The notes under the pieces were generated by a model that did not search any database, was not told the origin of the DNA, and saw only the letters and a program-made list of their open reading frames with translations. Both the position numbers and the translations under genes were made by a program. From NCBI GenBank assembly GCA_024276305.1, contig JAJRXK010000065.1, positions 1 to 62,276 of the forward strand: a stretch of 62,276 nt of DNA, in the 5' to 3' direction. Source of the DNA: Candidatus Krumholzibacteriota bacterium (GTDB lineage: Bacteria > Krumholzibacteriota > Krumholzibacteriia > JAJRXK01). Shown here in pieces: positions 1 to 62,276 of the stretch (position 1 is the first letter of the stretch; the number at the start of each line of letters is the position of its first letter).

Positions 1-411
1 ATCTTGAGTTCCCACCCCGCCATCGGCGGTGAAATCGTCGAGCAGATGAAGTTCTTGAAGGACGCCGCGGATCTCGTCCGCCACCATCACGAGCGTCCCG
101 ACGGCTTGGGCTATCCCGATGGGCTCAAGCGCGAGGAGATTTCGTTGGGATCGCACATTCTGAACATTTGTGACGCCATCGACGCCATGTGCAGCAATCG
201 GCCCTACCGTGCGGCCATGACCCTCGACCAGTGCCTCGAAGAGGTGAAGCGATTCCGAGGAACTCAATTCGAGATCGTGGTGGTCGACGCCTTCGAGGCC
301 ATGGTGATCGACGGCACCTTCCAGATCATCGCCCAGGCCGATGGGACCGCCCAGCGCATTCAGGAGATTCTGAGAGGAACCCCGGTTCCCACCCCCGCTC
401 GGGTCGCCTGA
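1..411 (+). CDS. HD-GYP domain protein, C-terminal part (5' truncated by window)
   Basis: This is the last ~136 residues of an HD-GYP-type phosphohydrolase; the reading frame is open to the first base, so the start lies outside the window. The diagnostic block HHHERPDGLGYP is present, followed by the usual downstream stretch that contains the DAxDAM and RPYR elements. HD-GYP proteins typically hydrolyse cyclic di-GMP to GMP or pGpG, often behind a receiver or sensor domain. That N-terminal part is missing here, so the input signal is unknown. The metal-binding HD pair normally lies upstream of this fragment and cannot be checked. A sigma-70-like promoter for the next gene starts 24 bp after the stop, so this gene probably ends its own transcription unit. 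Confidence 0.85.
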   Translation: MLSSHPAIGGEIVEQMKFLKDAADLVRHHHERPDGLGYPDGLKREEISLGSHILNICDAIDAMCSNRPYRAAMTLDQCLEEVKRFRGTQFEIVVVDAFEAMVIDGTFQIIAQADGTAQRIQEILRGTPVPTPARVA

Positions 412-434
412 ATCGATTCTCGACGGACCCTCCT

Positions 435-463
435 TTGACATCTCTTCTCGGCGTCACTAGACT
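435..463 (+). promoter_or_regulatory. sigma-70-like promoter for purM
   Basis: Perfect -35 TTGACA (435-440), 17-bp spacer, -10 TAGACT (458-463). The expected transcription start is about 470, only three bases before the purM ATG at 473. No Shine-Dalgarno sequence fits between them, so a leaderless or nearly leaderless purM mRNA is inferred. Confidence 0.7.
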
Positions 464-472
464 GCCGCGGTC

Positions 473-1504
473 ATGAAGTACAAAGACAGCGGTGTGGACA
501 TCGATGCGGCTCAAGCCGCTCTGCGGCGGACGCGCGACGCCATTCGCTCCACTTGGGGGGAGCGGGTCGCTTCGGACGTGGGCAACTTCGGCGGTCTGTT
601 CCGGATGCCGGATGGTTCCCATCTGGTGAGTTCGATCGACGGCGTGGGCACCAAGATCAAGGTGGCATTGGCCGCGGGCAGGGTCGGCGGCGTGGGCGCG
701 GACATCGTGCATCACTGCGTCGACGACATCCTGGTCCAAGGGGCGACGCCGCTGTTCTTCCTCGACTATTTCGCGGCGGGAACTCTGCGAGGGGATCACT
801 TCACCTCAGTGGTCGAGCGGATGGCGCAGGCCTGTCGGGAGAATGGATGCGCCCTCATCGGCGGAGAGACCGCTGAGATGCCCGGGGTCTACCACGGCGA
901 GGATTTCGACATCGCCGGGTGTATCGTGGGTCAGGTGGGATCCGACGAACTCATCACCGGAGAGGCCATCCGCGAGGGGATGGAGCTGTGGGGATGGGCC
1001 TCCACGGGGCTGCACACGAATGGATTCAGCCTGGCCCGGCGGGTCCTCTTGGAGGGAGATGACCCCTTGGCCTTGGATCGCGATCCCGGGCCCCTGGGGC
1101 AGAGCCTGGCGGAGGCCCTGCTGGCGGTTCACCGCTCGTATCTGAAACCAGTGCAGCAGCTTCGGGCTCAGTGCCGAATCGCGGGGCTCTGTCACATCAC
1201 CGGCGGGGGGTTCTACGACAACATCCCTCGGGTGCTGCCGGAGGATCTCGCGGTCGAGATCGATGCGGCCTCCTGGCCGGTCTTGCCCATTTTCACCGTC
1301 CTGCAGGAACGTGGGGGCATCGAGGTGGAAGAGATGCGGCGGGTCTTCAACTTGGGCATCGGAATGATCGCGGTGATCGACGGCCTCGACTCGTCTCGGT
1401 TGGCGGAGCTGGACGATCCCCCGCTCCGCATCGGGCGGGTCGTTGCCCAGCGCGGAGACCTCCGGGTGCGTTTTCTGAACTCCCATCCCGGACTCACGGA
1501 CTGA
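473..1504 (+). CDS. purM: phosphoribosylformylglycinamidine cyclo-ligase (AIR synthetase)
   Basis: PurM catalyses the ATP-dependent closure of FGAM to aminoimidazole ribonucleotide, the fifth step of de novo purine synthesis, in the cytosol. The 343-residue length is normal. Family landmarks are in order: N-terminal KYKDSGVDID, the SSIDGVGTKIKVA segment, the HHCVDDILVQGATPLFFLDY block, the GGETAEMPGVY ATP-binding loop and HITGGGFYDNIPR near residue 245. The ATG at 473 gives the conserved N-terminus exactly. It has no ribosome binding site and sits ten bases after a good -10 box, which fits leaderless translation. purN lies 5.3 kb downstream on the same strand, separated by unrelated genes, so the purine genes are only loosely grouped. 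Confidence 0.97.
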   Translation: MKYKDSGVDIDAAQAALRRTRDAIRSTWGERVASDVGNFGGLFRMPDGSHLVSSIDGVGTKIKVALAAGRVGGVGADIVHHCVDDILVQGATPLFFLDYFAAGTLRGDHFTSVVERMAQACRENGCALIGGETAEMPGVYHGEDFDIAGCIVGQVGSDELITGEAIREGMELWGWASTGLHTNGFSLARRVLLEGDDPLALDRDPGPLGQSLAEALLAVHRSYLKPVQQLRAQCRIAGLCHITGGGFYDNIPRVLPEDLAVEIDAASWPVLPIFTVLQERGGIEVEEMRRVFNLGIGMIAVIDGLDSSRLAELDDPPLRIGRVVAQRGDLRVRFLNSHPGLTD

Positions 1505-1522
1505 GACGGGCTTCTCCCCGAA

Positions 1523-1555
1523 TGTCCGGACTTCCGGGTTCTGTCCGGATTTCCG
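1523..1555 (+). repeat. tandem 14-bp direct repeat upstream of the regulator gene
   Basis: TGTCCGGACTTCCG (1523-1536) and TGTCCGGATTTCCG (1542-1555) differ at one base and start 19 bp apart. They lie between the purM stop and the next gene. Two similar sites in phase this close could be an operator, possibly for the adjacent regulator. A partial third copy, GATCCGGAAT, follows near 1590. Function is inferred from position only. Confidence 0.45.
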
Positions 1556-1660
1556 AACAAGAACTGTCCTGCCGTTGGCGGGGTTCTGATCCGGAATCGC
1601 GTTGTCAGGCAAGGAGTTGGGACGTTTCCCGGTCTTCGGCATCTGCTTTGCGAAGGTTGG

Positions 1661-3058
1661 GTGTCTCGCTTCCGGACCGGGCTCATGACCAGACCGTCCC
1701 TGCAGCTGAATGCCGTGGAGCCAGAGGTGCTCCAGAGACGCCTCGACCATCTGAGACAGGCCTTGGGAGCCCGTCGTCTGGGCCTGGCCCGTCGCCTCTC
1801 GGCCGCCAGGGCCGGGATCGGCCCCTTCGAAGTGCTGGCGGTGGCACGGGGACCGCAGGATTCCGATCGCGAACCGGGGGTTCCGCCAGAGGCGATCGGG
1901 CACCTTCTCCGCCACGGGTCCGACCTGGACTGGCGGCGCGACCCCCGATCCACGGCCCGGGCCGATGTGCTGAGGACATGGGAGGCCGAGCGGATCGCGG
2001 GATGGGCTCTTCCTGCCGATCGCAGACCCAGTATCTACGCGGTGGCGATCTGGGGCAGAGGTCCCGCGCCCGGATCTCGGAGGGAGGAAACCGCTCGTCT
2101 GGGACTCGAGGCCTTGGCCAGAGCTCTGGCTCCTCCGGACTGGCTCCCACTGGCGGACTTGTCCCGGGATTCCGACCTGGCGGGGCACCATCCTTTGGCC
2201 TTGGTGGGAGAGAGCCCTCTGGCCGGGAAGCTGCGTCAGAGCTATGAGCGTCTACGCCACACCCCCGGTCCACTGCTGTTGACGGGGGCGATGGAACGAG
2301 GACTCGAAGCTCTGGCCGAGGGCCTTGGCGAGATCGGAGGCCCGAGTCGGCGGCTTTCGGTGGAGGAGCTCCTGGATCCTTCCTTCGATGCCGGATCGGA
2401 GGGCTGGATCTGTCACCAGGTGGCCGATCTCGATGCGGTCCAGCAGGCCGCGTTGCTGAAGGTGGTCGAGTCCGCCGTCGAAGCGGGAACGCGGGGGATC
2501 TTCATGGCGACGGAGGAACTGCGTGCGCGAGTTCGGGCGGGCAGCTTTCGCCCGGACCTGTACTGGGTCATCGGATCGCGGCAGTTGAAGGTGCCGCCGC
2601 TGCGTCTGCGGACGGCGGACGTCCCGGCGATCGCCTGCGAGGTCTGGCGTCGGCATACCCGGAGGGAAGTCGATGCTCCGGCCAAGGTGGCCAAGCTGCT
2701 CCGGGCCTTGGCGTGGCCGGGAGATCTGGCCCAGCTCGAGGCCGAGATCCGGCGTCTGGCGTGCGAGCATCCGAGAGCCCGAGCTCTGCGCCCCACTTGG
2801 TTCCGCAGACAACCCCAGCTGCCCTTCGAAGACTCGATGGCGGTGCCACCCGACTTGGTCCCCCTGGACGAGGCGGTGGCACAGCTCGAGCGACGGCTCT
2901 TGGTCCAGGCCCTCCGAGTTGCCGATGGCAACAAGACCGAGGCGGCGCGCCGTCTGCACCTGAGTCGGCAGGGACTCTACCGCAAGCTGCGCCTCCACGG
3001 ACTCTGGTCGCGGGCGGGGGAGTCGCAAGGAGAGAAGGATCCCATCGAGCCGGGCTAG
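1661..3058 (+). CDS. degenerate NtrC/sigma-54-activator-like regulator with Fis-type HTH
   Basis: This 465-residue protein has the layout of a bacterial enhancer-binding protein: a poorly conserved sensory-like region (~20-165), an AAA+-like region (~176-370) and a C-terminal Fis-type helix-turn-helix (~403-447, with GNKTEAARRLHLSRQGLYRK). The ATPase parts are broken. The Walker A position reads TGAMERGLEAL instead of GESGTGKE, the Walker B position reads GWICHQVADL with no acidic pair, and no GAFTGA loop is present. Retained remnants include DLYWVIGSRQLKVPPLRLR and WPGDLAQLEAEIRRL. It therefore probably binds DNA but cannot hydrolyse ATP or open sigma-54 complexes. The start is uncertain: GTG 1661 has a weak AAGG four bases upstream, and ATG 1685 is the alternative. 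It sits between purM and lnt, so its target is not evident. Confidence 0.75.
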   Translation: MSRFRTGLMTRPSLQLNAVEPEVLQRRLDHLRQALGARRLGLARRLSAARAGIGPFEVLAVARGPQDSDREPGVPPEAIGHLLRHGSDLDWRRDPRSTARADVLRTWEAERIAGWALPADRRPSIYAVAIWGRGPAPGSRREETARLGLEALARALAPPDWLPLADLSRDSDLAGHHPLALVGESPLAGKLRQSYERLRHTPGPLLLTGAMERGLEALAEGLGEIGGPSRRLSVEELLDPSFDAGSEGWICHQVADLDAVQQAALLKVVESAVEAGTRGIFMATEELRARVRAGSFRPDLYWVIGSRQLKVPPLRLRTADVPAIACEVWRRHTRREVDAPAKVAKLLRALAWPGDLAQLEAEIRRLACEHPRARALRPTWFRRQPQLPFEDSMAVPPDLVPLDEAVAQLERRLLVQALRVADGNKTEAARRLHLSRQGLYRKLRLHGLWSRAGESQGEKDPIEPG

Positions 3059-3069
3059 TGTGGAACTGG

Positions 3070-3097
3070 TTGCCGACCAACGGTCCGCGAGTAAGAT
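3070..3097 (+). promoter_or_regulatory. sigma-70-like promoter for lnt
   Basis: -35 TTGCCG (3070-3075), 16-bp spacer, -10 TAAGAT (3092-3097). The predicted transcription start (about 3104) coincides with the A of the lnt ATG, another candidate leaderless start. A GGGA three bases before the ATG is the only ribosome-binding-like element. Confidence 0.5.
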
Positions 3098-3103
3098 GGG
3101 ACG

Positions 3104-4696
3104 ATGCGTGTCCCTTCCTTCATCCGCTCCGACGAGTTCCGCGTCGCCGCTTCCAGCGGTCTGCTTCTGGCCCTGGCGGCGCCTCCGTCGCCCTTGGGCT
3201 TCGTCGCCTACTTTGCCTTGGTGCCACTCCTGCTCTTTCTCTTCTCGCCCGCGCGGTGGAGGGAACGGGCTCCCATCCGCTTGCGGACGTTGATTCTGAC
3301 CTTCGGATTGGTGCGGCACCTCCTCGAACTCCATTGGCTCTTGCTCTTGGGGGATGCATCTCCTCTGACCTTCCGCTGGGCCCTCCCTGCGATGCTCCTG
3401 CTTCTGGGCTTCTACGCCACCGCCCCCGATGCCCTGGTGATCTGGGCCGCGGTGCGCATTCGTCGCCGATGGGGAGCGCAGGCCATCTGGTGGATGCCTC
3501 TCCTCTGGGTGATGGGGGAGTGGGTGCGGGGTGCGGGAGAGATGGGCTTCCCTTGGCTGGGATTGAGCGCGACCCAAGTTCACTATCTTCCGATCCTGCA
3601 GATCGCCGGGGTCCTGGGAGAGTTGGGTGTGAGCTTGGTGGTGGTGTGGGTGAATGTCTTCCTGGCCCTGGGGATCATGGCGTTCCGTGGAGACTTCCCG
3701 ACCCTGGGCCGGGCGGTGCTGAATCGCTGGTGGGGTCCGGTGGCGTTGTTGGTGGTGCTGGGCACCACCCTAGCCTACGGGCTGCGTACCATGGGAGAGC
3801 TGGAGGACTTTGCAGAGCAGAACAGTTCTCTGCGAGTCGGCCTGGTGCAGGCGAACGTGGATCTTCGCGACAAGTGGAACATCGCCAAACGAGATTCCAC
3901 GTTCATCCCCTACACCGAGATGACTCGGTCCGTGGCGGAGCGAGGGGCGCGCTTGGTGGTGTGGGCCGAGACGGCCCTGCCCATGGACCTGCCCCGGCAA
4001 CCGGCCTATCTCGCGCGAGTCCGAGACTTGGTGCGCGAGACGGGAGTGGGCCTCTATGCGGGTTTCGTAGAGCGTCAAGTCGGTTCGCTGGGGCGTCTCG
4101 ATGCCTACAACAGTTCGTTCTTCATGGGCGAGGATGGCGTGATCCGAGCGCGTTACCAGAAGATGCACTTGCTCCCCTTCGGGGAGAAGATTCCCTTCCA
4201 GGGAGTCTTTCCCTGGTTGGGGAAGGTGGACTTCGGGCAGGCCGAATGGACTCCGGGGCGAGAGCACACGGTCTTCGAGATCGACGGTCATCGATTCGCC
4301 GCACTCATCTGTTTCGAGTCGATCTTCTCGAAAATGGGGCGACGCCCGGTTCGGGCCGGTGCGGGGATGCTGGTGAACATCACCAACGATGGTTGGTTCG
4401 GTCGTACGGCCTTGCCCTATCAGCATGCCTGGCAATCCGTGCTGCGGGCGGCGGAGAATCGGGTTCCTCTGCTGAGGGTGGCCAACAACGGGATCAGCTT
4501 CGTGGTCGACCCGACGGGCCGAGTGGTGCAACGGACCGAGCTCTTCGAGCGGGACACCATCGTGGCCGACGTCACACCCAACCCCGGAGGATCGTTCTAT
4601 ACCCGGCACGGCAACACCTCGCTCTTTCTCCTGTTGTTCGCGGGGTCCTGCTTTCTCCTGATGGTCGGTTGGGTCTCTCGCCGACAGATTCCCTGA
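3104..4696 (+). CDS. lnt: apolipoprotein N-acyltransferase
   Basis: Lnt transfers the third acyl chain from phospholipid to the N-terminal cysteine of lipoproteins in the inner membrane, the last step of Gram-negative lipoprotein maturation. The protein has several membrane segments in residues 14-225, then a periplasmic nitrilase-fold domain. The catalytic Glu-Lys-Cys triad is visible: E289 in VVWAETALP, K353 in YQKMHLLPFGEK and C403 in ALICFES. The conserved NITNDGWFG block follows, and a final membrane helix lies near 505-522. Length (530) is typical. The next gene, 30 bp downstream, encodes a predicted lipoprotein. Several other predicted lipoproteins in this window are possible substrates. 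Confidence 0.95.
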   Translation: MRVPSFIRSDEFRVAASSGLLLALAAPPSPLGFVAYFALVPLLLFLFSPARWRERAPIRLRTLILTFGLVRHLLELHWLLLLGDASPLTFRWALPAMLLLLGFYATAPDALVIWAAVRIRRRWGAQAIWWMPLLWVMGEWVRGAGEMGFPWLGLSATQVHYLPILQIAGVLGELGVSLVVVWVNVFLALGIMAFRGDFPTLGRAVLNRWWGPVALLVVLGTTLAYGLRTMGELEDFAEQNSSLRVGLVQANVDLRDKWNIAKRDSTFIPYTEMTRSVAERGARLVVWAETALPMDLPRQPAYLARVRDLVRETGVGLYAGFVERQVGSLGRLDAYNSSFFMGEDGVIRARYQKMHLLPFGEKIPFQGVFPWLGKVDFGQAEWTPGREHTVFEIDGHRFAALICFESIFSKMGRRPVRAGAGMLVNITNDGWFGRTALPYQHAWQSVLRAAENRVPLLRVANNGISFVVDPTGRVVQRTELFERDTIVADVTPNPGGSFYTRHGNTSLFLLLFAGSCFLLMVGWVSRRQIP

Positions 4697-4726
4697 GCCA
4701 CGGACACCGAAGGCGAGGCCGCATCC

Positions 4727-6847
4727 ATGGGACGCAACGGAAGTTCTGCGAAGCCGGGGGCCGGGGTCTTGGTGGTGGGAGCGTGCCTTGCGGTGGGCGC
4801 GGCGGGCTGCAGCGAGAACTTCGGGCCCCCGCCTCCCGATGCCAATCGTCGGTTGGCGGTGGCGGAGGAAAGTTTTGCGGGACCGGTGCCTTCGCGGACT
4901 CTGCTCACCCTGAGCGGTGCCGGGGGGCGGTGGCTGGTGGGGACCGACGCGGGACTCTACCGGGTGGAAGCACCGTGGACCGCGCCGCGATTCTTCCCCG
5001 AACACGGCGGATTCACGGATCTCACCGGTCGGACCGGCATCTCTTCGGTCAGCGCGGTCGCGATCGGCGAGCAGGGGGAACTGATCCTGTTCCGCGCCCG
5101 TTTCGGGGCCACCGACTACCTGAGCTTCAGCGACGATGGAGGGCAGAACTACACCGCTCTCCCCCTGCCTGTTCCGTCTTCGCAGCGGGCCGATCGTCTC
5201 TACGCCTGGGCGGCCTCCGCTCGGAGCGGAGAGGGCCGCATTGCCGTTGCCCAAGGCGCCTCGCTCTTCTGGCGGAGCTCCTCCGGCTCCCAGTGGGAGG
5301 CGGTGGGGTTCTCGGTCGGCCCGTCATGGAGTCCGGTCGGCTTCGGCGCGGCGTGGCAGGACCGCAACGGCCTCCTCTGGTTGAGTGTCCAGAGCGCGTC
5401 GGGTTGGGCGATCTTCCGCAGCGAAGATGGAGGCAGAAACTTCGACGACACCGGGTTGCGGCCGTCGCAGGCGGTGCTCGCGGTGGCCACCGAGGGGAGC
5501 ACCGTTCACTGGGTCACGGCGTCGGAGTGGGTCGGTGGGAGCGAAGAGCGCCGGTGGCCGGGGCACGAGATTCGGGCGGCGCGGCTGAGAGTGGACGAAG
5601 CCGGCCTGAGTTACGCCATCTTGGCTCTGGAGACCTCGAGCGGGAGCTACCGCCTGGCGGTGGGGAAAGGGCTTCCCGCCCGTCTCGAGGGCTTGGACCT
5701 GGACTTCGCTCCGGTGATCGAGTCCCTGCACCTCGACCTCGAGGGGGTGGGGTTGGGAGCGGCGGAGGGCACTCTCCACCGCTTCGCCTTCGCAGGGGGG
5801 GACTCTCCCTTTGCCTTCGGGGGGGGAGACCTCGACTGGGGGGCGATTGCCGTGTCGGCGGATCTCTCCGAGATCTTCTTGGCCCAGGCTCGCAGTGGCG
5901 CGGTCTATCGCGGCGTGGCGGAGGATCCGGCGGCTATGCAGTCCCTCGGATCCCCTCTCTTCCAATCCCAACCTCGGGCTCTCCACGTCGAAGCCGGGAG
6001 GGCTCCCGGGGTCTACGCGGGGAGTTTCGGCGTTCACTACCTGCCCGCGGGATCCGTGGTGTGGCAGGGACGGGATGGGGGGCAGTTCAGCTACTTGTTG
6101 GAGAATTTCAGCGGTCCGGTCAAGCCCCAGGTGATCGATCAGGCGCCGGAGGGAACCCTCTGGTTGGGGGCCATCCAGGGAGATGGCCCCTACCGGAGCG
6201 CCAATGCGGGCCAGTTCTGGACCCCGGTCCACGGCGGATTGGGCGCTCCGGGCTCGCGCCCCGGAGAAGATGGTCTCCCGAGGGCTCCCCAGGTGAACGC
6301 CTTCGCCTTCGCCCCCGAACTCGACGGCAGCCGAGCGACGTGGATGGCGACCTTCCGAGGAGGGGTGTGGCGATTGGCGGATGGAGCGACGCCCTTCTGG
6401 GAACCGGTGAATCGCGGGCTGGTGGACAACGCCGGGGCGGTGGTGGACAGCTGTTGCTTCGACACCGACTCGCGGGCGGTCGACGTACGCGATCTCGTGG
6501 TTCTCGCGGACGGAAGTCTCTTGGCGGCGACGGGTTTCGGGGCCTACCGACTCGGTCCGTCGAGGAGCCGATGGGAGTCCTCCAGCCTGGGGTTGGCCAA
6601 TTCCGACCTGCGTGCACTCGCGGTGGATCCGCAGAATCCCCAACGGGTGGTCGGAGTGGCGCGGGGTTCGGCCGGGAACGATACCTGGTTGGTGTTCTCC
6701 CAGGACTCCGGACAGAGTTGGATTTCCGTGGCGAGCTCTCTGGTCGCGAAACACGGGGTGGATGTCGTATGGTCTCGGCCCGACCGCAACGAGGTCGTGG
6801 CGATTCTCGAGACCCAGGGAGCTTGGCGGGTGGTGTTGATCCCTTGA
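4727..6847 (+). CDS. predicted lipoprotein with BNR/Asp-box beta-propeller repeats
   Basis: A 706-residue secreted protein of unknown role. The N-terminus has a hydrophobic stretch ending in a lipobox-like GAAGC (Cys28), predicting lipidation. Asp-box motifs typical of sialidase-like or sortilin-like beta-propellers recur: SDDGGQNY (~residue 134), SEDGGRNF (~230), a decayed SANAGQFW (~489) and SQDSGQSW (~656). Between them run glycine- and tryptophan-rich blade-like strands. No sialidase catalytic residues were recognised, so it is more likely a binding or structural propeller than a glycosidase. It starts 30 bp after lnt and its stop overlaps the purN start, so it is probably co-transcribed with both. 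Confidence 0.7.
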   Translation: MGRNGSSAKPGAGVLVVGACLAVGAAGCSENFGPPPPDANRRLAVAEESFAGPVPSRTLLTLSGAGGRWLVGTDAGLYRVEAPWTAPRFFPEHGGFTDLTGRTGISSVSAVAIGEQGELILFRARFGATDYLSFSDDGGQNYTALPLPVPSSQRADRLYAWAASARSGEGRIAVAQGASLFWRSSSGSQWEAVGFSVGPSWSPVGFGAAWQDRNGLLWLSVQSASGWAIFRSEDGGRNFDDTGLRPSQAVLAVATEGSTVHWVTASEWVGGSEERRWPGHEIRAARLRVDEAGLSYAILALETSSGSYRLAVGKGLPARLEGLDLDFAPVIESLHLDLEGVGLGAAEGTLHRFAFAGGDSPFAFGGGDLDWGAIAVSADLSEIFLAQARSGAVYRGVAEDPAAMQSLGSPLFQSQPRALHVEAGRAPGVYAGSFGVHYLPAGSVVWQGRDGGQFSYLLENFSGPVKPQVIDQAPEGTLWLGAIQGDGPYRSANAGQFWTPVHGGLGAPGSRPGEDGLPRAPQVNAFAFAPELDGSRATWMATFRGGVWRLADGATPFWEPVNRGLVDNAGAVVDSCCFDTDSRAVDVRDLVVLADGSLLAATGFGAYRLGPSRSRWESSSLGLANSDLRALAVDPQNPQRVVGVARGSAGNDTWLVFSQDSGQSWISVASSLVAKHGVDVVWSRPDRNEVVAILETQGAWRVVLIP

Positions 6848-7491
6848 CCGAAGATGGAGCTTCTCCGCTCAGGGTGGCAGTCCTTCTCAGCGGAGGCGGC
6901 CGCACTCTCGACAATCTTCTGCAGTGGCAGGCCCGGGGAGAGCTGCCGATCGAGATCCCGTGTGTGGCGGCCAATCGCAGCGGAGCGCGGGGCCTCAGCA
7001 TCGCGCAGGAGTGGGGAATCCCAGCTCGGAGTTTCCGACTCTCCGACCACGGAGATCGCGCGACCCGCGATGCAGCTCTGTGGTCCTGGATTCGGTCCTA
7101 TCGAATCGAGCTAGTGATCCTCGCGGGCTACTTGGCCCTCCTCGATCTCGAGCCCGGAGAAGGAATTCCGGTCCTGAACATTCATCCCTCGTTGCTGCCG
7201 CGTCACGGAGGTCAGGGATACTACGGTCGACGGGTCCACGAAGCGGTGCTGAGCGCGGGGGACTCGGTGAGTGGTTGCACCGTTCATCTCGTCGACGAAG
7301 TCTTCGACCGCGGCCGTATCCTGGGCCAGAAGGAAGTCCCGGTCCTGGCGGATGACGACGTGGACCGCCTGGCTCACCGTGTTTTCGAAGCCGAGCGTCA
7401 GCTCTATCCAGAGGTGCTGCGGGCAGTGGCGGCGGGGGAGATCGATCTGTGGCCGCAAGGGGGAGGAAATCGAACGCCGGAGCGACGATGA
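6844..7491 (+). CDS. purN: phosphoribosylglycinamide formyltransferase
   Basis: PurN transfers the formyl group of 10-formyl-tetrahydrofolate to GAR in step three of purine synthesis. Key elements are present: the N-terminal VAVLLSGGGRTLDNLL, ILAGYLALLD, the NIHPSLLPRHGG segment that carries the catalytic Asn and His, and VDEVFDRGRI with the catalytic Asp. Length (215) is typical. The frame opens with TTG 6844, whose last bases overlap the TGA of the upstream lipoprotein gene (TTGA). The alternative is GTG 6874, which would start directly at the first beta strand. The TTGA option matches two other junctions in this window but lacks a strong ribosome binding site. The family call is secure; the start is not. 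Confidence 0.92.
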   Translation: MTEDGASPLRVAVLLSGGGRTLDNLLQWQARGELPIEIPCVAANRSGARGLSIAQEWGIPARSFRLSDHGDRATRDAALWSWIRSYRIELVILAGYLALLDLEPGEGIPVLNIHPSLLPRHGGQGYYGRRVHEAVLSAGDSVSGCTVHLVDEVFDRGRILGQKEVPVLADDDVDRLAHRVFEAERQLYPEVLRAVAAGEIDLWPQGGGNRTPERR

Positions 7492-7797
7492 GACAACCGA
7501 CCGGTCTGCTCGCCACGAGATCTTGGGGGGGACGACTCGGTGACCAGCACGGCTTCAAGGTCGGGAGACTCACGCGCTCCGACGTTACGCTCGGCCCGAT
7601 TGCAACCGGTGTGCCCGGGTCTCCAGCTTCCACCCTTCCGAGGGTCCCAGTGGTGGTGGGGGGAGAGTTCGGACCGTCATACGATGCAATGAGGAAGTTT
7701 GGGGAAGGAGGCGCCAGATTCCTCGGTGGAAGAGGGTGTTCTCCAAGGCCGAAGAACGCTTCGGGCCGACAGCGACTCTGACCGAGGGAGATTCGAA
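7492..7797. other. 306-bp intergenic region before the pterin operon
   Basis: No gene is supported here. It contains a small hairpin, ACCCT-TCCG-AGGGT (7632-7645), with no T-run, so it is at best a weak purN terminator. The promoter for the downstream operon should lie here. The best -10-like word is TACGAT (7680-7685), but the matching -35 position (TGGGGG) is poor. An AG-rich ribosome binding site (GAGGGAG, 7784-7790) closes the region. Confidence 0.4.
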
Positions 7798-8523
7798 ATG
7801 CACGATCGAGTTGCATTGATCACGGGTGGGGGCACGGGGATCGGTGCGGCCACTGCTCGGCACTTGGCCGCAGATGGGGTGGCGGTGGTCTTGGTGGGTC
7901 GTCGATCGGTGCCCCTGGAGGAGCTGACCGAGGAAGTGGAGTCCACCGGAGGTCGTGCGGTGGCCTTCGTGGGGGACCTGAGCCAGGAGGGGACCGCGGC
8001 TGCGGCGGTGGCAGCTGCGGTGGAACGCTTCGGCCGCCTGGACCACCTGGTCAACAACGCAGCCCACTACGCCCCCGAGGACTTCCTGAGTGAGGACGAA
8101 GAGGGCCTGCGTCGTCACTTCGAGGTGAATGTCTTCGCTCCGGCGGCCCTGGCGCGCGCGGCGCACCCGCATCTGCGCCGCTCTTCGGGGGTCGTCGTGA
8201 ACGTCCTCAGCACCCTGGCCCACCGTCCGGCCCCGGGGGTGAGTTCCTATGCGGCGTCGAAGGCCGCCCTTCTGTCGTTGACGCGATCGTGGGCCTTGGA
8301 GTGGGCGGCAGAGGGAATCCGTTCGGTCGCGGTGGCCCCAGGAGTGGTGGAGACCCCCCTCCACCGCGCGGATCAGCTTCAGGCCATGGCCCCTCTGCAC
8401 CCCCTCGGAAGAGTCGGTCGACCGGAGGAAATCGCCGAAGTCATCGGATTCCTGGTCTCCAAAGCATCGGCGTGGACCACCGGTGCGGTCTGGGATGTGG
8501 ATGGCGGGATTCACCTCTGCTGA
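7798..8523 (+). CDS. short-chain dehydrogenase/reductase of the pterin gene cluster
   Basis: A 241-residue classical SDR oxidoreductase. The Rossmann motif TGGGTGIG is at residues ~10-17, NNAA follows the fourth strand, the catalytic Ser is in NVLSTLAH, and the YAASK catalytic pair follows. The C-terminus ends in the typical DVDGGIHLC. The ATG at 7798 is preceded by a good GAGGGAG site. SDR substrates cannot be read from these motifs. The gene stands 59 bp upstream of two 6-pyruvoyl-tetrahydropterin-synthase-like genes and folE, so an attractive role is reduction of a pterin intermediate, as in sepiapterin reductase, FolM or pteridine reductase. A generic FabG-like enzyme remains possible. 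Confidence 0.85.
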   Translation: MHDRVALITGGGTGIGAATARHLAADGVAVVLVGRRSVPLEELTEEVESTGGRAVAFVGDLSQEGTAAAAVAAAVERFGRLDHLVNNAAHYAPEDFLSEDEEGLRRHFEVNVFAPAALARAAHPHLRRSSGVVVNVLSTLAHRPAPGVSSYAASKAALLSLTRSWALEWAAEGIRSVAVAPGVVETPLHRADQLQAMAPLHPLGRVGRPEEIAEVIGFLVSKASAWTTGAVWDVDGGIHLC

Positions 8524-8582
8524 TCCGGGCCCGGCTGGCTTCTCCGCCGCGGTGATGATACTCTGTCTCTCCCCCGGGATTC

Positions 8583-9035
8583 ATGGCGGTCGAGATGAAT
8601 GAACGTTGTCGCGTCCAGCTCACGCGAGTGGTGCGGTTCTGTGCTGCGCACCGATACCACAGTGAGTCGTTGAGCGAAGAAGAAAACCGCGCGGTGTTCG
8701 GGAAGTGCAATCGGCCTCATGGTCACGGTCACGACTACCGTGTCGAAGTCTCGGTCAGGGGCGAGATCGACCCCCAGACCGGGATGGTCATCAATCTCGC
8801 GGACCTCGACCGGATTCTGCAAGAACACGTCGTGGAGCCTCTCGACCACTGTTTCCTGAACTACGACGTCGAGTATTTCGCGCACACCATTCCGACCTGT
8901 GAGAATCTCACCCTCTTTCTCTATGAACGGCTAGGAGAACTTCTCGACGAGACCACGGTGGAACTGCAGTCAGTGCGAGTGTGGGAGGGGGCGGACCTCT
9001 TCGCGGAGGTCACCGTCGAGGAGCTTCGGCCTTGA
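8583..9035 (+). CDS. 6-pyruvoyl-tetrahydropterin synthase family protein, copy 1
   Basis: A member of the PTPS/QueD family, which acts on 7,8-dihydroneopterin triphosphate. Zinc ligands are visible as AAHR near the N-terminus and HGHGH in GKCNRPHGHGHDY. The catalytic Cys precedes them in GKC, the Asp-His pair is in VVEPLDHCFLN, and the substrate-anchoring Glu is in VRVWEG. The spacing (SLSEEENRAVFGKCNRPHGHGH) strongly resembles the animal PTPS pattern and differs from the HKCGRLHGH pattern of E. coli QueD. At 150 residues it is a normal length. Start ATG 8583; ATG 8595 is an alternative. Its TGA overlaps the start of a second paralogue. Confidence 0.9.
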   Translation: MAVEMNERCRVQLTRVVRFCAAHRYHSESLSEEENRAVFGKCNRPHGHGHDYRVEVSVRGEIDPQTGMVINLADLDRILQEHVVEPLDHCFLNYDVEYFAHTIPTCENLTLFLYERLGELLDETTVELQSVRVWEGADLFAEVTVEELRP

Positions 9036-9472
9036 GCGCGACTCCACTGCTGCCCCGAGTGCAGTTGACGCAACGGGTCCGCTTCGAGGCGGCGCATCGA
9101 CTGGTGTCGCCTCGTCTGGATCTCGAGCAGAACCTTCAGGTCTACGGGAAGTGCGCGCGGCCGGGAGGGCACGGCCACAACTATGAGGTCGAGGTCACGC
9201 TTCGTGGCCCCCTCGATCCCACGACCGGAATGCTGATGGGTCGCAAGGAGTTCCGGGAGGCGGTGGAGAGGGCGGTGGTCGAACCCTGCGACCACCGGAA
9301 CCTGAACGATGTGGTGAGTGAGATCACCACGGGTGAGAACCTCGCGCGCATCTTCTTCGAATGGGTTGCCCGAGAGTTGCCCCCGCACTTGGAGATCATG
9401 CGCTTGCGGGTCTACGAGACCCCCCGCAATGTCTTCGAAGCCTACGGCGGTGATCCGCCGACTACACCATGA
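9032..9472 (+). CDS. 6-pyruvoyl-tetrahydropterin synthase family protein, copy 2
   Basis: A second PTPS-family enzyme (146 residues) that keeps the same active-site set: [17 protein letters not shown] with the catalytic Cys and zinc histidines, the Asp-His pair in [15 protein letters not shown], and the Glu in RVYETP. It starts at TTG 9032, overlapping the TGA of copy 1 (TTGA), with GAGGAG about ten bases upstream supporting this start. It is clearly diverged from copy 1, so the pair is not a recent duplication. One copy may make 6-pyruvoyl-tetrahydropterin and the other a different product such as a QueD-type carboxy-tetrahydropterin, or the two may form a hetero-oligomer; the sequence does not decide. 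Confidence 0.9.
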
Positions 9473-9491
9473 CCAACGAGGAGGATCTCCC

Positions 9492-10034
9492 TTGCAGGAA
9501 TTGATTCGCGAAATGCTGGTGAAGTTGGGCGAGGATCCCGATCGGGAAGGGCTCCGGAGGACTCCGGTTCGGGTGGACGAGTCCATGCGGTTTCTCACCC
9601 GCGGTTACTCACAGGATATCGACGCCGAGATCAACGGGGCGGTGTTCGAGAGCGACAATCGTGAAATGGTCATCGTGCGCGACATCGACTTCTACAGCAT
9701 GTGCGAACACCACTTGCTCCCCTTCTTCGGGCGTGCTCACGTGGCCTACATTCCCAACGGGAAGATCATTGGTCTGAGCAAGCTGGCACGAATTGTCGAT
9801 GTCTACGCTCGTCGCTTGCAGGTGCAAGAGAACCTCACCACTCAGATTGCGAGGTGCCTCGAAGAGCACCTCGAACCGCGCGGCGTTGCGGTGGTCCTGC
9901 GTGCGCAGCATTTGTGCATGATGATGCGCGGAGTGCAGAAACAGAATTGTCTCACCGTGACCAGCGAAATGCTGGGTGGGTTCCGCACTCATCCTTCGAC
10001 TCGAATGGAAGTCCTGGAACTCTTCCGTGAGTGA
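9492..10034 (+). CDS. folE: GTP cyclohydrolase I
   Basis: FolE converts GTP to 7,8-dihydroneopterin triphosphate, the entry point for folate, biopterin and deazaguanine pathways and the direct substrate of PTPS enzymes. Diagnostic blocks are present: the zinc site Cys and His in [11 protein letters not shown], then [31 protein letters not shown] in the middle of the protein, and [14 protein letters not shown]. The frame has no usable ATG at the conserved N-terminus. TTG 9492 begins LQELIREML and is preceded by GAGGAGG with seven-base spacing, so it is chosen, giving 180 residues. As the last gene of the SDR-PTPS-PTPS-folE run it would feed the two upstream enzymes. Confidence 0.96.
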
Positions 10035-10046
10035 GCATGGTCCCTT

Positions 10047-10277
10047 TCAGGGAGAGGACCGATCGTCTCGTCCGCGTTGGAGACCTACGAAGACGTAGGT
10101 CAGCACTCCCGCCACCGTGAGATAGACAGGCAGCATCACCAGACTGATGGCCAGCGACCAATTGAGTGCGTCGTGCCAGCGGGCGGCTACGACGACCAAC
10201 CAGGGCACCAACACCATCAAGGACAGAGCGAATCCCCACATGAGGGCGATACTCAACCACTGGAGCGCGCGGATCAT
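10047..10277 (-). CDS. small two-helix membrane protein of the redox operon
   Basis: A 76-residue protein with two hydrophobic stretches (~6-30 and ~40-66) and a charged tail RGRDDRSSP. No family is recognised. Its ATG overlaps the stop of the NrfD-like gene (ATGA), so it is almost certainly translated with that gene. It may be a small accessory subunit of the membrane complex, comparable in position to the extra small subunits of alternative complex III, but no sequence motif proves this. Confidence 0.65.
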   Translation of the reverse strand: MIRALQWLSIALMWGFALSLMVLVPWLVVVAARWHDALNWSLAISLVMLPVYLTVAGVLTYVFVGLQRGRDDRSSP

Positions 10278-11638
10278 GGGCGGCCCTCCTTCAGTGCGTC
10301 CTCTCGAGGAGGGTCGGGGAGGTAACTACGGAATCGTTCCACGCTCTCCTCGAGCGCCTCGCTTCGACCTTCTTCGATCTCCCAAATGCAGATGAGAGGG
10401 AAGAACTTGGCGAAGACCATGAATCCCAGACAGAAGGCGGCGATGGCCCCCGCGAAGATTCCGATTTCGGCGATCGACGGCCAATAGGCGTGTTGCGGGA
10501 ATTCCACGTAGGGGACGGCGAGTGACGGGACGACGATGATGAGTCGCTCGATCCACATCCCCACGACGATTCCGACGGAGACGAAGAGGATGACCGGAAT
10601 CGAACGGGTCTTCTTGCGCGACAGGAGAGCCACCGGAACGACGAAGTTCACGAAGACCATCAGCCAGAATGGGAAAGCATAAGGACCGCTGATCTTGGTC
10701 ATCAACACGTCGAGTTCGGCGGGCTCGTTACCGAAGAATCCTGTGAGATACTCCGAGAAGGTCAGATAGAACCAGACGATGGACATCACCAGGAGGAGCT
10801 TGGCCAGATTCGAGAAGTGGATCGGCTTGAGATATCGCTCGAGGTGGTAAACCTTGCGAAAGACGATCATCACCACCATCAGTGCCGCGATGCCGGAGAA
10901 GATCGCTCCCGCCACGAAGTAGGGTCCGAAGATCGTACTGTGCCACCCCGCTTCCAGAGTCATTGCGAAGATGTAGCTGATCACCGTGTGCACGGAGACC
11001 GCGACTGGAATGACCAGAATCATCAAGAGATTCATCGCGTTGTGGAGGACCTTCCTCTGTTGCGGAGTGTCCTGCCAATTCCACGACAGGAATCGGTAGA
11101 GCCACTGGGGACGGGTCCCCCGGTCCCGTAGGCGTGCGATGTCCGGAATCAAAGGCAAGTAGAGGTAGACCGTGCTCGCGGCGAAGTAGGCCGTGATGCT
11201 CATGACGTCCCACAACAGTGGGGACTGGAGTCGGCCCCACTTGAAGACGTTCAGGAGCCGGTCCGGGCGCCCCAAGTCGATGATGGGGTGCAGTCCTCCG
11301 ATGGCCAGAACGATGGCGGTGATCACTTCGGCCATCCGAGTGATGGGGCGTCGCCATTCCGCTTGGGTCAGTCGAAGGATCGCGGAGATGAGGGTGCCCG
11401 CATGACTGATTCCGATGAAGAAGACGAAATTGATGATGTAGAAACCCCAGGTCACCGGCTGGTTCATTCCAGTGACTCCGAGTCCGAATCGGAGTTGGCG
11501 GATGTACTGGTAGACGCCGAAGGCGAAGACCGCCAGGAAGAAGGCGGCCATGGAGTAGAAGCCTCGCCCGGTTTGTTCGATGGGACGATAGAGGTCTTCG
11601 TCCAGTCCGACGGGAGCGGTGGGAGTCGGTTCAGACAC
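10274..11638 (-). CDS. NrfD/PsrC-type quinone-interacting membrane subunit (QrcD/ActC-like)
   Basis: A 454-residue polytopic membrane protein of the NrfD/PsrC family with about ten hydrophobic helices. Landmarks include QPVTWGFYIINFVFFIGISHAGTLISA in the second and third helices, HPIIDLGRPDR, SPLLWDVMSI and FGPYFVAGAIFSG. These proteins bind menaquinone or ubiquinone and pass electrons to or from a periplasmic iron-sulfur partner without haem. The gene starts 8 bp inside the end of the ferredoxin-like gene, showing tight coupling. In Qrc (QrcABCD) and alternative complex III the equivalent subunit anchors the periplasmic cytochrome and molybdopterin-like subunits. Direction of electron flow here cannot be read from sequence. 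Confidence 0.9.
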   Translation of the reverse strand: MSEPTPTAPVGLDEDLYRPIEQTGRGFYSMAAFFLAVFAFGVYQYIRQLRFGLGVTGMNQPVTWGFYIINFVFFIGISHAGTLISAILRLTQAEWRRPITRMAEVITAIVLAIGGLHPIIDLGRPDRLLNVFKWGRLQSPLLWDVMSITAYFAASTVYLYLPLIPDIARLRDRGTRPQWLYRFLSWNWQDTPQQRKVLHNAMNLLMILVIPVAVSVHTVISYIFAMTLEAGWHSTIFGPYFVAGAIFSGIAALMVVMIVFRKVYHLERYLKPIHFSNLAKLLLVMSIVWFYLTFSEYLTGFFGNEPAELDVLMTKISGPYAFPFWLMVFVNFVVPVALLSRKKTRSIPVILFVSVGIVVGMWIERLIIVVPSLAVPYVEFPQHAYWPSIAEIGIFAGAIAAFCLGFMVFAKFFPLICIWEIEEGRSEALEESVERFRSYLPDPPREDALKEGRP

Positions 11639-12347
11639 GGCGTTCCCTCTCCTTCAGGTAGATCACGGAAGGTTCGGTCCCCAGCTCTTCCAACATCCGA
11701 TGGGAGCGCGGGCTGCGCGCCATCGAAGAGACGTCACTGTTGGGGTCGCGGAGGTCGCCGAAGGTCATGGCCCGGGCCGGACAGACTTCGACGCAAGCGG
11801 GCTGATAGTCGCTTTCTTCGACGTCGCGGCTCTCACATGCGGCATCGTCTCGGGCGGTTTGGAGGCGATGGGAGCAGAAGGTGCACTTCTCGACCACACC
11901 TTTGGGCCGGAGAGAGACATCGGGATTGGTGTGGGCACGGAGCTCGGACTCCCACTGGGGTTCGTGCCAGTTGAAGACCTTCACGGTGTAGGGGCAGGCC
12001 CCCATGCAGTAGCGACACCCGATGCACCGCGGATAGGTCTGGCCCACGATGCCGTCCACGCCAACGTAGGTGGCATGGACCGGACACACTTTCGTGCACG
12101 GAGGATCGTCGCAGTGTAAGCAGAGGATGGGATAGGCGGCGCTGGGCCCGTGGCGTTCCTGGGACTCGGAATGGGCCACTCGGATCCAGTTCATCACCCT
12201 TCCGGAAAATGCATCGCGTCGACTCACTTCGGGCACGTTGTTCTCGGCCTTGCACGCCGCGACGCACGCGCCGCAGCCTGTGCATCGGTCGAGATCGATG
12301 ACCATTCCCCAGCGGCGCTCTCGGAGTTGGCTCGTGGTCTCTGACAT
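11631..12347 (-). CDS. periplasmic-type 4x[4Fe-4S] electron-transfer subunit (QrcC/NrfC/DmsB-like)
   Basis: A 238-residue iron-sulfur protein with four cysteine groups in the DmsB/NrfC arrangement: C22-C25-C28-C32, C76-C79-C84-C88, C108-C111-C114-C118, and C155-C158 with C185-C189. It should carry electrons between the molybdopterin-family subunit and the NrfD-like quinone subunit. No signal peptide is present, which is usual because such subunits are co-exported with a Tat-signal partner; the upstream protein has that signal. It lies 27 bp after that gene and overlaps the membrane subunit gene. In alternative complex III this domain is fused to the molybdopterin-like subunit (ActB); here it is separate, as in Qrc. 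Confidence 0.92.
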   Translation of the reverse strand: MSETTSQLRERRWGMVIDLDRCTGCGACVAACKAENNVPEVSRRDAFSGRVMNWIRVAHSESQERHGPSAAYPILCLHCDDPPCTKVCPVHATYVGVDGIVGQTYPRCIGCRYCMGACPYTVKVFNWHEPQWESELRAHTNPDVSLRPKGVVEKCTFCSHRLQTARDDAACESRDVEESDYQPACVEVCPARAMTFGDLRDPNSDVSSMARSPRSHRMLEELGTEPSVIYLKERERRV

Positions 12348-12374
12348 CTTTCAACCCTTCCGGGGGAGTTCGGG

Positions 12375-14570
12375 TCAGGCTTTGTCGAGGAATACGGGGA
12401 CCGGACCCCAGACCGGGGCGCCGGTCAGGGAATCGAAACGGGCATAGGGAGCCGCCAATGGATTCTTTCCCACTCCCTTGGCGTGCTTTCCAAGCGCTTG
12501 ATGGCCGAAGCCGACGGGGGCGCCGACCACTCCGGGGATCACATCCTCGGTCACCACGATTCGGGTCACCCATTCGGCGCGAGGACCGCGGACCCGTGCG
12601 TGGTCGCCGTGGCGCAGACCCCGCTCGTGGGCATCCTCGGGGTGAATCTCCACCCAGGATTGCCACGAGAGGGAGTGCCAGTAGCCGGAGAGCTCCATCA
12701 TCATGCTGCGGTTGGCGGTGCGTCCTCCCCGCAGAGCGACGGTGTCGAAGGGTTGGAGCCAGAGTTGGCGCGGAGCGAGGTCGGGAAGCCGGCGACGCGC
12801 TGCATCGAGCACCGGAGGACGCTGACCCGGCTGGGAGTTCTGAGGGCCTGGGTCGAAGTGGAGAACGGCTCCACCGGCGAGAAAGGCGTCGAGGTCGGCA
12901 TCGCCGTCTTTGGCGCCGGAGAGAGGTTGGAGGCGGGTGCTTCTTCGGCGGAGAAGAGCCTCGGCCCCTTGGACCACGAGGGCTTGTTCATCGAGGAGGC
13001 CCGGGCCCGAGGGGGAGGAGCTCGCCCGAAGATCGAGGAATAGCTCGTTGGCGCTGGGGATGTCCAGGACCGGGATCATGGAGGGCCTCTGGACCATCAT
13101 CGTCGCCGCGGGGACTCCCCAGGCGGGATCGGGCAGGTCCCACGATTCGACGTCCAACCGCGATGGCAAGGTGAGGTGGGAGAGTTCGGCGGTTTCGTCG
13201 GCGTGACTTCCGATCGACACCAAGAAGGGAACATGGCTCATCGCACGCTTGATCTGATCCTCTCCCGGCAGGTCGAGGATCGGATTGCACTCCACGCAAA
13301 TGAGGATCTCGATCTCGGAACGCTTCAGTTCGAGGAGAGAATCGAGAAGGGGTTGGAGGCGCCGCCGGGCGACGGGCACGCGGCGGTCGATGCCGAGAGC
13401 TGCGGCCGCGTCGTCCACGGGGTTGGGTTCCCACCTCATGGGCAGAGACTCGACTTCGAGCCAAAGGTTCAGGGCGAGGGTGGCTCGTACGTCACTTCCG
13501 CCATTCTCCTGACGGAGGAGGGTCGGGCCGGCCAGTGCCACCGCCGGGTGCGATCGTCCCAGACTGGCTGCGACGCGCTCGAGCAATGCACTGTCGAGGC
13601 CGTGGCGGTCCGCCACCCGCTGCAGACTGAATTCGCGAAGAAAGTGGTCGTGGTCGCGAGCCTCTGGAACCCATTCGGCGTAACGGGCGAAGATCGTGTC
13701 GTGTTGGGGATGCTTCCGAGCCAACCATTCGGCGAGGCCCAGGACGATTTCGCGTTCGCTTCCGGGAACGCATTCCACCCACAGGTCTGCTTTGGTCGCG
13801 GTCGGTCCCTTTCGAGGACCGAGGGCGATGGTTGGGGCATGATCGAATCGGGGATCATAGCGTCGGTTGCCGTGGGCGCGCATCTGGGTGACGGCGCTTC
13901 CGTCACTTTCCAGAAGTTCGAATCCTACGAGCAGAAGAGTCCCTGTCTCTTCGATGTCCAGGGCCAGACGTCCTTTCTCTTCGTCGGCTCCCAGAAACTC
14001 CGCGTAGAGCGAGTCCAGAAGGCGCTCGATGCGCACCGGCACGTAATGAGCTCCGGGAATCGCTGCGGCCCAAGATTCCGTGAGCCGCGTGCCCAACGAC
14101 GGAGTTCTCCCGTCGAGAATCGCAATACGATCCCCCCGTCCCGATTCGACGAGCTCTCGGACTCGGTCCCGAAGGGCGGCCATCCCCTCCCGCGGATCGA
14201 TCTCTTGAGCGGGGCCTGGTCCAGACTCTCGAATTCGAGCGAAGGCGAGGCGATCGGCGTCGAAGACGGCCTGCATCTTCGCACTGCCGACCATGCAGAG
14301 GGCACCTTCGGTGATCGGAGAACCCTGGACTCCCCGGAATCCGATGGGGAGTCCATCGACTTTCCGAGTTGCGATGGGGCAGTGGTTCGTGCACTCCCTG
14401 CAGATCGAGTTTTCGAATCGAACGATCCCTGGTCCTCGAACATCCGCCGTCGTCAAGCGGGTCTGCGCGTAGGCCTCCAGTGCGGTGAAGAGCCAATGAG
14501 TGGTCGGGATGGCGACTCCACCCGCCGCGAGCACTTCCAGGAATCTCCGGCGGTCGATCGTTTTCTTCAT
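12375..14570 (-). CDS. molybdopterin oxidoreductase family subunit with Tat signal (QrcB-like)
   Basis: A 731-residue protein of the DMSO reductase superfamily. It opens with a twin-arginine signal (DRRRFLEVLAAGG), so it acts outside the cytoplasmic membrane. A [4Fe-4S] site is intact: C57, C60, C64 and C92. Residues ~150-560 follow the family fold loosely and ~600-720 resemble the C-terminal dinucleotide-binding domain (WVEIHPEDAHERGLRHGD). I found no convincing Ser/Cys/Sec molybdenum ligand, and the protein is shorter than catalytic members. It may therefore be a structural electron-transfer relic, as in QrcB and ActB, rather than an enzyme with a molybdenum site. Genes for cytochrome c (upstream) and the iron-sulfur subunit (downstream) flank it closely. 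Confidence 0.85.
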   Translation of the reverse strand: MKKTIDRRRFLEVLAAGGVAIPTTHWLFTALEAYAQTRLTTADVRGPGIVRFENSICRECTNHCPIATRKVDGLPIGFRGVQGSPITEGALCMVGSAKMQAVFDADRLAFARIRESGPGPAQEIDPREGMAALRDRVRELVESGRGDRIAILDGRTPSLGTRLTESWAAAIPGAHYVPVRIERLLDSLYAEFLGADEEKGRLALDIEETGTLLLVGFELLESDGSAVTQMRAHGNRRYDPRFDHAPTIALGPRKGPTATKADLWVECVPGSEREIVLGLAEWLARKHPQHDTIFARYAEWVPEARDHDHFLREFSLQRVADRHGLDSALLERVAASLGRSHPAVALAGPTLLRQENGGSDVRATLALNLWLEVESLPMRWEPNPVDDAAAALGIDRRVPVARRRLQPLLDSLLELKRSEIEILICVECNPILDLPGEDQIKRAMSHVPFLVSIGSHADETAELSHLTLPSRLDVESWDLPDPAWGVPAATMMVQRPSMIPVLDIPSANELFLDLRASSSPSGPGLLDEQALVVQGAEALLRRRSTRLQPLSGAKDGDADLDAFLAGGAVLHFDPGPQNSQPGQRPPVLDAARRRLPDLAPRQLWLQPFDTVALRGGRTANRSMMMELSGYWHSLSWQSWVEIHPEDAHERGLRHGDHARVRGPRAEWVTRIVVTEDVIPGVVGAPVGFGHQALGKHAKGVGKNPLAAPYARFDSLTGAPVWGPVPVFLDKA

Positions 14571-14581
14571 GGCCGATCTCC

Positions 14582-15100
14582 TCAGCGGTGGCAGAGAACG
14601 CAGTCAACGGTCGCGCGAGCGTTTCCGCTCTCCTTGTGGCAGGCGATGCACCGCTGCATTCCGATCTCTCGTCGGAACGAAATCGCGGGACGGGTGATCG
14701 GAACTTCATGTTCCGCCATCTGACCGTGGCAGCGTTCACAGAGGAGTTGACCGGCCTTCACATGGCGACGGTGCGAAAAGTGCACGTGCTCGCTGACTCT
14801 GGTCAGGCGTATCCACTCGATGGGATCGGGCCCCTCGATGAACTCGATGAGCTTGGCCTCTTCGTCCGATTCCCCGATGGGGCCGTCCTCATGACAGGTG
14901 GCACAGATCTCCTTTGGAGGGAGTGTTGCATGATCTGCGCTCTCTGCCCCGATGTGACACTCGGTGCAGGGGATCTCCAACTCGCTCACATGGAGATTGT
15001 GATTGTAGGCAATGGGCTGCTGTGGACTGGCGGCGTGCAGGGAGGTGGGAAGGACGGCGCCCAGCAGGCAGGTGGCAAGGAATACGAAATGTGTCGACAA
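14582..15100 (-). CDS. pentaheme c-type cytochrome, first gene of the redox operon
   Basis: A 172-residue periplasmic multihaem cytochrome. A signal peptide covers ~1-23 (cleavage likely after LHA). Five CxxCH haem sites are seen at residues 45-49, 66-70, 121-125, 151-155 and 167-171, with extra histidines (HVHFSHRRH) able to supply distal ligands. The paired spacing resembles cytochrome c7/c3-type and ActA/QrcA subunits; ActA is also pentahaem, while QrcA carries six. It starts at TTG 15100 with GGGGAAG upstream. It would exchange electrons with soluble periplasmic cytochromes and the Qrc-like core encoded 11 bp downstream. Confidence 0.92.
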   Translation of the reverse strand: MSTHFVFLATCLLGAVLPTSLHAASPQQPIAYNHNLHVSELEIPCTECHIGAESADHATLPPKEICATCHEDGPIGESDEEAKLIEFIEGPDPIEWIRLTRVSEHVHFSHRRHVKAGQLLCERCHGQMAEHEVPITRPAISFRREIGMQRCIACHKESGNARATVDCVLCHR

Positions 15101-15219
15101 CGAGCTTCCCCTTTCGAGATCGTGGAGATCCGGTCAGGGCCCCACTCACGGCAGCGAGACTACTGTGGGCATGAGCTCTGTGACGCAGTGGTCTGGGGAA
15201 CCGCACCGTCGAGGCGTGA

Positions 15220-15225
15220 AGCATA
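15220..15225 (-). promoter_or_regulatory. candidate -10 box of the redox operon
   Basis: On the minus strand, TATGCT lies ~120 bp before the cytochrome start. The -35 position (GCCTCA at 17 bp) is poor, as expected if transcription needs an activator. The inverted repeat at 15261-15284 would be centred about 60 bp upstream of the inferred start. Inference from spacing only. Confidence 0.35.
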
Positions 15226-15260
15226 GGGCCGGGAGCGTCTCATGAGGCAAGGGCAAAAGT

Positions 15261-15284
15261 GTGACCTTGGTGCAATGAGGTCAC
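15261..15284 (-). promoter_or_regulatory. 24-bp inverted repeat between trxB and the redox operon
   Basis: GTGACC (15261-15266) and GGTCAC (15279-15284) form a perfect inverted repeat around a 12-bp centre, with partly matching AAGT/ACTT flanks. Two readings are possible. It may be an activator operator for the downstream operon (centre near -60). On minus-strand RNA it is also a hairpin followed by ACTTTT, so it could be the trxB terminator. Confidence 0.5.
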
Positions 15285-15397
15285 TTGGCCGGATGGGGAT
15301 CTCTTCGGTCGCAGCCGTGGGGGAAGGACTGGAGGGCCCACCGCCAGGTGGCAGTGAGCCCGTTACTCCAAGAAATCGGCGAGAGAGTCCGTGGGCT

Positions 15398-16330
15398 CTA
15401 TTCGATGCCCTGGTCGGCAAGCCATCGCTCGGCTCGGATCGCAGCCGCGCAACCGGAACCGGCGGCGGTGATGGCTTGGCGGTAGACGTGATCCTGGACG
15501 TCGCCACAGGCGAAGACCCCCTCGACCCGAGTGCACACGTCGTCGTGGGTCACCAAGTAGCCCGCGGCGTCGGTCTCGAGTTTTCCCTCGAAGATCTTGG
15601 TGTTGGGGCTGTGGCCGATGGCGGCGAAGTAGCCCTTGCATTCGAGGGTTCGTTCTTCGCCCGTATTCACGTCGCGGATTCGCACGCCTTCGACCTCGGT
15701 TTCTCCGAGGATCTCGCTCACCACGGAATTCCAAGCCACGTCGATCTTCTCGTGGTCGATGACTCGGTTGGCCATGATGGTGCTCGCACGGAACTCGTCG
15801 CGTCGGTGGACCACGGTCACGTGCTCCGCGAACTTCGTGAGGAAGAGCGCTTCTTCCATCGCAGTGTCGCCGCCTCCGACGACGACCACTTTCATTCCCT
15901 TGAAGAAGAAGCCATCGCAGGTCGCGCAGGCCGAAACTCCTTTGCCCTGGAGCCGAGTCTCGCCTTCGAGGCCGAGCCAACGAGCACTGCTGCCAGTGGC
16001 GATGATCACCGAGTGACTGTGGACGGTATCGCCATTGCTCAGCTTGATCTCGAAGGGCCTCTGGGAGAAGTCGACCTCCTCGGCCAAGAGGTATTCGGTC
16101 TGGGCTCCGAAACGCTGGGCTTGGCTGCGGAAGAGCTCCATGAGCTCGGGCCCCTGGATTCCTTCGGGGAACCCGGGAAAGTTCTCCACGTCGCTGGTGA
16201 TGGTGAGCTGGCCTCCGGGCTGAAGGCCTTCGTAGACGATGGGGGCCAGATTGGCCCGGGCGAGGTAGAGGGCGGCAGTGAGGCCGGCGGGCCCGGAGCC
16301 GATCACGATCGATTTCTGGACATTACTCAT
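15398..16330 (-). CDS. trxB: thioredoxin reductase
   Basis: A 310-residue flavoprotein that uses NADPH to reduce thioredoxin in the cytosol. The FAD Rossmann motif [10 protein letters not shown] is at ~11-20, the redox-active disulfide CATC is at 135-138, and the NADPH motif [10 protein letters not shown] follows, with [10 protein letters not shown] after it; the C-terminal [13 protein letters not shown] loop is also present. Length and order match low-molecular-weight TrxB. It starts at ATG 16330 with GGAAGG upstream and is transcribed away from rplU. About 297 bp separate its stop from the redox operon on the same strand, so the two are probably independent units. Confidence 0.96.
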
Positions 16331-16470
16331 CTATGTGTACCTTCCAGACGCGAGGCGTCCTCGATTGGGTGTCGATCGGGCCACCCCATGGGGGCGTAGA
16401 GACCACGAAAACCGTAAATCGGCCCGGTGGCAAGGCGAAGAGGCCCAGGAGTGGGGTCCGATCGGGACCC

Positions 16471-16499
16471 TTGACGCCGACGGGGCCTGTTGCTAGCTT
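16471..16499 (+). promoter_or_regulatory. sigma-70-like promoter for rplU-rpmA
   Basis: -35 TTGACG (16471-16476), 17-bp spacer, -10 TAGCTT (16494-16499). A start near 16506 leaves a ~100-base leader before rplU. Such leaders can bind L21 for feedback control, but no fold was proven here. Confidence 0.6.
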
Positions 16500-16608
16500 T
16501 ATCGGCCTGCCCCGCGGTTTCGCTGCTGGGCCGAGTTCTACGTGCGCGGTGATCTGCGGAACCCAGGTGGAGTCCGCTTGTCGAGTGCCCAGTCCAAGGA
16601 TCGATCCC

Positions 16609-16926
16609 ATGTCCGAGCGTAGCGCGGTGGTGCGCATCAGCGGCAGCCAATATCGAGTGCACGAAGACGATGTCGTGCGGGTTCCTCTGCTCTCGGAAGA
16701 GGTTGGCTCCACGGTGGAGTTTCCGGAGGTGCTCTTGCTGGTCGACGACCAGACTCGAGTGGGTACGCCCATCGTCGAGGGCGCGTCGGTGAAGGCCGAG
16801 GTGCTCGACCATGGTCGCGACAAGAAGATCATCGTGTTCAAGAAGAAGCGGCGTCAGGACTACCGGAAGAAGCAGGGGCATCGCCAGTCTTTCACCGAGT
16901 TGAAGATCACCGCGATCGAAGGTTGA
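16609..16926 (+). CDS. rplU: 50S ribosomal protein L21
   Basis: A 105-residue large-subunit protein that binds 23S rRNA near L20. The family signature is clear: AVVRISGSQYRVHEDD at the start, GTPIVEGASVKAEVLDHGRDKKIIVFKKKRRQDYRKKQGHRQ in the second half, and the FTELKITAI ending. The ATG at 16609 gives the normal N-terminus and has AAGGA about nine bases upstream; the open frame extends further 5' but those residues are not L21-like. It precedes rpmA by 48 bp, the almost universal rplU-rpmA pair. Confidence 0.96.
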   Translation: MSERSAVVRISGSQYRVHEDDVVRVPLLSEEVGSTVEFPEVLLLVDDQTRVGTPIVEGASVKAEVLDHGRDKKIIVFKKKRRQDYRKKQGHRQSFTELKITAIEG

Positions 16927-16974
16927 CCAAGCCTCTCCATCGGAATCCGATGGAATGCTGACAAGGAGTTCGAA

Positions 16975-17232
16975 ATGGCACACAAGAAGGGCGTGGGCTC
17001 GAGTCGCAACGGTCGAGACAGCAATCCCTGTATGCTCGGTGTGAAGTCCTATGGGGGCGAAGAGATCCACGCGGGCACGATCATCGTGCGTCAGCGGGGA
17101 ACCAAGATTCATCCGGGACGCAACGTGGGACGTGGTCGTGACGACACCCTCTTTGCCAAGGTGACGGGGACGGTCCAGTTCGAACGCTGGGGACGATCGC
17201 GGCGGCGCGTCCATGTCGTTCCCGCCGAGTAG
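16975..17232 (+). CDS. rpmA: 50S ribosomal protein L27
   Basis: An 85-residue ribosomal protein near the peptidyl-transferase centre. It starts directly with [17 protein letters not shown], so it is the form without the cleavable N-terminal extension seen in Firmicutes. [21 protein letters not shown] and [18 protein letters not shown] are typical. AAGGAG precedes the ATG. A strong intrinsic terminator follows nine bases after the stop. Confidence 0.97.
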
Positions 17233-17240
17233 CCGACTTC

Positions 17241-17272
17241 ATCGCCCACCTCTCCGGTGGGCGATCTTCGTT
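17241..17272 (+). terminator. intrinsic terminator after rpmA
   Basis: A perfect 10-bp stem (ATCGCCCACC at 17241-17250 pairing with 17256-17265) around a five-base loop, followed by CTTCGTT. The T-tract is weak but stem strength and position, directly after the rpmA stop, support termination. Confidence 0.8.
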
Positions 17273-17307
17273 GAGATCGTTGCCCTCCCGATGACCGCGA
17301 GCGAGCG

Positions 17308-18090
17308 ATGGTAGTTCCGAAGGCATCCCCCCCCGATTCCGGGTCCACGCCGACCGCCGAAGTGATCGCGGTGTTGCCGGCGCGATATGCCAGCCAACGC
17401 TTCCCGGGCAAGCCTCTGGCCGATCTCTGTGGAAAGCCCCTGCTGGCCTGGGCGATTGCGGCGGCGCTCCGGGCCGAACGGGTGGGCGCGGTTCTCGTCG
17501 CCACCGATCACGCAGAGATCGCGCGGATCGCCGAGGATGCCGGCGCAGAGGTCTCCATGACCTCGGCCGATCACCGGACCGGGAGCGATCGGATTGGCGA
17601 GGCAGTGCAAGGCCGGTCGGAATCGGTGGTGCTCAATGTCCAGGGAGACGAGCCCTTGGTTCCCCCTGCCGCCATCGACGCGCTGGTCGACCTTCTGGAC
17701 CACCACCCCGGCGCGGCGGTGAGCACCTTGGCCGCCCCGTGCTCCGAGGCGGATGTGGAGAGCCCCCACGTGGTGAAGGTGGTTCGGGACCCGGCCGGGC
17801 GAGCGCTGTATTTTTCCCGCAGCCCGATTCCGGGGCGGCATCCTCATGGGACCGAGGCGGTTTCCTATCTGCGGCACGTCGGGCTCTACGGATACCGCCG
17901 CACCGCCCTCGATCTCTTCCTCGGAGCCTCGCCATCGGCGCTCGAAAGGGCGGAGGGGCTGGAGCAATTGCGCCTGCTCGAGAATGGCCTGCAGATCGTG
18001 GTCGGAGACATTTCCGAACTCCCTCCCGGCGTCGATACGCCGGAGGATCTGGAACGATGCCGGAAGCGGCTGCTGATGTCGGAGTCCTGA
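17308..18090 (+). CDS. kdsB: 3-deoxy-manno-octulosonate cytidylyltransferase (CMP-Kdo synthetase)
   Basis: KdsB activates Kdo with CTP to CMP-Kdo for LPS inner-core assembly. The nucleotide-binding block VLPARYASQRFPGKPLADLCGKP opens the domain after an 18-residue N-terminal extension; ATDHAEI, HRTGSDRI and VLNVQGDEPL are all conserved. SRSPIP and HVGLYGYRR follow. Length 260. It heads the run kdsB-pyrG-kdsA-kdsC-kdsD. pyrG makes its co-substrate CTP. kdsA, kdsC and kdsD make Kdo from ribulose-5-phosphate. Start ATG 17308; the extension makes a slightly later start possible. Confidence 0.95.
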   Translation: MVVPKASPPDSGSTPTAEVIAVLPARYASQRFPGKPLADLCGKPLLAWAIAAALRAERVGAVLVATDHAEIARIAEDAGAEVSMTSADHRTGSDRIGEAVQGRSESVVLNVQGDEPLVPPAAIDALVDLLDHHPGAAVSTLAAPCSEADVESPHVVKVVRDPAGRALYFSRSPIPGRHPHGTEAVSYLRHVGLYGYRRTALDLFLGASPSALERAEGLEQLRLLENGLQIVVGDISELPPGVDTPEDLERCRKRLLMSES

Positions 18091-18157
18091 GCGAGCGGTA
18101 GTGGCGCCCCCGTGCCCTTCGGTGTAGGCTAGGGCGACTCGCATCTGGAGGTTGGTA

Positions 18158-19846
18158 TTGAGTCGCGGAGAAACCGATTCCCCCAAGCCCGGCGCGAAGA
18201 CCTGCTACATCTTCGTCACTGGCGGCGTCGTCTCGAGTCTGGGGAAGGGGATCGCAACCGCCTCACTCGGAAAGCTTTTGAAGAGCCGAGGCCTCAACGT
18301 TGTTCTCCAGAAGTACGACCCCTACCTGAACGTCGACCCCGGGACCATGAACCCCTTCCAGCACGGCGAGGTCTACGTCACCGATGACGGTGCGGAGACG
18401 GATCTGGATCTCGGTCACTACGAGCGGTTCTTGGATCAGGATCTCGGCCGGATGCACAATGTGACCACCGGTCAGATCTACGACGCCATTCTGACTCGCG
18501 AACGCCACGGCGAATACCTCGGCCGCACCGTGCAGGTCATTCCGCACGTCACCGATGAGATCAAGTATCGGATGAAACGGCCCGCAGTCACGGCTCCGAT
18601 CGATGATCCGGTGGATGTGGTGATCACCGAAATCGGGGGGACGGTCGGCGACATCGAATCGCTGCCTTTCGTCGAGGCGATTCGGCAGATGCGCCTCGAT
18701 TTGGGCGCGGATCGCAGTGTGTTCATTCATCTCACTCTCGTGCCCTATCTGGAGACGGCGGGGGAGATGAAGACCAAGCCAACGCAGCACTCCGTTCGCG
18801 AGATTCGCTCCATCGGTATCCAACCCGATTTTCTCATTTGCCGCTGCCGCTCGGGGCTGCCTGCGGATGTGCGGCGAAAGATTGCGCTCTTCTGCAATGT
18901 GGACGAGCGCAACGTGATCGATGCTGCCGATGTGGAGTCCATCTACGAGGTGCCGCTTCGTCTGGAGGCGCAGCGACTGGACGAGCTGGTTTGCGAACGC
19001 TTCAACATCCGGACGGCGCATCCCGACCTCGAGGGATGGCGTCGGATGGTCGATGGAATCTACGATGCCACCGAGACGGTGCGCATTGCGCTGGTCGGGA
19101 AGTACACAGGATTGAAGGATGCGTACAAGAGCATCATCGAGTCTTTCATTCACGCGGGTGTGACCAACCACGTGCGAGTCGAAATCGACTGGGTGTCGGC
19201 GGAGGCAGTCCAGGATGACGGTCCTGCGGTTCATCTCTCACGGGTGGACGGCATTCTGATTCCGGGAGGATTCGGTGAGCGAGGGACGGAGGGAAAGATC
19301 GCCTCGGTCCGATTCGCGCGGGAGAATGGCGTGCCCTTCTTCGGGATTTGCCTGGGACTGCAAATGGCAGTCATCGAGTACGCTCGGGGAGTGCTGGGAC
19401 TTCACAAGGCCAACAGCACGGAATTCGCCAGCGAAACTCCGGACCCGGTGATCGCATTGCTCAGTGAGCAAGAAGGCGTCGAGGATCTGGGGGGCACCAT
19501 GCGCCTCGGTTCCTATCCCTGCGAGTTGGAAGAGGGCTCCCTGGCTCGCCGTCTCTACGGTGTCGATCTCGTGCACGAACGGCATCGTCATCGCTATGAG
19601 GTGAACAACAACTATCGCGAGAGGCTCGTGCAGGCCGGTTTGAACTTCAGCGGAACTTCGCCGGATGGACTCCTCGCCGAGATCGCGGAGATTCCCGATC
19701 ATCCCTTCTTCATCGCGGTACAGTTCCACCCCGAACTCAAGAGTCGCCCCGAGCGGGTTCATCCGATCTTCGACGGCTTCGTCGGCGCCGCCGCCGCGAG
19801 GATGCGGGCGCGGACCGAGTTGGCGGCAAGCCGCGAGGAAGCGTGA
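18158..19846 (+). CDS. pyrG: CTP synthase
   Basis: PyrG aminates UTP to CTP using glutamine and ATP. The synthetase domain begins YIFVTGGVVSSLGKGI with its P-loop-like element and includes KYDPYLNVDPGTMNPFQHGE. The C-terminal class I glutaminase has its nucleophile Cys in FFGICLGLQ and the His-Glu pair in VQFHPELKSRP. At 562 residues it is somewhat longer than most through a C-terminal tail. TTG 18158 is chosen because TGGAGG sits six bases before it; an in-frame TTG at 18152 lies inside the spacing region. It sits between kdsB and kdsA, linking CTP supply to CMP-Kdo. Its TGA overlaps the kdsA GTG. Confidence 0.96.
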   Translation: MSRGETDSPKPGAKTCYIFVTGGVVSSLGKGIATASLGKLLKSRGLNVVLQKYDPYLNVDPGTMNPFQHGEVYVTDDGAETDLDLGHYERFLDQDLGRMHNVTTGQIYDAILTRERHGEYLGRTVQVIPHVTDEIKYRMKRPAVTAPIDDPVDVVITEIGGTVGDIESLPFVEAIRQMRLDLGADRSVFIHLTLVPYLETAGEMKTKPTQHSVREIRSIGIQPDFLICRCRSGLPADVRRKIALFCNVDERNVIDAADVESIYEVPLRLEAQRLDELVCERFNIRTAHPDLEGWRRMVDGIYDATETVRIALVGKYTGLKDAYKSIIESFIHAGVTNHVRVEIDWVSAEAVQDDGPAVHLSRVDGILIPGGFGERGTEGKIASVRFARENGVPFFGICLGLQMAVIEYARGVLGLHKANSTEFASETPDPVIALLSEQEGVEDLGGTMRLGSYPCELEEGSLARRLYGVDLVHERHRHRYEVNNNYRERLVQAGLNFSGTSPDGLLAEIAEIPDHPFFIAVQFHPELKSRPERVHPIFDGFVGAAAARMRARTELAASREEA

Positions 19847-20709
19847 GTCGGGTCGGCCGTAGGCGTGCATTCTCTCTCGGTCCCGGAGTGGCCGTGGGGG
19901 AAGGGCATCCATTGTTGATCATCGCGGGCCCTTGCGTTCTCGAAGACCCCCAGGAGATGATCACCGTCGCACGCCACATGGCCGAAGTCTGTGCACGGCT
20001 CGGTGTGGCCTATGTGTTCAAGGCCAGTTTCCTCAAGGACAACCGCACGCGCGGTGACAGTCCTCGCGGGCCTGGCCTTCAATCCGGAGTGGATCTGCTG
20101 ATGCACATTCGCGCGGAAGTCGGTTGTCCAGTTCTGACCGATGTGCATCTGCCCGAAGAAATCGATCCCCTGGCCCGGGCGGGTGTGGACATCTTGCAGA
20201 TTCCGGCCTTTCTGAGTCGTCAGACTCGAATGCTCGAGGCGGCTGCGGGCTCTGGTTGCGCGATAAATGTGAAGAAGGGGCAGTTCCTCGCCCCCGAAGA
20301 TCTGGAGCATGTGGCGGACAAGCTCGTTTCTGCGGGCGCGGAGCGAATCCTGTTCACCGAGCGGGGAACGAGTTTCGGCTACCACGATCTGGTGGTCGAC
20401 TTCCGTGGTTTTGCGGTGGCCCATGCATTGGGATGGCCTTGGGTCTTCGACCTGACTCACTCGCTCCAACGGCCCTCCGGCCAGGGAGGCCGTTCGGGGG
20501 GCACGCCCGAGCTGGCTCCGATGATGGCTCGAGCTGCGGTGGCCGCGGGTGTGGACGCGCTCTTTCTGGAAGTGCACCCCGAACCAACACGCGCGCTCTC
20601 CGACGCATCGACCCAATTGCGACTGGAGCAGGTCGAAGAGTGGCTGCCACAGGTCGTCGGAATCCATCGTCAGGTGACCGGCGCGAGCGAGGGGCAGGCC
20701 CAGCGGTGA
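19843..20709 (+). CDS. kdsA: 3-deoxy-8-phosphooctulonate synthase (Kdo-8-P synthase), metal-dependent type
   Basis: KdsA condenses phosphoenolpyruvate with arabinose-5-phosphate to Kdo-8-phosphate. The 288-residue protein has the TIM-barrel landmarks IIAGPCVLED, FKASFLKDNRT, TDVHLPEEIDPL, NVKKGQFLAP, ERGTSFGYHDLVVD and FDLTHSLQRPSGQ. Cys31 in AGPC is the metal ligand of class II (Aquifex-like) enzymes; the metal-independent E. coli type has Asn there, so this one is predicted to need a divalent metal. GTG 19843 overlaps the pyrG stop (GTGA), and its own stop overlaps kdsC the same way, indicating translational coupling. Confidence 0.96.
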   Translation: MSRVGRRRAFSLGPGVAVGEGHPLLIIAGPCVLEDPQEMITVARHMAEVCARLGVAYVFKASFLKDNRTRGDSPRGPGLQSGVDLLMHIRAEVGCPVLTDVHLPEEIDPLARAGVDILQIPAFLSRQTRMLEAAAGSGCAINVKKGQFLAPEDLEHVADKLVSAGAERILFTERGTSFGYHDLVVDFRGFAVAHALGWPWVFDLTHSLQRPSGQGGRSGGTPELAPMMARAAVAAGVDALFLEVHPEPTRALSDASTQLRLEQVEEWLPQVVGIHRQVTGASEGQAQR

Positions 20710-21236
20710 GTTCTCTGGATGGACCCGCGGGGGTGAAGGGTGTGGTCTTCGACGTCGACGGAGTCCTCACCGATGGAATGCTCTACTTCGACGTCCACGG
20801 AGAGTCCCTCAAGCGATTCTCGGCCCGTGACGGGATGGGCATGGCGATGCTGCGGGACAGCGGATTCCTCATGGCCATCGTGAGCGGGCGCAACAGCCCG
20901 GTGGTGGAAAAGAGAGCCCGTGATCTGGGGGTGGACCCGGTGATCCTCGGCCGAATGGACAAGGCCGAAGCCTTGGTGGAGATCGCGCGGCGATGGGACT
21001 GCTCCTGTGAGGAACTGGCCGCGGTGGGAGATGATCTCGTCGACCTTCCCATGTTGCGGCGAGCGGGATTCAGCGCTGCGCCGGCGGATGCAGATCCGCG
21101 AGTTCTGGAGCTGGTGGATCTGAAGCTGAACCATGCGGGCGGCCGCGGGGCGGTCCGGGAGCTGGCCGAAGTGCTGCTTCGGGCGCAGGGAAAGTTCGCA
21201 TCCTTCCTCGAGCGCTTCGAGGCTGAGATCTCATGA
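20706..21236 (+). CDS. kdsC: 3-deoxy-manno-octulosonate-8-phosphatase
   Basis: A 176-residue HAD-superfamily phosphatase that removes phosphate from Kdo-8-P. The nucleophile motif VVFDVDGVLTDG is near residue 13; SGRNSPVVEKRARDLG follows; the third and fourth motifs appear as K in MDKAEAL and AVGDDLVDLPML. This cap-less layout is typical of tetrameric KdsC. The start GTG 20706 overlaps the kdsA stop (GTGA) and the stop overlaps the ATG of the next gene. The preceding and following Kdo genes make the substrate assignment secure. Confidence 0.94.
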   Translation: MSSLDGPAGVKGVVFDVDGVLTDGMLYFDVHGESLKRFSARDGMGMAMLRDSGFLMAIVSGRNSPVVEKRARDLGVDPVILGRMDKAEALVEIARRWDCSCEELAAVGDDLVDLPMLRRAGFSAAPADADPRVLELVDLKLNHAGGRGAVRELAEVLLRAQGKFASFLERFEAEIS

Positions 21237-22288
21237 ACGAGGGACCCTTCGTCAATCCTGGCCGTCTCAATCCCCAGCGGGTGGAGCCGTCCCAGGCCGA
21301 CCGCCGGAGCGACGAAGAACTCGTACGCATGGGGCGGAGCGTACTTCTCCGCGAGGGACGCGCGGTTCTCGACGTGGCCGATGATCTGGGGTCGGACTTC
21401 GCGCAGGCGGTCCGGTGGATCTACGCCTGTCAGGGCAGAGTCCTCATCGCCGGCCTCGGCAAGAGCGGGATCGTGGCGCGGAAGATCGCGGCCACCATGA
21501 CCAGCACGGGCACTCCGGCCCTCTTCGTCCATCCGGTGGAGGCCTTGCACGGAGACTTGGGAATCGCCAGTGGCGACGATCTGCTGTTGGCCATCAGCCG
21601 TAGCGGAGAGAATCCGGAGATCCTGGGCGTGCAGGCATCGTTGATGGCCCATGGCCTGCGCAGCATCGCTCTGACCTGCGAGGCAGAGTCAGAGTTGGCG
21701 CGGCGGGCGAATCTCGTGTTGGCCACTCCCATCGAAGGCGAGGCCTGTCCTCTCCACCTCTCTCCGACGACTTCGACCACCACCGCACTGGCGGTCGGAG
21801 ATGCCCTGGCGATGACCCTCCTGGAGCTGCGGGACTTCCGGGCAGAGGACTTCGCGATCTTCCACCCCAGCGGCGTTTTGGGACGAGCTCTGCGGACCAC
21901 GGTGGCCGACCTGATGCACCACGGGGAGGAACTCCCGCTGGTGAGGGAGGATCGGAGCCTGCGGGATGCCCTGCTCTCGATCGCGGAAAAGCGTTTGGGG
22001 TGCACTTGCGTGATCGACTCCTCCGGAGAGCTGGTGGGCTTCCTCACCGACGGCGATCTGAAGCGGGCCCTGCTCGACGAAGACCGTCCCCTGGATCTGC
22101 CGGTGACTTCGTACATGTCCTCTCGGCCTCGATGCGTGAGCCCCGACACTCTCGCGCGCGACGCCCTCCACCTGATGGAGAGCGACCCGTCCCGTCCCAT
22201 CACCCAGCTGGTGGTGGTGGAGGGGACGCGTCCGGTGGGGCTCATCCACCTTCATGACATCTTGCGCCAGGGGCTCGGCCAAGCCTGA
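21233..22288 (+). CDS. kdsD: arabinose-5-phosphate isomerase (SIS plus two CBS domains)
   Basis: The enzyme isomerises ribulose-5-phosphate to arabinose-5-phosphate, the first committed step toward Kdo. Residues ~45-185 form the SIS domain (GLGKSGIVARKIAATMTSTGT, HPVEALHGDLG and SRSGENPEI). Two CBS domains follow (~220-280 and ~285-350, including FLTDGDLKR and VGLIHLHDIL). The 351-residue length is somewhat above the ~325 residues of KdsD/KpsF/GutQ because of a ~25-residue N-terminal extension. ATG 21233 overlaps the kdsC stop. An 88-bp gap with promoter elements follows, so the Kdo operon may end here. Confidence 0.95.
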   Translation: MNEGPFVNPGRLNPQRVEPSQADRRSDEELVRMGRSVLLREGRAVLDVADDLGSDFAQAVRWIYACQGRVLIAGLGKSGIVARKIAATMTSTGTPALFVHPVEALHGDLGIASGDDLLLAISRSGENPEILGVQASLMAHGLRSIALTCEAESELARRANLVLATPIEGEACPLHLSPTTSTTTALAVGDALAMTLLELRDFRAEDFAIFHPSGVLGRALRTTVADLMHHGEELPLVREDRSLRDALLSIAEKRLGCTCVIDSSGELVGFLTDGDLKRALLDEDRPLDLPVTSYMSSRPRCVSPDTLARDALHLMESDPSRPITQLVVVEGTRPVGLIHLHDILRQGLGQA

Positions 22289-22325
22289 TCTCCGGATTGG
22301 AAGCCTTCCGGCCGGGTTTCATTGA

Positions 22326-22342
22326 TTGGCATTATACTTGCT
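22326..22342 (+). promoter_or_regulatory. candidate sigma-54 promoter ahead of the lipid A acyltransferase-lptC-lptB-rpoN genes
   Basis: TTGGCATTATACTTGCT matches the sigma-54 consensus YTGGCACG-N4-TTGCW at all but two bases. The invariant GG (22328-22329) and GC (22340-22341) are 12 bp apart, the required distance. The inferred start is near 22353, 24 bases before the acyltransferase ATG. The downstream genes on this strand end in rpoN, so sigma-54 may drive its own gene. Confidence 0.6.
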
Positions 22343-22370
22343 TGACAATCCGATTCCCTTTTCGTATCCA
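22342..22370 (+). promoter_or_regulatory. overlapping sigma-70-like promoter
   Basis: Perfect -35 TTGACA (22342-22347), 17-bp spacer, -10 TATCCA (22365-22370). The predicted start coincides with the ATG at 22377, giving a leaderless mRNA. The -35 box shares a base with the sigma-54 -12 element, so the two polymerase forms would exclude each other. Confidence 0.55.
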
Positions 22371-22376
22371 CCTTCT

Positions 22377-23300
22377 ATGGTCGCGACTCTCACCATTCTG
22401 GACCCCGTACGGGGCCTCCGCTCTGCCCTGTGGCTGCGATTTCGCCAAGGGCGTCGAGAGCTGTTCTATCTGTTGGCGCGGTTGTTGGCCCTCGGGATCC
22501 GTGTCCTCCCCTCCTTTGCAGCTCGGTGGCCTCTTCGGGGGCTGGCTCGCCTGGCCTGGCCCCTGCGACGTGGGGACCGGTGCACCGCGCTTCGCCAACT
22601 GCGCCTGGCCTTCCCGGATCGGAGTGAAGCCTGGAGGTGTTGGGTGGGACGGACGGCGCTGCTGCGCATGGCCGACAACTTGGTTTCGGGCCTGCGGGGC
22701 ACCGAGGAGCCCTGGCTCAGCCCCGCGGACTCGCGCCTCCTTCGCGATTTGGCGGAGGAGGGTCGGCCGACGGTGGTGCTCATGGCCCACTACGGGGCCT
22801 GGGAGTTGGCGGGACCGGTCCTGGCCCGGATCTTCCCGTCCTTCGGAGCCTTCACCGCGAATCCGCACAACGACCGCCTCGATCGTTGGTTGAAGGCGGA
22901 ACGCCGAGGTCGGGGCATCGAAGTCTTCGATCGCCACCGCGATCGCATCTCCGCCGCCCGGTGGCTGCGGAGGGGAGGGACCCTCGCGATTCTGGCCGAC
23001 CACCGAAGTGCGGTGGCCACCCGGCCGGTTCCGTGGTTCGGGCGCCTCGCCCCCACCGTGGTGGGTCCGGCTCGCCTCGCACGTTGGGCGGGGGCATCGA
23101 TCCTTCCGGTGCGGGTGGTCGGAGGACCGGGACACTACGAACTCCGGCTGGGGCCGGTGTTGCGGGAAGTGGGCGAATTCGACGAAGACGAGGTCTTGGT
23201 CTGGTGCAACGAGCGGATCGAAGAGTGGGTGGCGGAAGATCCCACGCAGTGGACATGGTGGCACGATCGCTATGGCGACGAGGAGGACCGAGATGGTTGA
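22377..23300 (+). CDS. lipid A lauroyl/myristoyl acyltransferase family protein (LpxL/HtrB-like)
   Basis: A 307-residue member of the lysophospholipid/lipid A acyltransferase family, which adds secondary acyl chains to lipid A at the inner membrane. A hydrophobic N-terminal segment (~22-45) is followed by the catalytic HX4E motif in AHYGAWELAG, then RRGGTLAILADHRSA and PVPWFGRLAPTVVGPARLARWAGASILPVRV. The ending PTQWTWWHDRY is characteristic. ATG 22377 is chosen although no ribosome binding site precedes it; it fits the leaderless promoter. ATG 22326 upstream is in frame but would start inside the sigma-54 element. It takes an unusual position between kdsD and lptC. Confidence 0.88.
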   Translation: MVATLTILDPVRGLRSALWLRFRQGRRELFYLLARLLALGIRVLPSFAARWPLRGLARLAWPLRRGDRCTALRQLRLAFPDRSEAWRCWVGRTALLRMADNLVSGLRGTEEPWLSPADSRLLRDLAEEGRPTVVLMAHYGAWELAGPVLARIFPSFGAFTANPHNDRLDRWLKAERRGRGIEVFDRHRDRISAARWLRRGGTLAILADHRSAVATRPVPWFGRLAPTVVGPARLARWAGASILPVRVVGGPGHYELRLGPVLREVGEFDEDEVLVWCNERIEEWVAEDPTQWTWWHDRYGDEEDRDG

Positions 23301-23847
23301 ATGGCGAAGTCGGGCTGCGTTCGCACTACTTCTACTCCTTGGTTGTGGCGATGCCGAGCCTGGTCAGCCGGTGGTCGAGAGCCAGAATCCGGAACAGACG
23401 ACCTACGAGTATCACACCACCCAGACCAAGATGGGCATTCCCGAGTGGGAGCTCTGGGGCGAGCAAGCCGTGCGCTACGCCGGCAATGCCCAACGCGATC
23501 TCGTGGGCGTTCGCATGGTTTTCTACTCTCAGGGAGAACGCAAGGCGGTCCTCACTTCCGAGACGGGACAGATCGATGAGGAGACCCAGGTGACCGTGGC
23601 TCGGGGCAACGTGGTGGTGGTGTCCGAGGACGGCCGGCGTCTGGAGAGTGAGGTTCTGTACTGGGATCCCGAGAGGCAGCTCATCCACACCGAGGCCTTC
23701 GTCAAGTTCACCGAGGGTGGACGAATCCTGACCGGCTACGGGATGGAGACCGATCCGGATCTGACCAACTTGGTCATTCTGCGGCAGGTTCGAGGCGAGA
23801 TTCCGGCGGAATCCGAGGAAGGAGGCGGTCGTGACGGAGGCTCCTGA
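23293..23847 (+). CDS. lptC: LPS export protein LptC, lipoprotein form
   Basis: LptC links the inner-membrane LPS extractor LptBFG to the periplasmic bridge. This 184-residue version has a lipobox (LLLLGC, Cys18) rather than the transmembrane anchor of E. coli LptC. The beta-jellyroll region is recognisable in YHTTQTKMGIPEWELWGEQA, RKAVLTSETGQID, GNVVVVSEDGRRLESEVLYWD and FVKFTEGGRILTGYGMETD. ATG 23293 has AGGAGGA five bases upstream and overlaps the acyltransferase end. lptB begins inside its last 17 bases, so no lptA gene lies between them, unlike the usual lptC-lptA-lptB order. Confidence 0.85.
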   Translation: MVEWRSRAAFALLLLLGCGDAEPGQPVVESQNPEQTTYEYHTTQTKMGIPEWELWGEQAVRYAGNAQRDLVGVRMVFYSQGERKAVLTSETGQIDEETQVTVARGNVVVVSEDGRRLESEVLYWDPERQLIHTEAFVKFTEGGRILTGYGMETDPDLTNLVILRQVRGEIPAESEEGGGRDGGS

Positions 23848-24586
23848 GGTGGCACGGAAGTCGCTTTCCTGTGAATCGCTGGTCAAGATCTACCGTTCTC
23901 GGCGGGTCGTCGACGGCGTCTCTCTCGACGTCAGGACCGGCGAGGTAGTGGGTCTTCTGGGGCCCAACGGAGCCGGCAAGACGACCACCTTCTACATGAT
24001 GGTGGGATTCATCCGGGCCAATTCGGGAAGCGTGCGCTTCGAAGGACGGGAGGTGGGAAGCCTCCCCATGTACAAACGCGCGCGCATGGGGATCGGGTAC
24101 CTACCTCAGGAAGCCTCGATCTTTCGGAAGATGACGGTCGAGGAGAACGTGCGAGCCATCCTGGAAACCCTACCTCTCTCCCGCAAGGATCGTCAGGATC
24201 GCTGCGATGAGCTCCTCGAAGATCTCGGGGTGAGTCGTTTGCGCAAGAGTCGCGGTCACCAGCTCTCCGGCGGTGAACGTCGGCGAGTGGAGATCGCGCG
24301 AGCTCTGGCCACCGATCCCGACTTCCTCCTCTTGGACGAGCCCTTCGCGGGGATCGATCCCATTGCAGTCCAGGACATTCAATCCATCGTGGGTGGCCTC
24401 AAGAACCGCGGTCTGGGTGTGTTGATCACCGACCACAACGTCCACGAGACTCTTCGGATCACCGATCGCGCTTACATCCTCCACGAGGGCAGGATCGCGG
24501 TGTCGGGAACTCCGGAAGAGATCGTGGAGAACGAAGAGGCCCGACGCATCTACCTGGGGGAAGGCTTCCGCCTGCAGCGGAACTGA
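23831..24586 (+). CDS. lptB: LPS export ABC transporter ATP-binding protein
   Basis: LptB powers extraction of LPS from the inner membrane together with LptF and LptG, whose genes lie at 34961-37395. The 251-residue ATPase has Walker A GPNGAGKT (44-51), the family-typical TTFYMMVGFI, the Q-loop region GYLPQEASIFRKMTV, the ABC signature LSGGE (145-149), Walker B LLLDEPFAGIDP and switch histidine ITDHNVHETL. GTG 23831 overlaps the lptC end by 17 bp, indicating translational coupling. rpoN follows 24 bp downstream, a conserved neighbour in many Gram-negatives. Confidence 0.96.
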   Translation: MTEAPEVARKSLSCESLVKIYRSRRVVDGVSLDVRTGEVVGLLGPNGAGKTTTFYMMVGFIRANSGSVRFEGREVGSLPMYKRARMGIGYLPQEASIFRKMTVEENVRAILETLPLSRKDRQDRCDELLEDLGVSRLRKSRGHQLSGGERRRVEIARALATDPDFLLLDEPFAGIDPIAVQDIQSIVGGLKNRGLGVLITDHNVHETLRITDRAYILHEGRIAVSGTPEEIVENEEARRIYLGEGFRLQRN

Positions 24587-24610
24587 TCCCGTTCGGCAAG
24601 GATTCTCGAC

Positions 24611-26026
24611 ATGGACATGAAGTTTCAACTCCGGACGAGCATGCAACAACGCCTGGTGATGACCCCCAAGCTCCAGCAGGCTCTCAAGCTCCTCCAGGTT
24701 CCCACCCTCGAACTCGAGCAGATCCTCAAACAGGAAATGATGCAGAACCCCATGCTCGAAGAATTCGAGCCAGAAGAAGAGGAACTCGAACCGAGCGAGA
24801 ACGGCGACGGGGACGACGACGAGACGAAGGCGGAGAGCGAGACCGAAGAGCCCATCGACTGGGAGGAGTACTTCGACGACGGGTTCAAGGCGACGGGTTG
24901 GGAACCCGAACCGGAAGATCTCGATGATCGCTACGAGAAGGTGGCGGTGGCTCCGCAGACCGGAAGAGACGCACTGTTGGCCCAACTCAATTTGGATCTC
25001 ACCGACGAGCTCGATCTACAGATCGGGGAGTATCTCATCGGAAGTCTCAACAGCGATGGCTTCCTGTCCTGCGACCTCGAGGAAGTGGCGCGGGAGTTCG
25101 AGGTGGACCTCTCTCGAATCGAGTCCGTTCTCGAGATGATCCAGAATCTCGATCCACCCGGCATTGGGGCTCGCGACCTTCGGGAAGCGCTCCTGCTGCA
25201 GCTGAAAGCCCTGGGTGAAGAGCACACCATGGCCGCAACCATCGTGCGCGATCACTTCGATGCTCTCAAGAACCGCAAGTTTGCCGATATCGCCAAGCAG
25301 CTGAAGGTTTCTCCCAAGGACATTCAGGATGTGGCCAACGACTTGAGTCGTCTCGATCCTCGACCGGGTCTGGCCACCATCGGAGACGATGCGCGCTACG
25401 TGACCCCGGACCTGGTGGTCGAAAAGGTCGAGGGAGACTACGTGGTCTACCTCAACGATTCGAATATTCCGCGGCTGAGGATAAGTCGCACCTACGTAGA
25501 CGAGCTGCAGAAGTCTCGAGCCGGTGGCGATGTCGAGACCCGGGACTTCATCTCCAGCAAGTTGAACTCGGCCAAGTGGCTGATCCAGACCATCGAGCAA
25601 CGACGTCGAACGATCGTGAAAGTGATGCAGTGCATAGTGGAAGATCAGCGGGACTTCTTCGAAAAGGGGCCCCGCGCATTGAAGCCGCTCACCCTGCAGC
25701 AAGTCGCGAGTCGGATCGGAATGCACGAGTCGACGGTGAGCCGCGTGACCAACAACAAGTACGTCCAAACTCCGCGCGGCGTGTTCGAACTCAAGTACTT
25801 CTTCAGTTCCTCGCTCGATACCGAGGACGGCGAGACCATGTCGTCGAAGGCAGCCAAGACCAGAATCCAGGAGATCATCGCTGCCGAAGACCAACAACGC
25901 CCATTGAGCGATCAGAAGATCGTGGACATCCTCAAGGAGGAGGGTCTGAACATCGCCCGGCGAACAGTAGCGAAGTATCGGGAGCAGCTTGGAATTCTTC
26001 CGGCGCGCCTGCGTAAGACCTACTGA
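24611..26026 (+). CDS. rpoN: RNA polymerase sigma-54 factor
   Basis: The alternative sigma factor that recognises -24/-12 promoters and needs an AAA+ activator. The 471-residue protein has region I rich in Gln and Leu (LRTSMQQRLVMTPKLQQALK), an acidic region II (~50-90), the core-binding domain, an HTH (LQQVASRIGMHESTVSRVTNNKYVQTP) and a perfect RpoN box ARRTVAKYRE close to the C-terminus. It lies between lptB and hpf, as in many Proteobacteria. A near-consensus sigma-54 site upstream of the acyltransferase-lptC-lptB-rpoN genes (22326-22342) suggests autoregulation. Confidence 0.97.
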   Translation: MDMKFQLRTSMQQRLVMTPKLQQALKLLQVPTLELEQILKQEMMQNPMLEEFEPEEEELEPSENGDGDDDETKAESETEEPIDWEEYFDDGFKATGWEPEPEDLDDRYEKVAVAPQTGRDALLAQLNLDLTDELDLQIGEYLIGSLNSDGFLSCDLEEVAREFEVDLSRIESVLEMIQNLDPPGIGARDLREALLLQLKALGEEHTMAATIVRDHFDALKNRKFADIAKQLKVSPKDIQDVANDLSRLDPRPGLATIGDDARYVTPDLVVEKVEGDYVVYLNDSNIPRLRISRTYVDELQKSRAGGDVETRDFISSKLNSAKWLIQTIEQRRRTIVKVMQCIVEDQRDFFEKGPRALKPLTLQQVASRIGMHESTVSRVTNNKYVQTPRGVFELKYFFSSSLDTEDGETMSSKAAKTRIQEIIAAEDQQRPLSDQKIVDILKEEGLNIARRTVAKYREQLGILPARLRKTY

Positions 26027-26067
26027 TCGCGAGTGCGGAATACTCGAACTCGAATTCCCATCTGTGG

Positions 26068-26096
26068 TAGGCAGAAAATCCTCGGCGCGCTACAGT
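26068..26096 (+). promoter_or_regulatory. sigma-70-like promoter for hpf
   Basis: -35 TAGGCA (26068-26073), 17-bp spacer, -10 TACAGT (26091-26096), with an inferred start near 26103. Each box matches consensus at four of six positions. It lies in the 111-bp gap after rpoN. Confidence 0.45.
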
Positions 26097-26137
26097 AGAG
26101 CGCGACATCATCGTTCCCCAGATCCGGAGGCCATGAC

Positions 26138-26524
26138 GTGCAGGTCGAGATCACCACACGCAACTACAAGGCGACCAAGCGGGTACGAGAATCCATCGAC
26201 GACAAGACCGACAAATTCGAGAAGTATGCCGACCTCGATCAGATCCGAGTCACCCTTGGAGTGGAAAAGCACGACCAGATCTGCGAGGTGCATCTGCGCA
26301 CCAAAGGGCTCGATTTCCATTCGAGCGCTTCATCCAACGACATGCTCGTCTCGGTGGATCGGGCCACCGACGCAATCGAGAAACAGCTCCGACGTCACAA
26401 GCGCAAAGTGGTCGACAGCCGTCGTTCTCACGGAAGCTCGGCCGGCAAGACCTCTGCGGCGGCATTGGAAGCAGTCCTCGACGCCGAAGTCAGCCGTGAC
26501 GACAACGCCGAAGAGGAGTACTGA
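26138..26524 (+). CDS. hpf: ribosome hibernation promoting factor
   Basis: A 128-residue HPF/RaiA protein that binds the 30S decoding region and silences ribosomes in stationary phase. The beta-alpha-beta-beta-beta-alpha core is visible from MQVEITTRNYKATKRVRESI to DAIEKQLRRHKRKV. The conserved helix DATDAIEKQL-type segment appears as VDRATDAIEKQLRRHK. It lacks the long C-terminal dimerisation domain, so it is the short form, with a ~30-residue acidic tail. GTG 26138 is supported by GGAGG seven bases upstream; an ATG at 26133 is out of frame. The position between rpoN and hprK is conserved in many Gram-negatives. Confidence 0.94.
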   Translation: MQVEITTRNYKATKRVRESIDDKTDKFEKYADLDQIRVTLGVEKHDQICEVHLRTKGLDFHSSASSNDMLVSVDRATDAIEKQLRRHKRKVVDSRRSHGSSAGKTSAAALEAVLDAEVSRDDNAEEEY

Positions 26525-26527
26525 TCG

Positions 26528-27499
26528 GTGGGCGAGGGCCACACCTTCCAGGAAGTGATCGAGCAGCTCCGTCTTCGCGCAAAGGTGGAGCTGCTGAACG
26601 AACACGACGGGGCGAACTCGTCGGTCACGCATTCCGATGTGCATCGGCCGGGGATGGCCCTCATGGGCTATCAAGAAGGCTTTCACCGAGAGAGAATCCA
26701 GATATGCGGGGGCACCGAGCTGGGATATCTGCGGACCTTGAGCGAAGAGATTCGGCGCCAGGCGCTCGAGCGCGTTTTTGCGCTGGAGATTCCGGGCATC
26801 TTCATCTCCGAGGGACAGGAGGTGGAGGATACCTTTCTCGCGCTGGCCAGTACCCACCGGGTGCCGGTGGCTCGCGTCGAGCTACCCACCGATGAACTCA
26901 TCGAAGTCGTGCGCGAGGTCCTCGCCACCATTCTCGCACCGAGGGTCACTCGCCACGCGACCTTGGTCGACGTGTACGGAGTGGGGGTTCTGGTCACCGG
27001 GCGCAGTGGGATCGGCAAGAGCGAGACAGCCCTCGACCTCGTGGAGCGCGGACATCGGTTGGTTGCGGACGACTTGGTGGTGATCACTCGGCAGAGCCGA
27101 GAAGTGTTGGTGGGATCGGGTCGGGCCAATGTCGAGCATCTCATGGAGATCCGAGGCCTCGGGATCATCGACATCTTCCCCCTCTTCGGTGTACGCGCGA
27201 TTCGGATGCAGAAGCGAGTGGAGGTGGAGCTTCGACTCGAGGAATGGGACGAGGCCAAGAACTATGATCGTCACGGTCTCGACCGCGAGACCACGGAGAT
27301 TCTGGGAGTGACGATTCCCAAGGTCACGGTGCCGATCTTTCCCGGTAAGAACAATACGGTCATCGCCGAAGTCGTCGCCTTGGACTTCATGCTCAAGACT
27401 TACGGAATCGACGTGGCTCAGGACTTCAACCGGCGACTGGTGGAAACCATGTCCGAGCGTGGCAGGACCAAGCGTTACCTGACCCATGATCGTGAGTGA
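26528..27499 (+). CDS. hprK: HPr kinase/phosphorylase
   Basis: HprK/P phosphorylates and dephosphorylates Ser46 of HPr in response to metabolite levels. The 323-residue protein has an N-terminal regulatory domain (~1-130) and a C-terminal kinase domain with the P-loop GRSGIGKSE and the bifunctional signature EIRGLGIIDI. The HPr gene downstream (29874) keeps the target Ser46, so the regulatory loop is complete. GTG 26528 has GAGGAG at good spacing. The gene leads directly into the mannose-family PTS genes. Confidence 0.96.
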   Translation: MGEGHTFQEVIEQLRLRAKVELLNEHDGANSSVTHSDVHRPGMALMGYQEGFHRERIQICGGTELGYLRTLSEEIRRQALERVFALEIPGIFISEGQEVEDTFLALASTHRVPVARVELPTDELIEVVREVLATILAPRVTRHATLVDVYGVGVLVTGRSGIGKSETALDLVERGHRLVADDLVVITRQSREVLVGSGRANVEHLMEIRGLGIIDIFPLFGVRAIRMQKRVEVELRLEEWDEAKNYDRHGLDRETTEILGVTIPKVTVPIFPGKNNTVIAEVVALDFMLKTYGIDVAQDFNRRLVETMSERGRTKRYLTHDRE

Positions 27500-27550
27500 T
27501 CCCGCCGAAGATCGGTGTCGACCCCACGCGAGGAAAGGCTGCCGACGCCC

Positions 27551-27943
27551 ATGACCCGAGCATTGATCCTCACTCACGGGAAGCTCGGTCGAGCCCTTCT
27601 CGACAGTGCTGCCCATATCTTCAGGGGTGGTGCCGAGGTCGATGTGCTCTCGAATGAGGACTTCTGTGGTTCTGATCTGGCGGGGGCGGTGCGGGCGTGG
27701 GCAGATGCCGAAGAGGGCCCCGTCTTCGTCTTCGTCGACGTGGGAGGCGGAAGCTGTGGGATCGCCGCCCAGCTCGCATTGCGCGATCGGCCGGATTCGT
27801 GGATCTTGGGGGGCGTGAATCTTCCGATGGTCCTCACCTATCTCGGGGCCGCCGATCAACTCGAGCCGGTCGAGTTGGTGTCGAAGCTCCTCGATCGCGC
27901 TCTCAACTCGGTGCGATTGGTGGGCGACGAATCCAGGAGCTAG
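27551..27943 (+). CDS. PTS mannose/fructose/sorbose-family EIIA component
   Basis: EIIA accepts phosphate from HPr and passes it to EIIB. The ~130-residue protein matches the mannose-family EIIA fold: LILTHGKLGRALLDSA with the phosphorylated His9, the VFVDVGGGSC segment and the VNLPMVLTYL stretch that follows. The ATG at 27551 gives the correct His position (E. coli ManX His10); an upstream GTG at 27515 would add 12 residues. One base separates its stop from the EIIB GTG. Confidence 0.92.
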   Translation: MTRALILTHGKLGRALLDSAAHIFRGGAEVDVLSNEDFCGSDLAGAVRAWADAEEGPVFVFVDVGGGSCGIAAQLALRDRPDSWILGGVNLPMVLTYLGAADQLEPVELVSKLLDRALNSVRLVGDESRS

Positions 27944-27944
27944 A

Positions 27945-28442
27945 GTGTCCATTCTTCTGGCACGAATCGATGATCGTCTCATCCACGGACAGGTCGTGGT
28001 GGGCTGCTGTGGTTCGCTGCACGCCCGACGAGTGATTCTCTGCGACCCCGAAGTCATGGCCGATGAGTTCCAACAGCGGCTCTACGCGGCTGCGGTCCCT
28101 CCGGACATCCAACTGGATTTTTGCGATGTGCCCGGAACGGCGGAGATCATCGCTGGCCTCGGCGAAGAGGAGTGTCGGCACCTCATCGTGGTGACGGGGA
28201 GCTGCGCTGCGATGCGGGATCTCTGCGAGAGCTGTCCGTCCATCGATCGCGTATGTCTCGGTGGCCTCCATCATCGTGTCGAAGCGGAGGAAGTCTGGCC
28301 CGGGTTCTTTCTCGATGCCGAGGATCGCAACGCTCTCCGCGCTCTTCTCGATCGAGGAATCGAGGTCGTCGTCCAACGCATTCCCGGGGAGGAGGCGATC
28401 GACGCGGCGGAGCGGCTGCGGGCGATCGACTCTCCGACGTGA
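27945..28442 (+). CDS. PTS mannose/fructose/sorbose-family EIIB component
   Basis: A 165-residue EIIB that takes phosphate from EIIA and donates it to the sugar bound by EIIC/EIID. The active-site motif RIDDRLIHGQV with phosphorylated His14 is intact, followed by the family-typical core (RRVILCDPEVMADEFQ). GTG 27945 has CAGGAG upstream. Its TGA overlaps the GTG of EIIC (GTGA). Confidence 0.93.
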   Translation: MSILLARIDDRLIHGQVVVGCCGSLHARRVILCDPEVMADEFQQRLYAAAVPPDIQLDFCDVPGTAEIIAGLGEEECRHLIVVTGSCAAMRDLCESCPSIDRVCLGGLHHRVEAEEVWPGFFLDAEDRNALRALLDRGIEVVVQRIPGEEAIDAAERLRAIDSPT

Positions 28443-29116
28443 TCTCCTTTGCGTCGGGCCTGGGAGCGGTTGTCGGACTGGATCGTAGTGCCTTCGGTCA
28501 CACCCTGCTGGCCCATCCGGCGGTGGCGGGAACCCTCCTACTCGCAGTGAGCGGGGCCAGTCCTGATGCCTGGCTGTTTCTGATGGTTCTGACCTGTCTC
28601 GAATCCTCCAACCCCGTGGTGGGTGGAGTGAGGGACTGGGGGAGTGCTGCGCTGGTGGGAGTGGTGTTGGGCCAAGGGGCGGCCGGAGCGACCGCCTGGG
28701 CCCTGATTCTGATGTGGTCAGTGGTGGTGGCGGGGGTCGGAGGCGGCGCCATTCTCGGGGTCCGGTCGGTGGCCGCGCGGTCGATGCGAGCGGTGGAGGT
28801 GGCAGTCGAGGCGGGGGATGCGGGACGAATCGAGAGGATTCACTTCTTTCTCATCTTCCTCGATGCACTGCGTGGAGGAGGGATGGTAGGACTGGGGCTC
28901 GTCACGGGTCGGTTCCTCCTGCCGCGAGGTCTCGACTTGGCGGCCGCGGCGGGAGTCGAGGGTTGGTTGGCGCTCATCTGGACAGTGGCACCATGGGGCG
29001 CTCTCCCTGTACTGTGTCGCCTTCATTGGGATCGGACCCGACGGGTGGCGATGGGAATGGGGCTGGCTGGGGGCTTTGTGTTGTGGGCGGTGGGCGTGAT
29101 GGGAGGGATCGGATGA
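28439..29116 (+). CDS. PTS mannose-family EIIC-like membrane component
   Basis: A 225-residue hydrophobic protein with about six to seven membrane segments. It is identified as EIIC mainly by position between EIIB and EIID, by length and by the short family-like pieces GLDRSAFGHTLLAHP and LLAVSGASPDAWLFL. Similarity to well-known EIICs appears weak, so the transported sugar cannot be named and transport activity is not certain. GTG 28439 overlaps the EIIB stop and its own stop overlaps the EIID ATG. Confidence 0.75.
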   Translation: MISFASGLGAVVGLDRSAFGHTLLAHPAVAGTLLLAVSGASPDAWLFLMVLTCLESSNPVVGGVRDWGSAALVGVVLGQGAAGATAWALILMWSVVVAGVGGGAILGVRSVAARSMRAVEVAVEAGDAGRIERIHFFLIFLDALRGGGMVGLGLVTGRFLLPRGLDLAAAAGVEGWLALIWTVAPWGALPVLCRLHWDRTRRVAMGMGLAGGFVLWAVGVMGGIG

Positions 29117-29868
29117 GGCGGGAACTGCGTCGATCCAAGATCGCGTGGTGGCGGCTCTGGGCGGTGGAGGGCAGTTTCAACCCGCAGCGTCTGCAATGGG
29201 TCGGATGGCTCGTGGCTCGGCTCGGCTCCATCGACGCGAAGGAACGAAATCCCCAAGCCGTGGCCGAGCTTCTGGCCGCCGAGGAGACCGCGGCGAACAC
29301 CCATCCTTATCTCGTGGGCTTGGTCTTCGGGGTTCGCCAGAGTCTGGAGGAACGGGGGGAATGGGAAAAAGCCGCGCGTCTCTCAGGGGTTTTGGCCCGG
29401 GTACTGGGAGGCATCGGCGATCGGCTCTTCTGGAGCGGCGTCGTTCCCACCGTGGTCTTGGGATTGGTCCTGTTGGGTCTGTCGACCGGCGATCCGTGGG
29501 GTGGGTTGGTGGTGTGGGTGCTTTTCGTCACCGCACTGGCGTGGATGCGGTGGCGGCTCTACGAGGAGGGTCTCCGGCGCGGCGACGAGGTTCTGGGCCT
29601 TCTGGAGGACCCTCGCGTCCAACGGTGGGCGGAGCACTTTCGGTGGAGCGCGACCGTCCTGACCGGATCTCTGGTCGGAGTTGCTCTATGGCGGTCCTAT
29701 GATCCGCTGACCGGCGCTGTCTTCGTAGCTCCCGCGGCGGTGGCCGCGGCGGGAGTCGGAACTTTGGCCGCGTGGCGGGGTTGGGGCCCCGAGCGCTGGC
29801 TCCTGGGCGTGATCTCGACGGTGTGGGTGGTTTCCGCACTGTCTCATTTCTTCGTGTGGGGTGACTGA
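29113..29868 (+). CDS. PTS mannose-family EIID-like membrane component
   Basis: A 251-residue protein corresponding to EIID, the second membrane component of mannose-type permeases. The N-terminal part is soluble and has recognisable pieces: FNPQRLQWVGW, NTHPYLVGLVFGVRQSLEERGE and GIGDRLFWSGVVPTVV. The last ~130 residues carry several membrane helices. It is slightly shorter than E. coli ManZ. ATG 29113 overlaps the EIIC stop (ATGA). HPr starts five bases after its stop. Confidence 0.82.
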   Translation: MRRELRRSKIAWWRLWAVEGSFNPQRLQWVGWLVARLGSIDAKERNPQAVAELLAAEETAANTHPYLVGLVFGVRQSLEERGEWEKAARLSGVLARVLGGIGDRLFWSGVVPTVVLGLVLLGLSTGDPWGGLVVWVLFVTALAWMRWRLYEEGLRRGDEVLGLLEDPRVQRWAEHFRWSATVLTGSLVGVALWRSYDPLTGAVFVAPAAVAAAGVGTLAAWRGWGPERWLLGVISTVWVVSALSHFFVWGD

Positions 29869-29873
29869 TCATC

Positions 29874-30143
29874 ATGGCGGTGCGAACGGCGAAGATTTCG
29901 GATCCGGTGGGCCTACACTTGCGCGCAGCCAGTCGCATCGTGCAAGTGGCCAAGGAATTCCAGAGTGAGATCACCATCGCCTACGATGGTGTGGAGACCA
30001 ACGCCAAGAGCATACTGGGATTGGCTTCCCTGGTGGCCCGGTACCAAGAGCCCCTCGAGTTGCGGGCCGAGGGCCCCGACGAAGGAGCCGCTCTGGATGC
30101 GCTGGTCCAACTCATCGAGGTCGGCCTGGGAGAAGAGAGCTAG
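29874..30143 (+). CDS. ptsH: phosphocarrier protein HPr
   Basis: An 89-residue HPr. The catalytic His15 lies in DPVGLHLRAAS and the regulatory Ser46 in NAKSILGL, so both the EI route and the HprK route are possible. The usual GLHARPA active-site loop is altered to GLHLRAA: His and Arg are kept, but the Pro after Arg is Ala. This is known in some lineage-specific HPrs but deserves attention. Its TAG shares one base with the GTG of the EI gene. Confidence 0.93.
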   Translation: MAVRTAKISDPVGLHLRAASRIVQVAKEFQSEITIAYDGVETNAKSILGLASLVARYQEPLELRAEGPDEGAALDALVQLIEVGLGEES

Positions 30144-31924
30144 TGGAGAGTTTTCGGGGCATCGTCGCATCGGGGGGAGTGGCCCTCGGACCGGCCAGGG
30201 TTTGGCGGCGCCTGGTGGTGAACCCGAATCTGGGCCAGAAGACCGATGCTCCGGCGGAGGAACATCGACGTCTGGATCTTGCCCTCTCCGAGACGCGCCG
30301 CCAACTCGAGGAGCTGCGGACCCAGCTCCAGGATCGACTCGGGCAGGATCACGCCACCATTCTCGACGCCCAGTTGCTGATCCTCGACGACGAAACCTTC
30401 TTGGGCCAGGTTCGGGAAGCCATCGATGACCAGCGCTTGCGAGCGGAGGCCGCCTTCTCGAGGGCGATGTCCGAAGCTCTGGTCCCCCTCGACCTCTCCG
30501 GCGATGCTCTCTTCCGGGAGCGGATGACCGACTTCCGGGATGTCGAACAGCGGGTGATCCGGGCGTTGTCCGATCACGTTTCGACTCTGCCCACCCTCGA
30601 GGAGCCCTGCATCCTGGTGAGTTCGGATCTGACCCCCAGCGAGACTGCAGGCCTCGATTTCGAAAAGATTCTGGGATTCTGCATCGATGGGGGATCGGAC
30701 ACCGGGCACACCGCGATCATCGCAAGGAGTCTGGGGGTGCCCGCGCTGGTGGGATTGAGACGGGCAAGCCAGGAGATTCGCCACGAGTCCATGTTGGCCC
30801 TGGACGGGGAGCTGGGGGTCGTTCACTCCGATCCCGATCCTGCGGTCATCCGCCGTTTCGAGTCCCGCATTCGTCGACGCCAGGGAGCTCAGCGGCGCTT
30901 GGCCGGATTGCAGACCCTGCCGGCGGTGACCACCGATGGCCACCGGATCGCTCTGTCGGCGAATATCGAGGTCCCCGAAGAAATCGACATCGCGGTGCGC
31001 AACGGGGCCGAAGCCATCGGACTCGTCCGCACCGAGTACTTCTATTTTCGTCACGAAGTGCTTCCCAACGAAGACGAGCAGCTCGGGGAGTATCTCGATG
31101 TCCTGAGGAGGGCCCAGGGAAGGTCGGTGACCTTTCGCGTCCTCGATGTCGGAGGAGACAAGCTCCTGGCAGCGGTGGGGGGAGTGAGGGAGTACAATCC
31201 CTTTCTCGGATTGCGCGGGGCTCGTTTCCTCTTGGCCAACCCCGAGATTCTCCGCACCCAACTTCGGGCACTCTACCGCGCGAGCGTGGAGGGCCCCATG
31301 CGCCTGATGCTGCCGATGATCTGTGATCTGACCGAGATGTTGGCCTTCGAGGACCACGCACGGCGGGTCCGCGAGTCCCTTCTCGAGGAGGGACATGACT
31401 TCGATACGGAAGTTCCTCTGGGGATCATGATCGAGACTCCGGCGGCGGTGGCCATGGCGGAGGAACTCGCGGCTCGAGCCGAGTTCTTCAGCCTGGGAAC
31501 CAACGACCTGACTCAGTACGTCTTGGCGGTGGACCGGAGCAACCTGAGGGTCTCGCGTTTCGCACAGCCCCAGCATCCGGCCGTCCTGAGGGCCATTCGG
31601 GATGCTGTCAGAGCTGCAGATCGAGGCCGGATTCCGGTGGCCTCCTGTGGAGACATGGGAAGCAACCCGGTGCTGGCGATGCTTCTGATCGGCCTCGGAG
31701 TGCAGGGGATCAGCGCGTCGGCGGCTTCGATTCCGGCCCTGAAGGAGGCGATTCGCAGCATATCCTTTGCCGATGCCCAGGCCTGGGCGGAGGAGGCCAC
31801 GTCGCTCTCGACGGTGGAAGAAGTGGACGCATTCCTGAGGAACAAGACCCATGGTCTGCTCAGAGAGTTCGTCAGTCGCTCGAAGGCATCGGGTGGAGAT
31901 CGAGAGCCGGGGGACGAGGCATGA
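30143..31924 (+). CDS. ptsI: phosphoenolpyruvate-protein phosphotransferase (PTS enzyme I)
   Basis: EI autophosphorylates from phosphoenolpyruvate and phosphorylates HPr. The 593-residue protein has the N-terminal HPr-binding helices (~30-150), the active-site His189 in GGSDTGHTAIIARSLGVPAL, the linker and a C-terminal PEP-binding barrel (GLVRTEYFYF, LRALYRASVEG, PLGIMIETPAAV, SLGTNDLTQYVLAVDR, SCGDMGSNP). Length and order are normal. Together with the preceding genes it completes a self-sufficient phosphorelay. Its stop overlaps the next ATG. Confidence 0.96.
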   Translation: MESFRGIVASGGVALGPARVWRRLVVNPNLGQKTDAPAEEHRRLDLALSETRRQLEELRTQLQDRLGQDHATILDAQLLILDDETFLGQVREAIDDQRLRAEAAFSRAMSEALVPLDLSGDALFRERMTDFRDVEQRVIRALSDHVSTLPTLEEPCILVSSDLTPSETAGLDFEKILGFCIDGGSDTGHTAIIARSLGVPALVGLRRASQEIRHESMLALDGELGVVHSDPDPAVIRRFESRIRRRQGAQRRLAGLQTLPAVTTDGHRIALSANIEVPEEIDIAVRNGAEAIGLVRTEYFYFRHEVLPNEDEQLGEYLDVLRRAQGRSVTFRVLDVGGDKLLAAVGGVREYNPFLGLRGARFLLANPEILRTQLRALYRASVEGPMRLMLPMICDLTEMLAFEDHARRVRESLLEEGHDFDTEVPLGIMIETPAAVAMAEELAARAEFFSLGTNDLTQYVLAVDRSNLRVSRFAQPQHPAVLRAIRDAVRAADRGRIPVASCGDMGSNPVLAMLLIGLGVQGISASAASIPALKEAIRSISFADAQAWAEEATSLSTVEEVDAFLRNKTHGLLREFVSRSKASGGDREPGDEA

Positions 31925-32937
31925 CCGCGAGGGAACCCGACATGTGGGAGCGAGTCGACTGTTTGGCCGATCAGCTTCGCGCTTCGGCCGAGATGGTCCG
32001 TGATGCGGCATTGGGTCCGTGGGCTCGGCCGCAGAGAGTCCTGGTTTGCGGAATGGGGGGGAGTGCCGCCGCGGGAGGATTGCTCGCGGGGGTCTACGAG
32101 TCGGACTTCGAGATGCGGGTGGCCCGGCGTTATGATCCGCCGTCCCTCTGGGCCCGCCATGCCCTGGTGGTGTTTTCGAGCTATTCCGGCAACACCGAGG
32201 AGACCCTCCGCTCCTACGAGCGCCTGGCCGAGGTGGCGGACCAGCGGGTGGTGGTCAGCTCGGGGGGAGAGCTGCTGTCGCGGGCGCGGAAGGACGGGGT
32301 TCCGGTGGTCGAGTTGCCCGGCGGATGGCCTCCCCGATCCGCCCTGGGCTGGGGGATCGGGTCGATCGCCCGAATCCTGGGTCACGCAGGTCTGGTCGAT
32401 GCCATCGACGCCGACCTCGAGGAGGTGGCCTCGAGCCTCGATCAGGGACGAGAAATCGCCTCCGCTTCGAGGGCAGACGAGAGCTCACAGCTGCAACGCT
32501 TGGTCTCGGCGCTCGAGGGACGCCTCCCTTTCTTGTACGCCAGCGACGGGTTGACCGAGGCGGTGGCTCTTCGGTGGCGAGCGCAACTCAACGAGAACGC
32601 AAAGATGTTGGTCGGGCACGCGCTCCTGCCCGAACTCGATCACAACGAGGTCGTGGGCTGGGAGTCTCCGACCGCAGTCCGGGATGGTGTGGCCGTCGTG
32701 GCTCTCCGGGACCAAGACGAGCCCGCCCGGGTGTCGCGTCGCTTCGAGGTGACTCGGCAGATCCTCGGCGATCGCGTCCGTGGATGGATCGAAGTTCGGG
32801 CTGGCGATGGCTCACGGCTGAGTCGTGCGATGGAGCTCGTGCAGCTTGGCGACTATCTTTCGGTCCTTCTGGCCGAGCGACACGGCGTCGATCCGACGCC
32901 GGTGGATTCCATCGACCGACTCAAGTCCGAACTCTAG
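31921..32937 (+). CDS. bifunctional phosphoglucose/phosphomannose isomerase-type SIS protein
   Basis: A 338-residue SIS-domain protein of the bifunctional PGI/PMI family, which interconverts fructose-6-phosphate with glucose-6- and mannose-6-phosphate. Recognisable pieces are LVCGMGGSAAAGGLLAG, VVFSSYSGNTEETL, WRAQLNENAKMLVGHALLPELDHNEVVGW and the terminal DPTPVDSIDRLKSEL. The HNEVVGWE region carries the catalytic His and Glu of this family. ATG 31921 overlaps the EI stop. Location directly after a mannose-family PTS fits use of the imported sugar phosphate. A 14-bp hairpin terminator follows. Confidence 0.9.
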   Translation: MTAREPDMWERVDCLADQLRASAEMVRDAALGPWARPQRVLVCGMGGSAAAGGLLAGVYESDFEMRVARRYDPPSLWARHALVVFSSYSGNTEETLRSYERLAEVADQRVVVSSGGELLSRARKDGVPVVELPGGWPPRSALGWGIGSIARILGHAGLVDAIDADLEEVASSLDQGREIASASRADESSQLQRLVSALEGRLPFLYASDGLTEAVALRWRAQLNENAKMLVGHALLPELDHNEVVGWESPTAVRDGVAVVALRDQDEPARVSRRFEVTRQILGDRVRGWIEVRAGDGSRLSRAMELVQLGDYLSVLLAERHGVDPTPVDSIDRLKSEL

Positions 32938-32961
32938 CAAGATCGCAGCATGGGGACATGC

Positions 32962-32993
32962 ATCAGCCCGGGTGCAGACGCACCCGGGCTGAT
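32962..32993. terminator. strong bidirectional hairpin between convergent genes
   Basis: A perfect 14-bp stem (32962-32975 with 32980-32993) around the loop AGAC, lying between the PGI/PMI stop and the end of the convergent lipoprotein gene at 33017. The stem core is GC-rich (GCCCGGGTGC). No long T-run, but the geometry suits termination of both strands. Confidence 0.85.
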
Positions 32994-33016
32994 CTGTTCG
33001 CGACTCGTCAGGCCTG

Positions 33017-33652
33017 CTACTCGCAATCGTCGGGGACTCCGTTCCCATTCAGATCCTGGGACCGCCCCGAAGTGATGTCGCAGTCATCCGGGAAACCGTT
33101 GTTGTTGCAATCCGGCTCGCACTCGTCCGGGATGCCGTTGTTGTTGCAATCCTGAGACGTTCCATTGGCGATGTCGCAAGCATCGGCGATCCCGTTCTGG
33201 TTGCAGTCGGGGTCGCAAACGTCGATGATGCCGTTGCCGTCGCAATCGGTCGCCGTGCCGTTGAGCAACTCGCAGACGTCCGCGATTCCGTTGAAATCAC
33301 AGTCGTCTTCGCACTCATCCGGAATGCCGTTCCCGTCGCAATCCAACGACGTGCCATTGGCGATGTCGCAGTCGTCCGGGACGCCATTGTTGTTGCAATC
33401 GGTTTCGCACTCATCCAGCCGGCCGTTGTTGTTGCAGTCCAGACCGGTCCCATTCGCAATCTCGCACTCGTCCAGGATCCCGTTCCGATTGCAATCGAGA
33501 AGCTTGTCCGCCTCGATTTCGCAGGCGTCGGGAATCCCGTTGCCATTGCAGTCATCGGCACGACCATCCGCGATATCGCAGGAGTCCACGTACCCATTTC
33601 CGTCGCAGTCGTCCTCTTGGACGTCCGGGATCAGATTATCGTTGCAGTCGTT
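33017..33652 (-). repeat. 13 tandem DCNxNGxPDxC-coding units
   Basis: The 3' third of the lipoprotein gene encodes 13 Asp/Asn/Gly/Cys-rich units, often alternating with IANGT-like linkers. On the plus strand this shows as recurring TTGCAATC and GTCGCA words with period near 39 and 78 bp. Several units are nearly identical at DNA level, so copy number may vary between strains. The final unit has lost its first Cys (DLNGNGVPDDCE). Confidence 0.85.
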
Positions 33653-34795
33653 GTCGACGACGAAGTCTCCACCGAGGCCGTTCGAAGACCGGGGCTCGCC
33701 GTTCGCGGTCACGACGGACAGGGAATCGAGATCGATGGAGAAAGGTCCGGGCTCGACCCGGGGAAAGCCTACCGCGCGAGAGAAGGTGATGTCTGCGAAG
33801 GGGATCACCTCGGCGGTGGAAGCCATGCCAGTGGGAGCCTGGAAGTCCAGCCGGAGCACTCCCAGAACCGAAGCATCTTCGGTCATGGTGAAGCCCTCGG
33901 CCTGCAACTCGGGGGTGATGGTCGCCGCGGCATTGATGCCAAAGGAGTCCGGCCACGAGAAGTAGGCGGTCAGGCGATCGAGGCCCACCGTCAGGAGTCC
34001 ATCGAGGGTCAAGGTCACGTTCTGTCCGGGAAGCACGCTCACATCCGAATTCCCGAGACGCACGCCGGAAGGAAACGACACCTGGACCGTATCCGTTCGC
34101 GCTGCTTGGGTGTTGTTCTCAGTGACCGTCAGAAATACTTCGTAGTTCTGGGCGACGGGCGGGAATCGGTGGGTTGGCTCTCCCACGTGGAGCAAAGTCG
34201 AACCGTCACTGAAGTCCCAGAGCCAGGTGTAGGTCTGGAAGAATCCGCCGATGGGGCACGGGGTCTGCAGATGACCTTCGAAGGAGGCATCCCAGCCCAC
34301 GAACTCGTTCACGTTCCCGTTCCGCACCAAGGCGATTCGGGGATCTCCCACTCGTCGAGCCGAGATGTTCAGGATATCCAGATCCCCGTAGGTCTCGCCT
34401 ACGAGAACTTCGATCTTGCGCTGGTCGCTGTCTCCGTCATCGTCCTTCACCGTCAGAGTGACTTCATAGAGTCCTGGGGCCGTATAGCGATGCACGGGAT
34501 TCACCACGTTGCCAGCGGTGGCTCCATCCCCGAAGGACCAGTTCCAGTCCAGGGGAGAGTTGGCGCCGGTCGGATCCGATTTGACATTTCCGCCGGAGGC
34601 TCGTCCGAAGAAGCGAACCTCGAGGTAATCGCCATCATCATGGGTTGTGATGATGTCGCAAGCGGGCTCGGCCTTGAGTTGCGTGATCTGTGGCACCGTG
34701 TTCTCGGTACATCCGACGAACACCCAACCCAAAGTCACTGCAACGAGCATGAGCCGGCGAAGCCTGGGCTGGCCCGGGTCCGCTATCCACGTCAT
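33017..34795 (-). CDS. surface lipoprotein with PKD domains, cohesin-like domain and calcium-loop repeats
   Basis: A 592-residue predicted lipoprotein (lipobox VFVGC, Cys29). Two PKD-like domains are suggested by WNWSFGDGATAGN (~85-97) and WLWDFSDGST (~191-200) with following HRY/HRF strands. Residues ~248-375 resemble a cohesin-type beta sandwich (VSVLPGQNVTLTLDGL onwards). From ~382 to the end run 13 copies of a DCNxNGxPDxCE unit, similar to dockerin or thrombospondin type 3 calcium loops, with paired cysteines. It probably binds calcium and sits at the cell surface. The ATG at 34795 is chosen for its GGGAG site and proper signal; the open frame extends 44 codons further 5'. Ligand and partner are unknown. 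Confidence 0.8.
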   Translation of the reverse strand: MTWIADPGQPRLRRLMLVAVTLGWVFVGCTENTVPQITQLKAEPACDIITTHDDGDYLEVRFFGRASGGNVKSDPTGANSPLDWNWSFGDGATAGNVVNPVHRYTAPGLYEVTLTVKDDDGDSDQRKIEVLVGETYGDLDILNISARRVGDPRIALVRNGNVNEFVGWDASFEGHLQTPCPIGGFFQTYTWLWDFSDGSTLLHVGEPTHRFPPVAQNYEVFLTVTENNTQAARTDTVQVSFPSGVRLGNSDVSVLPGQNVTLTLDGLLTVGLDRLTAYFSWPDSFGINAAATITPELQAEGFTMTEDASVLGVLRLDFQAPTGMASTAEVIPFADITFSRAVGFPRVEPGPFSIDLDSLSVVTANGEPRSSNGLGGDFVVDNDCNDNLIPDVQEDDCDGNGYVDSCDIADGRADDCNGNGIPDACEIEADKLLDCNRNGILDECEIANGTGLDCNNNGRLDECETDCNNNGVPDDCDIANGTSLDCDGNGIPDECEDDCDFNGIADVCELLNGTATDCDGNGIIDVCDPDCNQNGIADACDIANGTSQDCNNNGIPDECEPDCNNNGFPDDCDITSGRSQDLNGNGVPDDCE

Positions 34796-34960
34796 TCCTG
34801 GATCTCCCGAAGAGGTGTGGATTTGGGGCGACGGAATGCCGCCACGATGAAGCACGCTCAGAAGGTGCCTGAACGCCCTGCAGGGAAAAGTGAAGATAAC
34901 AGCGGCCCCGCGCAAGGGGCAAGGCACGATCCCGAGGAATGTTGGGTCCGCAACCGCCGC

Positions 34961-36037
34961 TCAATGATTCGCTCGGACGAAAAGGACCATCCCGGCCACC
35001 GCATAGACCACATTTCCCGCCCAGGCGGAGACCCAGAGGTCGACGGCGCCGCTCCGACCGAGTTGGAGGCCGAAGTTCATGAAGAGATAGTATCCCACCG
35101 CCAAGCCGAGGGTGAGTCCGAAGCCCGCCCAGAGGGTGGTCTTGCGCCGCGAGGCCCCCAATGAGATTCCCAGCACCACGATGAGGAAGTTGATCACCGG
35201 GAAGCTGATTTTCTGGCCCATATCCGCGAGGTAGGGGGTGGGATCGCCTCCGGAGCGGCGAACCTTGGCCGCGAAATCCCGCAATTCCCGCCAGGTCATG
35301 TCCTCGGTCTTCACGTCTCGGCGGGCCAGGTCGGCGGGAGCTTCGACGGTGCCTCCCAGCCGCTCCCGGTCGAAGACCCGAATCCGCTCGCGCCCGTCGA
35401 CGAAGTCCCGCACCGCCCCATCCTGGAGGATCCAGGCTCCGTCCTGAAACACGGCCCGGCGGGCGTCGATTCGCTGGATCAGAACGCTGTCTCGGAAGGT
35501 CTGCACCGAGAGGGATTCGAGGGTCGGGGGCCGGGGGCGAAAGCGGCTGGCCACGTAGACCCGGCCGTCCTGACCGATGTAGGTGAGGTTGCGCTTGCCT
35601 CGGAGGCGGTCTCGAGCCTCTCCCCCGATTTCATAGCGCTTCACGTCGTGGTGCAGCCGGTTGGCCGGGGCCACGACGAATTCCCTCCAGGCTCCGCTGC
35701 CGACCGCAACGAGGAGGGCGAAGAGAAGGATGCTGCGTGAGATCCGGGCCAGGCTCTGTCCGGCCGAGAGCATGGCCGTGTACTCTTGGTTCTTGCTCAG
35801 GATTCCCATGGTGAACAGGGCAGCCAGGAGCATGCTGACGGGCAGGGTCAGATCGATGATTCGTGGCAACAAGTAGAGATAGTACTTGCCGATGGAGAGG
35901 AGCTGCGCGTCGTCATCGATGAAATTGTCGACGTGATCGAAGAGGTCGACCAATACGAAAACGCAGGCGAAGGCGAGGAGTGCCCATACCAGAACTCTCA
36001 GAAAATGGCTCAGAACGTAGCGGTCGAGGAGCTTCAT
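34961..36037 (-). CDS. lptG: LPS export permease LptG (YjgQ family)
   Basis: One of the two transmembrane subunits that, with LptB, extract LPS and feed it to LptC. The 358-residue protein has the family layout: N-terminal MKLLDRYVLSHFLRV, three helices (LPVSMLLAALFTMGILSKNQEYTAMLSAG spans the coupling-helix region), a periplasmic beta-jellyroll domain (~130-270), and C-terminal helices from FPVINFLIVVLGISLGASRR. ATG 36037 overlaps the lptF stop (ATGA). lptF and lptG are physically far from lptC and lptB in this window. Confidence 0.93.
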   Translation of the reverse strand: MKLLDRYVLSHFLRVLVWALLAFACVFVLVDLFDHVDNFIDDDAQLLSIGKYYLYLLPRIIDLTLPVSMLLAALFTMGILSKNQEYTAMLSAGQSLARISRSILLFALLVAVGSGAWREFVVAPANRLHHDVKRYEIGGEARDRLRGKRNLTYIGQDGRVYVASRFRPRPPTLESLSVQTFRDSVLIQRIDARRAVFQDGAWILQDGAVRDFVDGRERIRVFDRERLGGTVEAPADLARRDVKTEDMTWRELRDFAAKVRRSGGDPTPYLADMGQKISFPVINFLIVVLGISLGASRRKTTLWAGFGLTLGLAVGYYLFMNFGLQLGRSGAVDLWVSAWAGNVVYAVAGMVLFVRANH

Positions 36038-37395
36038 GCGGTCGACCTTTGACGCACCCAATGGGGAAGGTGGATGTGGACGACGCGGGTCTCTTGGACC
36101 GTACTGTAGAAGAGAACCGCGCCGATGGTTCCCAGCACGATGTCCGCGGCCCACATCGAGAGCCAGGGTTCGAGGAGCCCTCGATCGGCTAGCTTCTCGC
36201 CCAGGGAAATGAAAAGATAGTAGACCATGAAGGCGGCAACGCTCAGGCCGACCGACACCCCCCGTCCGCCTCGGGAGGAGACGATGGCCATCGGGATTCC
36301 GAGGATGACGAAGACGATGCAGGCCACGGGGATCGAGAACTTCTTGTGCCACTCCACCATGTAGCGGGCGCTTCGCACTTCGTAGCTGGCGGTGGTCTGG
36401 GAATTGAGGGCAAGCTGGCGCGCGGTGCGATCCGCCCGGTTGACCAGGGCATGCCACTCGTCGAGGGTGCTGCGTTCCGCCGGGATCTTCTCTCGGTCTT
36501 GGGGGTCGGCTTCGCGGTAGGCCGCCTCGAAGTAGCGCGAGAGGACCTCCCGGGCCGCACTGCGGCTGGAGGTCGCCAGAGAATCCTGATGACTGGCCGC
36601 CGCCGCGAGCTGGTGGAGGTCCATGTCCCTCTCCCCTCGACGCAACACCGCCTGTCGCCCCGCTCCCTCGAGTTCGAGGTTCACGTCGAAGCTCTGCCGT
36701 CGGAAGGCGGTCCGCGAGTAGGTCAGGGGATCCTCCGGATCGGGGAGACGGTGGTACTCTCCATTGAAGAGTTCGAGGCGGATGAGCCCGGGGGCCACCG
36801 TGATCACCTGCCCGGTCTTGGCGACGACCACGTCGGGGCTGGGATCGCCGCTGCCCTCGCGCTCGTAGAGGATGACGTCCTCCAGGGTTCCCTCGCGATC
36901 ATTCTTGTGGCGGACAAAAATCGTGTAGTTCGGAGTGATGTCGACGAAGGTATTGGGCCGGATTTCCAGGGTCGGGCGCAGCTGCTGGATCTCGAAGAGC
37001 CGCTCCCGAAGCCGGTGGTTGCTCCGAGGCAATACGAAGTGATTGTAGAGGATCATTCCGACGGAAATGACGGCGCCAGTGATCAAGAGGGGGCGACCGA
37101 TGCGGTAGAGACTGATTCCACAGGCCTTCATGGCCGTGATCTCCTGGTCCCCGGCCAGATGCCCCACACTCATCAGAATGCCGATCATGACCGCCATTGG
37201 TATGGTCAATGCAAAAGTGTGACCGAGGCTGAGCGCCAGGACTTCGGTCGCCACTTCGAATCGAATGCCCTTCTCCAGAAAGAGATCGATGTAGTTCTGC
37301 AGAACGTCGATCATCAGGAGGAAGGTGGTCACCGAGAGGCCGAAGAGAAACGGTGGCACGAAAGTCCCGAACAGATGGCGATCGATGAGTTTCAA
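36034..37395 (-). CDS. lptF: LPS export permease LptF (YjgP family), long form
   Basis: The partner permease of LptG. N-terminal LKLIDRHLFGTFVPPFLFGL, then MAVMIGILMSVGHLAGDQEITAMKACGIS with the coupling helix, a periplasmic jellyroll, and C-terminal helices (FSIPVACIVFVILGIPMAI). At 453 residues it exceeds the usual ~360. The extra ~90 residues form a charged, probably helical insert between the jellyroll and the last helices (around residues 270-370). The start TTG 37395 is chosen because AAGGA lies six bases upstream and it begins at the conserved N-terminus. A promoter with TAGACT -10 lies ~65 bp upstream. Confidence 0.9.
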   Translation of the reverse strand: MKLIDRHLFGTFVPPFLFGLSVTTFLLMIDVLQNYIDLFLEKGIRFEVATEVLALSLGHTFALTIPMAVMIGILMSVGHLAGDQEITAMKACGISLYRIGRPLLITGAVISVGMILYNHFVLPRSNHRLRERLFEIQQLRPTLEIRPNTFVDITPNYTIFVRHKNDREGTLEDVILYEREGSGDPSPDVVVAKTGQVITVAPGLIRLELFNGEYHRLPDPEDPLTYSRTAFRRQSFDVNLELEGAGRQAVLRRGERDMDLHQLAAAASHQDSLATSSRSAAREVLSRYFEAAYREADPQDREKIPAERSTLDEWHALVNRADRTARQLALNSQTTASYEVRSARYMVEWHKKFSIPVACIVFVILGIPMAIVSSRGGRGVSVGLSVAAFMVYYLFISLGEKLADRGLLEPWLSMWAADIVLGTIGAVLFYSTVQETRVVHIHLPHWVRQRSTA

Positions 37396-37721
37396 GCGGA
37401 TTCCTTGACGCTTGGGATCTCCCGCGGGAGGGTGCCTCTGGTCCTCGTAGGGTGACCGCAGTCTAGGCAGTGAGGCCGGGCCCGACAAGCTCTCGAAGCA
37501 CTCTTCGCCTCGGAAAATGCCGGAGACGAGAGGGAGTTCTCCTGCGACCTGACCACTCTGGAGTCCATCCCTTGTCGCCAGCGGGGGACAGGGCGTCCGT
37601 CCGCAGTACACATTGAAGCGGGACCGTCCCCTCGGTCGCGCGGGAGAGAGGGATTCCGAGGTGAGGAGCGCGGGGCAAGCACGACGCCGTCACGGGGCCT
37701 TGGCAGGAGGCCGACGCTGAG
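37396..37721. other. 326-bp divergent intergenic region between lptF and sprA
   Basis: No gene is supported. The minus-strand side holds a promoter for lptF (37460-37488). For sprA on the plus strand no convincing -35/-10 pair was found; the GTG start has AGGAGG (37705-37710) eleven bases upstream. The region is otherwise GC-rich and without notable repeats. Confidence 0.5.
37460..37488 (-). promoter_or_regulatory. sigma-70-like promoter for lptF-lptG
   Basis: On the minus strand, -35 TTGTCG (37488-37483), 17-bp spacer, -10 TAGACT (37465-37460), start near 37453, ~58 bases before the lptF TTG. The -10 word is identical to that of purM. Confidence 0.55.
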
Positions 37722-40700
37722 GTGCGCCGACGCCGATGGGTCCGAGCCACGATCGGGGGGACGACGCTCTTTTGCCTCCTGTTCCTCATGCCCTCCACGC
37801 GGGTCTCAGCCCAGCTCGAGCAGCCTCTCTACCCTCGAGATCATCAAGTCTTCAATCTGATCCTGCGCCACAGCGATGATCCTGACCTACTGACTCCTCG
37901 AGAGGCCGCGCTGCGGCAGAAGCTGCTCGACGTGGGAGTGGATCCGCTCCGCGGAGGGCGTCCCACCACCTTGAGCCACTTCCAGCGCTATTTGGCGGAT
38001 CAGGTCGGTTGGGACCTCCTCGCGCTGCCGAGACAGGTCGAGATTCTCGAGATCGACTGGGAACGCGGACTGGCCATCGTCTTTCGTTTTCCGGAGACCA
38101 ACCTCTTCTACACCGATGTCGACACGAATGTGGTGGGGATCGCCTTCGAGGCGCCCCGCGACATGGCGGACTCGACGTTGGGAATCGACGTCTCTTCGAT
38201 CGAGGCATGGCAGCGCGAATGGGTGGCGGTGGGGCTGCAGGATCAGCTCAGACGGCAGCTCGCCTCGAGGAGCGCAGCGGCAGCCCAGCAACACGATCTC
38301 CTCAACTTCACGATCCCCGTCCAACTTCCGCGAACCATCGAACGGGTCATCGGTCGTGGCGACGCCACGAGCATTCGGATCAGCGGTCAGCTCAACTTCA
38401 AGCTGGGAGGACGATCCACGGTTCGAAGCGACTTCGTGCCCAACGAGATTCAGGCCAGCCAATCGCTTTTCCCCTCGCTGGAGATGGAGCAGTCGCTGCG
38501 AGTGAACATGGATGGGCAGGTCGGAGAGAAGATCAAGGTGAAGGTGCGCCACGACAGCAATCAGATCGGGGCCCAGGCCACCGAGGTCAAGATCGCCTTC
38601 GAGGGCGACGAGGACGACATTATCCGGACCATCCGGGCTGGCAACATCGACGTGACTCTTCCTGGATCTCGTCTGCTTGGCGTGGGCGCGAACAAGGGAG
38701 GACTCTTCGGAGTGAAGGTCGTGGGCGCGGTGGGGCCCGTGGACTTCACCTTGCTCACCAGCAAGGAGCAGAGTCAGTCCAATGAACAGAACTTCAGTCA
38801 GAGCGGGGGAGCCGAAGACGAATTCGTCATCGACGCGTGGGACTATGCGCGTCACCGCTTCTTCACCCTCAACGCACCCGCACCGGTCTACTTCGCCGAC
38901 CAACCCGGGGCACCCGCAGATGAGTTCGCGACCCGCTTCTTGCCCAATTGGGAGATCGACGCGGCCAGCATTTCGGTCTACACCCAGGCCGCTCCGGGGC
39001 CGGGAGATGAGAACTTCTTCGATTTCGGCGTGGCTTACGTGGACACTTCCGGAATTGGGTGGGAGGGCTTCGACCCCGTGACCGGGCAGGTCACCGATGC
39101 TCTCACCGCGTCGGAGCTTCTGAGTCTGGGACGGAAACGGGTGCGCCGAGACCGTTGGCGACGCTTGGTTCCAGACGAGGACTGGACGGTTCTCCAGGAC
39201 GCCACGACCGGGAAGGTCATCGGAATCCAGATGTCGAAGTCCTACCTCGACGTGGATGTATTGGCCGTGACCTACAACATCGTCGACGAGGAGAATCGGG
39301 TCGTGCGCAAAGTCGGTAGGAGCGTGGATGACCCCGGCGGGGCGACCATCGACGATCCAGAAGAGCCCGGCAGTCCGATATTCTTCTTCAAGCTGCTCAA
39401 GGATGAAGGAGATCCTTACGATCCCACTCAGGACATCTTCAATCCGACTGCCCTCACCTGGGAGTACGAGCTTCGGAACTATTACGACCTCCGAGGACGG
39501 GGCATCGCAGCTGAGGGCTTCGACTTCCGCATCGAGCGGAATCTCAACTCGCTCGACAATCCCCAGCTCGACGAAGAGCTCGGAGAACAGAATCTCCCGT
39601 GGTTCAGGATATTCGGTCTCGACCAGGTGGATGCCTCGGGCAATCCTGGCGCCGACGACAAACCGGATATCACCGACAACAATATCTTCAATTTGAACGC
39701 GGGGATCCTTCAGTTCCCGAGCCGTACTCCCTTTGCTCCGAGCTCTGCGGACCTGAGTCGATGGTCCGGCGGGGACGTCACGTCGCTGGTCAAGGGAGAC
39801 TTGGACCTGGCCACTCCTGAGATCTACCGGCGTAACCTCACCAATCAGGAGGACCGCTCGAACGCGAGCAAATTTCGCCTCGTGGTGAAGCAGACTTCGG
39901 TGAGCAGCCGGCTTCGTCTCAACGCCTTCAACATTCAGGAGGGCAGTGAAGAAGTATCGCTCAACGGTCGCGTGTTGCAGCGCGACATCGACTACACGAT
40001 CGACTACTTCAGCGGCGAGGTGAACCTCATCGGCGAGGCCGCAGCATCACTCAATGCCCAAACCAATATCAGTGTGAAGTTCGAGGTCGACCCTCTCTTC
40101 GGAGGAGGACGCACGAGTCTGAGCGGGATGAATCTGACCTATCATCTCGGGACCCAGAATCAGATGTCGACGACCTGGCTCCTCCAGTCCAAGCCCAACA
40201 ACTCCAGCAAGCCGCGTCTGGGAGAAGAGCCCTCCAAGAGCTGGGTGGGGAACCTCTCGGGCAAGTTCCATCTGGAGCCCGGATGGGTACGCAGCCTGGC
40301 CAATCTACTGCCGCGGGTGAACAGCGACCAGCAGGTGGCCATCAACTTCGATGGCGAAGTCGCGGTCAGCGTGCCCAATCCCAATACCAAGAACGTCGCC
40401 TATGTCGAGGACTTCGAATCCGTGGATCAGAGCGTGAATGTCTCGATGTCCACCGATGGTTGGATCTGGGCCAGCTTGCCGGCGGAATACGAGAAGGGAC
40501 TCGGACATCGTGACTATGGTCCTGAGGATCGAGCCTATGCGGGGTGGCACCGGGCCCAGCCCGGAGTGAAGAGGGAATACCTCAACCCGACTCTGAGCGA
40601 TCAGGAGAGGCGCGACATCGTGCCCGCGATGGAGCTGCGGGTCGTTTCCACCGACACCACGGGGACCTGGCGGCCCAACGAGTACGCAGGAATCATGCGG

Positions 40701-43700
40701 TCGCTGGGGGGCGAAGTGGATCTGAGCCAGTCCCAGTTCTTGGAGTTCTGGGTGGATGACGGCACCGGCAACGTTGCACCCGACAGCGCGAATCGCCCCG
40801 GGATTCTCCACTTCGATTTCGGCTTCATCAACGAGGACAGCTTCTGGAAGAAGGACGCCGATGGCAATTGGATCCTGGGGAAGTTCGATCAGGAAGATCG
40901 CGACAACGACGGAGTTCTCAACCAGCTGACCGAGGACACCGGGCTCGACGGCATCAAGAGTGGTGACCCCAATGAGCAGCCATTGATCCCGAATCGCCCT
41001 CCCCTCCCCGGCACCAACGACCAGGCGGGCGACGATTTCTCCGCAGATCCGGGCAATGAGAAGATCTTTCTCTACATCAACGGCACCGAAGGCAATCGCA
41101 AGCTCGATACCGAGGACATCAACCGCAATGGAGTCCACGATCTGACGGATGGCTACTTCAGCTTGAGCGTTGACCTTGCCGATACCGTTCATGCGTTGGT
41201 GGACATCTACCGGGACTACGCGGACCGCACTTCCTTCATCGAGGAGTCTGCGAGGAACAACCGGGCCTGGCGCAAGTATCGATTGGATCTGCGGAGCGCG
41301 GTCACCCGGCGGGCGGGATTGGTGGACGGACGGATTCCTGGCACGAGTGGGGCCATCAATCCCTACTCTCCCTTCGCGCCAGATCTGTCGCGAGTGCGGA
41401 CGCTGCGGATCTGGTACGAGGATCCCAGCGGCCAGGGACCAGCCGAGCGGCGGATTCGACTGACCGAGATGCGGTTCTTGGGGAATCGTTGGCTCAACGA
41501 CCGCATTCGCACCGTGGATGATCGGATCATTCCTCCGGCGATCCTCGGGAGCGAAGAGTTTCGGCTCGGAGTCCTCAACAACAAGGACAATCCCGAGTAC
41601 CGTCCACCGGTCTTTCCGGATACTCGAAACAACGTGGCAGAAAAGGAACAATCTCTCGAGTTCATCTACCGGGACCTCGAGCCTGGTCACATGGTGCGGG
41701 CCCGAAAAGAGATCCCGGGGAGGTTGGGGCAGGACTTCACCGTGTACCGGGAGCTGAATTTCTTCTGGCGAGAGCCTCGCACCCGCGGACTCTATGATCC
41801 GCAGCAGGGGGTGCTCGAGGCTTTCTACTGGGTGGGCAGCGACTCGCTCAACTACTACGAAATCGCCTTTCCCTTCAATGCTGTGGACACCGACGCCGAC
41901 GGGTGGCAGGAATGCCGCATCGACCTCGCCGAGATGACCAATGTCAAATTCAACCCTCTCGAGGACCTCAATCCGGGGGTGGAGGGGACTCCGCAGGTGC
42001 GCAGGGGCACGGTGTTCGATCGGCTCACCCGCGAGCCCTATGTGATCACGGTGCGTGGGCGTCCGGATCTCACTCGAGTACAGCGATTCTACGCTGGGGT
42101 ACGCTATCCAACCTGGGTGGTGGGGCCAAGCGGGGTCGGGCCCAAGCTCAGCGGAGAGGTCCTCTTCAACGAAATCCGGCTGAAGGAAGTGGACGATCGG
42201 GTCGGTCATGCTCAGCGTTACGCAACTTCAGTCCTGATCCCGGGCCTGGCCGACATCCAAGTCGATTGGAGTCAGACCGACGCCGAATTTCGGGGGCTCA
42301 ACGCCACCAAGGGAAGTCAGGTACTGCAACGCAGGTGGAGTGCGCGGGCCTCGTCGCGTCTCCAGAATTTCATTCCCACGATGGGCCTGGAAATCCCCTT
42401 CTCGCTCAGCCGTCGAGTGGAGTTGGGCCTACCTAAATTTGCTCCCCGGACGGATATCGAGCTCATCGACCCTGCGGATCAGGACTCGCTGAGGACGGAG
42501 GCGGTCACCGATGCCTTCAATTTCCAGGTTCGCAAGAAGAATCCCAGTCAGTACAAACTCATGCGGGTCTTCGTCGATCCCTTTCAGTATGCCCTGAGCG
42601 GGAGCCGGGCCGTGCGGCTGAGCCCGACTCGCGACAGTCGTCAGGAGAGCGCGGATACCAAGATCAACTATGATCTGCGCCTGAGGAATGGCCTGACCTT
42701 CAAGGTGCCCTTCACTCGAACCCGGATCCGCTACTTGCCCACTCAGATCACGGCGGCGAGCAGTTGGCGGTGGGATCAGCAGAAGGTGATCGACAAGCGG
42801 ACCGACGGGACTCTGATCCCAAGAGTGCCGCAATTGACGAAGTCCTCGGTCAACAATCTCACCCTGATTTTTCAACCCACGCAGGCCTTGCAGGGCAACC
42901 TCGCGGTGAGTTCGAATCGGAATCTCATTCTGGGAAGCCAGAAGTTCCTCGGCCTGGACGTCGGTCGGGAGGTGACCTTCAGTCAGGGTCTGACCCTGAC
43001 CTACAAGCCCGGGTGGAAGCTTCTGCGCTGGGCCAAGCCCAACGTCGACTACAAAGTGGGGTACACCGAGAATCGCCGGCCCGGGGTTCGCCAGTCGACG
43101 CCCAATGTCGGCCTTCCGGACGCCGAAGACGGGTTCCTGGGCAAGCCCGGACAGGTGCGGGACATGACCTCCAACCAGGACATCACCGTCAAGGGGCAGC
43201 TCGATCTGTTCAGCTGGCTGAAGAAGCGCTTCGACAAGAAGTCCACCGCGCCGCCTCCGAGTACTGCCCGGAGGCGCAACCAACGCCAACGCGGGCAGCT
43301 CGGACGTGCCGCCCGGACGCTTCCACCTCCGGCCGCCGTGGTCCCTCCGCCGACTCCGGGTGCTGCCGCCGCCGACAGCTCCGCCCAGGCGGGTGAGTCC
43401 GAGCCAGGAATCGATCCCGGAGTCGATCCGGGAGAAGCTCCGGTTCCAGAAGAGGGCACGGTGCCCGCGCCGCCGTCGCCTGCGACGGAGGAATTCGTAC
43501 CGCCGGTGAGGGAAGAGCCGGTGGATTCGGGAGTCGAAGTCTTCGAGGACGAGGCGGACTCTCTCGGGGAGGGCGAGCCCGAGTTTCGTCCGGGAGAGGC
43601 CTTCGCCGCTTTGGTTCGGCCATTCAAGAATCTATTCGTGAACCTGCAGCCCATCCGCAGTACTTGGACCAGGAATCGAGCCACGAATTACACCCGCGTG

Positions 43701-44561
43701 AACAAGCGGGCCGACTCGGCCTATCGCTTCGGATTCACCGCGCGCCCCCAGATCGCGCCCTCCGAGGAACTGATCGTGGGACGCAACAACGACGGGACCT
43801 TCCAGACACAGCCCTTCAACTCCGAACGACGGGAGTATCGGACCCGATACAGTTTGAACTCGCAGAGCCAGGTCTTTCGCGATGTGCGCGTCGATCTGAG
43901 CTATACGAGGCAGTCAGGCCGCCGGGAGGGAACCCGCGGGGCATCGGCGAATTACAACTGGGAGATGCCGCTGGGGATTCGCATCTCTCGGGTGCACGAG
44001 TGGCGGATCTTCGGAGACCTGTTCTCCGCCTCGTCGATCGACGTGAATCTCCGCCGCAGCAAGCGGGTCGACCGCATCGTGACGGGACAGACGAGTTTTC
44101 CGAAGACGACCTGGGCAATTCAGCCCCGGTGGACCTTCCGGTTCCAGAACGAACTCGACGCGAATCTCAACGTGAATTTCAGTCGGGACAGCACTCCGAG
44201 TTCGGCGTCGATCCTGAAATCTCGCCAGTTGCGTGTGGATCTGAAGCTGCAGAAGAACTTCGATGCCAATGGCCGTTTGGCCTTTTTGCGTTTCGGTCAA
44301 CGGGGCACCGGAACGACCATCGACATGAACGTGAATGTCGCGTTCTCCTCGCAGCGCAGTGCGCGGGTAGTGACTGGAAGCAACATCGAAGATCAGCCCC
44401 GAGGGCGAGACACCCTGTCGGTGACCCCTCAATTCAGTTATCAATTCAATCGCAACTTGCGGGCGGGGTTGCAATTGGAGTTTTCTCGTTCGAAGGACAT
44501 CACCCGGAATGCGACGACGAAGACCTTCGGTCTCTTCTTCGACGCGACCATGACCTTCTAG
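37722..44561 (+). CDS. sprA: SprA/Sov family outer-membrane protein (type IX secretion translocon homologue)
   Basis: A 2279-residue protein of the SprA family, the giant beta-barrel through which type IX secretion substrates cross the outer membrane. It has a signal peptide with predicted cleavage after VSA (residue 30), leaving N-terminal Gln. Family-like pieces include ISGQLNFKLGGRS, MEQSLRVNMDGQVGEKIKVKV, IRAGNIDVTLPGSRLLGVG, KGGLFGVKVVGAVGPVDFT, VNLNGRVL-type beta repeats and many Arg/Asn/Tyr-rich barrel strands to the C-terminal MTF. A Pro/Glu-rich insert (~1840-1960) is unusual and probably extracellular or periplasmic. Start GTG 37722. No other T9SS gene lies in the window. The glutaminyl-cyclase-like gene starts nine bases after its stop. 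Confidence 0.88.
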   Translation: MRRRRWVRATIGGTTLFCLLFLMPSTRVSAQLEQPLYPRDHQVFNLILRHSDDPDLLTPREAALRQKLLDVGVDPLRGGRPTTLSHFQRYLADQVGWDLLALPRQVEILEIDWERGLAIVFRFPETNLFYTDVDTNVVGIAFEAPRDMADSTLGIDVSSIEAWQREWVAVGLQDQLRRQLASRSAAAAQQHDLLNFTIPVQLPRTIERVIGRGDATSIRISGQLNFKLGGRSTVRSDFVPNEIQASQSLFPSLEMEQSLRVNMDGQVGEKIKVKVRHDSNQIGAQATEVKIAFEGDEDDIIRTIRAGNIDVTLPGSRLLGVGANKGGLFGVKVVGAVGPVDFTLLTSKEQSQSNEQNFSQSGGAEDEFVIDAWDYARHRFFTLNAPAPVYFADQPGAPADEFATRFLPNWEIDAASISVYTQAAPGPGDENFFDFGVAYVDTSGIGWEGFDPVTGQVTDALTASELLSLGRKRVRRDRWRRLVPDEDWTVLQDATTGKVIGIQMSKSYLDVDVLAVTYNIVDEENRVVRKVGRSVDDPGGATIDDPEEPGSPIFFFKLLKDEGDPYDPTQDIFNPTALTWEYELRNYYDLRGRGIAAEGFDFRIERNLNSLDNPQLDEELGEQNLPWFRIFGLDQVDASGNPGADDKPDITDNNIFNLNAGILQFPSRTPFAPSSADLSRWSGGDVTSLVKGDLDLATPEIYRRNLTNQEDRSNASKFRLVVKQTSVSSRLRLNAFNIQEGSEEVSLNGRVLQRDIDYTIDYFSGEVNLIGEAAASLNAQTNISVKFEVDPLFGGGRTSLSGMNLTYHLGTQNQMSTTWLLQSKPNNSSKPRLGEEPSKSWVGNLSGKFHLEPGWVRSLANLLPRVNSDQQVAINFDGEVAVSVPNPNTKNVAYVEDFESVDQSVNVSMSTDGWIWASLPAEYEKGLGHRDYGPEDRAYAGWHRAQPGVKREYLNPTLSDQERRDIVPAMELRVVSTDTTGTWRPNEYAGIMRSLGGEVDLSQSQFLEFWVDDGTGNVAPDSANRPGILHFDFGFINEDSFWKKDADGNWILGKFDQEDRDNDGVLNQLTEDTGLDGIKSGDPNEQPLIPNRPPLPGTNDQAGDDFSADPGNEKIFLYINGTEGNRKLDTEDINRNGVHDLTDGYFSLSVDLADTVHALVDIYRDYADRTSFIEESARNNRAWRKYRLDLRSAVTRRAGLVDGRIPGTSGAINPYSPFAPDLSRVRTLRIWYEDPSGQGPAERRIRLTEMRFLGNRWLNDRIRTVDDRIIPPAILGSEEFRLGVLNNKDNPEYRPPVFPDTRNNVAEKEQSLEFIYRDLEPGHMVRARKEIPGRLGQDFTVYRELNFFWREPRTRGLYDPQQGVLEAFYWVGSDSLNYYEIAFPFNAVDTDADGWQECRIDLAEMTNVKFNPLEDLNPGVEGTPQVRRGTVFDRLTREPYVITVRGRPDLTRVQRFYAGVRYPTWVVGPSGVGPKLSGEVLFNEIRLKEVDDRVGHAQRYATSVLIPGLADIQVDWSQTDAEFRGLNATKGSQVLQRRWSARASSRLQNFIPTMGLEIPFSLSRRVELGLPKFAPRTDIELIDPADQDSLRTEAVTDAFNFQVRKKNPSQYKLMRVFVDPFQYALSGSRAVRLSPTRDSRQESADTKINYDLRLRNGLTFKVPFTRTRIRYLPTQITAASSWRWDQQKVIDKRTDGTLIPRVPQLTKSSVNNLTLIFQPTQALQGNLAVSSNRNLILGSQKFLGLDVGREVTFSQGLTLTYKPGWKLLRWAKPNVDYKVGYTENRRPGVRQSTPNVGLPDAEDGFLGKPGQVRDMTSNQDITVKGQLDLFSWLKKRFDKKSTAPPPSTARRRNQRQRGQLGRAARTLPPPAAVVPPPTPGAAAADSSAQAGESEPGIDPGVDPGEAPVPEEGTVPAPPSPATEEFVPPVREEPVDSGVEVFEDEADSLGEGEPEFRPGEAFAALVRPFKNLFVNLQPIRSTWTRNRATNYTRVNKRADSAYRFGFTARPQIAPSEELIVGRNNDGTFQTQPFNSERREYRTRYSLNSQSQVFRDVRVDLSYTRQSGRREGTRGASANYNWEMPLGIRISRVHEWRIFGDLFSASSIDVNLRRSKRVDRIVTGQTSFPKTTWAIQPRWTFRFQNELDANLNVNFSRDSTPSSASILKSRQLRVDLKLQKNFDANGRLAFLRFGQRGTGTTIDMNVNVAFSSQRSARVVTGSNIEDQPRGRDTLSVTPQFSYQFNRNLRAGLQLEFSRSKDITRNATTKTFGLFFDATMTF

Positions 44562-44569
44562 GAGTTGCC

Positions 44570-45472
44570 ATGCAGCATGCCATGCTCTGGGTTGCCTTCG
44601 CCTGGACGCTTCTCTCAGCCGTCGCTCCTGTCGACGCTGCGCCGAAATTCGATGCCCAGCGGGCCTGGTCGCACATGGAGACCCAGCTCTCCTTCGGTTC
44701 GCGGGCGCCCGGTCGAGAGGGCCACGAGCGTTGCCTCGGCTGGATGCGGGCGACTCTCGACTCGCTGGCGGATCGAGTCCAGGTCCACAGCTTTTCGATG
44801 GAGGATCCCTACGGGGAGGGACGCCTCGAGTTGACGAACCTGCGCGCGGTCTATCGGCCCGAGGCGAGGACTCGGATCGCTCTGGCCGCTCATTGGGACA
44901 CTCGGCCCTTCGCCGACCGAGATCCGGAGCATCCGGATCGCCCGCTTCCCGGGGCGAATGACGGCGCGAGTGGGGTGGCGGTGCTCATGGAGCTGGCCCG
45001 GGTGTTCGCCGAGCATCGTCCTCCGGTGGGAGTGGATCTTCTCTTCTTCGACGGGGAGGATTACGGGAGAGAGGGAGATCCGGATCATTACTTGTTGGGA
45101 AGTCGTCGCTTCGTCCAGGACCACCCGGAGTACCGGCCACGCGCCCTGATTCTCCTGGACATGGTGGGAGACCGGGACCTTCGCATTCCCTACGAGCGTT
45201 ACTCCGCCACCATGGCTCCCCATCTCGCGAGAGCCGTCTTCGACCGGGCTCGGGCCCTCGGCCTTCCGGCCTTCGTTCCGGTGATGGGAGCCCCCATCCT
45301 CGACGACCACATGCCCTTTCTGAACGCGGGGATCGATGCTCTCGACCTCATCGACTTCGACTACGCTCCTTGGCACACGCTGGCGGACGATCTCGACGCT
45401 TGCAGTCCTCAGAGCCTGGAGCAAGTGGGAATCCTGCTCGTTTCGCTGGTCTACGAGGGCCTGGGATACTGA
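44570..45472 (+). CDS. M28-family glutaminyl-cyclase-like zinc protein
   Basis: A 300-residue secreted or periplasmic M28-fold protein (signal peptide ~1-23). The pattern fits glutaminyl-peptide cyclotransferase better than an aminopeptidase: HWDTRP, single-zinc ligands D131 (GANDGASG), E163/D164 (FFDGEDYG) and H269 (PWHTLADD), plus catalytic D246 in DDHMPF. A QC would convert N-terminal Gln of exported proteins to pyroglutamate. The preceding SprA is predicted to expose exactly such an N-terminal Gln after signal cleavage. ATG 44570 has GGAG upstream and lies nine bases after sprA, so co-expression is likely. A peptidase role cannot be excluded. Confidence 0.82.
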   Translation: MQHAMLWVAFAWTLLSAVAPVDAAPKFDAQRAWSHMETQLSFGSRAPGREGHERCLGWMRATLDSLADRVQVHSFSMEDPYGEGRLELTNLRAVYRPEARTRIALAAHWDTRPFADRDPEHPDRPLPGANDGASGVAVLMELARVFAEHRPPVGVDLLFFDGEDYGREGDPDHYLLGSRRFVQDHPEYRPRALILLDMVGDRDLRIPYERYSATMAPHLARAVFDRARALGLPAFVPVMGAPILDDHMPFLNAGIDALDLIDFDYAPWHTLADDLDACSPQSLEQVGILLVSLVYEGLGY

Positions 45473-45719
45473 TCTCAACCGCGTCGAGGCGCTTGCCACA
45501 TCCCGGATTCTGTGTTATCCCCTGCGAGTGGGAAGTGGGCGGGATCGTCCTCTTTTTTTTTGGGGAAGGTCCGTCCGCTTGCCGTGGGCCGGTTGCCCGA
45601 GGGGTAGGCCGGTGGGTGGTCGGGCTGTGCCCGAGCGCCTTTCGGCGCCGATGGCGCGGAATGGCAATTGACAACGAGTTGCGGGCCCGAATGGGCCGTC
45701 GGTGAGATGGGAGGCAGCG

Positions 45720-46244
45720 ATGTCGTCGAACGACGCGCTCCATGACCGCCTCGTGGAGCTGGCTCAACCGGAGCTGGATCTGCTGGGGGTGGAATTGGTC
45801 GAGTTGGAGATCCTCCGCGGAGGAGGGCGCCTCACCCTGCGATTCGCGGTCGAGAAGCCGGTCGATCCCGGAGCTTCTGCGGAGGCTCATATCGGAATCG
45901 ACGAGTGTGCGCGGGCGAGTCGTGCGATTGCGCGGGTGCTCGAGGCCGAAGACGAGGAGTCCGGGTTGCTGCCCGGTCGCTTCACCATCGAGGTGACGAG
46001 CCCGGGGATCTTTCGGCGATTGAGTCGGCCCGAACACTTCGCCCGTTTCGTGGGTCGCAAGGCGAAGTTCGTGTTGCAACCCGGCGAGGGCCCGACCGAG
46101 CTCCGAGGAACTCTGGCCGGGATCGATTCGGACGAGGTCGAGGTGGTGGTCGAGAAGGGGGAGCCGCAGAGGATCCCGCTGGCTCGGATTCTGAAGGCCC
46201 ACCTCGACCCGGACTTGGATTTCGGTCGTCGCGACAAGCGATGA
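45720..46244 (+). CDS. rimP: ribosome maturation factor RimP
   Basis: A 174-residue RimP that assists 30S assembly. The N-terminal domain contains LLGVELVELEILRGGGRLTLRFAVE and the IGIDECARASRAIARVLE helix; VTSPGIFRRLSRPEHFARFVGRKAKF is the strongly conserved centre; a C-terminal SH3-like domain ends in IPLARILKAHLDPDLDF. ATG 45720 has GGGAGG upstream. It opens the rimP-nusA-infB block. The 247 bp before it contain a T9 tract near 45553-45561 but no clear promoter pair. Confidence 0.94.
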   Translation: MSSNDALHDRLVELAQPELDLLGVELVELEILRGGGRLTLRFAVEKPVDPGASAEAHIGIDECARASRAIARVLEAEDEESGLLPGRFTIEVTSPGIFRRLSRPEHFARFVGRKAKFVLQPGEGPTELRGTLAGIDSDEVEVVVEKGEPQRIPLARILKAHLDPDLDFGRRDKR

Positions 46245-46260
46245 CCAGTGAGGAAGAATC

Positions 46261-47730
46261 ATGGAGTCGATGGATTACAACATCGTAGAAGCTCTGCAGG
46301 CGGTCGTGCGTGAGAAGAACGTCGAGACGTCGGTGCTCATGGACAGCCTGGTGGTGGGTCTACAGTCCGCGGCCAAGAAGAAGGTCGGACTGAACGCAGA
46401 CATCCAGGTCGTCGTGGACGAGGACACCGGGGGCATCGAGATCGCTCAGCGGAAGACGGTGGTGGAGCGGGTCATCGACTCCGAGACTCAGATCTCCGTG
46501 GAGGACGCCCAGGTCGAGTATGGGGACGGCGTCGACGTTGGCGACGTGGTCAAGACCTACCTCGATTACAACGACTTCGGTCGCAACGCCATCGGAGTGG
46601 CCAAGCAGGTGCTCATGCAGAAGGTCCGTGACGCGGAGCGGGCGCAGATCTTCGAGATGTTCCGGGATCAAGTCGGGGAAGTGGTCGTGGGCACCGTCCA
46701 GCAGGTGGATCGCGGGAATGTCATGGTCAATCTGGGGCGTGTCGAAGCACTGCTGCCCTTCCGGGAGCGGATCCGTGGCGAGAACTACCATCAGAACAAG
46801 ACTCTCAAGGCCTTCGTGATCGAAGTCCAGAACTCCCCCCGGGGGCCTCAGGTCATCATCAGCCGGACTCATCCTGGTTTCTTGAAAGCCCTCTTCGAGG
46901 CCGAAGTGCCGGAAATCGAAGAGAATATCGTCGAGATCAAAGCGGCTGCGCGCGAACCCGGAACCCGCAGCAAGATCGCAGTGGTGAGCCACGACGAACG
47001 GGTCGATGCCGTCGGCTCCTGCGTGGGAATGAAGGGCAGCCGGGTACAGGCCGTGACCCGAGAGCTGTCGGGCGAAAAGATCGACATCGTACCCTGGAGC
47101 GACGATCCCATGGCCTTGATCACACGGGCATTGAGTCCGGCGCGCGTGCATCAGATCATTCCGGACGAAGAGAATCACTCCGTGGTCGCGGTGGTCGACG
47201 ACGATCAGCTCAGTCTGGCCATCGGTCGTGAGGGCAAGAATGTTCGGCTCGCGGCGAAGCTGACGGGTTGGAAGATCGACCTCGTGAGCACGACTGAGCA
47301 TCAGCTGCGTGAGCGTCTGACCAGTGAGCTTTCGATGGGTATCGAGCAGATGTCTGGGGTCACCGAGGAACTCGCGGTGACGATCAAGGACGCCGGGATT
47401 ACCACCGTCGAGGAGATGGCCGCCGCGACCGTGGACCAGATCATGCTCCTGGCCGGCCTCGAGGCCGAGGTGGCGAGGGATCTCATCGAGACCGCGCGCG
47501 CTACCCTCGAGGAGATGCGCAAGCAAGTCGAAGAGATCATCGTTCGCGAGAAGGAAGAGGCCGCTGCCGCGCTCTCCGAAGAGGACCTCTTCGGAGGTGC
47601 ACAGGTCGAGGAGGAGAAACTCGACGAGGCAGAGATCTTCGGTGAGAGCGAGGCCGAGGAAAAGTCCGGGGATTCCACGGAGGAGAAGAAGCTCACCGAA
47701 GAGGATCTCTTCGGTGGGGCGAGCGACTGA
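46261..47730 (+). CDS. nusA: transcription termination/antitermination protein NusA
   Basis: A 489-residue RNA-polymerase-binding factor controlling pausing, termination and antitermination. It has the N-terminal polymerase-binding domain (~1-125), S1 domain (VGEVVVGTVQQVDRGNVMVNLGR), two KH domains (RVDAVGSCVGMKGSRVQ, SLAIGREGKNVRLAAKLTG) and a helix-hairpin-helix repeat (~365-425). A highly acidic tail follows in which EEDLFGGA occurs twice (around residues 440 and 482). Starts 16 bp after rimP and ends two bases before the L7Ae-like gene. Confidence 0.96.
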   Translation: MESMDYNIVEALQAVVREKNVETSVLMDSLVVGLQSAAKKKVGLNADIQVVVDEDTGGIEIAQRKTVVERVIDSETQISVEDAQVEYGDGVDVGDVVKTYLDYNDFGRNAIGVAKQVLMQKVRDAERAQIFEMFRDQVGEVVVGTVQQVDRGNVMVNLGRVEALLPFRERIRGENYHQNKTLKAFVIEVQNSPRGPQVIISRTHPGFLKALFEAEVPEIEENIVEIKAAAREPGTRSKIAVVSHDERVDAVGSCVGMKGSRVQAVTRELSGEKIDIVPWSDDPMALITRALSPARVHQIIPDEENHSVVAVVDDDQLSLAIGREGKNVRLAAKLTGWKIDLVSTTEHQLRERLTSELSMGIEQMSGVTEELAVTIKDAGITTVEEMAAATVDQIMLLAGLEAEVARDLIETARATLEEMRKQVEEIIVREKEEAAAALSEEDLFGGAQVEEEKLDEAEIFGESEAEEKSGDSTEEKKLTEEDLFGGASD

Positions 47731-47732
47731 TC

Positions 47733-48047
47733 GTGGTTGCTCAGCGGGAGGCGGTGCTGAGGTTGCTGGGATTGGCGCTGCGTGCAGGGCGTCTTCAGCT
47801 CGGCGCGGGGCCAGTGCTGCGAGCTCTCGAGCGTGAGGCACCGGGCATCGTCTTCTTGGCAAGAGATGCTGGGCGCAGTGTGGCGCGCAGCGTGCGGCAT
47901 GCGGGAGAGAAATCGCGCATCGAAGATCAGCTCCTCGATGCGGAGGATCTTTCCGGTGCCTTCGGCCGGAGACAGTTGTCGGTGGTGTCCGTGCACTCCC
48001 CCGACTTCGTCGATGGCCTCGAGAAACTATTGTCCGAGACGAGGTGA
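47733..48047 (+). CDS. L7Ae/L30e/YlxQ-family RNA-binding protein
   Basis: A 104-residue protein matching the YlxQ-type L7Ae fold found between nusA and infB in many bacteria: LLGLALRAGRLQLGAGPVL, IVFLARDAGRSVARSV and DLSGAFGRRQLSVVSV. These proteins bind kink-turn RNA. The usual preceding YlxR gene is absent. GTG 47733 follows the nusA stop by two bases. infB starts six bases after its end. Confidence 0.85.
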   Translation: MVAQREAVLRLLGLALRAGRLQLGAGPVLRALEREAPGIVFLARDAGRSVARSVRHAGEKSRIEDQLLDAEDLSGAFGRRQLSVVSVHSPDFVDGLEKLLSETR

Positions 48048-48053
48048 GCCACC

Positions 48054-50726
48054 TTGGCGGAGAAGAATCGAGTTTACGAAGTGGCGCGAGCCCACGAACT
48101 CACCAGTAAGGCCCTGATTGCGGTCTTGCAGGAATTGGGTGTGATGGCGAAGTCCCATATGTCGGTGCTCACGGACGAAGACCTGGCGCTGGTGGAGAAG
48201 CATTTCTCCCGGCTCGAGGCACACGGAGAAAAAGTGATCGAAAACGCGCCGAGAGTCGAAGTCGAAAAGGGCAAATCGCGACCCAAGCGAATGTCGGCCC
48301 GCGAAAAGCTGGAGGCGAAGCGCGCCGAACGCGAAGCGCAGAAGAAGGCCGCCGCCGCTCCGCCGACCGATGCGGAGTCGGAGTCGGTAGAGGAGGAGGA
48401 AAGCCCCGCTCCCAAGAAGACACTGCGGAAGGTCGAGGTTTCGACTTCGCTTCCGGAGAAGATCGAGGCCAAGCCTCGACTGCGAAAGATGCAGATCGTC
48501 GAGCCGGTGGGGCTCCCGCAGGCCGAGACTCCGCCTCCGGCCGACGAGACTCCGGCGTCACCGCCTCCACCCCGGCGAACCACGCAGAAAGTGAATCTGA
48601 GTGCGATCAGCGAGGCCGCGGCCAAGACGCGGGCCCAAATGGCCGACGAGATGCGGACGAAAGTCGCTGCCCCGACGCCTCAGCGCAAGCCGAAGCGCAA
48701 GGAGCGGGAGGAGAGCCGGCCATCCGGACGGCCCGCGGGGCGGGGAGCCGACGAGCACCAGCCGCGGCCCATCGATCCGAACGCCATCCGCAGCAGTGTT
48801 CAGAAGGCTCTCGGTGGCATCAACGTGCGACGCGGAGGACCGCCTCGCGGTGGTCAGTCCCGGGGAAGCGCTCCGCCGTCGAAGGGCCGAAAGGGGTCGA
48901 GGCACATCCGTGAAGAGAAGCGCGAGAAGGTGGCGAGGCATCGGGCCCGCGAGGAAGCCGCGCGGGCTCGCACCGACGAGCTTCGTCTGACGGAGTTCAT
49001 CACCGTTCAGGAACTCGCGGAGAAGCTCGAGACCAAGCCGCAGGAGCTGATCGTGAAGCTCATGGGGCTCGGTGTTATGGCGACGATCAATCAACGGCTC
49101 GAGCGCGAGCAGGTCGAACTTCTCGTCGCCGATTACGAGGACTTGTCGATCCATTGGCTCGACACTTCGGCCGGCGAAGACATCGAGATCGACGAGGACG
49201 AAGGCGAGGAGATGCCGCGTCCTCCGGTGGTCACGGTCATGGGGCATGTGGACCACGGCAAGACGACCCTGCTCGATCACCTTCGGTCGACGAATGTCAC
49301 TGCGGGGGAGGCCGGCGGGATCACCCAGCACATCGGGGCCTATCAGATCGATACCGCACGGGGGAAGATCACCTTCCTCGATACGCCCGGCCACGAAGCC
49401 TTCACCGCCATGCGTGCGCGCGGAGCGAGGGTCACCGATATCGTGGTGGTGGTGGTCGCGGCCGACGACAAGGTCATGCCGCAGACCGTCGAAGCTCTCG
49501 ATCACGCCAAGGCATCGGGATGCCCGACGATCATCGCGATCAACAAGATCGACCTGCCGGCGGCGGACATTCTAGGAGTGAAGCAGGATCTCATGCGGCA
49601 CAACGTGCTCATCGAGGAATACGGCGGCGACGTTCAGTGCGTCGAACTGAGCGCCAAGAAGGGTTTGAACCTCGAAGCGCTTCTCGAAGCCATCGCACTG
49701 CAAGCGGAGATTCTCGAACTCAAGGCGCGACAGGATGGCCGGGCTCAGGCCACGGTGGTCGAGGCCCGCAAGGATCTCGGCCGGGGCGCGGTATTCACCG
49801 CATTGGTGACTCGGGGAACCCTGAAGATCGGCGATCCCTTCGTCGCCGGCGCGACTTCCGGTCGGGTTCGCGCGATGTTCGACGAATTCGATCAGCCGGT
49901 GGAAGAGGCTCCGCCGGCGAGGCCGGTCCTGGTACTCGGGGCTTCCGAGGTGCCGGTGGCGGGGGACCAGATGGACGTGGTTCCATCGGACAGCGAAGCC
50001 AAGGAGATCGCTTCGCGTCGCCGTCGTCTGCAGCGGGAACAGGCCCTGCACGCGTTGAAGAAGCAGCCCACTCTGGAGTCGCTCTTCGATCGGATGCAGG
50101 CCGAGGCGGACGCCGTGGAGCTGCCCCTGGTCATCAAGGGCGATGTTTCGGGCTCGGTCGAGGCGGTCGCCGATGCGTTGATGGGCCTCTCGAACGAGAA
50201 GGTGACCGTCCACGTGATCCACACCGGAGTGGGTGGAATCAACAACAACGACATCATGCTGGCGGCGGCGAGCCAAGCCATCATCATTGGCTTCAATCTG
50301 CGTCCCGATCCGGCGACGCGGGCATTTGCTCAGGAACAGCACGTGGAGGTCAAACTCTACGACATCATCTACGAGGCGGTGTCGGATGTGAAGGCCGCCA
50401 TGAAGGGGCTCCTGGCGCCTGTCGATCGCGAGGTGCGCGTGGGCTCGGCCGAGGTGCGCGAACTCTTCCGTGTGCCCAAGGTTGGGACGATCGCCGGTAG
50501 TTATGTTCTCGAAGGAGAGATCCGACGCAACTGCCGAGTACGTGTGGTGCGGGATCAGGTGCAGATCTACGATGGTCGAGTGGGATCGCTCAAACGCTTC
50601 AAGGAAGATGCCCGCAGTGTGAGCACGGGCTATGAATGTGGAATCGGCATCGAGGGCTTCGACGATGTAAAGATCGGCGACATCTTCGAGGCCTACGAGA
50701 TCGAGCAAGTCGCTCAGGAGATGTAG
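48054..50726 (+). CDS. infB: translation initiation factor IF-2
   Basis: An 890-residue initiation factor GTPase that positions initiator tRNA. The N-terminal ~300 residues are Lys/Glu/Pro/Ala-rich and variable, starting with an IF2_N domain ([23 protein letters not shown]) that is repeated near 315 ([26 protein letters not shown]). The G domain has [33 protein letters not shown] and NKIDLPAAD, followed by domains II, III and IV ending in [24 protein letters not shown] 48054 is supported by GAGGTG seven bases upstream. rbfA follows 27 bp later. Confidence 0.97.
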
Positions 50727-50753
50727 TCGGATCTTCGGATCCGACCCTTTGGC

Positions 50754-51128
50754 ATGAGGAATGGTCATCTCGAAGAGACGCTGCGTCGGATCTTGGCGGA
50801 GGCCATCGGGACGCAGATCGACGATCCCCGGGTGGGTTTCGTCACCGTGGCCGAGGTACGCCTCAATCGCGACAACACGGTGGCCCAGGTTTTTTACACC
50901 GTGATGGGCGATGAAGAGGCGCATCGGCTGACCCAGAGGGGACTCCGCAAGGCCACCGGTTATCTCCGGCAGATCATCGGCGAGAAGATTCGCCTGCGGG
51001 CCATCCCCGAACTCCGTTTCCGTTACGACACTTCGCTCGACCGGAGCTTTCGCTTGGAGGAAGTCCTCGACGAGATCTCCTCGACCCAATCTCCGCTGAC
51101 CGAGGACGACGGAAGCGAGAGCGCGTGA
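50754..51128 (+). CDS. rbfA: 30S ribosome-binding factor
   Basis: A 124-residue RbfA required for 16S rRNA 5' processing and cold adaptation. LEETLRRILAEAIGTQIDDPRVGFVTVAEVRL, then QVFYTVMGDEE and ATGYLRQIIGEKIRLRAIPELRFRYDTSLDRSFRLEEVL, are textbook. Its TGA overlaps the GTG of the next gene. Standard position after infB. Confidence 0.95.
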   Translation: MRNGHLEETLRRILAEAIGTQIDDPRVGFVTVAEVRLNRDNTVAQVFYTVMGDEEAHRLTQRGLRKATGYLRQIIGEKIRLRAIPELRFRYDTSLDRSFRLEEVLDEISSTQSPLTEDDGSESA

Positions 51129-52126
51129 GCGCTTCCTATCCCTACCGGGTTCCCCGCCAGTTGCGAGACTTTCTCGCGGGTTCCGGGGTGATCTGGTTGG
51201 CCACCCACGAGAGGCCTGACGCCGATGGTTATGGCAGCCTCCTGGCCTGTGGGCTGGCGCTGAGAGCCCAGGGGAGGCCGGTCTTCGCTCTGGTGGACGA
51301 CGAAGTGCCCGCTCACTTCGAGGCGCTTCCCTGGCACCTAGCGCTTCCCCGAGTCGACGCGCACACTCCTGCTCCCGATTCTCTCTTGGTCTTCGACTGC
51401 CATCGCCTCGACCGTCTGGGTCGAGCCGCGGAGAGACTGCCAGCCGGAGTGCCGGTGGCGGTGGTCGATCACCATCCCATGGACGATCGAGGCTGTCAGG
51501 CGGAGGTCGCCTGGATCGAGCCCACGGCGGCAGCGACCGCAGTGGTGGTGCTGTCTCTGCTGCGTGCTCTCCCGGATCACGTGGTCGATCCCGACCAGGC
51601 CACGTGCCTCTACGCAGCTCTGGTGACCGACACGGGTGGCTTCCGCTACGAGAACACCGGGGAGGACACCTTTCGCGCCGCAGCCGATCTGGTGGCCGCG
51701 GGTGCGGACGCCGCGGCCATCACCGAGACCTTTCTCCACCAGCGGCGCCCCGAGGCATTGCGGCTCTTGGGGCGGGTCTTCGAGCGGGTCGATTATCACG
51801 CCGAGGGTCGAGTGGCCATGGCATCGATTCCGGCGACATTACTCGCCTCCTCGGATGCGGCAGTGGGAGAAACCGAGGGCATCGTCTCGCATCTGCGTTC
51901 CGTGGCGGGAGTGCGTCTGGTGGCCTTGGGAGTCGAACAGGATCGGGCGAGATGGCGGGTCAGCCTCCGAGCCAAGCCACCCTACGTGGTCCACGACGTG
52001 GCCCGTCGTTTCGGCGGAGGAGGACACGCCGCTGCCGCCGCCTTCACTGCGGAGGGCCGGTGGGATCAACTCCAACCGCGCCTGCTCGATGCCTTGATCG
52101 AGCAGCTGGGGGAGAGCGGGGATTGA
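51125..52126 (+). CDS. nrnA: DHH/DHHA1 family nanoRNase / pAp phosphatase
   Basis: A 333-residue NrnA-type phosphoesterase that degrades short oligoribonucleotides and/or dephosphorylates 3'-phosphoadenosine 5'-phosphate. The DHH domain shows RPDADGYGS, LLVFDCHRLDR and VVDHHPMDDRG; the DTGGFRYENT block follows; the DHHA1 domain ends with FGGGGHAAAAAF. GTG 51125 overlaps the rbfA stop. Its position between rbfA and truB is conserved. The TGA overlaps the truB TTG. Confidence 0.93.
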   Translation: MSASYPYRVPRQLRDFLAGSGVIWLATHERPDADGYGSLLACGLALRAQGRPVFALVDDEVPAHFEALPWHLALPRVDAHTPAPDSLLVFDCHRLDRLGRAAERLPAGVPVAVVDHHPMDDRGCQAEVAWIEPTAAATAVVVLSLLRALPDHVVDPDQATCLYAALVTDTGGFRYENTGEDTFRAAADLVAAGADAAAITETFLHQRRPEALRLLGRVFERVDYHAEGRVAMASIPATLLASSDAAVGETEGIVSHLRSVAGVRLVALGVEQDRARWRVSLRAKPPYVVHDVARRFGGGGHAAAAAFTAEGRWDQLQPRLLDALIEQLGESGD

Positions 52127-53037
52127 GTCGCAAGCCGGACCATGCCGTGGCCCGATTCGTTTGCGTGGACAAGGCGGCGGGCCGGACGAGTTTTGACTGC
52201 GTGCGGCAGCTGCGCCGGATCGTGGGCCAGCGCCGAGTGGGCCATGCGGGGACCTTGGATCCCTTTGCCACCGGGCTTCTGGTCTGCGGGATCGGACCGG
52301 CCACCCGCCTCTTGTCTCTGCTCAGCGAGGGGGTCAAGGAGTACCGGGCCGAAGTGCGCTTCGGCCTGGCCACGGACAGCCTCGATTGTACGGGGGCGGT
52401 GATCGAGGAGCGCCCCGTGGACTTCGATGTCCCCGATCTTCGTCACGCCTGTGCCCAGTTCCTGGGAGAGCAGATGCAGATTCCTCCCCAGCTCAGCGCC
52501 ATCAAGGTGAATGGACGTCGTAGCTACCGTCGCTTCCGCAGTGGCGACCGCGATTTCGAACTCGAAGCTCGCCCGGTGACCATTCACGCCATCGAGGTGG
52601 AGAGCTTCGACGGAGAGAGAGCCAGCCTTCGGGTGGAGTGCGGAGGAGGCACCTATGTCCGCAGCCTCGCCCGAGATCTGGGCCTGGCTCTGGGAACCGT
52701 GGCTCACCTCAGCGCCCTCCGGCGGACACGAGTCGGGGGCTTCGGTCTGGAGGAGGCCGTCGGACTCGAGGACCTCGCGGAGAGTTGGCCCTCTTCGGAG
52801 CGGGGAGTCTACGATCCGGTTCGAGTGGTCCAGGACGGTCCGATTCTGGCGCTCGATGCCGAGCAGGTCCGACGAGTCCGTCAGGGGTGGCAGCCGGATC
52901 GGAGTTGGATGGAGTTGCCCGAATCGTTGCCCGAGCGTTTGGGATTGGTGGATGCCCATGGGCGCCTGGTCGCCGTCGCGGAAGTCGTCGATCAGGAGCT
53001 GCGTCTGCGGACGGTGCTTCCGGAGCCGGTGGCATGA
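52123..53037 (+). CDS. truB: tRNA pseudouridine-55 synthase
   Basis: TruB makes pseudouridine 55 in the tRNA T-loop. The 304-residue protein has VDKAAGRTSFDCVRQLRRIVGQRRVGHAGTLDPFATG with the catalytic Asp, GIGPATRLLSLLSEGVKEYRAEVRFG, the QIPPQLSAIKVNGRRSYRRFRSG loop and CGGGTYVRSLARDLG. No ATG fits the conserved N-terminus. TTG 52123, overlapping the nrnA stop (TTGA), gives the expected start. The C-terminus carries a short PUA-like extension. Its stop overlaps the ribF ATG. Confidence 0.95.
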   Translation: MSRKPDHAVARFVCVDKAAGRTSFDCVRQLRRIVGQRRVGHAGTLDPFATGLLVCGIGPATRLLSLLSEGVKEYRAEVRFGLATDSLDCTGAVIEERPVDFDVPDLRHACAQFLGEQMQIPPQLSAIKVNGRRSYRRFRSGDRDFELEARPVTIHAIEVESFDGERASLRVECGGGTYVRSLARDLGLALGTVAHLSALRRTRVGGFGLEEAVGLEDLAESWPSSERGVYDPVRVVQDGPILALDAEQVRRVRQGWQPDRSWMELPESLPERLGLVDAHGRLVAVAEVVDQELRLRTVLPEPVA

Positions 53038-54047
53038 GGATCCTGCGTGCGTTGGTGGGAGAGATTCCCCGGTTGGAAGGGCGTTGGTCTCTGACCCTGG
53101 GAACCTTCGACGGGGTTCATCGAGGGCATTGTGCCCTGCTGGAGGAAGCGCGCGACCTCGGGCATCGGCCGGGCTTCGACGGAGTGGTGGCGGTGACCTT
53201 CGGCCGCCATCCCCGGGCGGTGTTGAATCCCGATGCAGCCCCCGACCGCCTCACCTCCGATGGAGAGCGGGCCCAGCTCATCGCGGCCACCGGGGTGGAT
53301 GTGTTGGTGATTCTCGAATTCGACGAAGAGCTCTCGCAGATGCGCTACGACGATTTCGTCCGAGAGATCCTGGCGGCCAAGTTGGGCATGGTCCATTTGG
53401 TCCTCGGCCATGATGTCCACTTCGGCAGGGGACGAGCGGGAACTCTTCACAGCGTGGCTGCACTGGCCGAACGAGTGGGGTTCGGACTGAGCCAGGTGGC
53501 CAGTGTGAGGTACGGGGGTCAACCCATCAGCAGCACTCGCCTGCGGGAGACCCTCCGCTCGGGAGCCCTGGAAGAAGCAGAGGCCATGCTCGGTCATCCC
53601 TACCTGATCCACGGCCAGGTCCAAGAGGGCCGGCGGCTGGGCCGCAGTCTGGGCTGGCCGACGGCGAATCTCCGCCCGGACCATCCCCGGAAGTTGATTC
53701 CCGCGGTGGGCGTCTACGGGGGTTGGGCTCGGCGGCCGGGGCGGGATTGGCGGGTGGCGGTCACCAATGTGGGTTGGGCTCCGACGGTCGAGGGAACGCC
53801 CTCGGGGAGGCCGCGGATCGAGACCCATATCGCGGGGGAGAGCGGCGAGTTCTACGGGGAGCGGATCGAGGTGGTACTGGCGCGGCACTTGCGTCCGGAG
53901 AGACATTTCGCCGGTCTGGACGGGCTGAAAGCTGCCATTGCCGACGATGTGAATGCCTGGAAGCTTCGGGCCCGGGAACTTGCGCCGGATATTCGCTTTT
54001 CCAGGATCGGGGAATCGGTCGAGATCGACCCGGATCGGCAGGCTTGA
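53034..54047 (+). CDS. ribF: bifunctional riboflavin kinase / FAD synthetase
   Basis: RibF makes FMN and FAD. The 337-residue protein has the FAD synthetase nucleotidyltransferase domain (LTLGTFDGVHRGH, VVAVTFGRHPRAVLNP, GHDVHFGRGRAGT and QPISSTRLRETL) and a C-terminal kinase domain (GRSLGWPTANL, GVYGGWARR, VTNVGWAPTVEG, ETHIAGESGEFYGERIEV). ATG 53034 overlaps the truB stop. The ribF stop codon lies within the -35 box of the following rpsO promoter. Confidence 0.96.
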   Translation: MRILRALVGEIPRLEGRWSLTLGTFDGVHRGHCALLEEARDLGHRPGFDGVVAVTFGRHPRAVLNPDAAPDRLTSDGERAQLIAATGVDVLVILEFDEELSQMRYDDFVREILAAKLGMVHLVLGHDVHFGRGRAGTLHSVAALAERVGFGLSQVASVRYGGQPISSTRLRETLRSGALEEAEAMLGHPYLIHGQVQEGRRLGRSLGWPTANLRPDHPRKLIPAVGVYGGWARRPGRDWRVAVTNVGWAPTVEGTPSGRPRIETHIAGESGEFYGERIEVVLARHLRPERHFAGLDGLKAAIADDVNAWKLRARELAPDIRFSRIGESVEIDPDRQA

Positions 54048-54072
54048 CAAGTCAGGGGCGTAGCCCTACTTT
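54044..54072 (+). promoter_or_regulatory. sigma-70-like promoter for rpsO
   Basis: Perfect -35 TTGACA (54044-54049) overlapping the ribF stop, 17-bp spacer, -10 TACTTT (54067-54072). The inferred start near 54079 leaves a ~120-base structured leader before rpsO. Confidence 0.6.
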
Positions 54073-54094
54073 GGCCGGGTTGTCTGAAAAAAGA

Positions 54095-54158
54095 CCAAGA
54101 AAGAAACCAAAGACGCTTGGTGGGTTCCTCTGCCCCGGACCAGAAGCCCGGGTTGAGG
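54095..54158 (+). promoter_or_regulatory. structured rpsO leader, candidate S15 autoregulatory RNA
   Basis: The leader can form a hairpin with CCTC (54127-54130) and CCCGG (54134-54138) pairing to CCGGG (54148-54152) and GAGG (54155-54158). Just upstream, CTTGG (54116-54120) can pair with either CCAAG (54095-54099) or CCAA (54107-54110), giving exclusive folds. S15 represses its own mRNA through such leaders in several phyla; the similarity here is structural only. Confidence 0.4.
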
Positions 54159-54198
54159 GGAGTGCCTGCTGCCATCGCGGTCACCGGGAGGTAAGACG

Positions 54199-54468
54199 AT
54201 GGCTTTCGACAAGGCCAAGAAGGCTGAAGTCATCGAGCAGTACAAGAAGCACGAATCTGACTCGGGATCCCCCGAGGTGCAGATCGCGGTTCTGACTGAA
54301 CGCATTCGGCATTTGACCGAACACTTCAAGCAGCACAAGAAGGATCACCATTCCCGTCGGGGCCTGCTCAAGATGGTCGGGAGGCGCAAGCGCCTGCTCA
54401 ACTATGTCAAGAGCAAGGACATCGAGGGTTACCGTGCTCTGATCAAGGAACTCGGAATCCGCGGCTGA
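54199..54468 (+). CDS. rpsO: 30S ribosomal protein S15
   Basis: An 89-residue primary 16S-binding protein. [41 protein letters not shown] is highly conserved, followed by [19 protein letters not shown] precedes the ATG. It is followed, 145 bp later, by pnp, the conserved rpsO-pnp pair. An imperfect hairpin over the stop codon (CGCGGC/GCTGCG) might attenuate read-through. Confidence 0.97.
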
Positions 54469-54613
54469 GCTGCGATCCTTCCCTTCTTGTTTCTCAGGGA
54501 CCTATGCTGAGGCCTGTCGGAGGTGGAATCCTTGCGCGAATGCAGGGGTCCATCCAGCTGCACCAATCATCGCGGTTGGCCCAATCTCTACCGAGCGTCC
54601 ACAACATCAGGAG

Positions 54614-56725
54614 ATGTTAGTTTTGTTGAACGATCCCAAACGTGTATCCATGGAGATCAATGGTGCTGAATTCAGCATCGAGACCGGGCGAGTTGCCAAG
54701 CAGTCCGATGGTTCGGTGCTGGTGCGACACGGAGACACCGTGGCCCTCGTCACCGCCTGCGGAAACAAACGCGCCGGCGACCGAGATTTCCTTCCCCTTT
54801 TCGTCGAGTATCGGGACCGCGCCTATGCGGCGGGCAAGATTCCGGGTGGCTTCTTCAAGCGCGAAGCTCGCCCCTCCGACCGGGAAACTCTCTCGGCCCG
54901 GCTCATCGACCGTCCTCTGCGTCCGCTCTTCCCCAAGCACATGCGCAACGAAGTGCAGATCGCCAGCCACACGATCTCGGCCGACGGAGTCCATGCCGCC
55001 GACACCATGAGCATCACTGGGGCATCCTGCGCTCTGGCCCTCAGCGGGATTCCCTGCCAGGAGATCATCAGCGGGGTCCGAGTCGGTCTCATCGAAGACA
55101 AGTTCGTGGCCAATCCGACCTTCGAGCAGCTCGAGGACAGCCTTCTGGACCTCATCGTGGCCGGGAGTGATGACATGATCGTGATGATCGAGGGCAGTTG
55201 TGAGGAGATCAGCGAGAGCGAGCTCCTCGATGCAGTCGAATTCGCGCACGAGAACATTCGTGAGCAGAACGCCCTCCAGCGCAAGCTGGTGGAAATGGCG
55301 GGCGGCGCACCCGAGAAGTGGGTCATTCCGGAGCCCGAAGTGGATGAGGACCTGGTCCGTCAGGTGCAGGAGGCCGCTCGCGGCCCGCTGACTGCGGCCC
55401 TCGACATTGCCGGCAAACACGAGCGCCAGGACGCCATCGAAAAGGTGAAGGAAGACCTCCAGGCGCAGTTCGTCTCCGAGGATTCGGACCCTTCGGTGGC
55501 GAAGACCGTGTCTCGGGCCTTCGGCGATCTCGAGAAGTCCCTGATGCGCGAACGGATCATCAAGGACGGGGTCCGGGCCGATGGACGGAGTCTCGACGAG
55601 GTGCGACCCATCGAAATCGAAGTGGGGGTCATTCCGCGCGCTCACGGAAGTGCGCTCTTCACCCGGGGAGAGACTCAGGCCCTGGTGGTCACGACCCTGG
55701 GGACACAGCAGGACGAGCAGAAGATCGATGCTCTCGAAGGCGAGAGTTGGAAGAGCTTCATGCTCCACTACAATTTCCCGCCCTTCAGCGTGGGTGAGGT
55801 CGGATTCTTCCGCGGAGCCGGCCGTCGCGAAATCGGGCACGGCACTCTGGCCGAGCGGGCCCTCGAGCCCATGGTTCCGGCGAATGAGGACTTCCCTTAC
55901 ACCATCCGCGTAGTGAGCGACATCATGGAGTCGAATGGATCGAGTTCCATGGCTTCGGTCTGCGGCGGGTCTCTGGCGATGATGGATGCGGGAGTGCCGC
56001 TCCACGATGCCGTGGCCGGCGTGGCCATGGGCCTGATCAAGGAAGGTGAGGATGTCGCCATCCTCACGGATATCCTCGGAGTCGAGGATCATCTCGGAGA
56101 CATGGACTTCAAGGTCACGGGGACCAAGAATGGAGTCACCGCCTTCCAGCTCGACACGAAAATCGGGGGGCTGAGCCGCGAGATCATGCAGACCGCATTG
56201 GAGAATGCTCGCAACGCTCGCCTGCACATCCTGGGCAAGATGAATGAGGTGCTGCCGACTCCTCGAACCGAGCTCAGCGTCTTCGCACCGAAGATCTCGA
56301 CCATTCAGATTCCGCCGTCCAAGATCGGAATGCTGATCGGCCCTGGGGGCAAGAACATCAAGCGCATCCAGGAGGAGACGGGAGCGAATGTGGAGGTGAA
56401 CGACGACGGGATCGTCTTCGTCTCGAGTCCCGATCAAGTCGCTGGTCAGGCTTGCATCGATCTCATCGCGGGCATGATGGCCGAGGCCGAAGTGGGCAAG
56501 ACCTACAAGGGTACGGTCAAACGGATCACGGACTTCGGAGCCTTCGTGGAGATCCTTCCCAACAAGGAAGGTTTGCTCCACATTTCCGAGATCGCTCACG
56601 AGCGGATCGATCGAGTGACCGATGTGCTCAAGGAAGGCGAGGCGGTCGAGGTCACCGTGCTCGAGGTGGACAAGGCCCGCGGGCGGATTCGCCTCAGCCG
56701 CAAGGCCCTTCTCGAAAAGGTCTAG
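54614..56725 (+). CDS. pnp: polyribonucleotide nucleotidyltransferase (PNPase)
   Basis: A 703-residue phosphorolytic 3'-5' exoribonuclease, part of RNA turnover. Two RNase PH-like domains are seen (LVRHGDTVALVTACGNK and FFKREARPSDRETLSARLIDRPLRPLFP in the first; RAHGSALFTRGETQALVVTTLG and FPYTIRVVSDIMESNGSSSMASVCGGSLAMMDAG in the second). A KH domain (IGMLIGPGGKNIKRIQEETG) and an S1 domain (YKGTVKRITDFGAFVEILPNKEGLLHISEI) complete it. The ATG at 54614 is directly adjacent to AGGAG, too close to be ideal; in-frame TTG 54623 has better nine-base spacing and may be the true start. Followed by a strong terminator. Confidence 0.96.
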   Translation: MLVLLNDPKRVSMEINGAEFSIETGRVAKQSDGSVLVRHGDTVALVTACGNKRAGDRDFLPLFVEYRDRAYAAGKIPGGFFKREARPSDRETLSARLIDRPLRPLFPKHMRNEVQIASHTISADGVHAADTMSITGASCALALSGIPCQEIISGVRVGLIEDKFVANPTFEQLEDSLLDLIVAGSDDMIVMIEGSCEEISESELLDAVEFAHENIREQNALQRKLVEMAGGAPEKWVIPEPEVDEDLVRQVQEAARGPLTAALDIAGKHERQDAIEKVKEDLQAQFVSEDSDPSVAKTVSRAFGDLEKSLMRERIIKDGVRADGRSLDEVRPIEIEVGVIPRAHGSALFTRGETQALVVTTLGTQQDEQKIDALEGESWKSFMLHYNFPPFSVGEVGFFRGAGRREIGHGTLAERALEPMVPANEDFPYTIRVVSDIMESNGSSSMASVCGGSLAMMDAGVPLHDAVAGVAMGLIKEGEDVAILTDILGVEDHLGDMDFKVTGTKNGVTAFQLDTKIGGLSREIMQTALENARNARLHILGKMNEVLPTPRTELSVFAPKISTIQIPPSKIGMLIGPGGKNIKRIQEETGANVEVNDDGIVFVSSPDQVAGQACIDLIAGMMAEAEVGKTYKGTVKRITDFGAFVEILPNKEGLLHISEIAHERIDRVTDVLKEGEAVEVTVLEVDKARGRIRLSRKALLEKV

Positions 56726-56748
56726 ACCGCAGGAAGGTCCTCATCCTG

Positions 56749-56778
56749 AGACGGGCGGGCGATGACCCGCCCGTCTTT
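56749..56778 (+). terminator. intrinsic terminator after pnp
   Basis: An 11-bp perfect stem (AGACGGGCGGG, 56749-56759, pairing with 56766-56776) around the loop CGATGA, running into TTT. It lies 24 bases after the pnp stop and 33 bases before the M16 start. Confidence 0.85.
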
Positions 56779-56810
56779 GGATCCCGCCCACCCCAATCTC
56801 GAGTAGACGA

Positions 56811-58100
56811 ATGCAACGCCCAGTTCTGCGAGTCGAGACCGAGCCCCAGCGTCAACAGTTGGAAAACGGGGTGACTCTCCTCACCCGCGCCCTCCCCGAG
56901 GTCTACGGAATTGCGGTGGGAATCTTCGTTCGAACGGGAAGCCGTGACGAACGCTCCTCTCAGGGAGGGATCTCCCATCTCCTCGAACACATGGTGTTCA
57001 AGGGGACGAAGGATCGCAGCGCCTTCGAGTTGGCCCGGGACCTCGAGGCGCTCGGAGCCCAGGTCGACGCCTACACCACCAAGGAACACACCGCCTACAC
57101 CTTGATGGTTCTGCCGGCTCAGCTGTCGGAGGCGGTCGAGATCCTCGTTGCGATGCTGAATTCGTCCACCTTTCCCGTGGACCAGCTTCACCTCGAGAAG
57201 CAGGTGGTCCTCGAGGAGATTCAGTCCGCCGACGACAACCCCGAGGACTTCGTTCACGAGCGATTTTGCGAGAAGCTGTGGCCTGCGCACTCCTTGCGTC
57301 ATCCGATCCTGGGCACGGAGGCCTCGGTGGAGTCCATCGACCGGGAGGCCTTGGTGGACTGGAGTCGTGGTGTTCACTGCGGACCGAATCTCATCGTGGC
57401 TGCGGCGGGGGCGATCGGCGAACGAGAAGAGCAGATCCTCCTCGAATCCTTTCCCTTCCCCCCCGGGGCTCCGCCCCGGGGGCCATCCCTCAGCGCCGAA
57501 CCCGCGCCGGGTTTGCACCTCCACTCGAGGGAGGGGTTGTCCCAGCAATACGTGGAGATCGGCATCCCGGGGGTGGATGTCCACCACCCGGACCGCTTCG
57601 GACTGAGCCTTTTGGGCAACCTGTTGGGCGGGGGGATGAGCAGCCGACTCTTCCAGCGGATCCGTGAGGAGCGAGGTCTGGCCTATTCCATCTTCACCTA
57701 CACGGATTTCTTCCGAGACACGGGGATGTTCGCGACCTCCTTCTCCTGCACTCCGGATCATTGTCAGGAGGTGCTGGATCTCGTGGCCGAGGAGTACCTA
57801 CGCCTCCGCGAAGGAGGGATCGACGAGGCCGAAGTCCAGCTGAACAAGGCCCAGATTCTGAGCAGTGTGATTCTGGGGATGGAGGGGACCTCGAAACAGA
57901 TGGCGCGGTTGGGTAGAAGCGAGATGACCTACGGTCGATTCGTTTCGGTCCAAGAAGTTCTCGATGCCATCGAAGCCATCGATGCGCGGATGCTGCAGGC
58001 ATTGGCTGAACGCTATCTGGATCCACACCGGCAGACGGTGGTCAGCTATGGCCCCCCCAATGGCTTGGAGCTCCGTTGGGCCCGCGAGGTGGGGGCCTAG
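56811..58100 (+). CDS. M16-family zinc metallopeptidase (processing-peptidase-like)
   Basis: A 429-residue single-chain M16 peptidase of the kind that commonly follows pnp. The inverted zinc motif HLLEH (H56, E59 catalytic, H60) is present, with the third ligand Glu in VVLEEIQSADDNPEDF. The C-terminal half has GGGMSSRLFQRIREERGLAYSI, the conserved substrate-binding block. No signal peptide, so probably cytoplasmic. Physiological substrate unknown. Its TAG overlaps the stop of the convergent aminotransferase (CTAG), so the two transcripts must overlap at their 3' ends. Confidence 0.92.
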   Translation: MQRPVLRVETEPQRQQLENGVTLLTRALPEVYGIAVGIFVRTGSRDERSSQGGISHLLEHMVFKGTKDRSAFELARDLEALGAQVDAYTTKEHTAYTLMVLPAQLSEAVEILVAMLNSSTFPVDQLHLEKQVVLEEIQSADDNPEDFVHERFCEKLWPAHSLRHPILGTEASVESIDREALVDWSRGVHCGPNLIVAAAGAIGEREEQILLESFPFPPGAPPRGPSLSAEPAPGLHLHSREGLSQQYVEIGIPGVDVHHPDRFGLSLLGNLLGGGMSSRLFQRIREERGLAYSIFTYTDFFRDTGMFATSFSCTPDHCQEVLDLVAEEYLRLREGGIDEAEVQLNKAQILSSVILGMEGTSKQMARLGRSEMTYGRFVSVQEVLDAIEAIDARMLQALAERYLDPHRQTVVSYGPPNGLELRWAREVGA

Positions 58101-59281
58101 CTCAGGAGATCCGTATCGGCGAAGCGCTGGAGCACGGTCTCGATCTGAGCCTCGTCGATGATCAACGAGAAGCGAACGTAGCCTTCTCCGGCGGCTCCGA
58201 ATCCGCAACCCGGAGCCAGGAGGACGTGGGTGCGTTCGAAGACCTCACGGACGAAGCTCCAGTCGTCGTCGCCGAAGCGGCCGGGGATCCGAGTCCAGAT
58301 ATACATCGCTCCCCGCGGTCTCCGCAGCTCCCATCCCAATGCGGCGAATCCGTCACAGATCAGATCCCGTCGCTGCCGATAGAGCCTGCGCGTGGCTTCG
58401 ACCTGACGATCGTCGCCATTCAGCGCCGCAATCATCCCCTCCTGCAAGGCACCGAAGATGCCGAAGTCCACATTGGTCTTGAGCTTGGCCAGATTCTGGA
58501 TGACTTCGGCGTTGCCCACGCAGAAGCCGGTGCGCCAACCCGCCATGGAGTGGCTCTTGCTCAGGGACTGGAATTCGACCGCGCACTGGCGAGCTCCGGG
58601 CAACTCCAGAATGCTGGCCGGCGAGTGGTCGTCCACGAGAGAGAGTTCGCTGTAGGCGATGTCGCTCACGAGCAGGAGGTCGTGGTCACGGGCGAAGGCC
58701 AGGATCTCGCGGTAGTCCTCCAATTCGGAGACCGCGCCGGTGGGGTTGTTGGGGTAGTTGATCACCATCATCTTGGCCGCCGCGGCCATCTCCGCATCGA
58801 TGCGGTCGACTCGGAGTCGAAAGTCGTCTTCTTCGCGCAGAGGGATTTCGGCGATCTCGGCTTGGCAGAGCCGAGCTGCTCCGAGATAGGCGGGATAGCA
58901 GGGAGTGGGAATGAGGACCGTGTCTCCTGCGTCGAGATAGGCCAACATCAGGTGGGCCAGCCCCTCTTTGCTCCCGATGACCGGGAGGACCTCGGCCCCA
59001 GGATCGAGGTGTACGGCGAATCGACGTTCGTACCACCGAGCGATGGCCCGGCGCAGCCGCGGCGTTCCCCGGGGAGCCGGGTAGCGATGGACATTCGGTT
59101 CATCGGCGCGGACGGCATCCACCAGAGCCTCGACGATGTGCGGAGCGGGTCTGCCGTCAGGACTGCCCACGGTGAGGTCGACCACCGCGGGGCTGCAGTT
59201 GGCCGCCTCTTCCCGCATTCGAGCCAGGCTGGCGAAGACGTAGGGAGGGATGTTCTGCAGGCGCTGCGAAGGAGCAATCAC
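58097..59281 (-). CDS. class I/II PLP-dependent aminotransferase (aspartate/LL-diaminopimelate type)
   Basis: A 394-residue fold-type I aminotransferase. RLQNIPPYVFASL at the N-terminus, VGSPDGRPAPHIVEAL, INYPNNPTGAV, SDIAYSEL and the PLP-lysine motif SLSKSHSMAGWRTGF are present, with the arginine-containing GYVRFSLI at the C-terminus. The overall pattern resembles DapL-like LL-diaminopimelate aminotransferases and related aspartate or alanine aminotransferases; the substrate is not settled. GTG 59281 is chosen because GGAGG lies seven bases upstream; the open frame extends to ATG 59338. No other lysine-pathway gene is near. Confidence 0.88.
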   Translation of the reverse strand: MIAPSQRLQNIPPYVFASLARMREEAANCSPAVVDLTVGSPDGRPAPHIVEALVDAVRADEPNVHRYPAPRGTPRLRRAIARWYERRFAVHLDPGAEVLPVIGSKEGLAHLMLAYLDAGDTVLIPTPCYPAYLGAARLCQAEIAEIPLREEDDFRLRVDRIDAEMAAAAKMMVINYPNNPTGAVSELEDYREILAFARDHDLLLVSDIAYSELSLVDDHSPASILELPGARQCAVEFQSLSKSHSMAGWRTGFCVGNAEVIQNLAKLKTNVDFGIFGALQEGMIAALNGDDRQVEATRRLYRQRRDLICDGFAALGWELRRPRGAMYIWTRIPGRFGDDDWSFVREVFERTHVLLAPGCGFGAAGEGYVRFSLIIDEAQIETVLQRFADTDLLS

Positions 59282-59376
59282 GATCTCGCCTCCGAGACTC
59301 GTGGGAGGAAACGACGGGAAACTCCCTCCGTGTAGCACAGGCCGGGGACGCTGTCGCCTCCAACCTGGACCAAGGC

Positions 59377-59406
59377 TTGTCCTGTGTCTCTCGGGCGTGC
59401 TATGTT
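59377..59406 (+). promoter_or_regulatory. sigma-70-like promoter for the deacetylase-like gene
   Basis: -35 TTGTCC (59377-59382), 18-bp spacer, -10 TATGTT (59401-59406), in the 282-bp gap between divergent genes. A start near 59413 leaves a leader of ~150 bases before ATG 59564. Confidence 0.4.
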
Positions 59407-59563
59407 CGATGTCACGAATCCCGACCGAGAAGGTTCAGGCCCTTCGCGATCGGGCTCCCCGGCCGACATGCCCGTCGTTCCTCCCGGCGACGCTCTCTCA
59501 TCGGCCAGATCGTCTGTCCTCGCCCTTCGGGGCCAGGATTCGCCACGGGATTCGGAATCAAGC

Positions 59564-60295
59564 ATGACCCAAGTCCTTCCACCTCGGGTGGTTGTCCTGC
59601 CCGCCATTCGGGCATCGAGGTCCTCTCGGATCCTGGGGTGTTGGTCCTCGGACCAACTCTCGACTTTCCTTTCCGTCTGCGATCGGCAGGGCCTTCGTTT
59701 CGAGGGCTTTCGCGAGGAGGACGGTCCGGTCCGGTCCTCTCCGCGTGCGGTGCTGGTCTTCGAGCACTGGGAGGAGGCCTTTCTGCGAGAGGCCTGGCCG
59801 GTGCTCCAGGATCTCGATGGCAGCTTTGCGATCGTCCTCCGCACCGCCACCTTGGGGCAGGCGCAGCGTCAGTTCTTCGGGGAACGGCGCTTCGCACCGA
59901 CCTGGTCGGAGTTGAGTGCCCTGACCAAGGTGGGGGTCGATGTCGTCAGCGGCGGTCACGAGGGCTATGACCTCACGGCCGTGCCTCCCGAAGTGGTGTT
60001 CGGAGAGTTGCTGCGTTCTCGGTGCGAGATCGAGAGGCGGTTGCATTTCGTTCCGCGGGCCCTGCGCTATCCCTTCGGCCGGGTGAACGACGAGGTGGCG
60101 CGGGTCGCGGCCGACGCGGGCTTCCATTTCGGACTCGTGGGAGGAAGTGGCCGGATCGACGATCCTCTGCGTTGCCCGACGCTGCGTCCCCGTCGCCTGG
60201 AGTCGGCTCGGAGCTTTGCCCAGAGAGTTCTGCGCGAGGTCGACGATGCCGGGGGCTCCCATAGCCGGCTGGCCGCCGCGGGCGGTGCGGGTTAG
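59564..60295 (+). CDS. degenerate polysaccharide-deacetylase (NodB)-like protein
   Basis: A ~243-residue protein that follows the NodB-fold order but has lost its catalytic residues. Motif 1, normally TFDDG, reads LVFEHWE (64-70). Motif 2, normally SHTxxHxxL, reads SGGHEGYDL (129-137) with one His remaining. Motif 3, RYPFGRVND (168-176), is well kept. The usual metal Asp-His-His set is therefore incomplete, and the protein is probably non-catalytic or has a changed chemistry. The start is uncertain: the frame is open further 5' but those residues look non-coding; ATG 59564 precedes the first strand. Its TAG overlaps the stop of the convergent gene (TTAG). Confidence 0.6.
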   Translation: MTQVLPPRVVVLPAIRASRSSRILGCWSSDQLSTFLSVCDRQGLRFEGFREEDGPVRSSPRAVLVFEHWEEAFLREAWPVLQDLDGSFAIVLRTATLGQAQRQFFGERRFAPTWSELSALTKVGVDVVSGGHEGYDLTAVPPEVVFGELLRSRCEIERRLHFVPRALRYPFGRVNDEVARVAADAGFHFGLVGGSGRIDDPLRCPTLRPRRLESARSFAQRVLREVDDAGGSHSRLAAAGGAG

Positions 60296-61404
60296 CGACC
60301 GGAGTTGGTCCTCTCCACCAGGTCGAAGTCTCGACCTCCATTGCGGAGACGGATCTCCAAGCGGGTGCGGAGTTCGTTCAGGGTTCTCTCTTCCATCCAC
60401 TCACTGCCCTTGAGGTGGGCCAAGGTCGGGGGATAGCGTCCTTGGTCATCACGGGAGAGCTGGAGAGCGGCCTCGAGTCGCTGCCGTCCCAGGGCGAGGG
60501 CGCGCGCACTTCCCCGGTCGCCACTCTCGGTGGGGAGATCCCGGTAGGGGGCCCAGGGCTGGACCAAGAGAAGCAGAGCGACCACCAGAAGGACGAAGGC
60601 TGCAGCGCCGGCCAGGGTCGGGACTCCCACGCCGAGGTCTTCGAGGGCCTTCTCTTTGGTCTTCGTGCCTTGGTTGGTCGCCGTGACTTCGAGGGTCTGG
60701 GGCAAGAGCAGGTTCTGGGCGCGCAGCTCGTCGAGGGTCTGCAGGGTGTCGAACTCGGACATGCGGGCCTGGGCGACGATCTCTCCGACGGTGCAACCTT
60801 CGCCCAGAATGGCGAGGACCCGTCGCTGGGCGTCGGATTGCTGCAGAGTCTCGGGCTCGTGGTCGGTGGGACGTACCCGGGTGTCCGAAGAGGGGAAGCG
60901 TTCTCGAATGGGTACGATCTCGTCGATGCGGCGGACCGCCTCCATCAACAGGCCATCGACCTTCAGTCGAACGCGCCCTTTGAGCCCGGCAATCGCATCT
61001 CGGCCGGGGACGAAGTTGTAGCGCCCGTCGGTGAGCTGCATCCCCCGGAACACATCTTCCTGCGCCGCTTCCTGCTGGATCCGCTCGAGTTCTTCGGAGC
61101 TCAACAGCCCCTCGTTGGCCAGGATCTCGGTGAGATCGAGATTGCTGTTGTGGGCGACGAAGTCGATGTGCTCCCAGGTCTCCTGGGGAAAGAAACCATA
61201 GCGCTTGAGGAATCCCTCGAGCGGATCGCCACCACTCCGCCGCCGATCGCGATAGGCCACCAACATGCCCATCTCGAAGGCCAGAAACATGGGGTAGGAC
61301 GCGTGCACCGTGAGCAGCCCGGTCTTCTGCTGGAGGGCGATGAGCTGCAGAATCTCTTCGAGAGTGAAATCCGCCAAGCGTCCCTGGAGTCCGGCTTCGG
61401 TCAT
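60292..61404 (-). CDS. PATAN (DUF4388)-domain protein with membrane helix and pseudopilin-like C-terminus
   Basis: A 370-residue protein. Residues 1-165 match the PATAN/DUF4388 type (GLQGRLADFTLEEILQLIALQQKTGLLTV and EGLLSSEELERIQQEAAQEDVF), a domain tied to prokaryotic signalling in Deltaproteobacteria and others. A winged-helix-like stretch follows (~190-235), then one transmembrane helix (263-283) and a C-terminal part (~300-365, with GRYPPTLAHLKGSEW) resembling type II secretion pseudopilin ends. This puts the PATAN domain in the cytoplasm and the tail outside. Its ATG overlaps the stop of the upstream membrane-protein gene (ATGA). Function unknown. Confidence 0.7.
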   Translation of the reverse strand: MTEAGLQGRLADFTLEEILQLIALQQKTGLLTVHASYPMFLAFEMGMLVAYRDRRRSGGDPLEGFLKRYGFFPQETWEHIDFVAHNSNLDLTEILANEGLLSSEELERIQQEAAQEDVFRGMQLTDGRYNFVPGRDAIAGLKGRVRLKVDGLLMEAVRRIDEIVPIRERFPSSDTRVRPTDHEPETLQQSDAQRRVLAILGEGCTVGEIVAQARMSEFDTLQTLDELRAQNLLLPQTLEVTATNQGTKTKEKALEDLGVGVPTLAGAAAFVLLVVALLLLVQPWAPYRDLPTESGDRGSARALALGRQRLEAALQLSRDDQGRYPPTLAHLKGSEWMEERTLNELRTRLEIRLRNGGRDFDLVERTNSGR

Positions 61405-62276
61405 GTCGTGCCTCCTCGGCGGACCCGCGCGGGTGCCCGGCCCTCGATGAGGCCCACCAGGCTCACGATGCTCGCCGGATGTGGTTGGAGATGTCGACCG
61501 CGGAGCGGACTCTCGAGGAGTCCGTTCACGATGGCCAGGAGCACGAGTGCGGCGAGGGCGAACCACCGAATGGGGGTGAGCCACTCTCCGCCCAGGGGAC
61601 CCCAGGGATCCATCAGGGGAGCCCGGCCGTAGATCAGGGCCGCGCCGATCAGTCCGAGCCACACCGCATTGCTCACTCCGCGCCGGCGCAGCCCGTCCAC
61701 GATCCGGCCCAGTCCGAAGCCGAGCCGGTCGAGGCGCCGGAGCCGGCGCAGGTACTCGGTCTCGGCATCCCGGCGGCGGTTGCGCAAGAGAGTTTGGAGG
61801 ACCATCTCGCTCCGAGCCCGACGTGCGGTACGGGCACAGCCGCGGCAGAGTACGGCGCCTTCGTGGTCTCCCTTGCAGGTGGGGCAGGCAAGGTGTCCAC
61901 AATTGACACATTCGAAGACCAAGCGGCTCCGGGGGACGACCATTCCGAGGAACATGCTCAACAGGAGCGATCCCATGAGCCAATAGCTGATGTGACCGGA
62001 GGGCACCCCGGTCCATCGCTGCTGGGAGTGGAGAAGATCGGCCGGGGTGATGTCCCCTCGGTGTTTCCAGGCGATGGTCCACAGCTGCTGGGTCGAGGGC
62101 CGAAGGAAGTAGACGGCTCCCCGAGGAAGGGGCTCGTACTGTCGCGAGGGATCGAATCCCAAACGCACCGCTTCGCGGAGGGCCTCGCCTCCCTCCCGCA
62201 AGAAGAGCTTCTGAGTGTAGGCCTGACCGAGATTGTAGTAGGGAGTCGCCCGGGTGGAGTCGAGAGCGACACTCCG
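61401..62276 (-). CDS. TPR and zinc-ribbon membrane protein, C-terminal part (5' truncated by window)
   Basis: The reading frame runs off the right edge, so the start is missing. The visible N-terminal end (YNLGQAYTQKLFLREGGEA) looks like a tetratricopeptide repeat. A membrane helix (ISYWLMGSLLLSMFLGMVV) is followed by a six-cysteine zinc ribbon (CVNCGHLACPTC, then CRGC), an Arg-rich cytoplasmic helix region, and two more membrane helices near the C-terminus. An in-frame TTG at 62201 exists but would cut the TPR, so it is not accepted. It overlaps the PATAN gene by four bases, so the two are probably functional partners. No specific role can be assigned. Confidence 0.65.
   Translation of the reverse strand, partial: RSVALDSTRATPYYNLGQAYTQKLFLREGGEALREAVRLGFDPSRQYEPLPRGAVYFLRPSTQQLWTIAWKHRGDITPADLLHSQQRWTGVPSGHISYWLMGSLLLSMFLGMVVPRSRLVFECVNCGHLACPTCKGDHEGAVLCRGCARTARRARSEMVLQTLLRNRRRDAETEYLRRLRRLDRLGFGLGRIVDGLRRRGVSNAVWLGLIGAALIYGRAPLMDPWGPLGGEWLTPIRWFALAALVLLAIVNGLLESPLRGRHLQPHPASIVSLVGLIEGRAPARVRRGGTT

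Follow-up and report, generated by a model that had tools for sequence, protein, structure and literature searches.

The closest described relatives of the enzyme considered here are the type II glutaminyl cyclases (QCs) of Bacteroidetes, namely PgQC of P. gingivalis (PG2157; 6qql, 7cje), TfQC of T. forsythia (6qro) and BtQC of B. thetaiotaomicron (4fuu), all of the same fold. According to the Bacteroidetes Q-rule, glutamine occupies the +1 position of more than 48% of signal peptidase I substrates in 332 of 334 species, with a published average of 71% in Bacteroidetes against typically less than 20% in other groups such as Spirochaetes and Chlamydiae (PMC5837995, PMC10653852). QC is essential in P. 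gingivalis (PMC10653852). A striking coincidence of species possessing a T9SS with species obeying the Q-rule was pointed out by Bochtler et al. in 2018, who nevertheless argued against a mechanistic tie (PMC5837995). The occurrence of T9SS outside Bacteroidetes has been suggested earlier, and QC outside Bacteroidetes is not new either, since the type II QCs from Fimbriiglobus ruber (7d1b) and Acidobacteriales (7d18) also adopt the QC fold, although they are more distant in sequence from the QC described below.

The window analyzed is the whole stretch of 62,276 nucleotides from a Candidatus Krumholzibacteriota bacterium, corresponding to contig C49 of a genome (G000) of 3.55 Mb in 119 contigs with 98% completeness. 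What stands out in it is the pairing of the translocon gene sprA with a qc gene, arranged as follows in window coordinates.

34961..37395, minus strand: lptG and lptF, divergent from sprA; a flank shared by the phylum and one Calditrichota locus
37705..37710, plus strand: AGGAGG ribosome-binding site of sprA, 11 bases upstream of the start, read from the sequence
37722..44561, plus strand: sprA, encoding Sov/SprA, the T9SS outer-membrane translocon, 2279 aa, GTG start (TIGR04189; SprA_N, PF14349)
37722..37811, plus strand: predicted SprA signal peptide, residues 1-30, ending in VSA (sequence and +1-blind finder)
37812..37814, plus strand: CAG codon of Gln31, the predicted N-terminus of mature SprA
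44560..44564, plus strand: ribosome-binding site AGGAG for qc, which overlaps the stop codon of sprA, read from the sequence
44570..45472, plus strand: qc, predicted type II glutaminyl cyclase of the M28 superfamily, 300 aa (Pfam PF04389, PDB matches, AlphaFold model)
44960..44962, plus strand: QC D131, assigned by homology as a zinc ligand, and next to it Gly132 (aligned with PgQC D149-G150), where aminopeptidases carry Asn or Asp
45056..45061, plus strand: QC E163, a catalytic residue, and D164, assigned by homology as a zinc ligand, from alignment and literature
45158..45160, plus strand: QC D197, aligned with D248 of human QC
45305..45307, plus strand: QC D246 within the invariant DDH motif, from alignment
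45371..45376, plus strand: QC W268-H269, Trp followed by the zinc ligand His, from alignment
45720..50726, plus strand: rimP-nusA-(L7Ae/YlxQ-like)-infB downstream of qc, from homology and gene order; a flank kept in the phylum only

The two genes are co-directional, and the spacer between them (44562-44569) measures 8 bases instead of the nine counted in the first-pass annotation. In contrast to PgQC, which heads an operon with PG_2158 and hemG, the qc gene here comes after sprA. Elsewhere on the minus strand of the window, a cluster at 10047-15100 resembles the menaquinone reductase complex Qrc, although the scores of 97 bits for QrcA and 184 bits for QrcB fall below the curated cut-offs, and just beyond lptG, on the same strand, lies the gene of a PKD-domain protein (33017-34795) with many C-terminal, calcium-binding-like repeats of the DCNGNGIPDECE type.

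SprA is encoded by a single ORF in a single copy, scored 480.8 bits against the TIGR04189 profile (cut-off 200) and also matched SprA_N (PF14349). Compared with the known SprA/Sov proteins, it belongs to a non-Bacteroidota organism, is more divergent and is followed by qc. Its first 30 residues constitute a signal peptide with the end VSA, so that Gln31 is likely the mature N-terminus, and the same site, VSA^Q31, was chosen with a score of 7.2 by a signal-peptide finder blind to the +1 residue, in line with the exposed Gln31 predicted at first pass. Moreover, more than 55 C-terminal sorting domains (CTD, TIGR04183) and seven PorV-family genes (NF033709), all above cut-off, were detected in the genome, and judged from these domains and genes a working T9SS is likely. 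The system appears to be heavily used in this organism outside Bacteroidota. Among relatives whose SprA bears a clear signal peptide, Asp is the commonest +1 residue, and Gln was found in the window's genome, in G009 and probably in G036 and G038; Gln31 therefore belongs to a minority and is no conserved feature. The candidate role of Gln31 as a conserved feature by which SprA would partner QC was rejected on this ground.

The pair itself is a different matter, and the conservation that the first-pass annotation had proposed to check was found in the window's phylum, Calditrichota, Zixibacteria and Marinimicrobia. In a set of 80 genomes of the phylum, QC was present in 71 and SprA in 78; both genes share one contig in 59 genomes, and qc follows sprA in 56 of the 59, a pair being scored where QC started on the same strand and no more than 2.3 kb from the final match to the SprA profile. 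Stop-to-start gaps that could be read directly ranged from -26 to +18 bases, save for loci with an uncertain QC start. The exceptions are G001 and G002, where QC is about 6 kb away, and G075, whose arrangement is ambiguous. At locus L091, a short SprA-like fragment lies just upstream of QC. For Calditrichota, coordinates placed qc after sprA in 21 of 30 QC-bearing genomes, whereas in the remainder either sprA and qc were split between contigs, frequently lying at their ends, or no SprA match was found; the pair was also found at 6 of 7 Zixibacteriota loci and at all three Marinimicrobia loci. Conversely, QC after sprA was found in none of 19 sampled QC-bearing Bacteroidota genomes, and the pair was absent from the Poribacteria, Armatimonadota, Gemmatimonadota and Ignavibacteriota loci examined. 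Poribacteria and Armatimonadota carry QC without a clear SprA neighbor, which indicates that QC is not bound to T9SS; in Poribacteria (L079 9242-9865 and other loci), QC directly follows what we take to be a recR-like gene, often with 0 bases between them. Mapping the pairing onto the QC tree gave six label changes, at least two of them forced by well-supported branches, and the pair may have a single old origin with later losses. A literature search for papers in which "SprA" and "glutaminyl cyclase" occur together as whole words returned none.

Such a distribution could be ascribed to nothing more than conserved synteny in a part of the chromosome that is rearranged slowly, SprA and QC being functionally unconnected. 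Within the window's phylum lptG-lptF / sprA-qc-rimP-nusA-infB is conserved as an entire block, and block synteny does add to pair conservation there; carA-carB is inserted between sprA and qc in G002 (L066 5300-9970), with carB overlapping the qc start by four bases, and qc alone was lost in G079, both of which suit this explanation. Beyond the phylum, however, rimP is gone from Calditrichota, one locus of which keeps lptG-lptF, and both flanks are gone in Zixibacteria and Marinimicrobia, yet sprA and qc stay together, in several cases with an overlap or a gap of a few bases. The persistence of the pair where both flanks have changed speaks for its being retained in its own right, and synteny as the whole explanation is regarded as unlikely. 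The loss in G079 (96% complete) is a clean one (G079:C64:257260-257612, L247), representing a natural loss of QC in a T9SS-bearing relative: lptG-lptF, sprA, rimP, nusA and infB are all in place, and no qc remnant was seen in any coding-strand frame of the 354-base gap between sprA and rimP. SprA thus does not strictly need QC in that organism.

With regard to the identity of the downstream gene product, sequence, modeled fold and diagnostic residues assign the 300-aa M28 protein with near certainty to the type II glutaminyl cyclases, which upholds the glutaminyl-cyclase-like assignment made at first pass. The nearest solved structures are 6qql, 7cje and 6qro (E about 1e-48), and QCs of P. gingivalis, T. 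forsythia and other Bacteroidetes matched at E about 1e-48 to 1e-43, compared with about 1e-13 for human QC and 1e-4 to 1e-10 for true aminopeptidases. An AlphaFold model computed from eight locus sequences (pTM 0.86, mean pLDDT 87) was searched with Foldseek and superposed on the QCs of P. gingivalis, B. thetaiotaomicron and T. forsythia with TM values of 0.82-0.86, the top matches comprising nothing but QCs and entries whose reannotation as QCs has since been proposed. In alignments, the zinc ligands D131, D164 and H269 correspond to D149/D183/H299 of PgQC, and the catalytic acids E163 and D197 to E201 and D248 of human QC. Hence D131, E163, D164 and H269 were correctly picked out in the first-pass annotation, while D246, although present, was mistaken for the fifth key acid, which is D197. 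Taudte et al. (2021) distinguished bacteroidal QCs from aminopeptidases by D149/D183/H299, a Gly after D149, a Trp before the His ligand and an R-P loop (PMC7948796), and all of these bacteroidal-QC marks occur here as D131-G132, D164, W268-H269 and R112-P113. Across 111 aligned sequences, D110, P113, D131, E163, D164, D197, D245, D246, H247 and W268 are invariant, and R112 and H269 (109 sequences each) as well as G132 (108) nearly so. The near-invariance of this residue pattern in more than 100 relatives, together with the recurrence of the pair across phyla, amounts to more than chance.

The opposing reading, which takes the protein for an aminopeptidase or a generic exopeptidase and its QC character for a family-level coincidence, draws on the Pfam family name, Peptidase_M28 (PF04389), and on the point made by Bochtler et al. 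that most active-site residues are common to QCs and M28 aminopeptidases and alone do not tell the activity (PMC5837995), so that we infer cyclase activity here, albeit strongly. This reading is nevertheless very unlikely, as the positions that separate the classes (D131-G132, D164, W268 and R112-P113) are all of the QC type, the fold and sequence neighbors are QCs, and two other M28 proteins of the same genome are of the aminopeptidase type, displaying the pattern DN/EE/YH versus D-G/E-D/W-H in QC. The double-zinc M28 aminopeptidase pattern (an EE pair, Asp-Asn and Tyr before the last His) was not seen in the aligned QC, and the position of D164 is a Glu in animal QCs and in the other M28 proteins of the genome. 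One pocket residue of PgQC, Trp193, is not kept and aligns with Tyr174, a position occupied by Tyr, Met or Phe in nearly all aligned relatives; because Trp193 is neither a zinc ligand nor a catalytic acid, this substitution separates the protein from the Bacteroidetes subgroup and not from type II QCs. The protein falls outside the tree clade containing PgQC and most QCs of Bacteroidota, Balneolota and Ignavibacteriota. In the window's genome its signal peptide is weak, ends in VDA^AP and lacks a lipobox, whereas many relatives possess one.

The first-pass annotation had further suggested that the Bacteroidetes Q-rule would extend to this lineage. The +1 residues were counted with an in-house gene caller and the +1-blind signal-peptide finder, likewise in-house and checked on E. 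coli and Bacteroidota stretches only, over 1.05 of the 3.55 Mb (30%) of the window's genome and over stretches of other genomes. Gln occupied +1 in 20 of 113 predicted signal peptidase I substrates of the window's genome (18%, 95% interval 12-26%), or 19% and 25% under stricter and more lenient rules, respectively. The background over +2 to +11 was 4.0%, and the peak was confined to +1, an enrichment of 4.4-fold over the next ten residues (p 2e-8). By the same method, the Bacteroidota controls gave 16 of 30 (53%, and 65% at a higher threshold; range 53-67%), a significant difference (p 2e-4). The counts elsewhere were 1 of 14 in E. coli, from which the window's genome does not differ significantly at these small numbers, 8 of 38 in Poribacteria and 5 of 34 in Zixibacteria. 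Calditrichota reached 14 of 40 (35-43%; loci L063-L073 and L268-L277), a share intermediate between that of non-Bacteroidota and the Q-rule; in Zixibacteria and Marinimicrobia, Glu is another frequent +1 residue. Relatives devoid of QC had +1 Gln in 3 of 27 substrates versus 25 of 136 (p 0.58, small numbers), and G079 alone in 0 of 8. A special richness of T9SS cargo in +1 Gln was considered and rejected, with 3 of 22 among CTD-bearing cargo genes with a clear signal peptide. The Q-rule in the window's genome was rejected likewise at 18% of predicted substrates; of the enrichment expected at first pass, a modest excess over background is real in this 30% sample, but it makes no rule. That most signal peptidase I substrates of the lineage expose a Gln to be cyclized, SprA being a typical one, is therefore highly improbable, for despite the clear excess over background and the higher share in Calditrichota with the same pair, the genome's own share falls far below that of Bacteroidota, its cargo is no richer in +1 Gln and the SprA residue is mostly Asp in relatives.

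These results point to an explanation, considered probable, in which sprA and qc form a two-gene operon and an exported type II QC acts on those exported proteins, a minority, whose first residue is Gln, and caps them. The two genes would be coexpressed as one operon, and the qc product, presumably exported, would act as a cyclase rather than an aminopeptidase, converting the N-terminal Gln exposed by signal peptidase I to pyroglutamate on a minority of exported proteins. The resemblance to the Bacteroidetes Q-rule lies in the presence of QC, T9SS and some +1 Gln enrichment, and the difference in the restriction to that minority. By analogy with P. gingivalis, the likely use would be the protection of some proteins of the envelope, and of some secreted by T9SS, against aminopeptidases. 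Gln31 of SprA would probably be a QC substrate as well, although only incidentally, and would not explain why the genes are paired. Since the pair recurs in several phyla amid different flanking genes, joint production of cyclase and translocon seems to be under selection, and gene order, the one line of support here, suggests a tie between the functions of SprA and QC. A further-reaching version, unlikely on present evidence, holds that outside Bacteroidota, in several phyla, QC could be a dedicated partner of the T9SS translocon. Produced along with SprA, it would cap the N-termini of some periplasmic clients (translocon, shuttle or cargo proteins) prior to or in the course of their export across the outer membrane, and this link would be ancestral, having loosened in Bacteroidota once cyclization became general.

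The co-occurrence of sprA and qc in four phyla despite changing neighbors provides evidence of linked functions that is independent of the coincidence between T9SS and Q-rule species. Furthermore, a lineage that has both the enzyme and the T9SS but no Q-rule can show the role of QC apart from general cyclization, and the relative that lost only qc offers a natural comparison.
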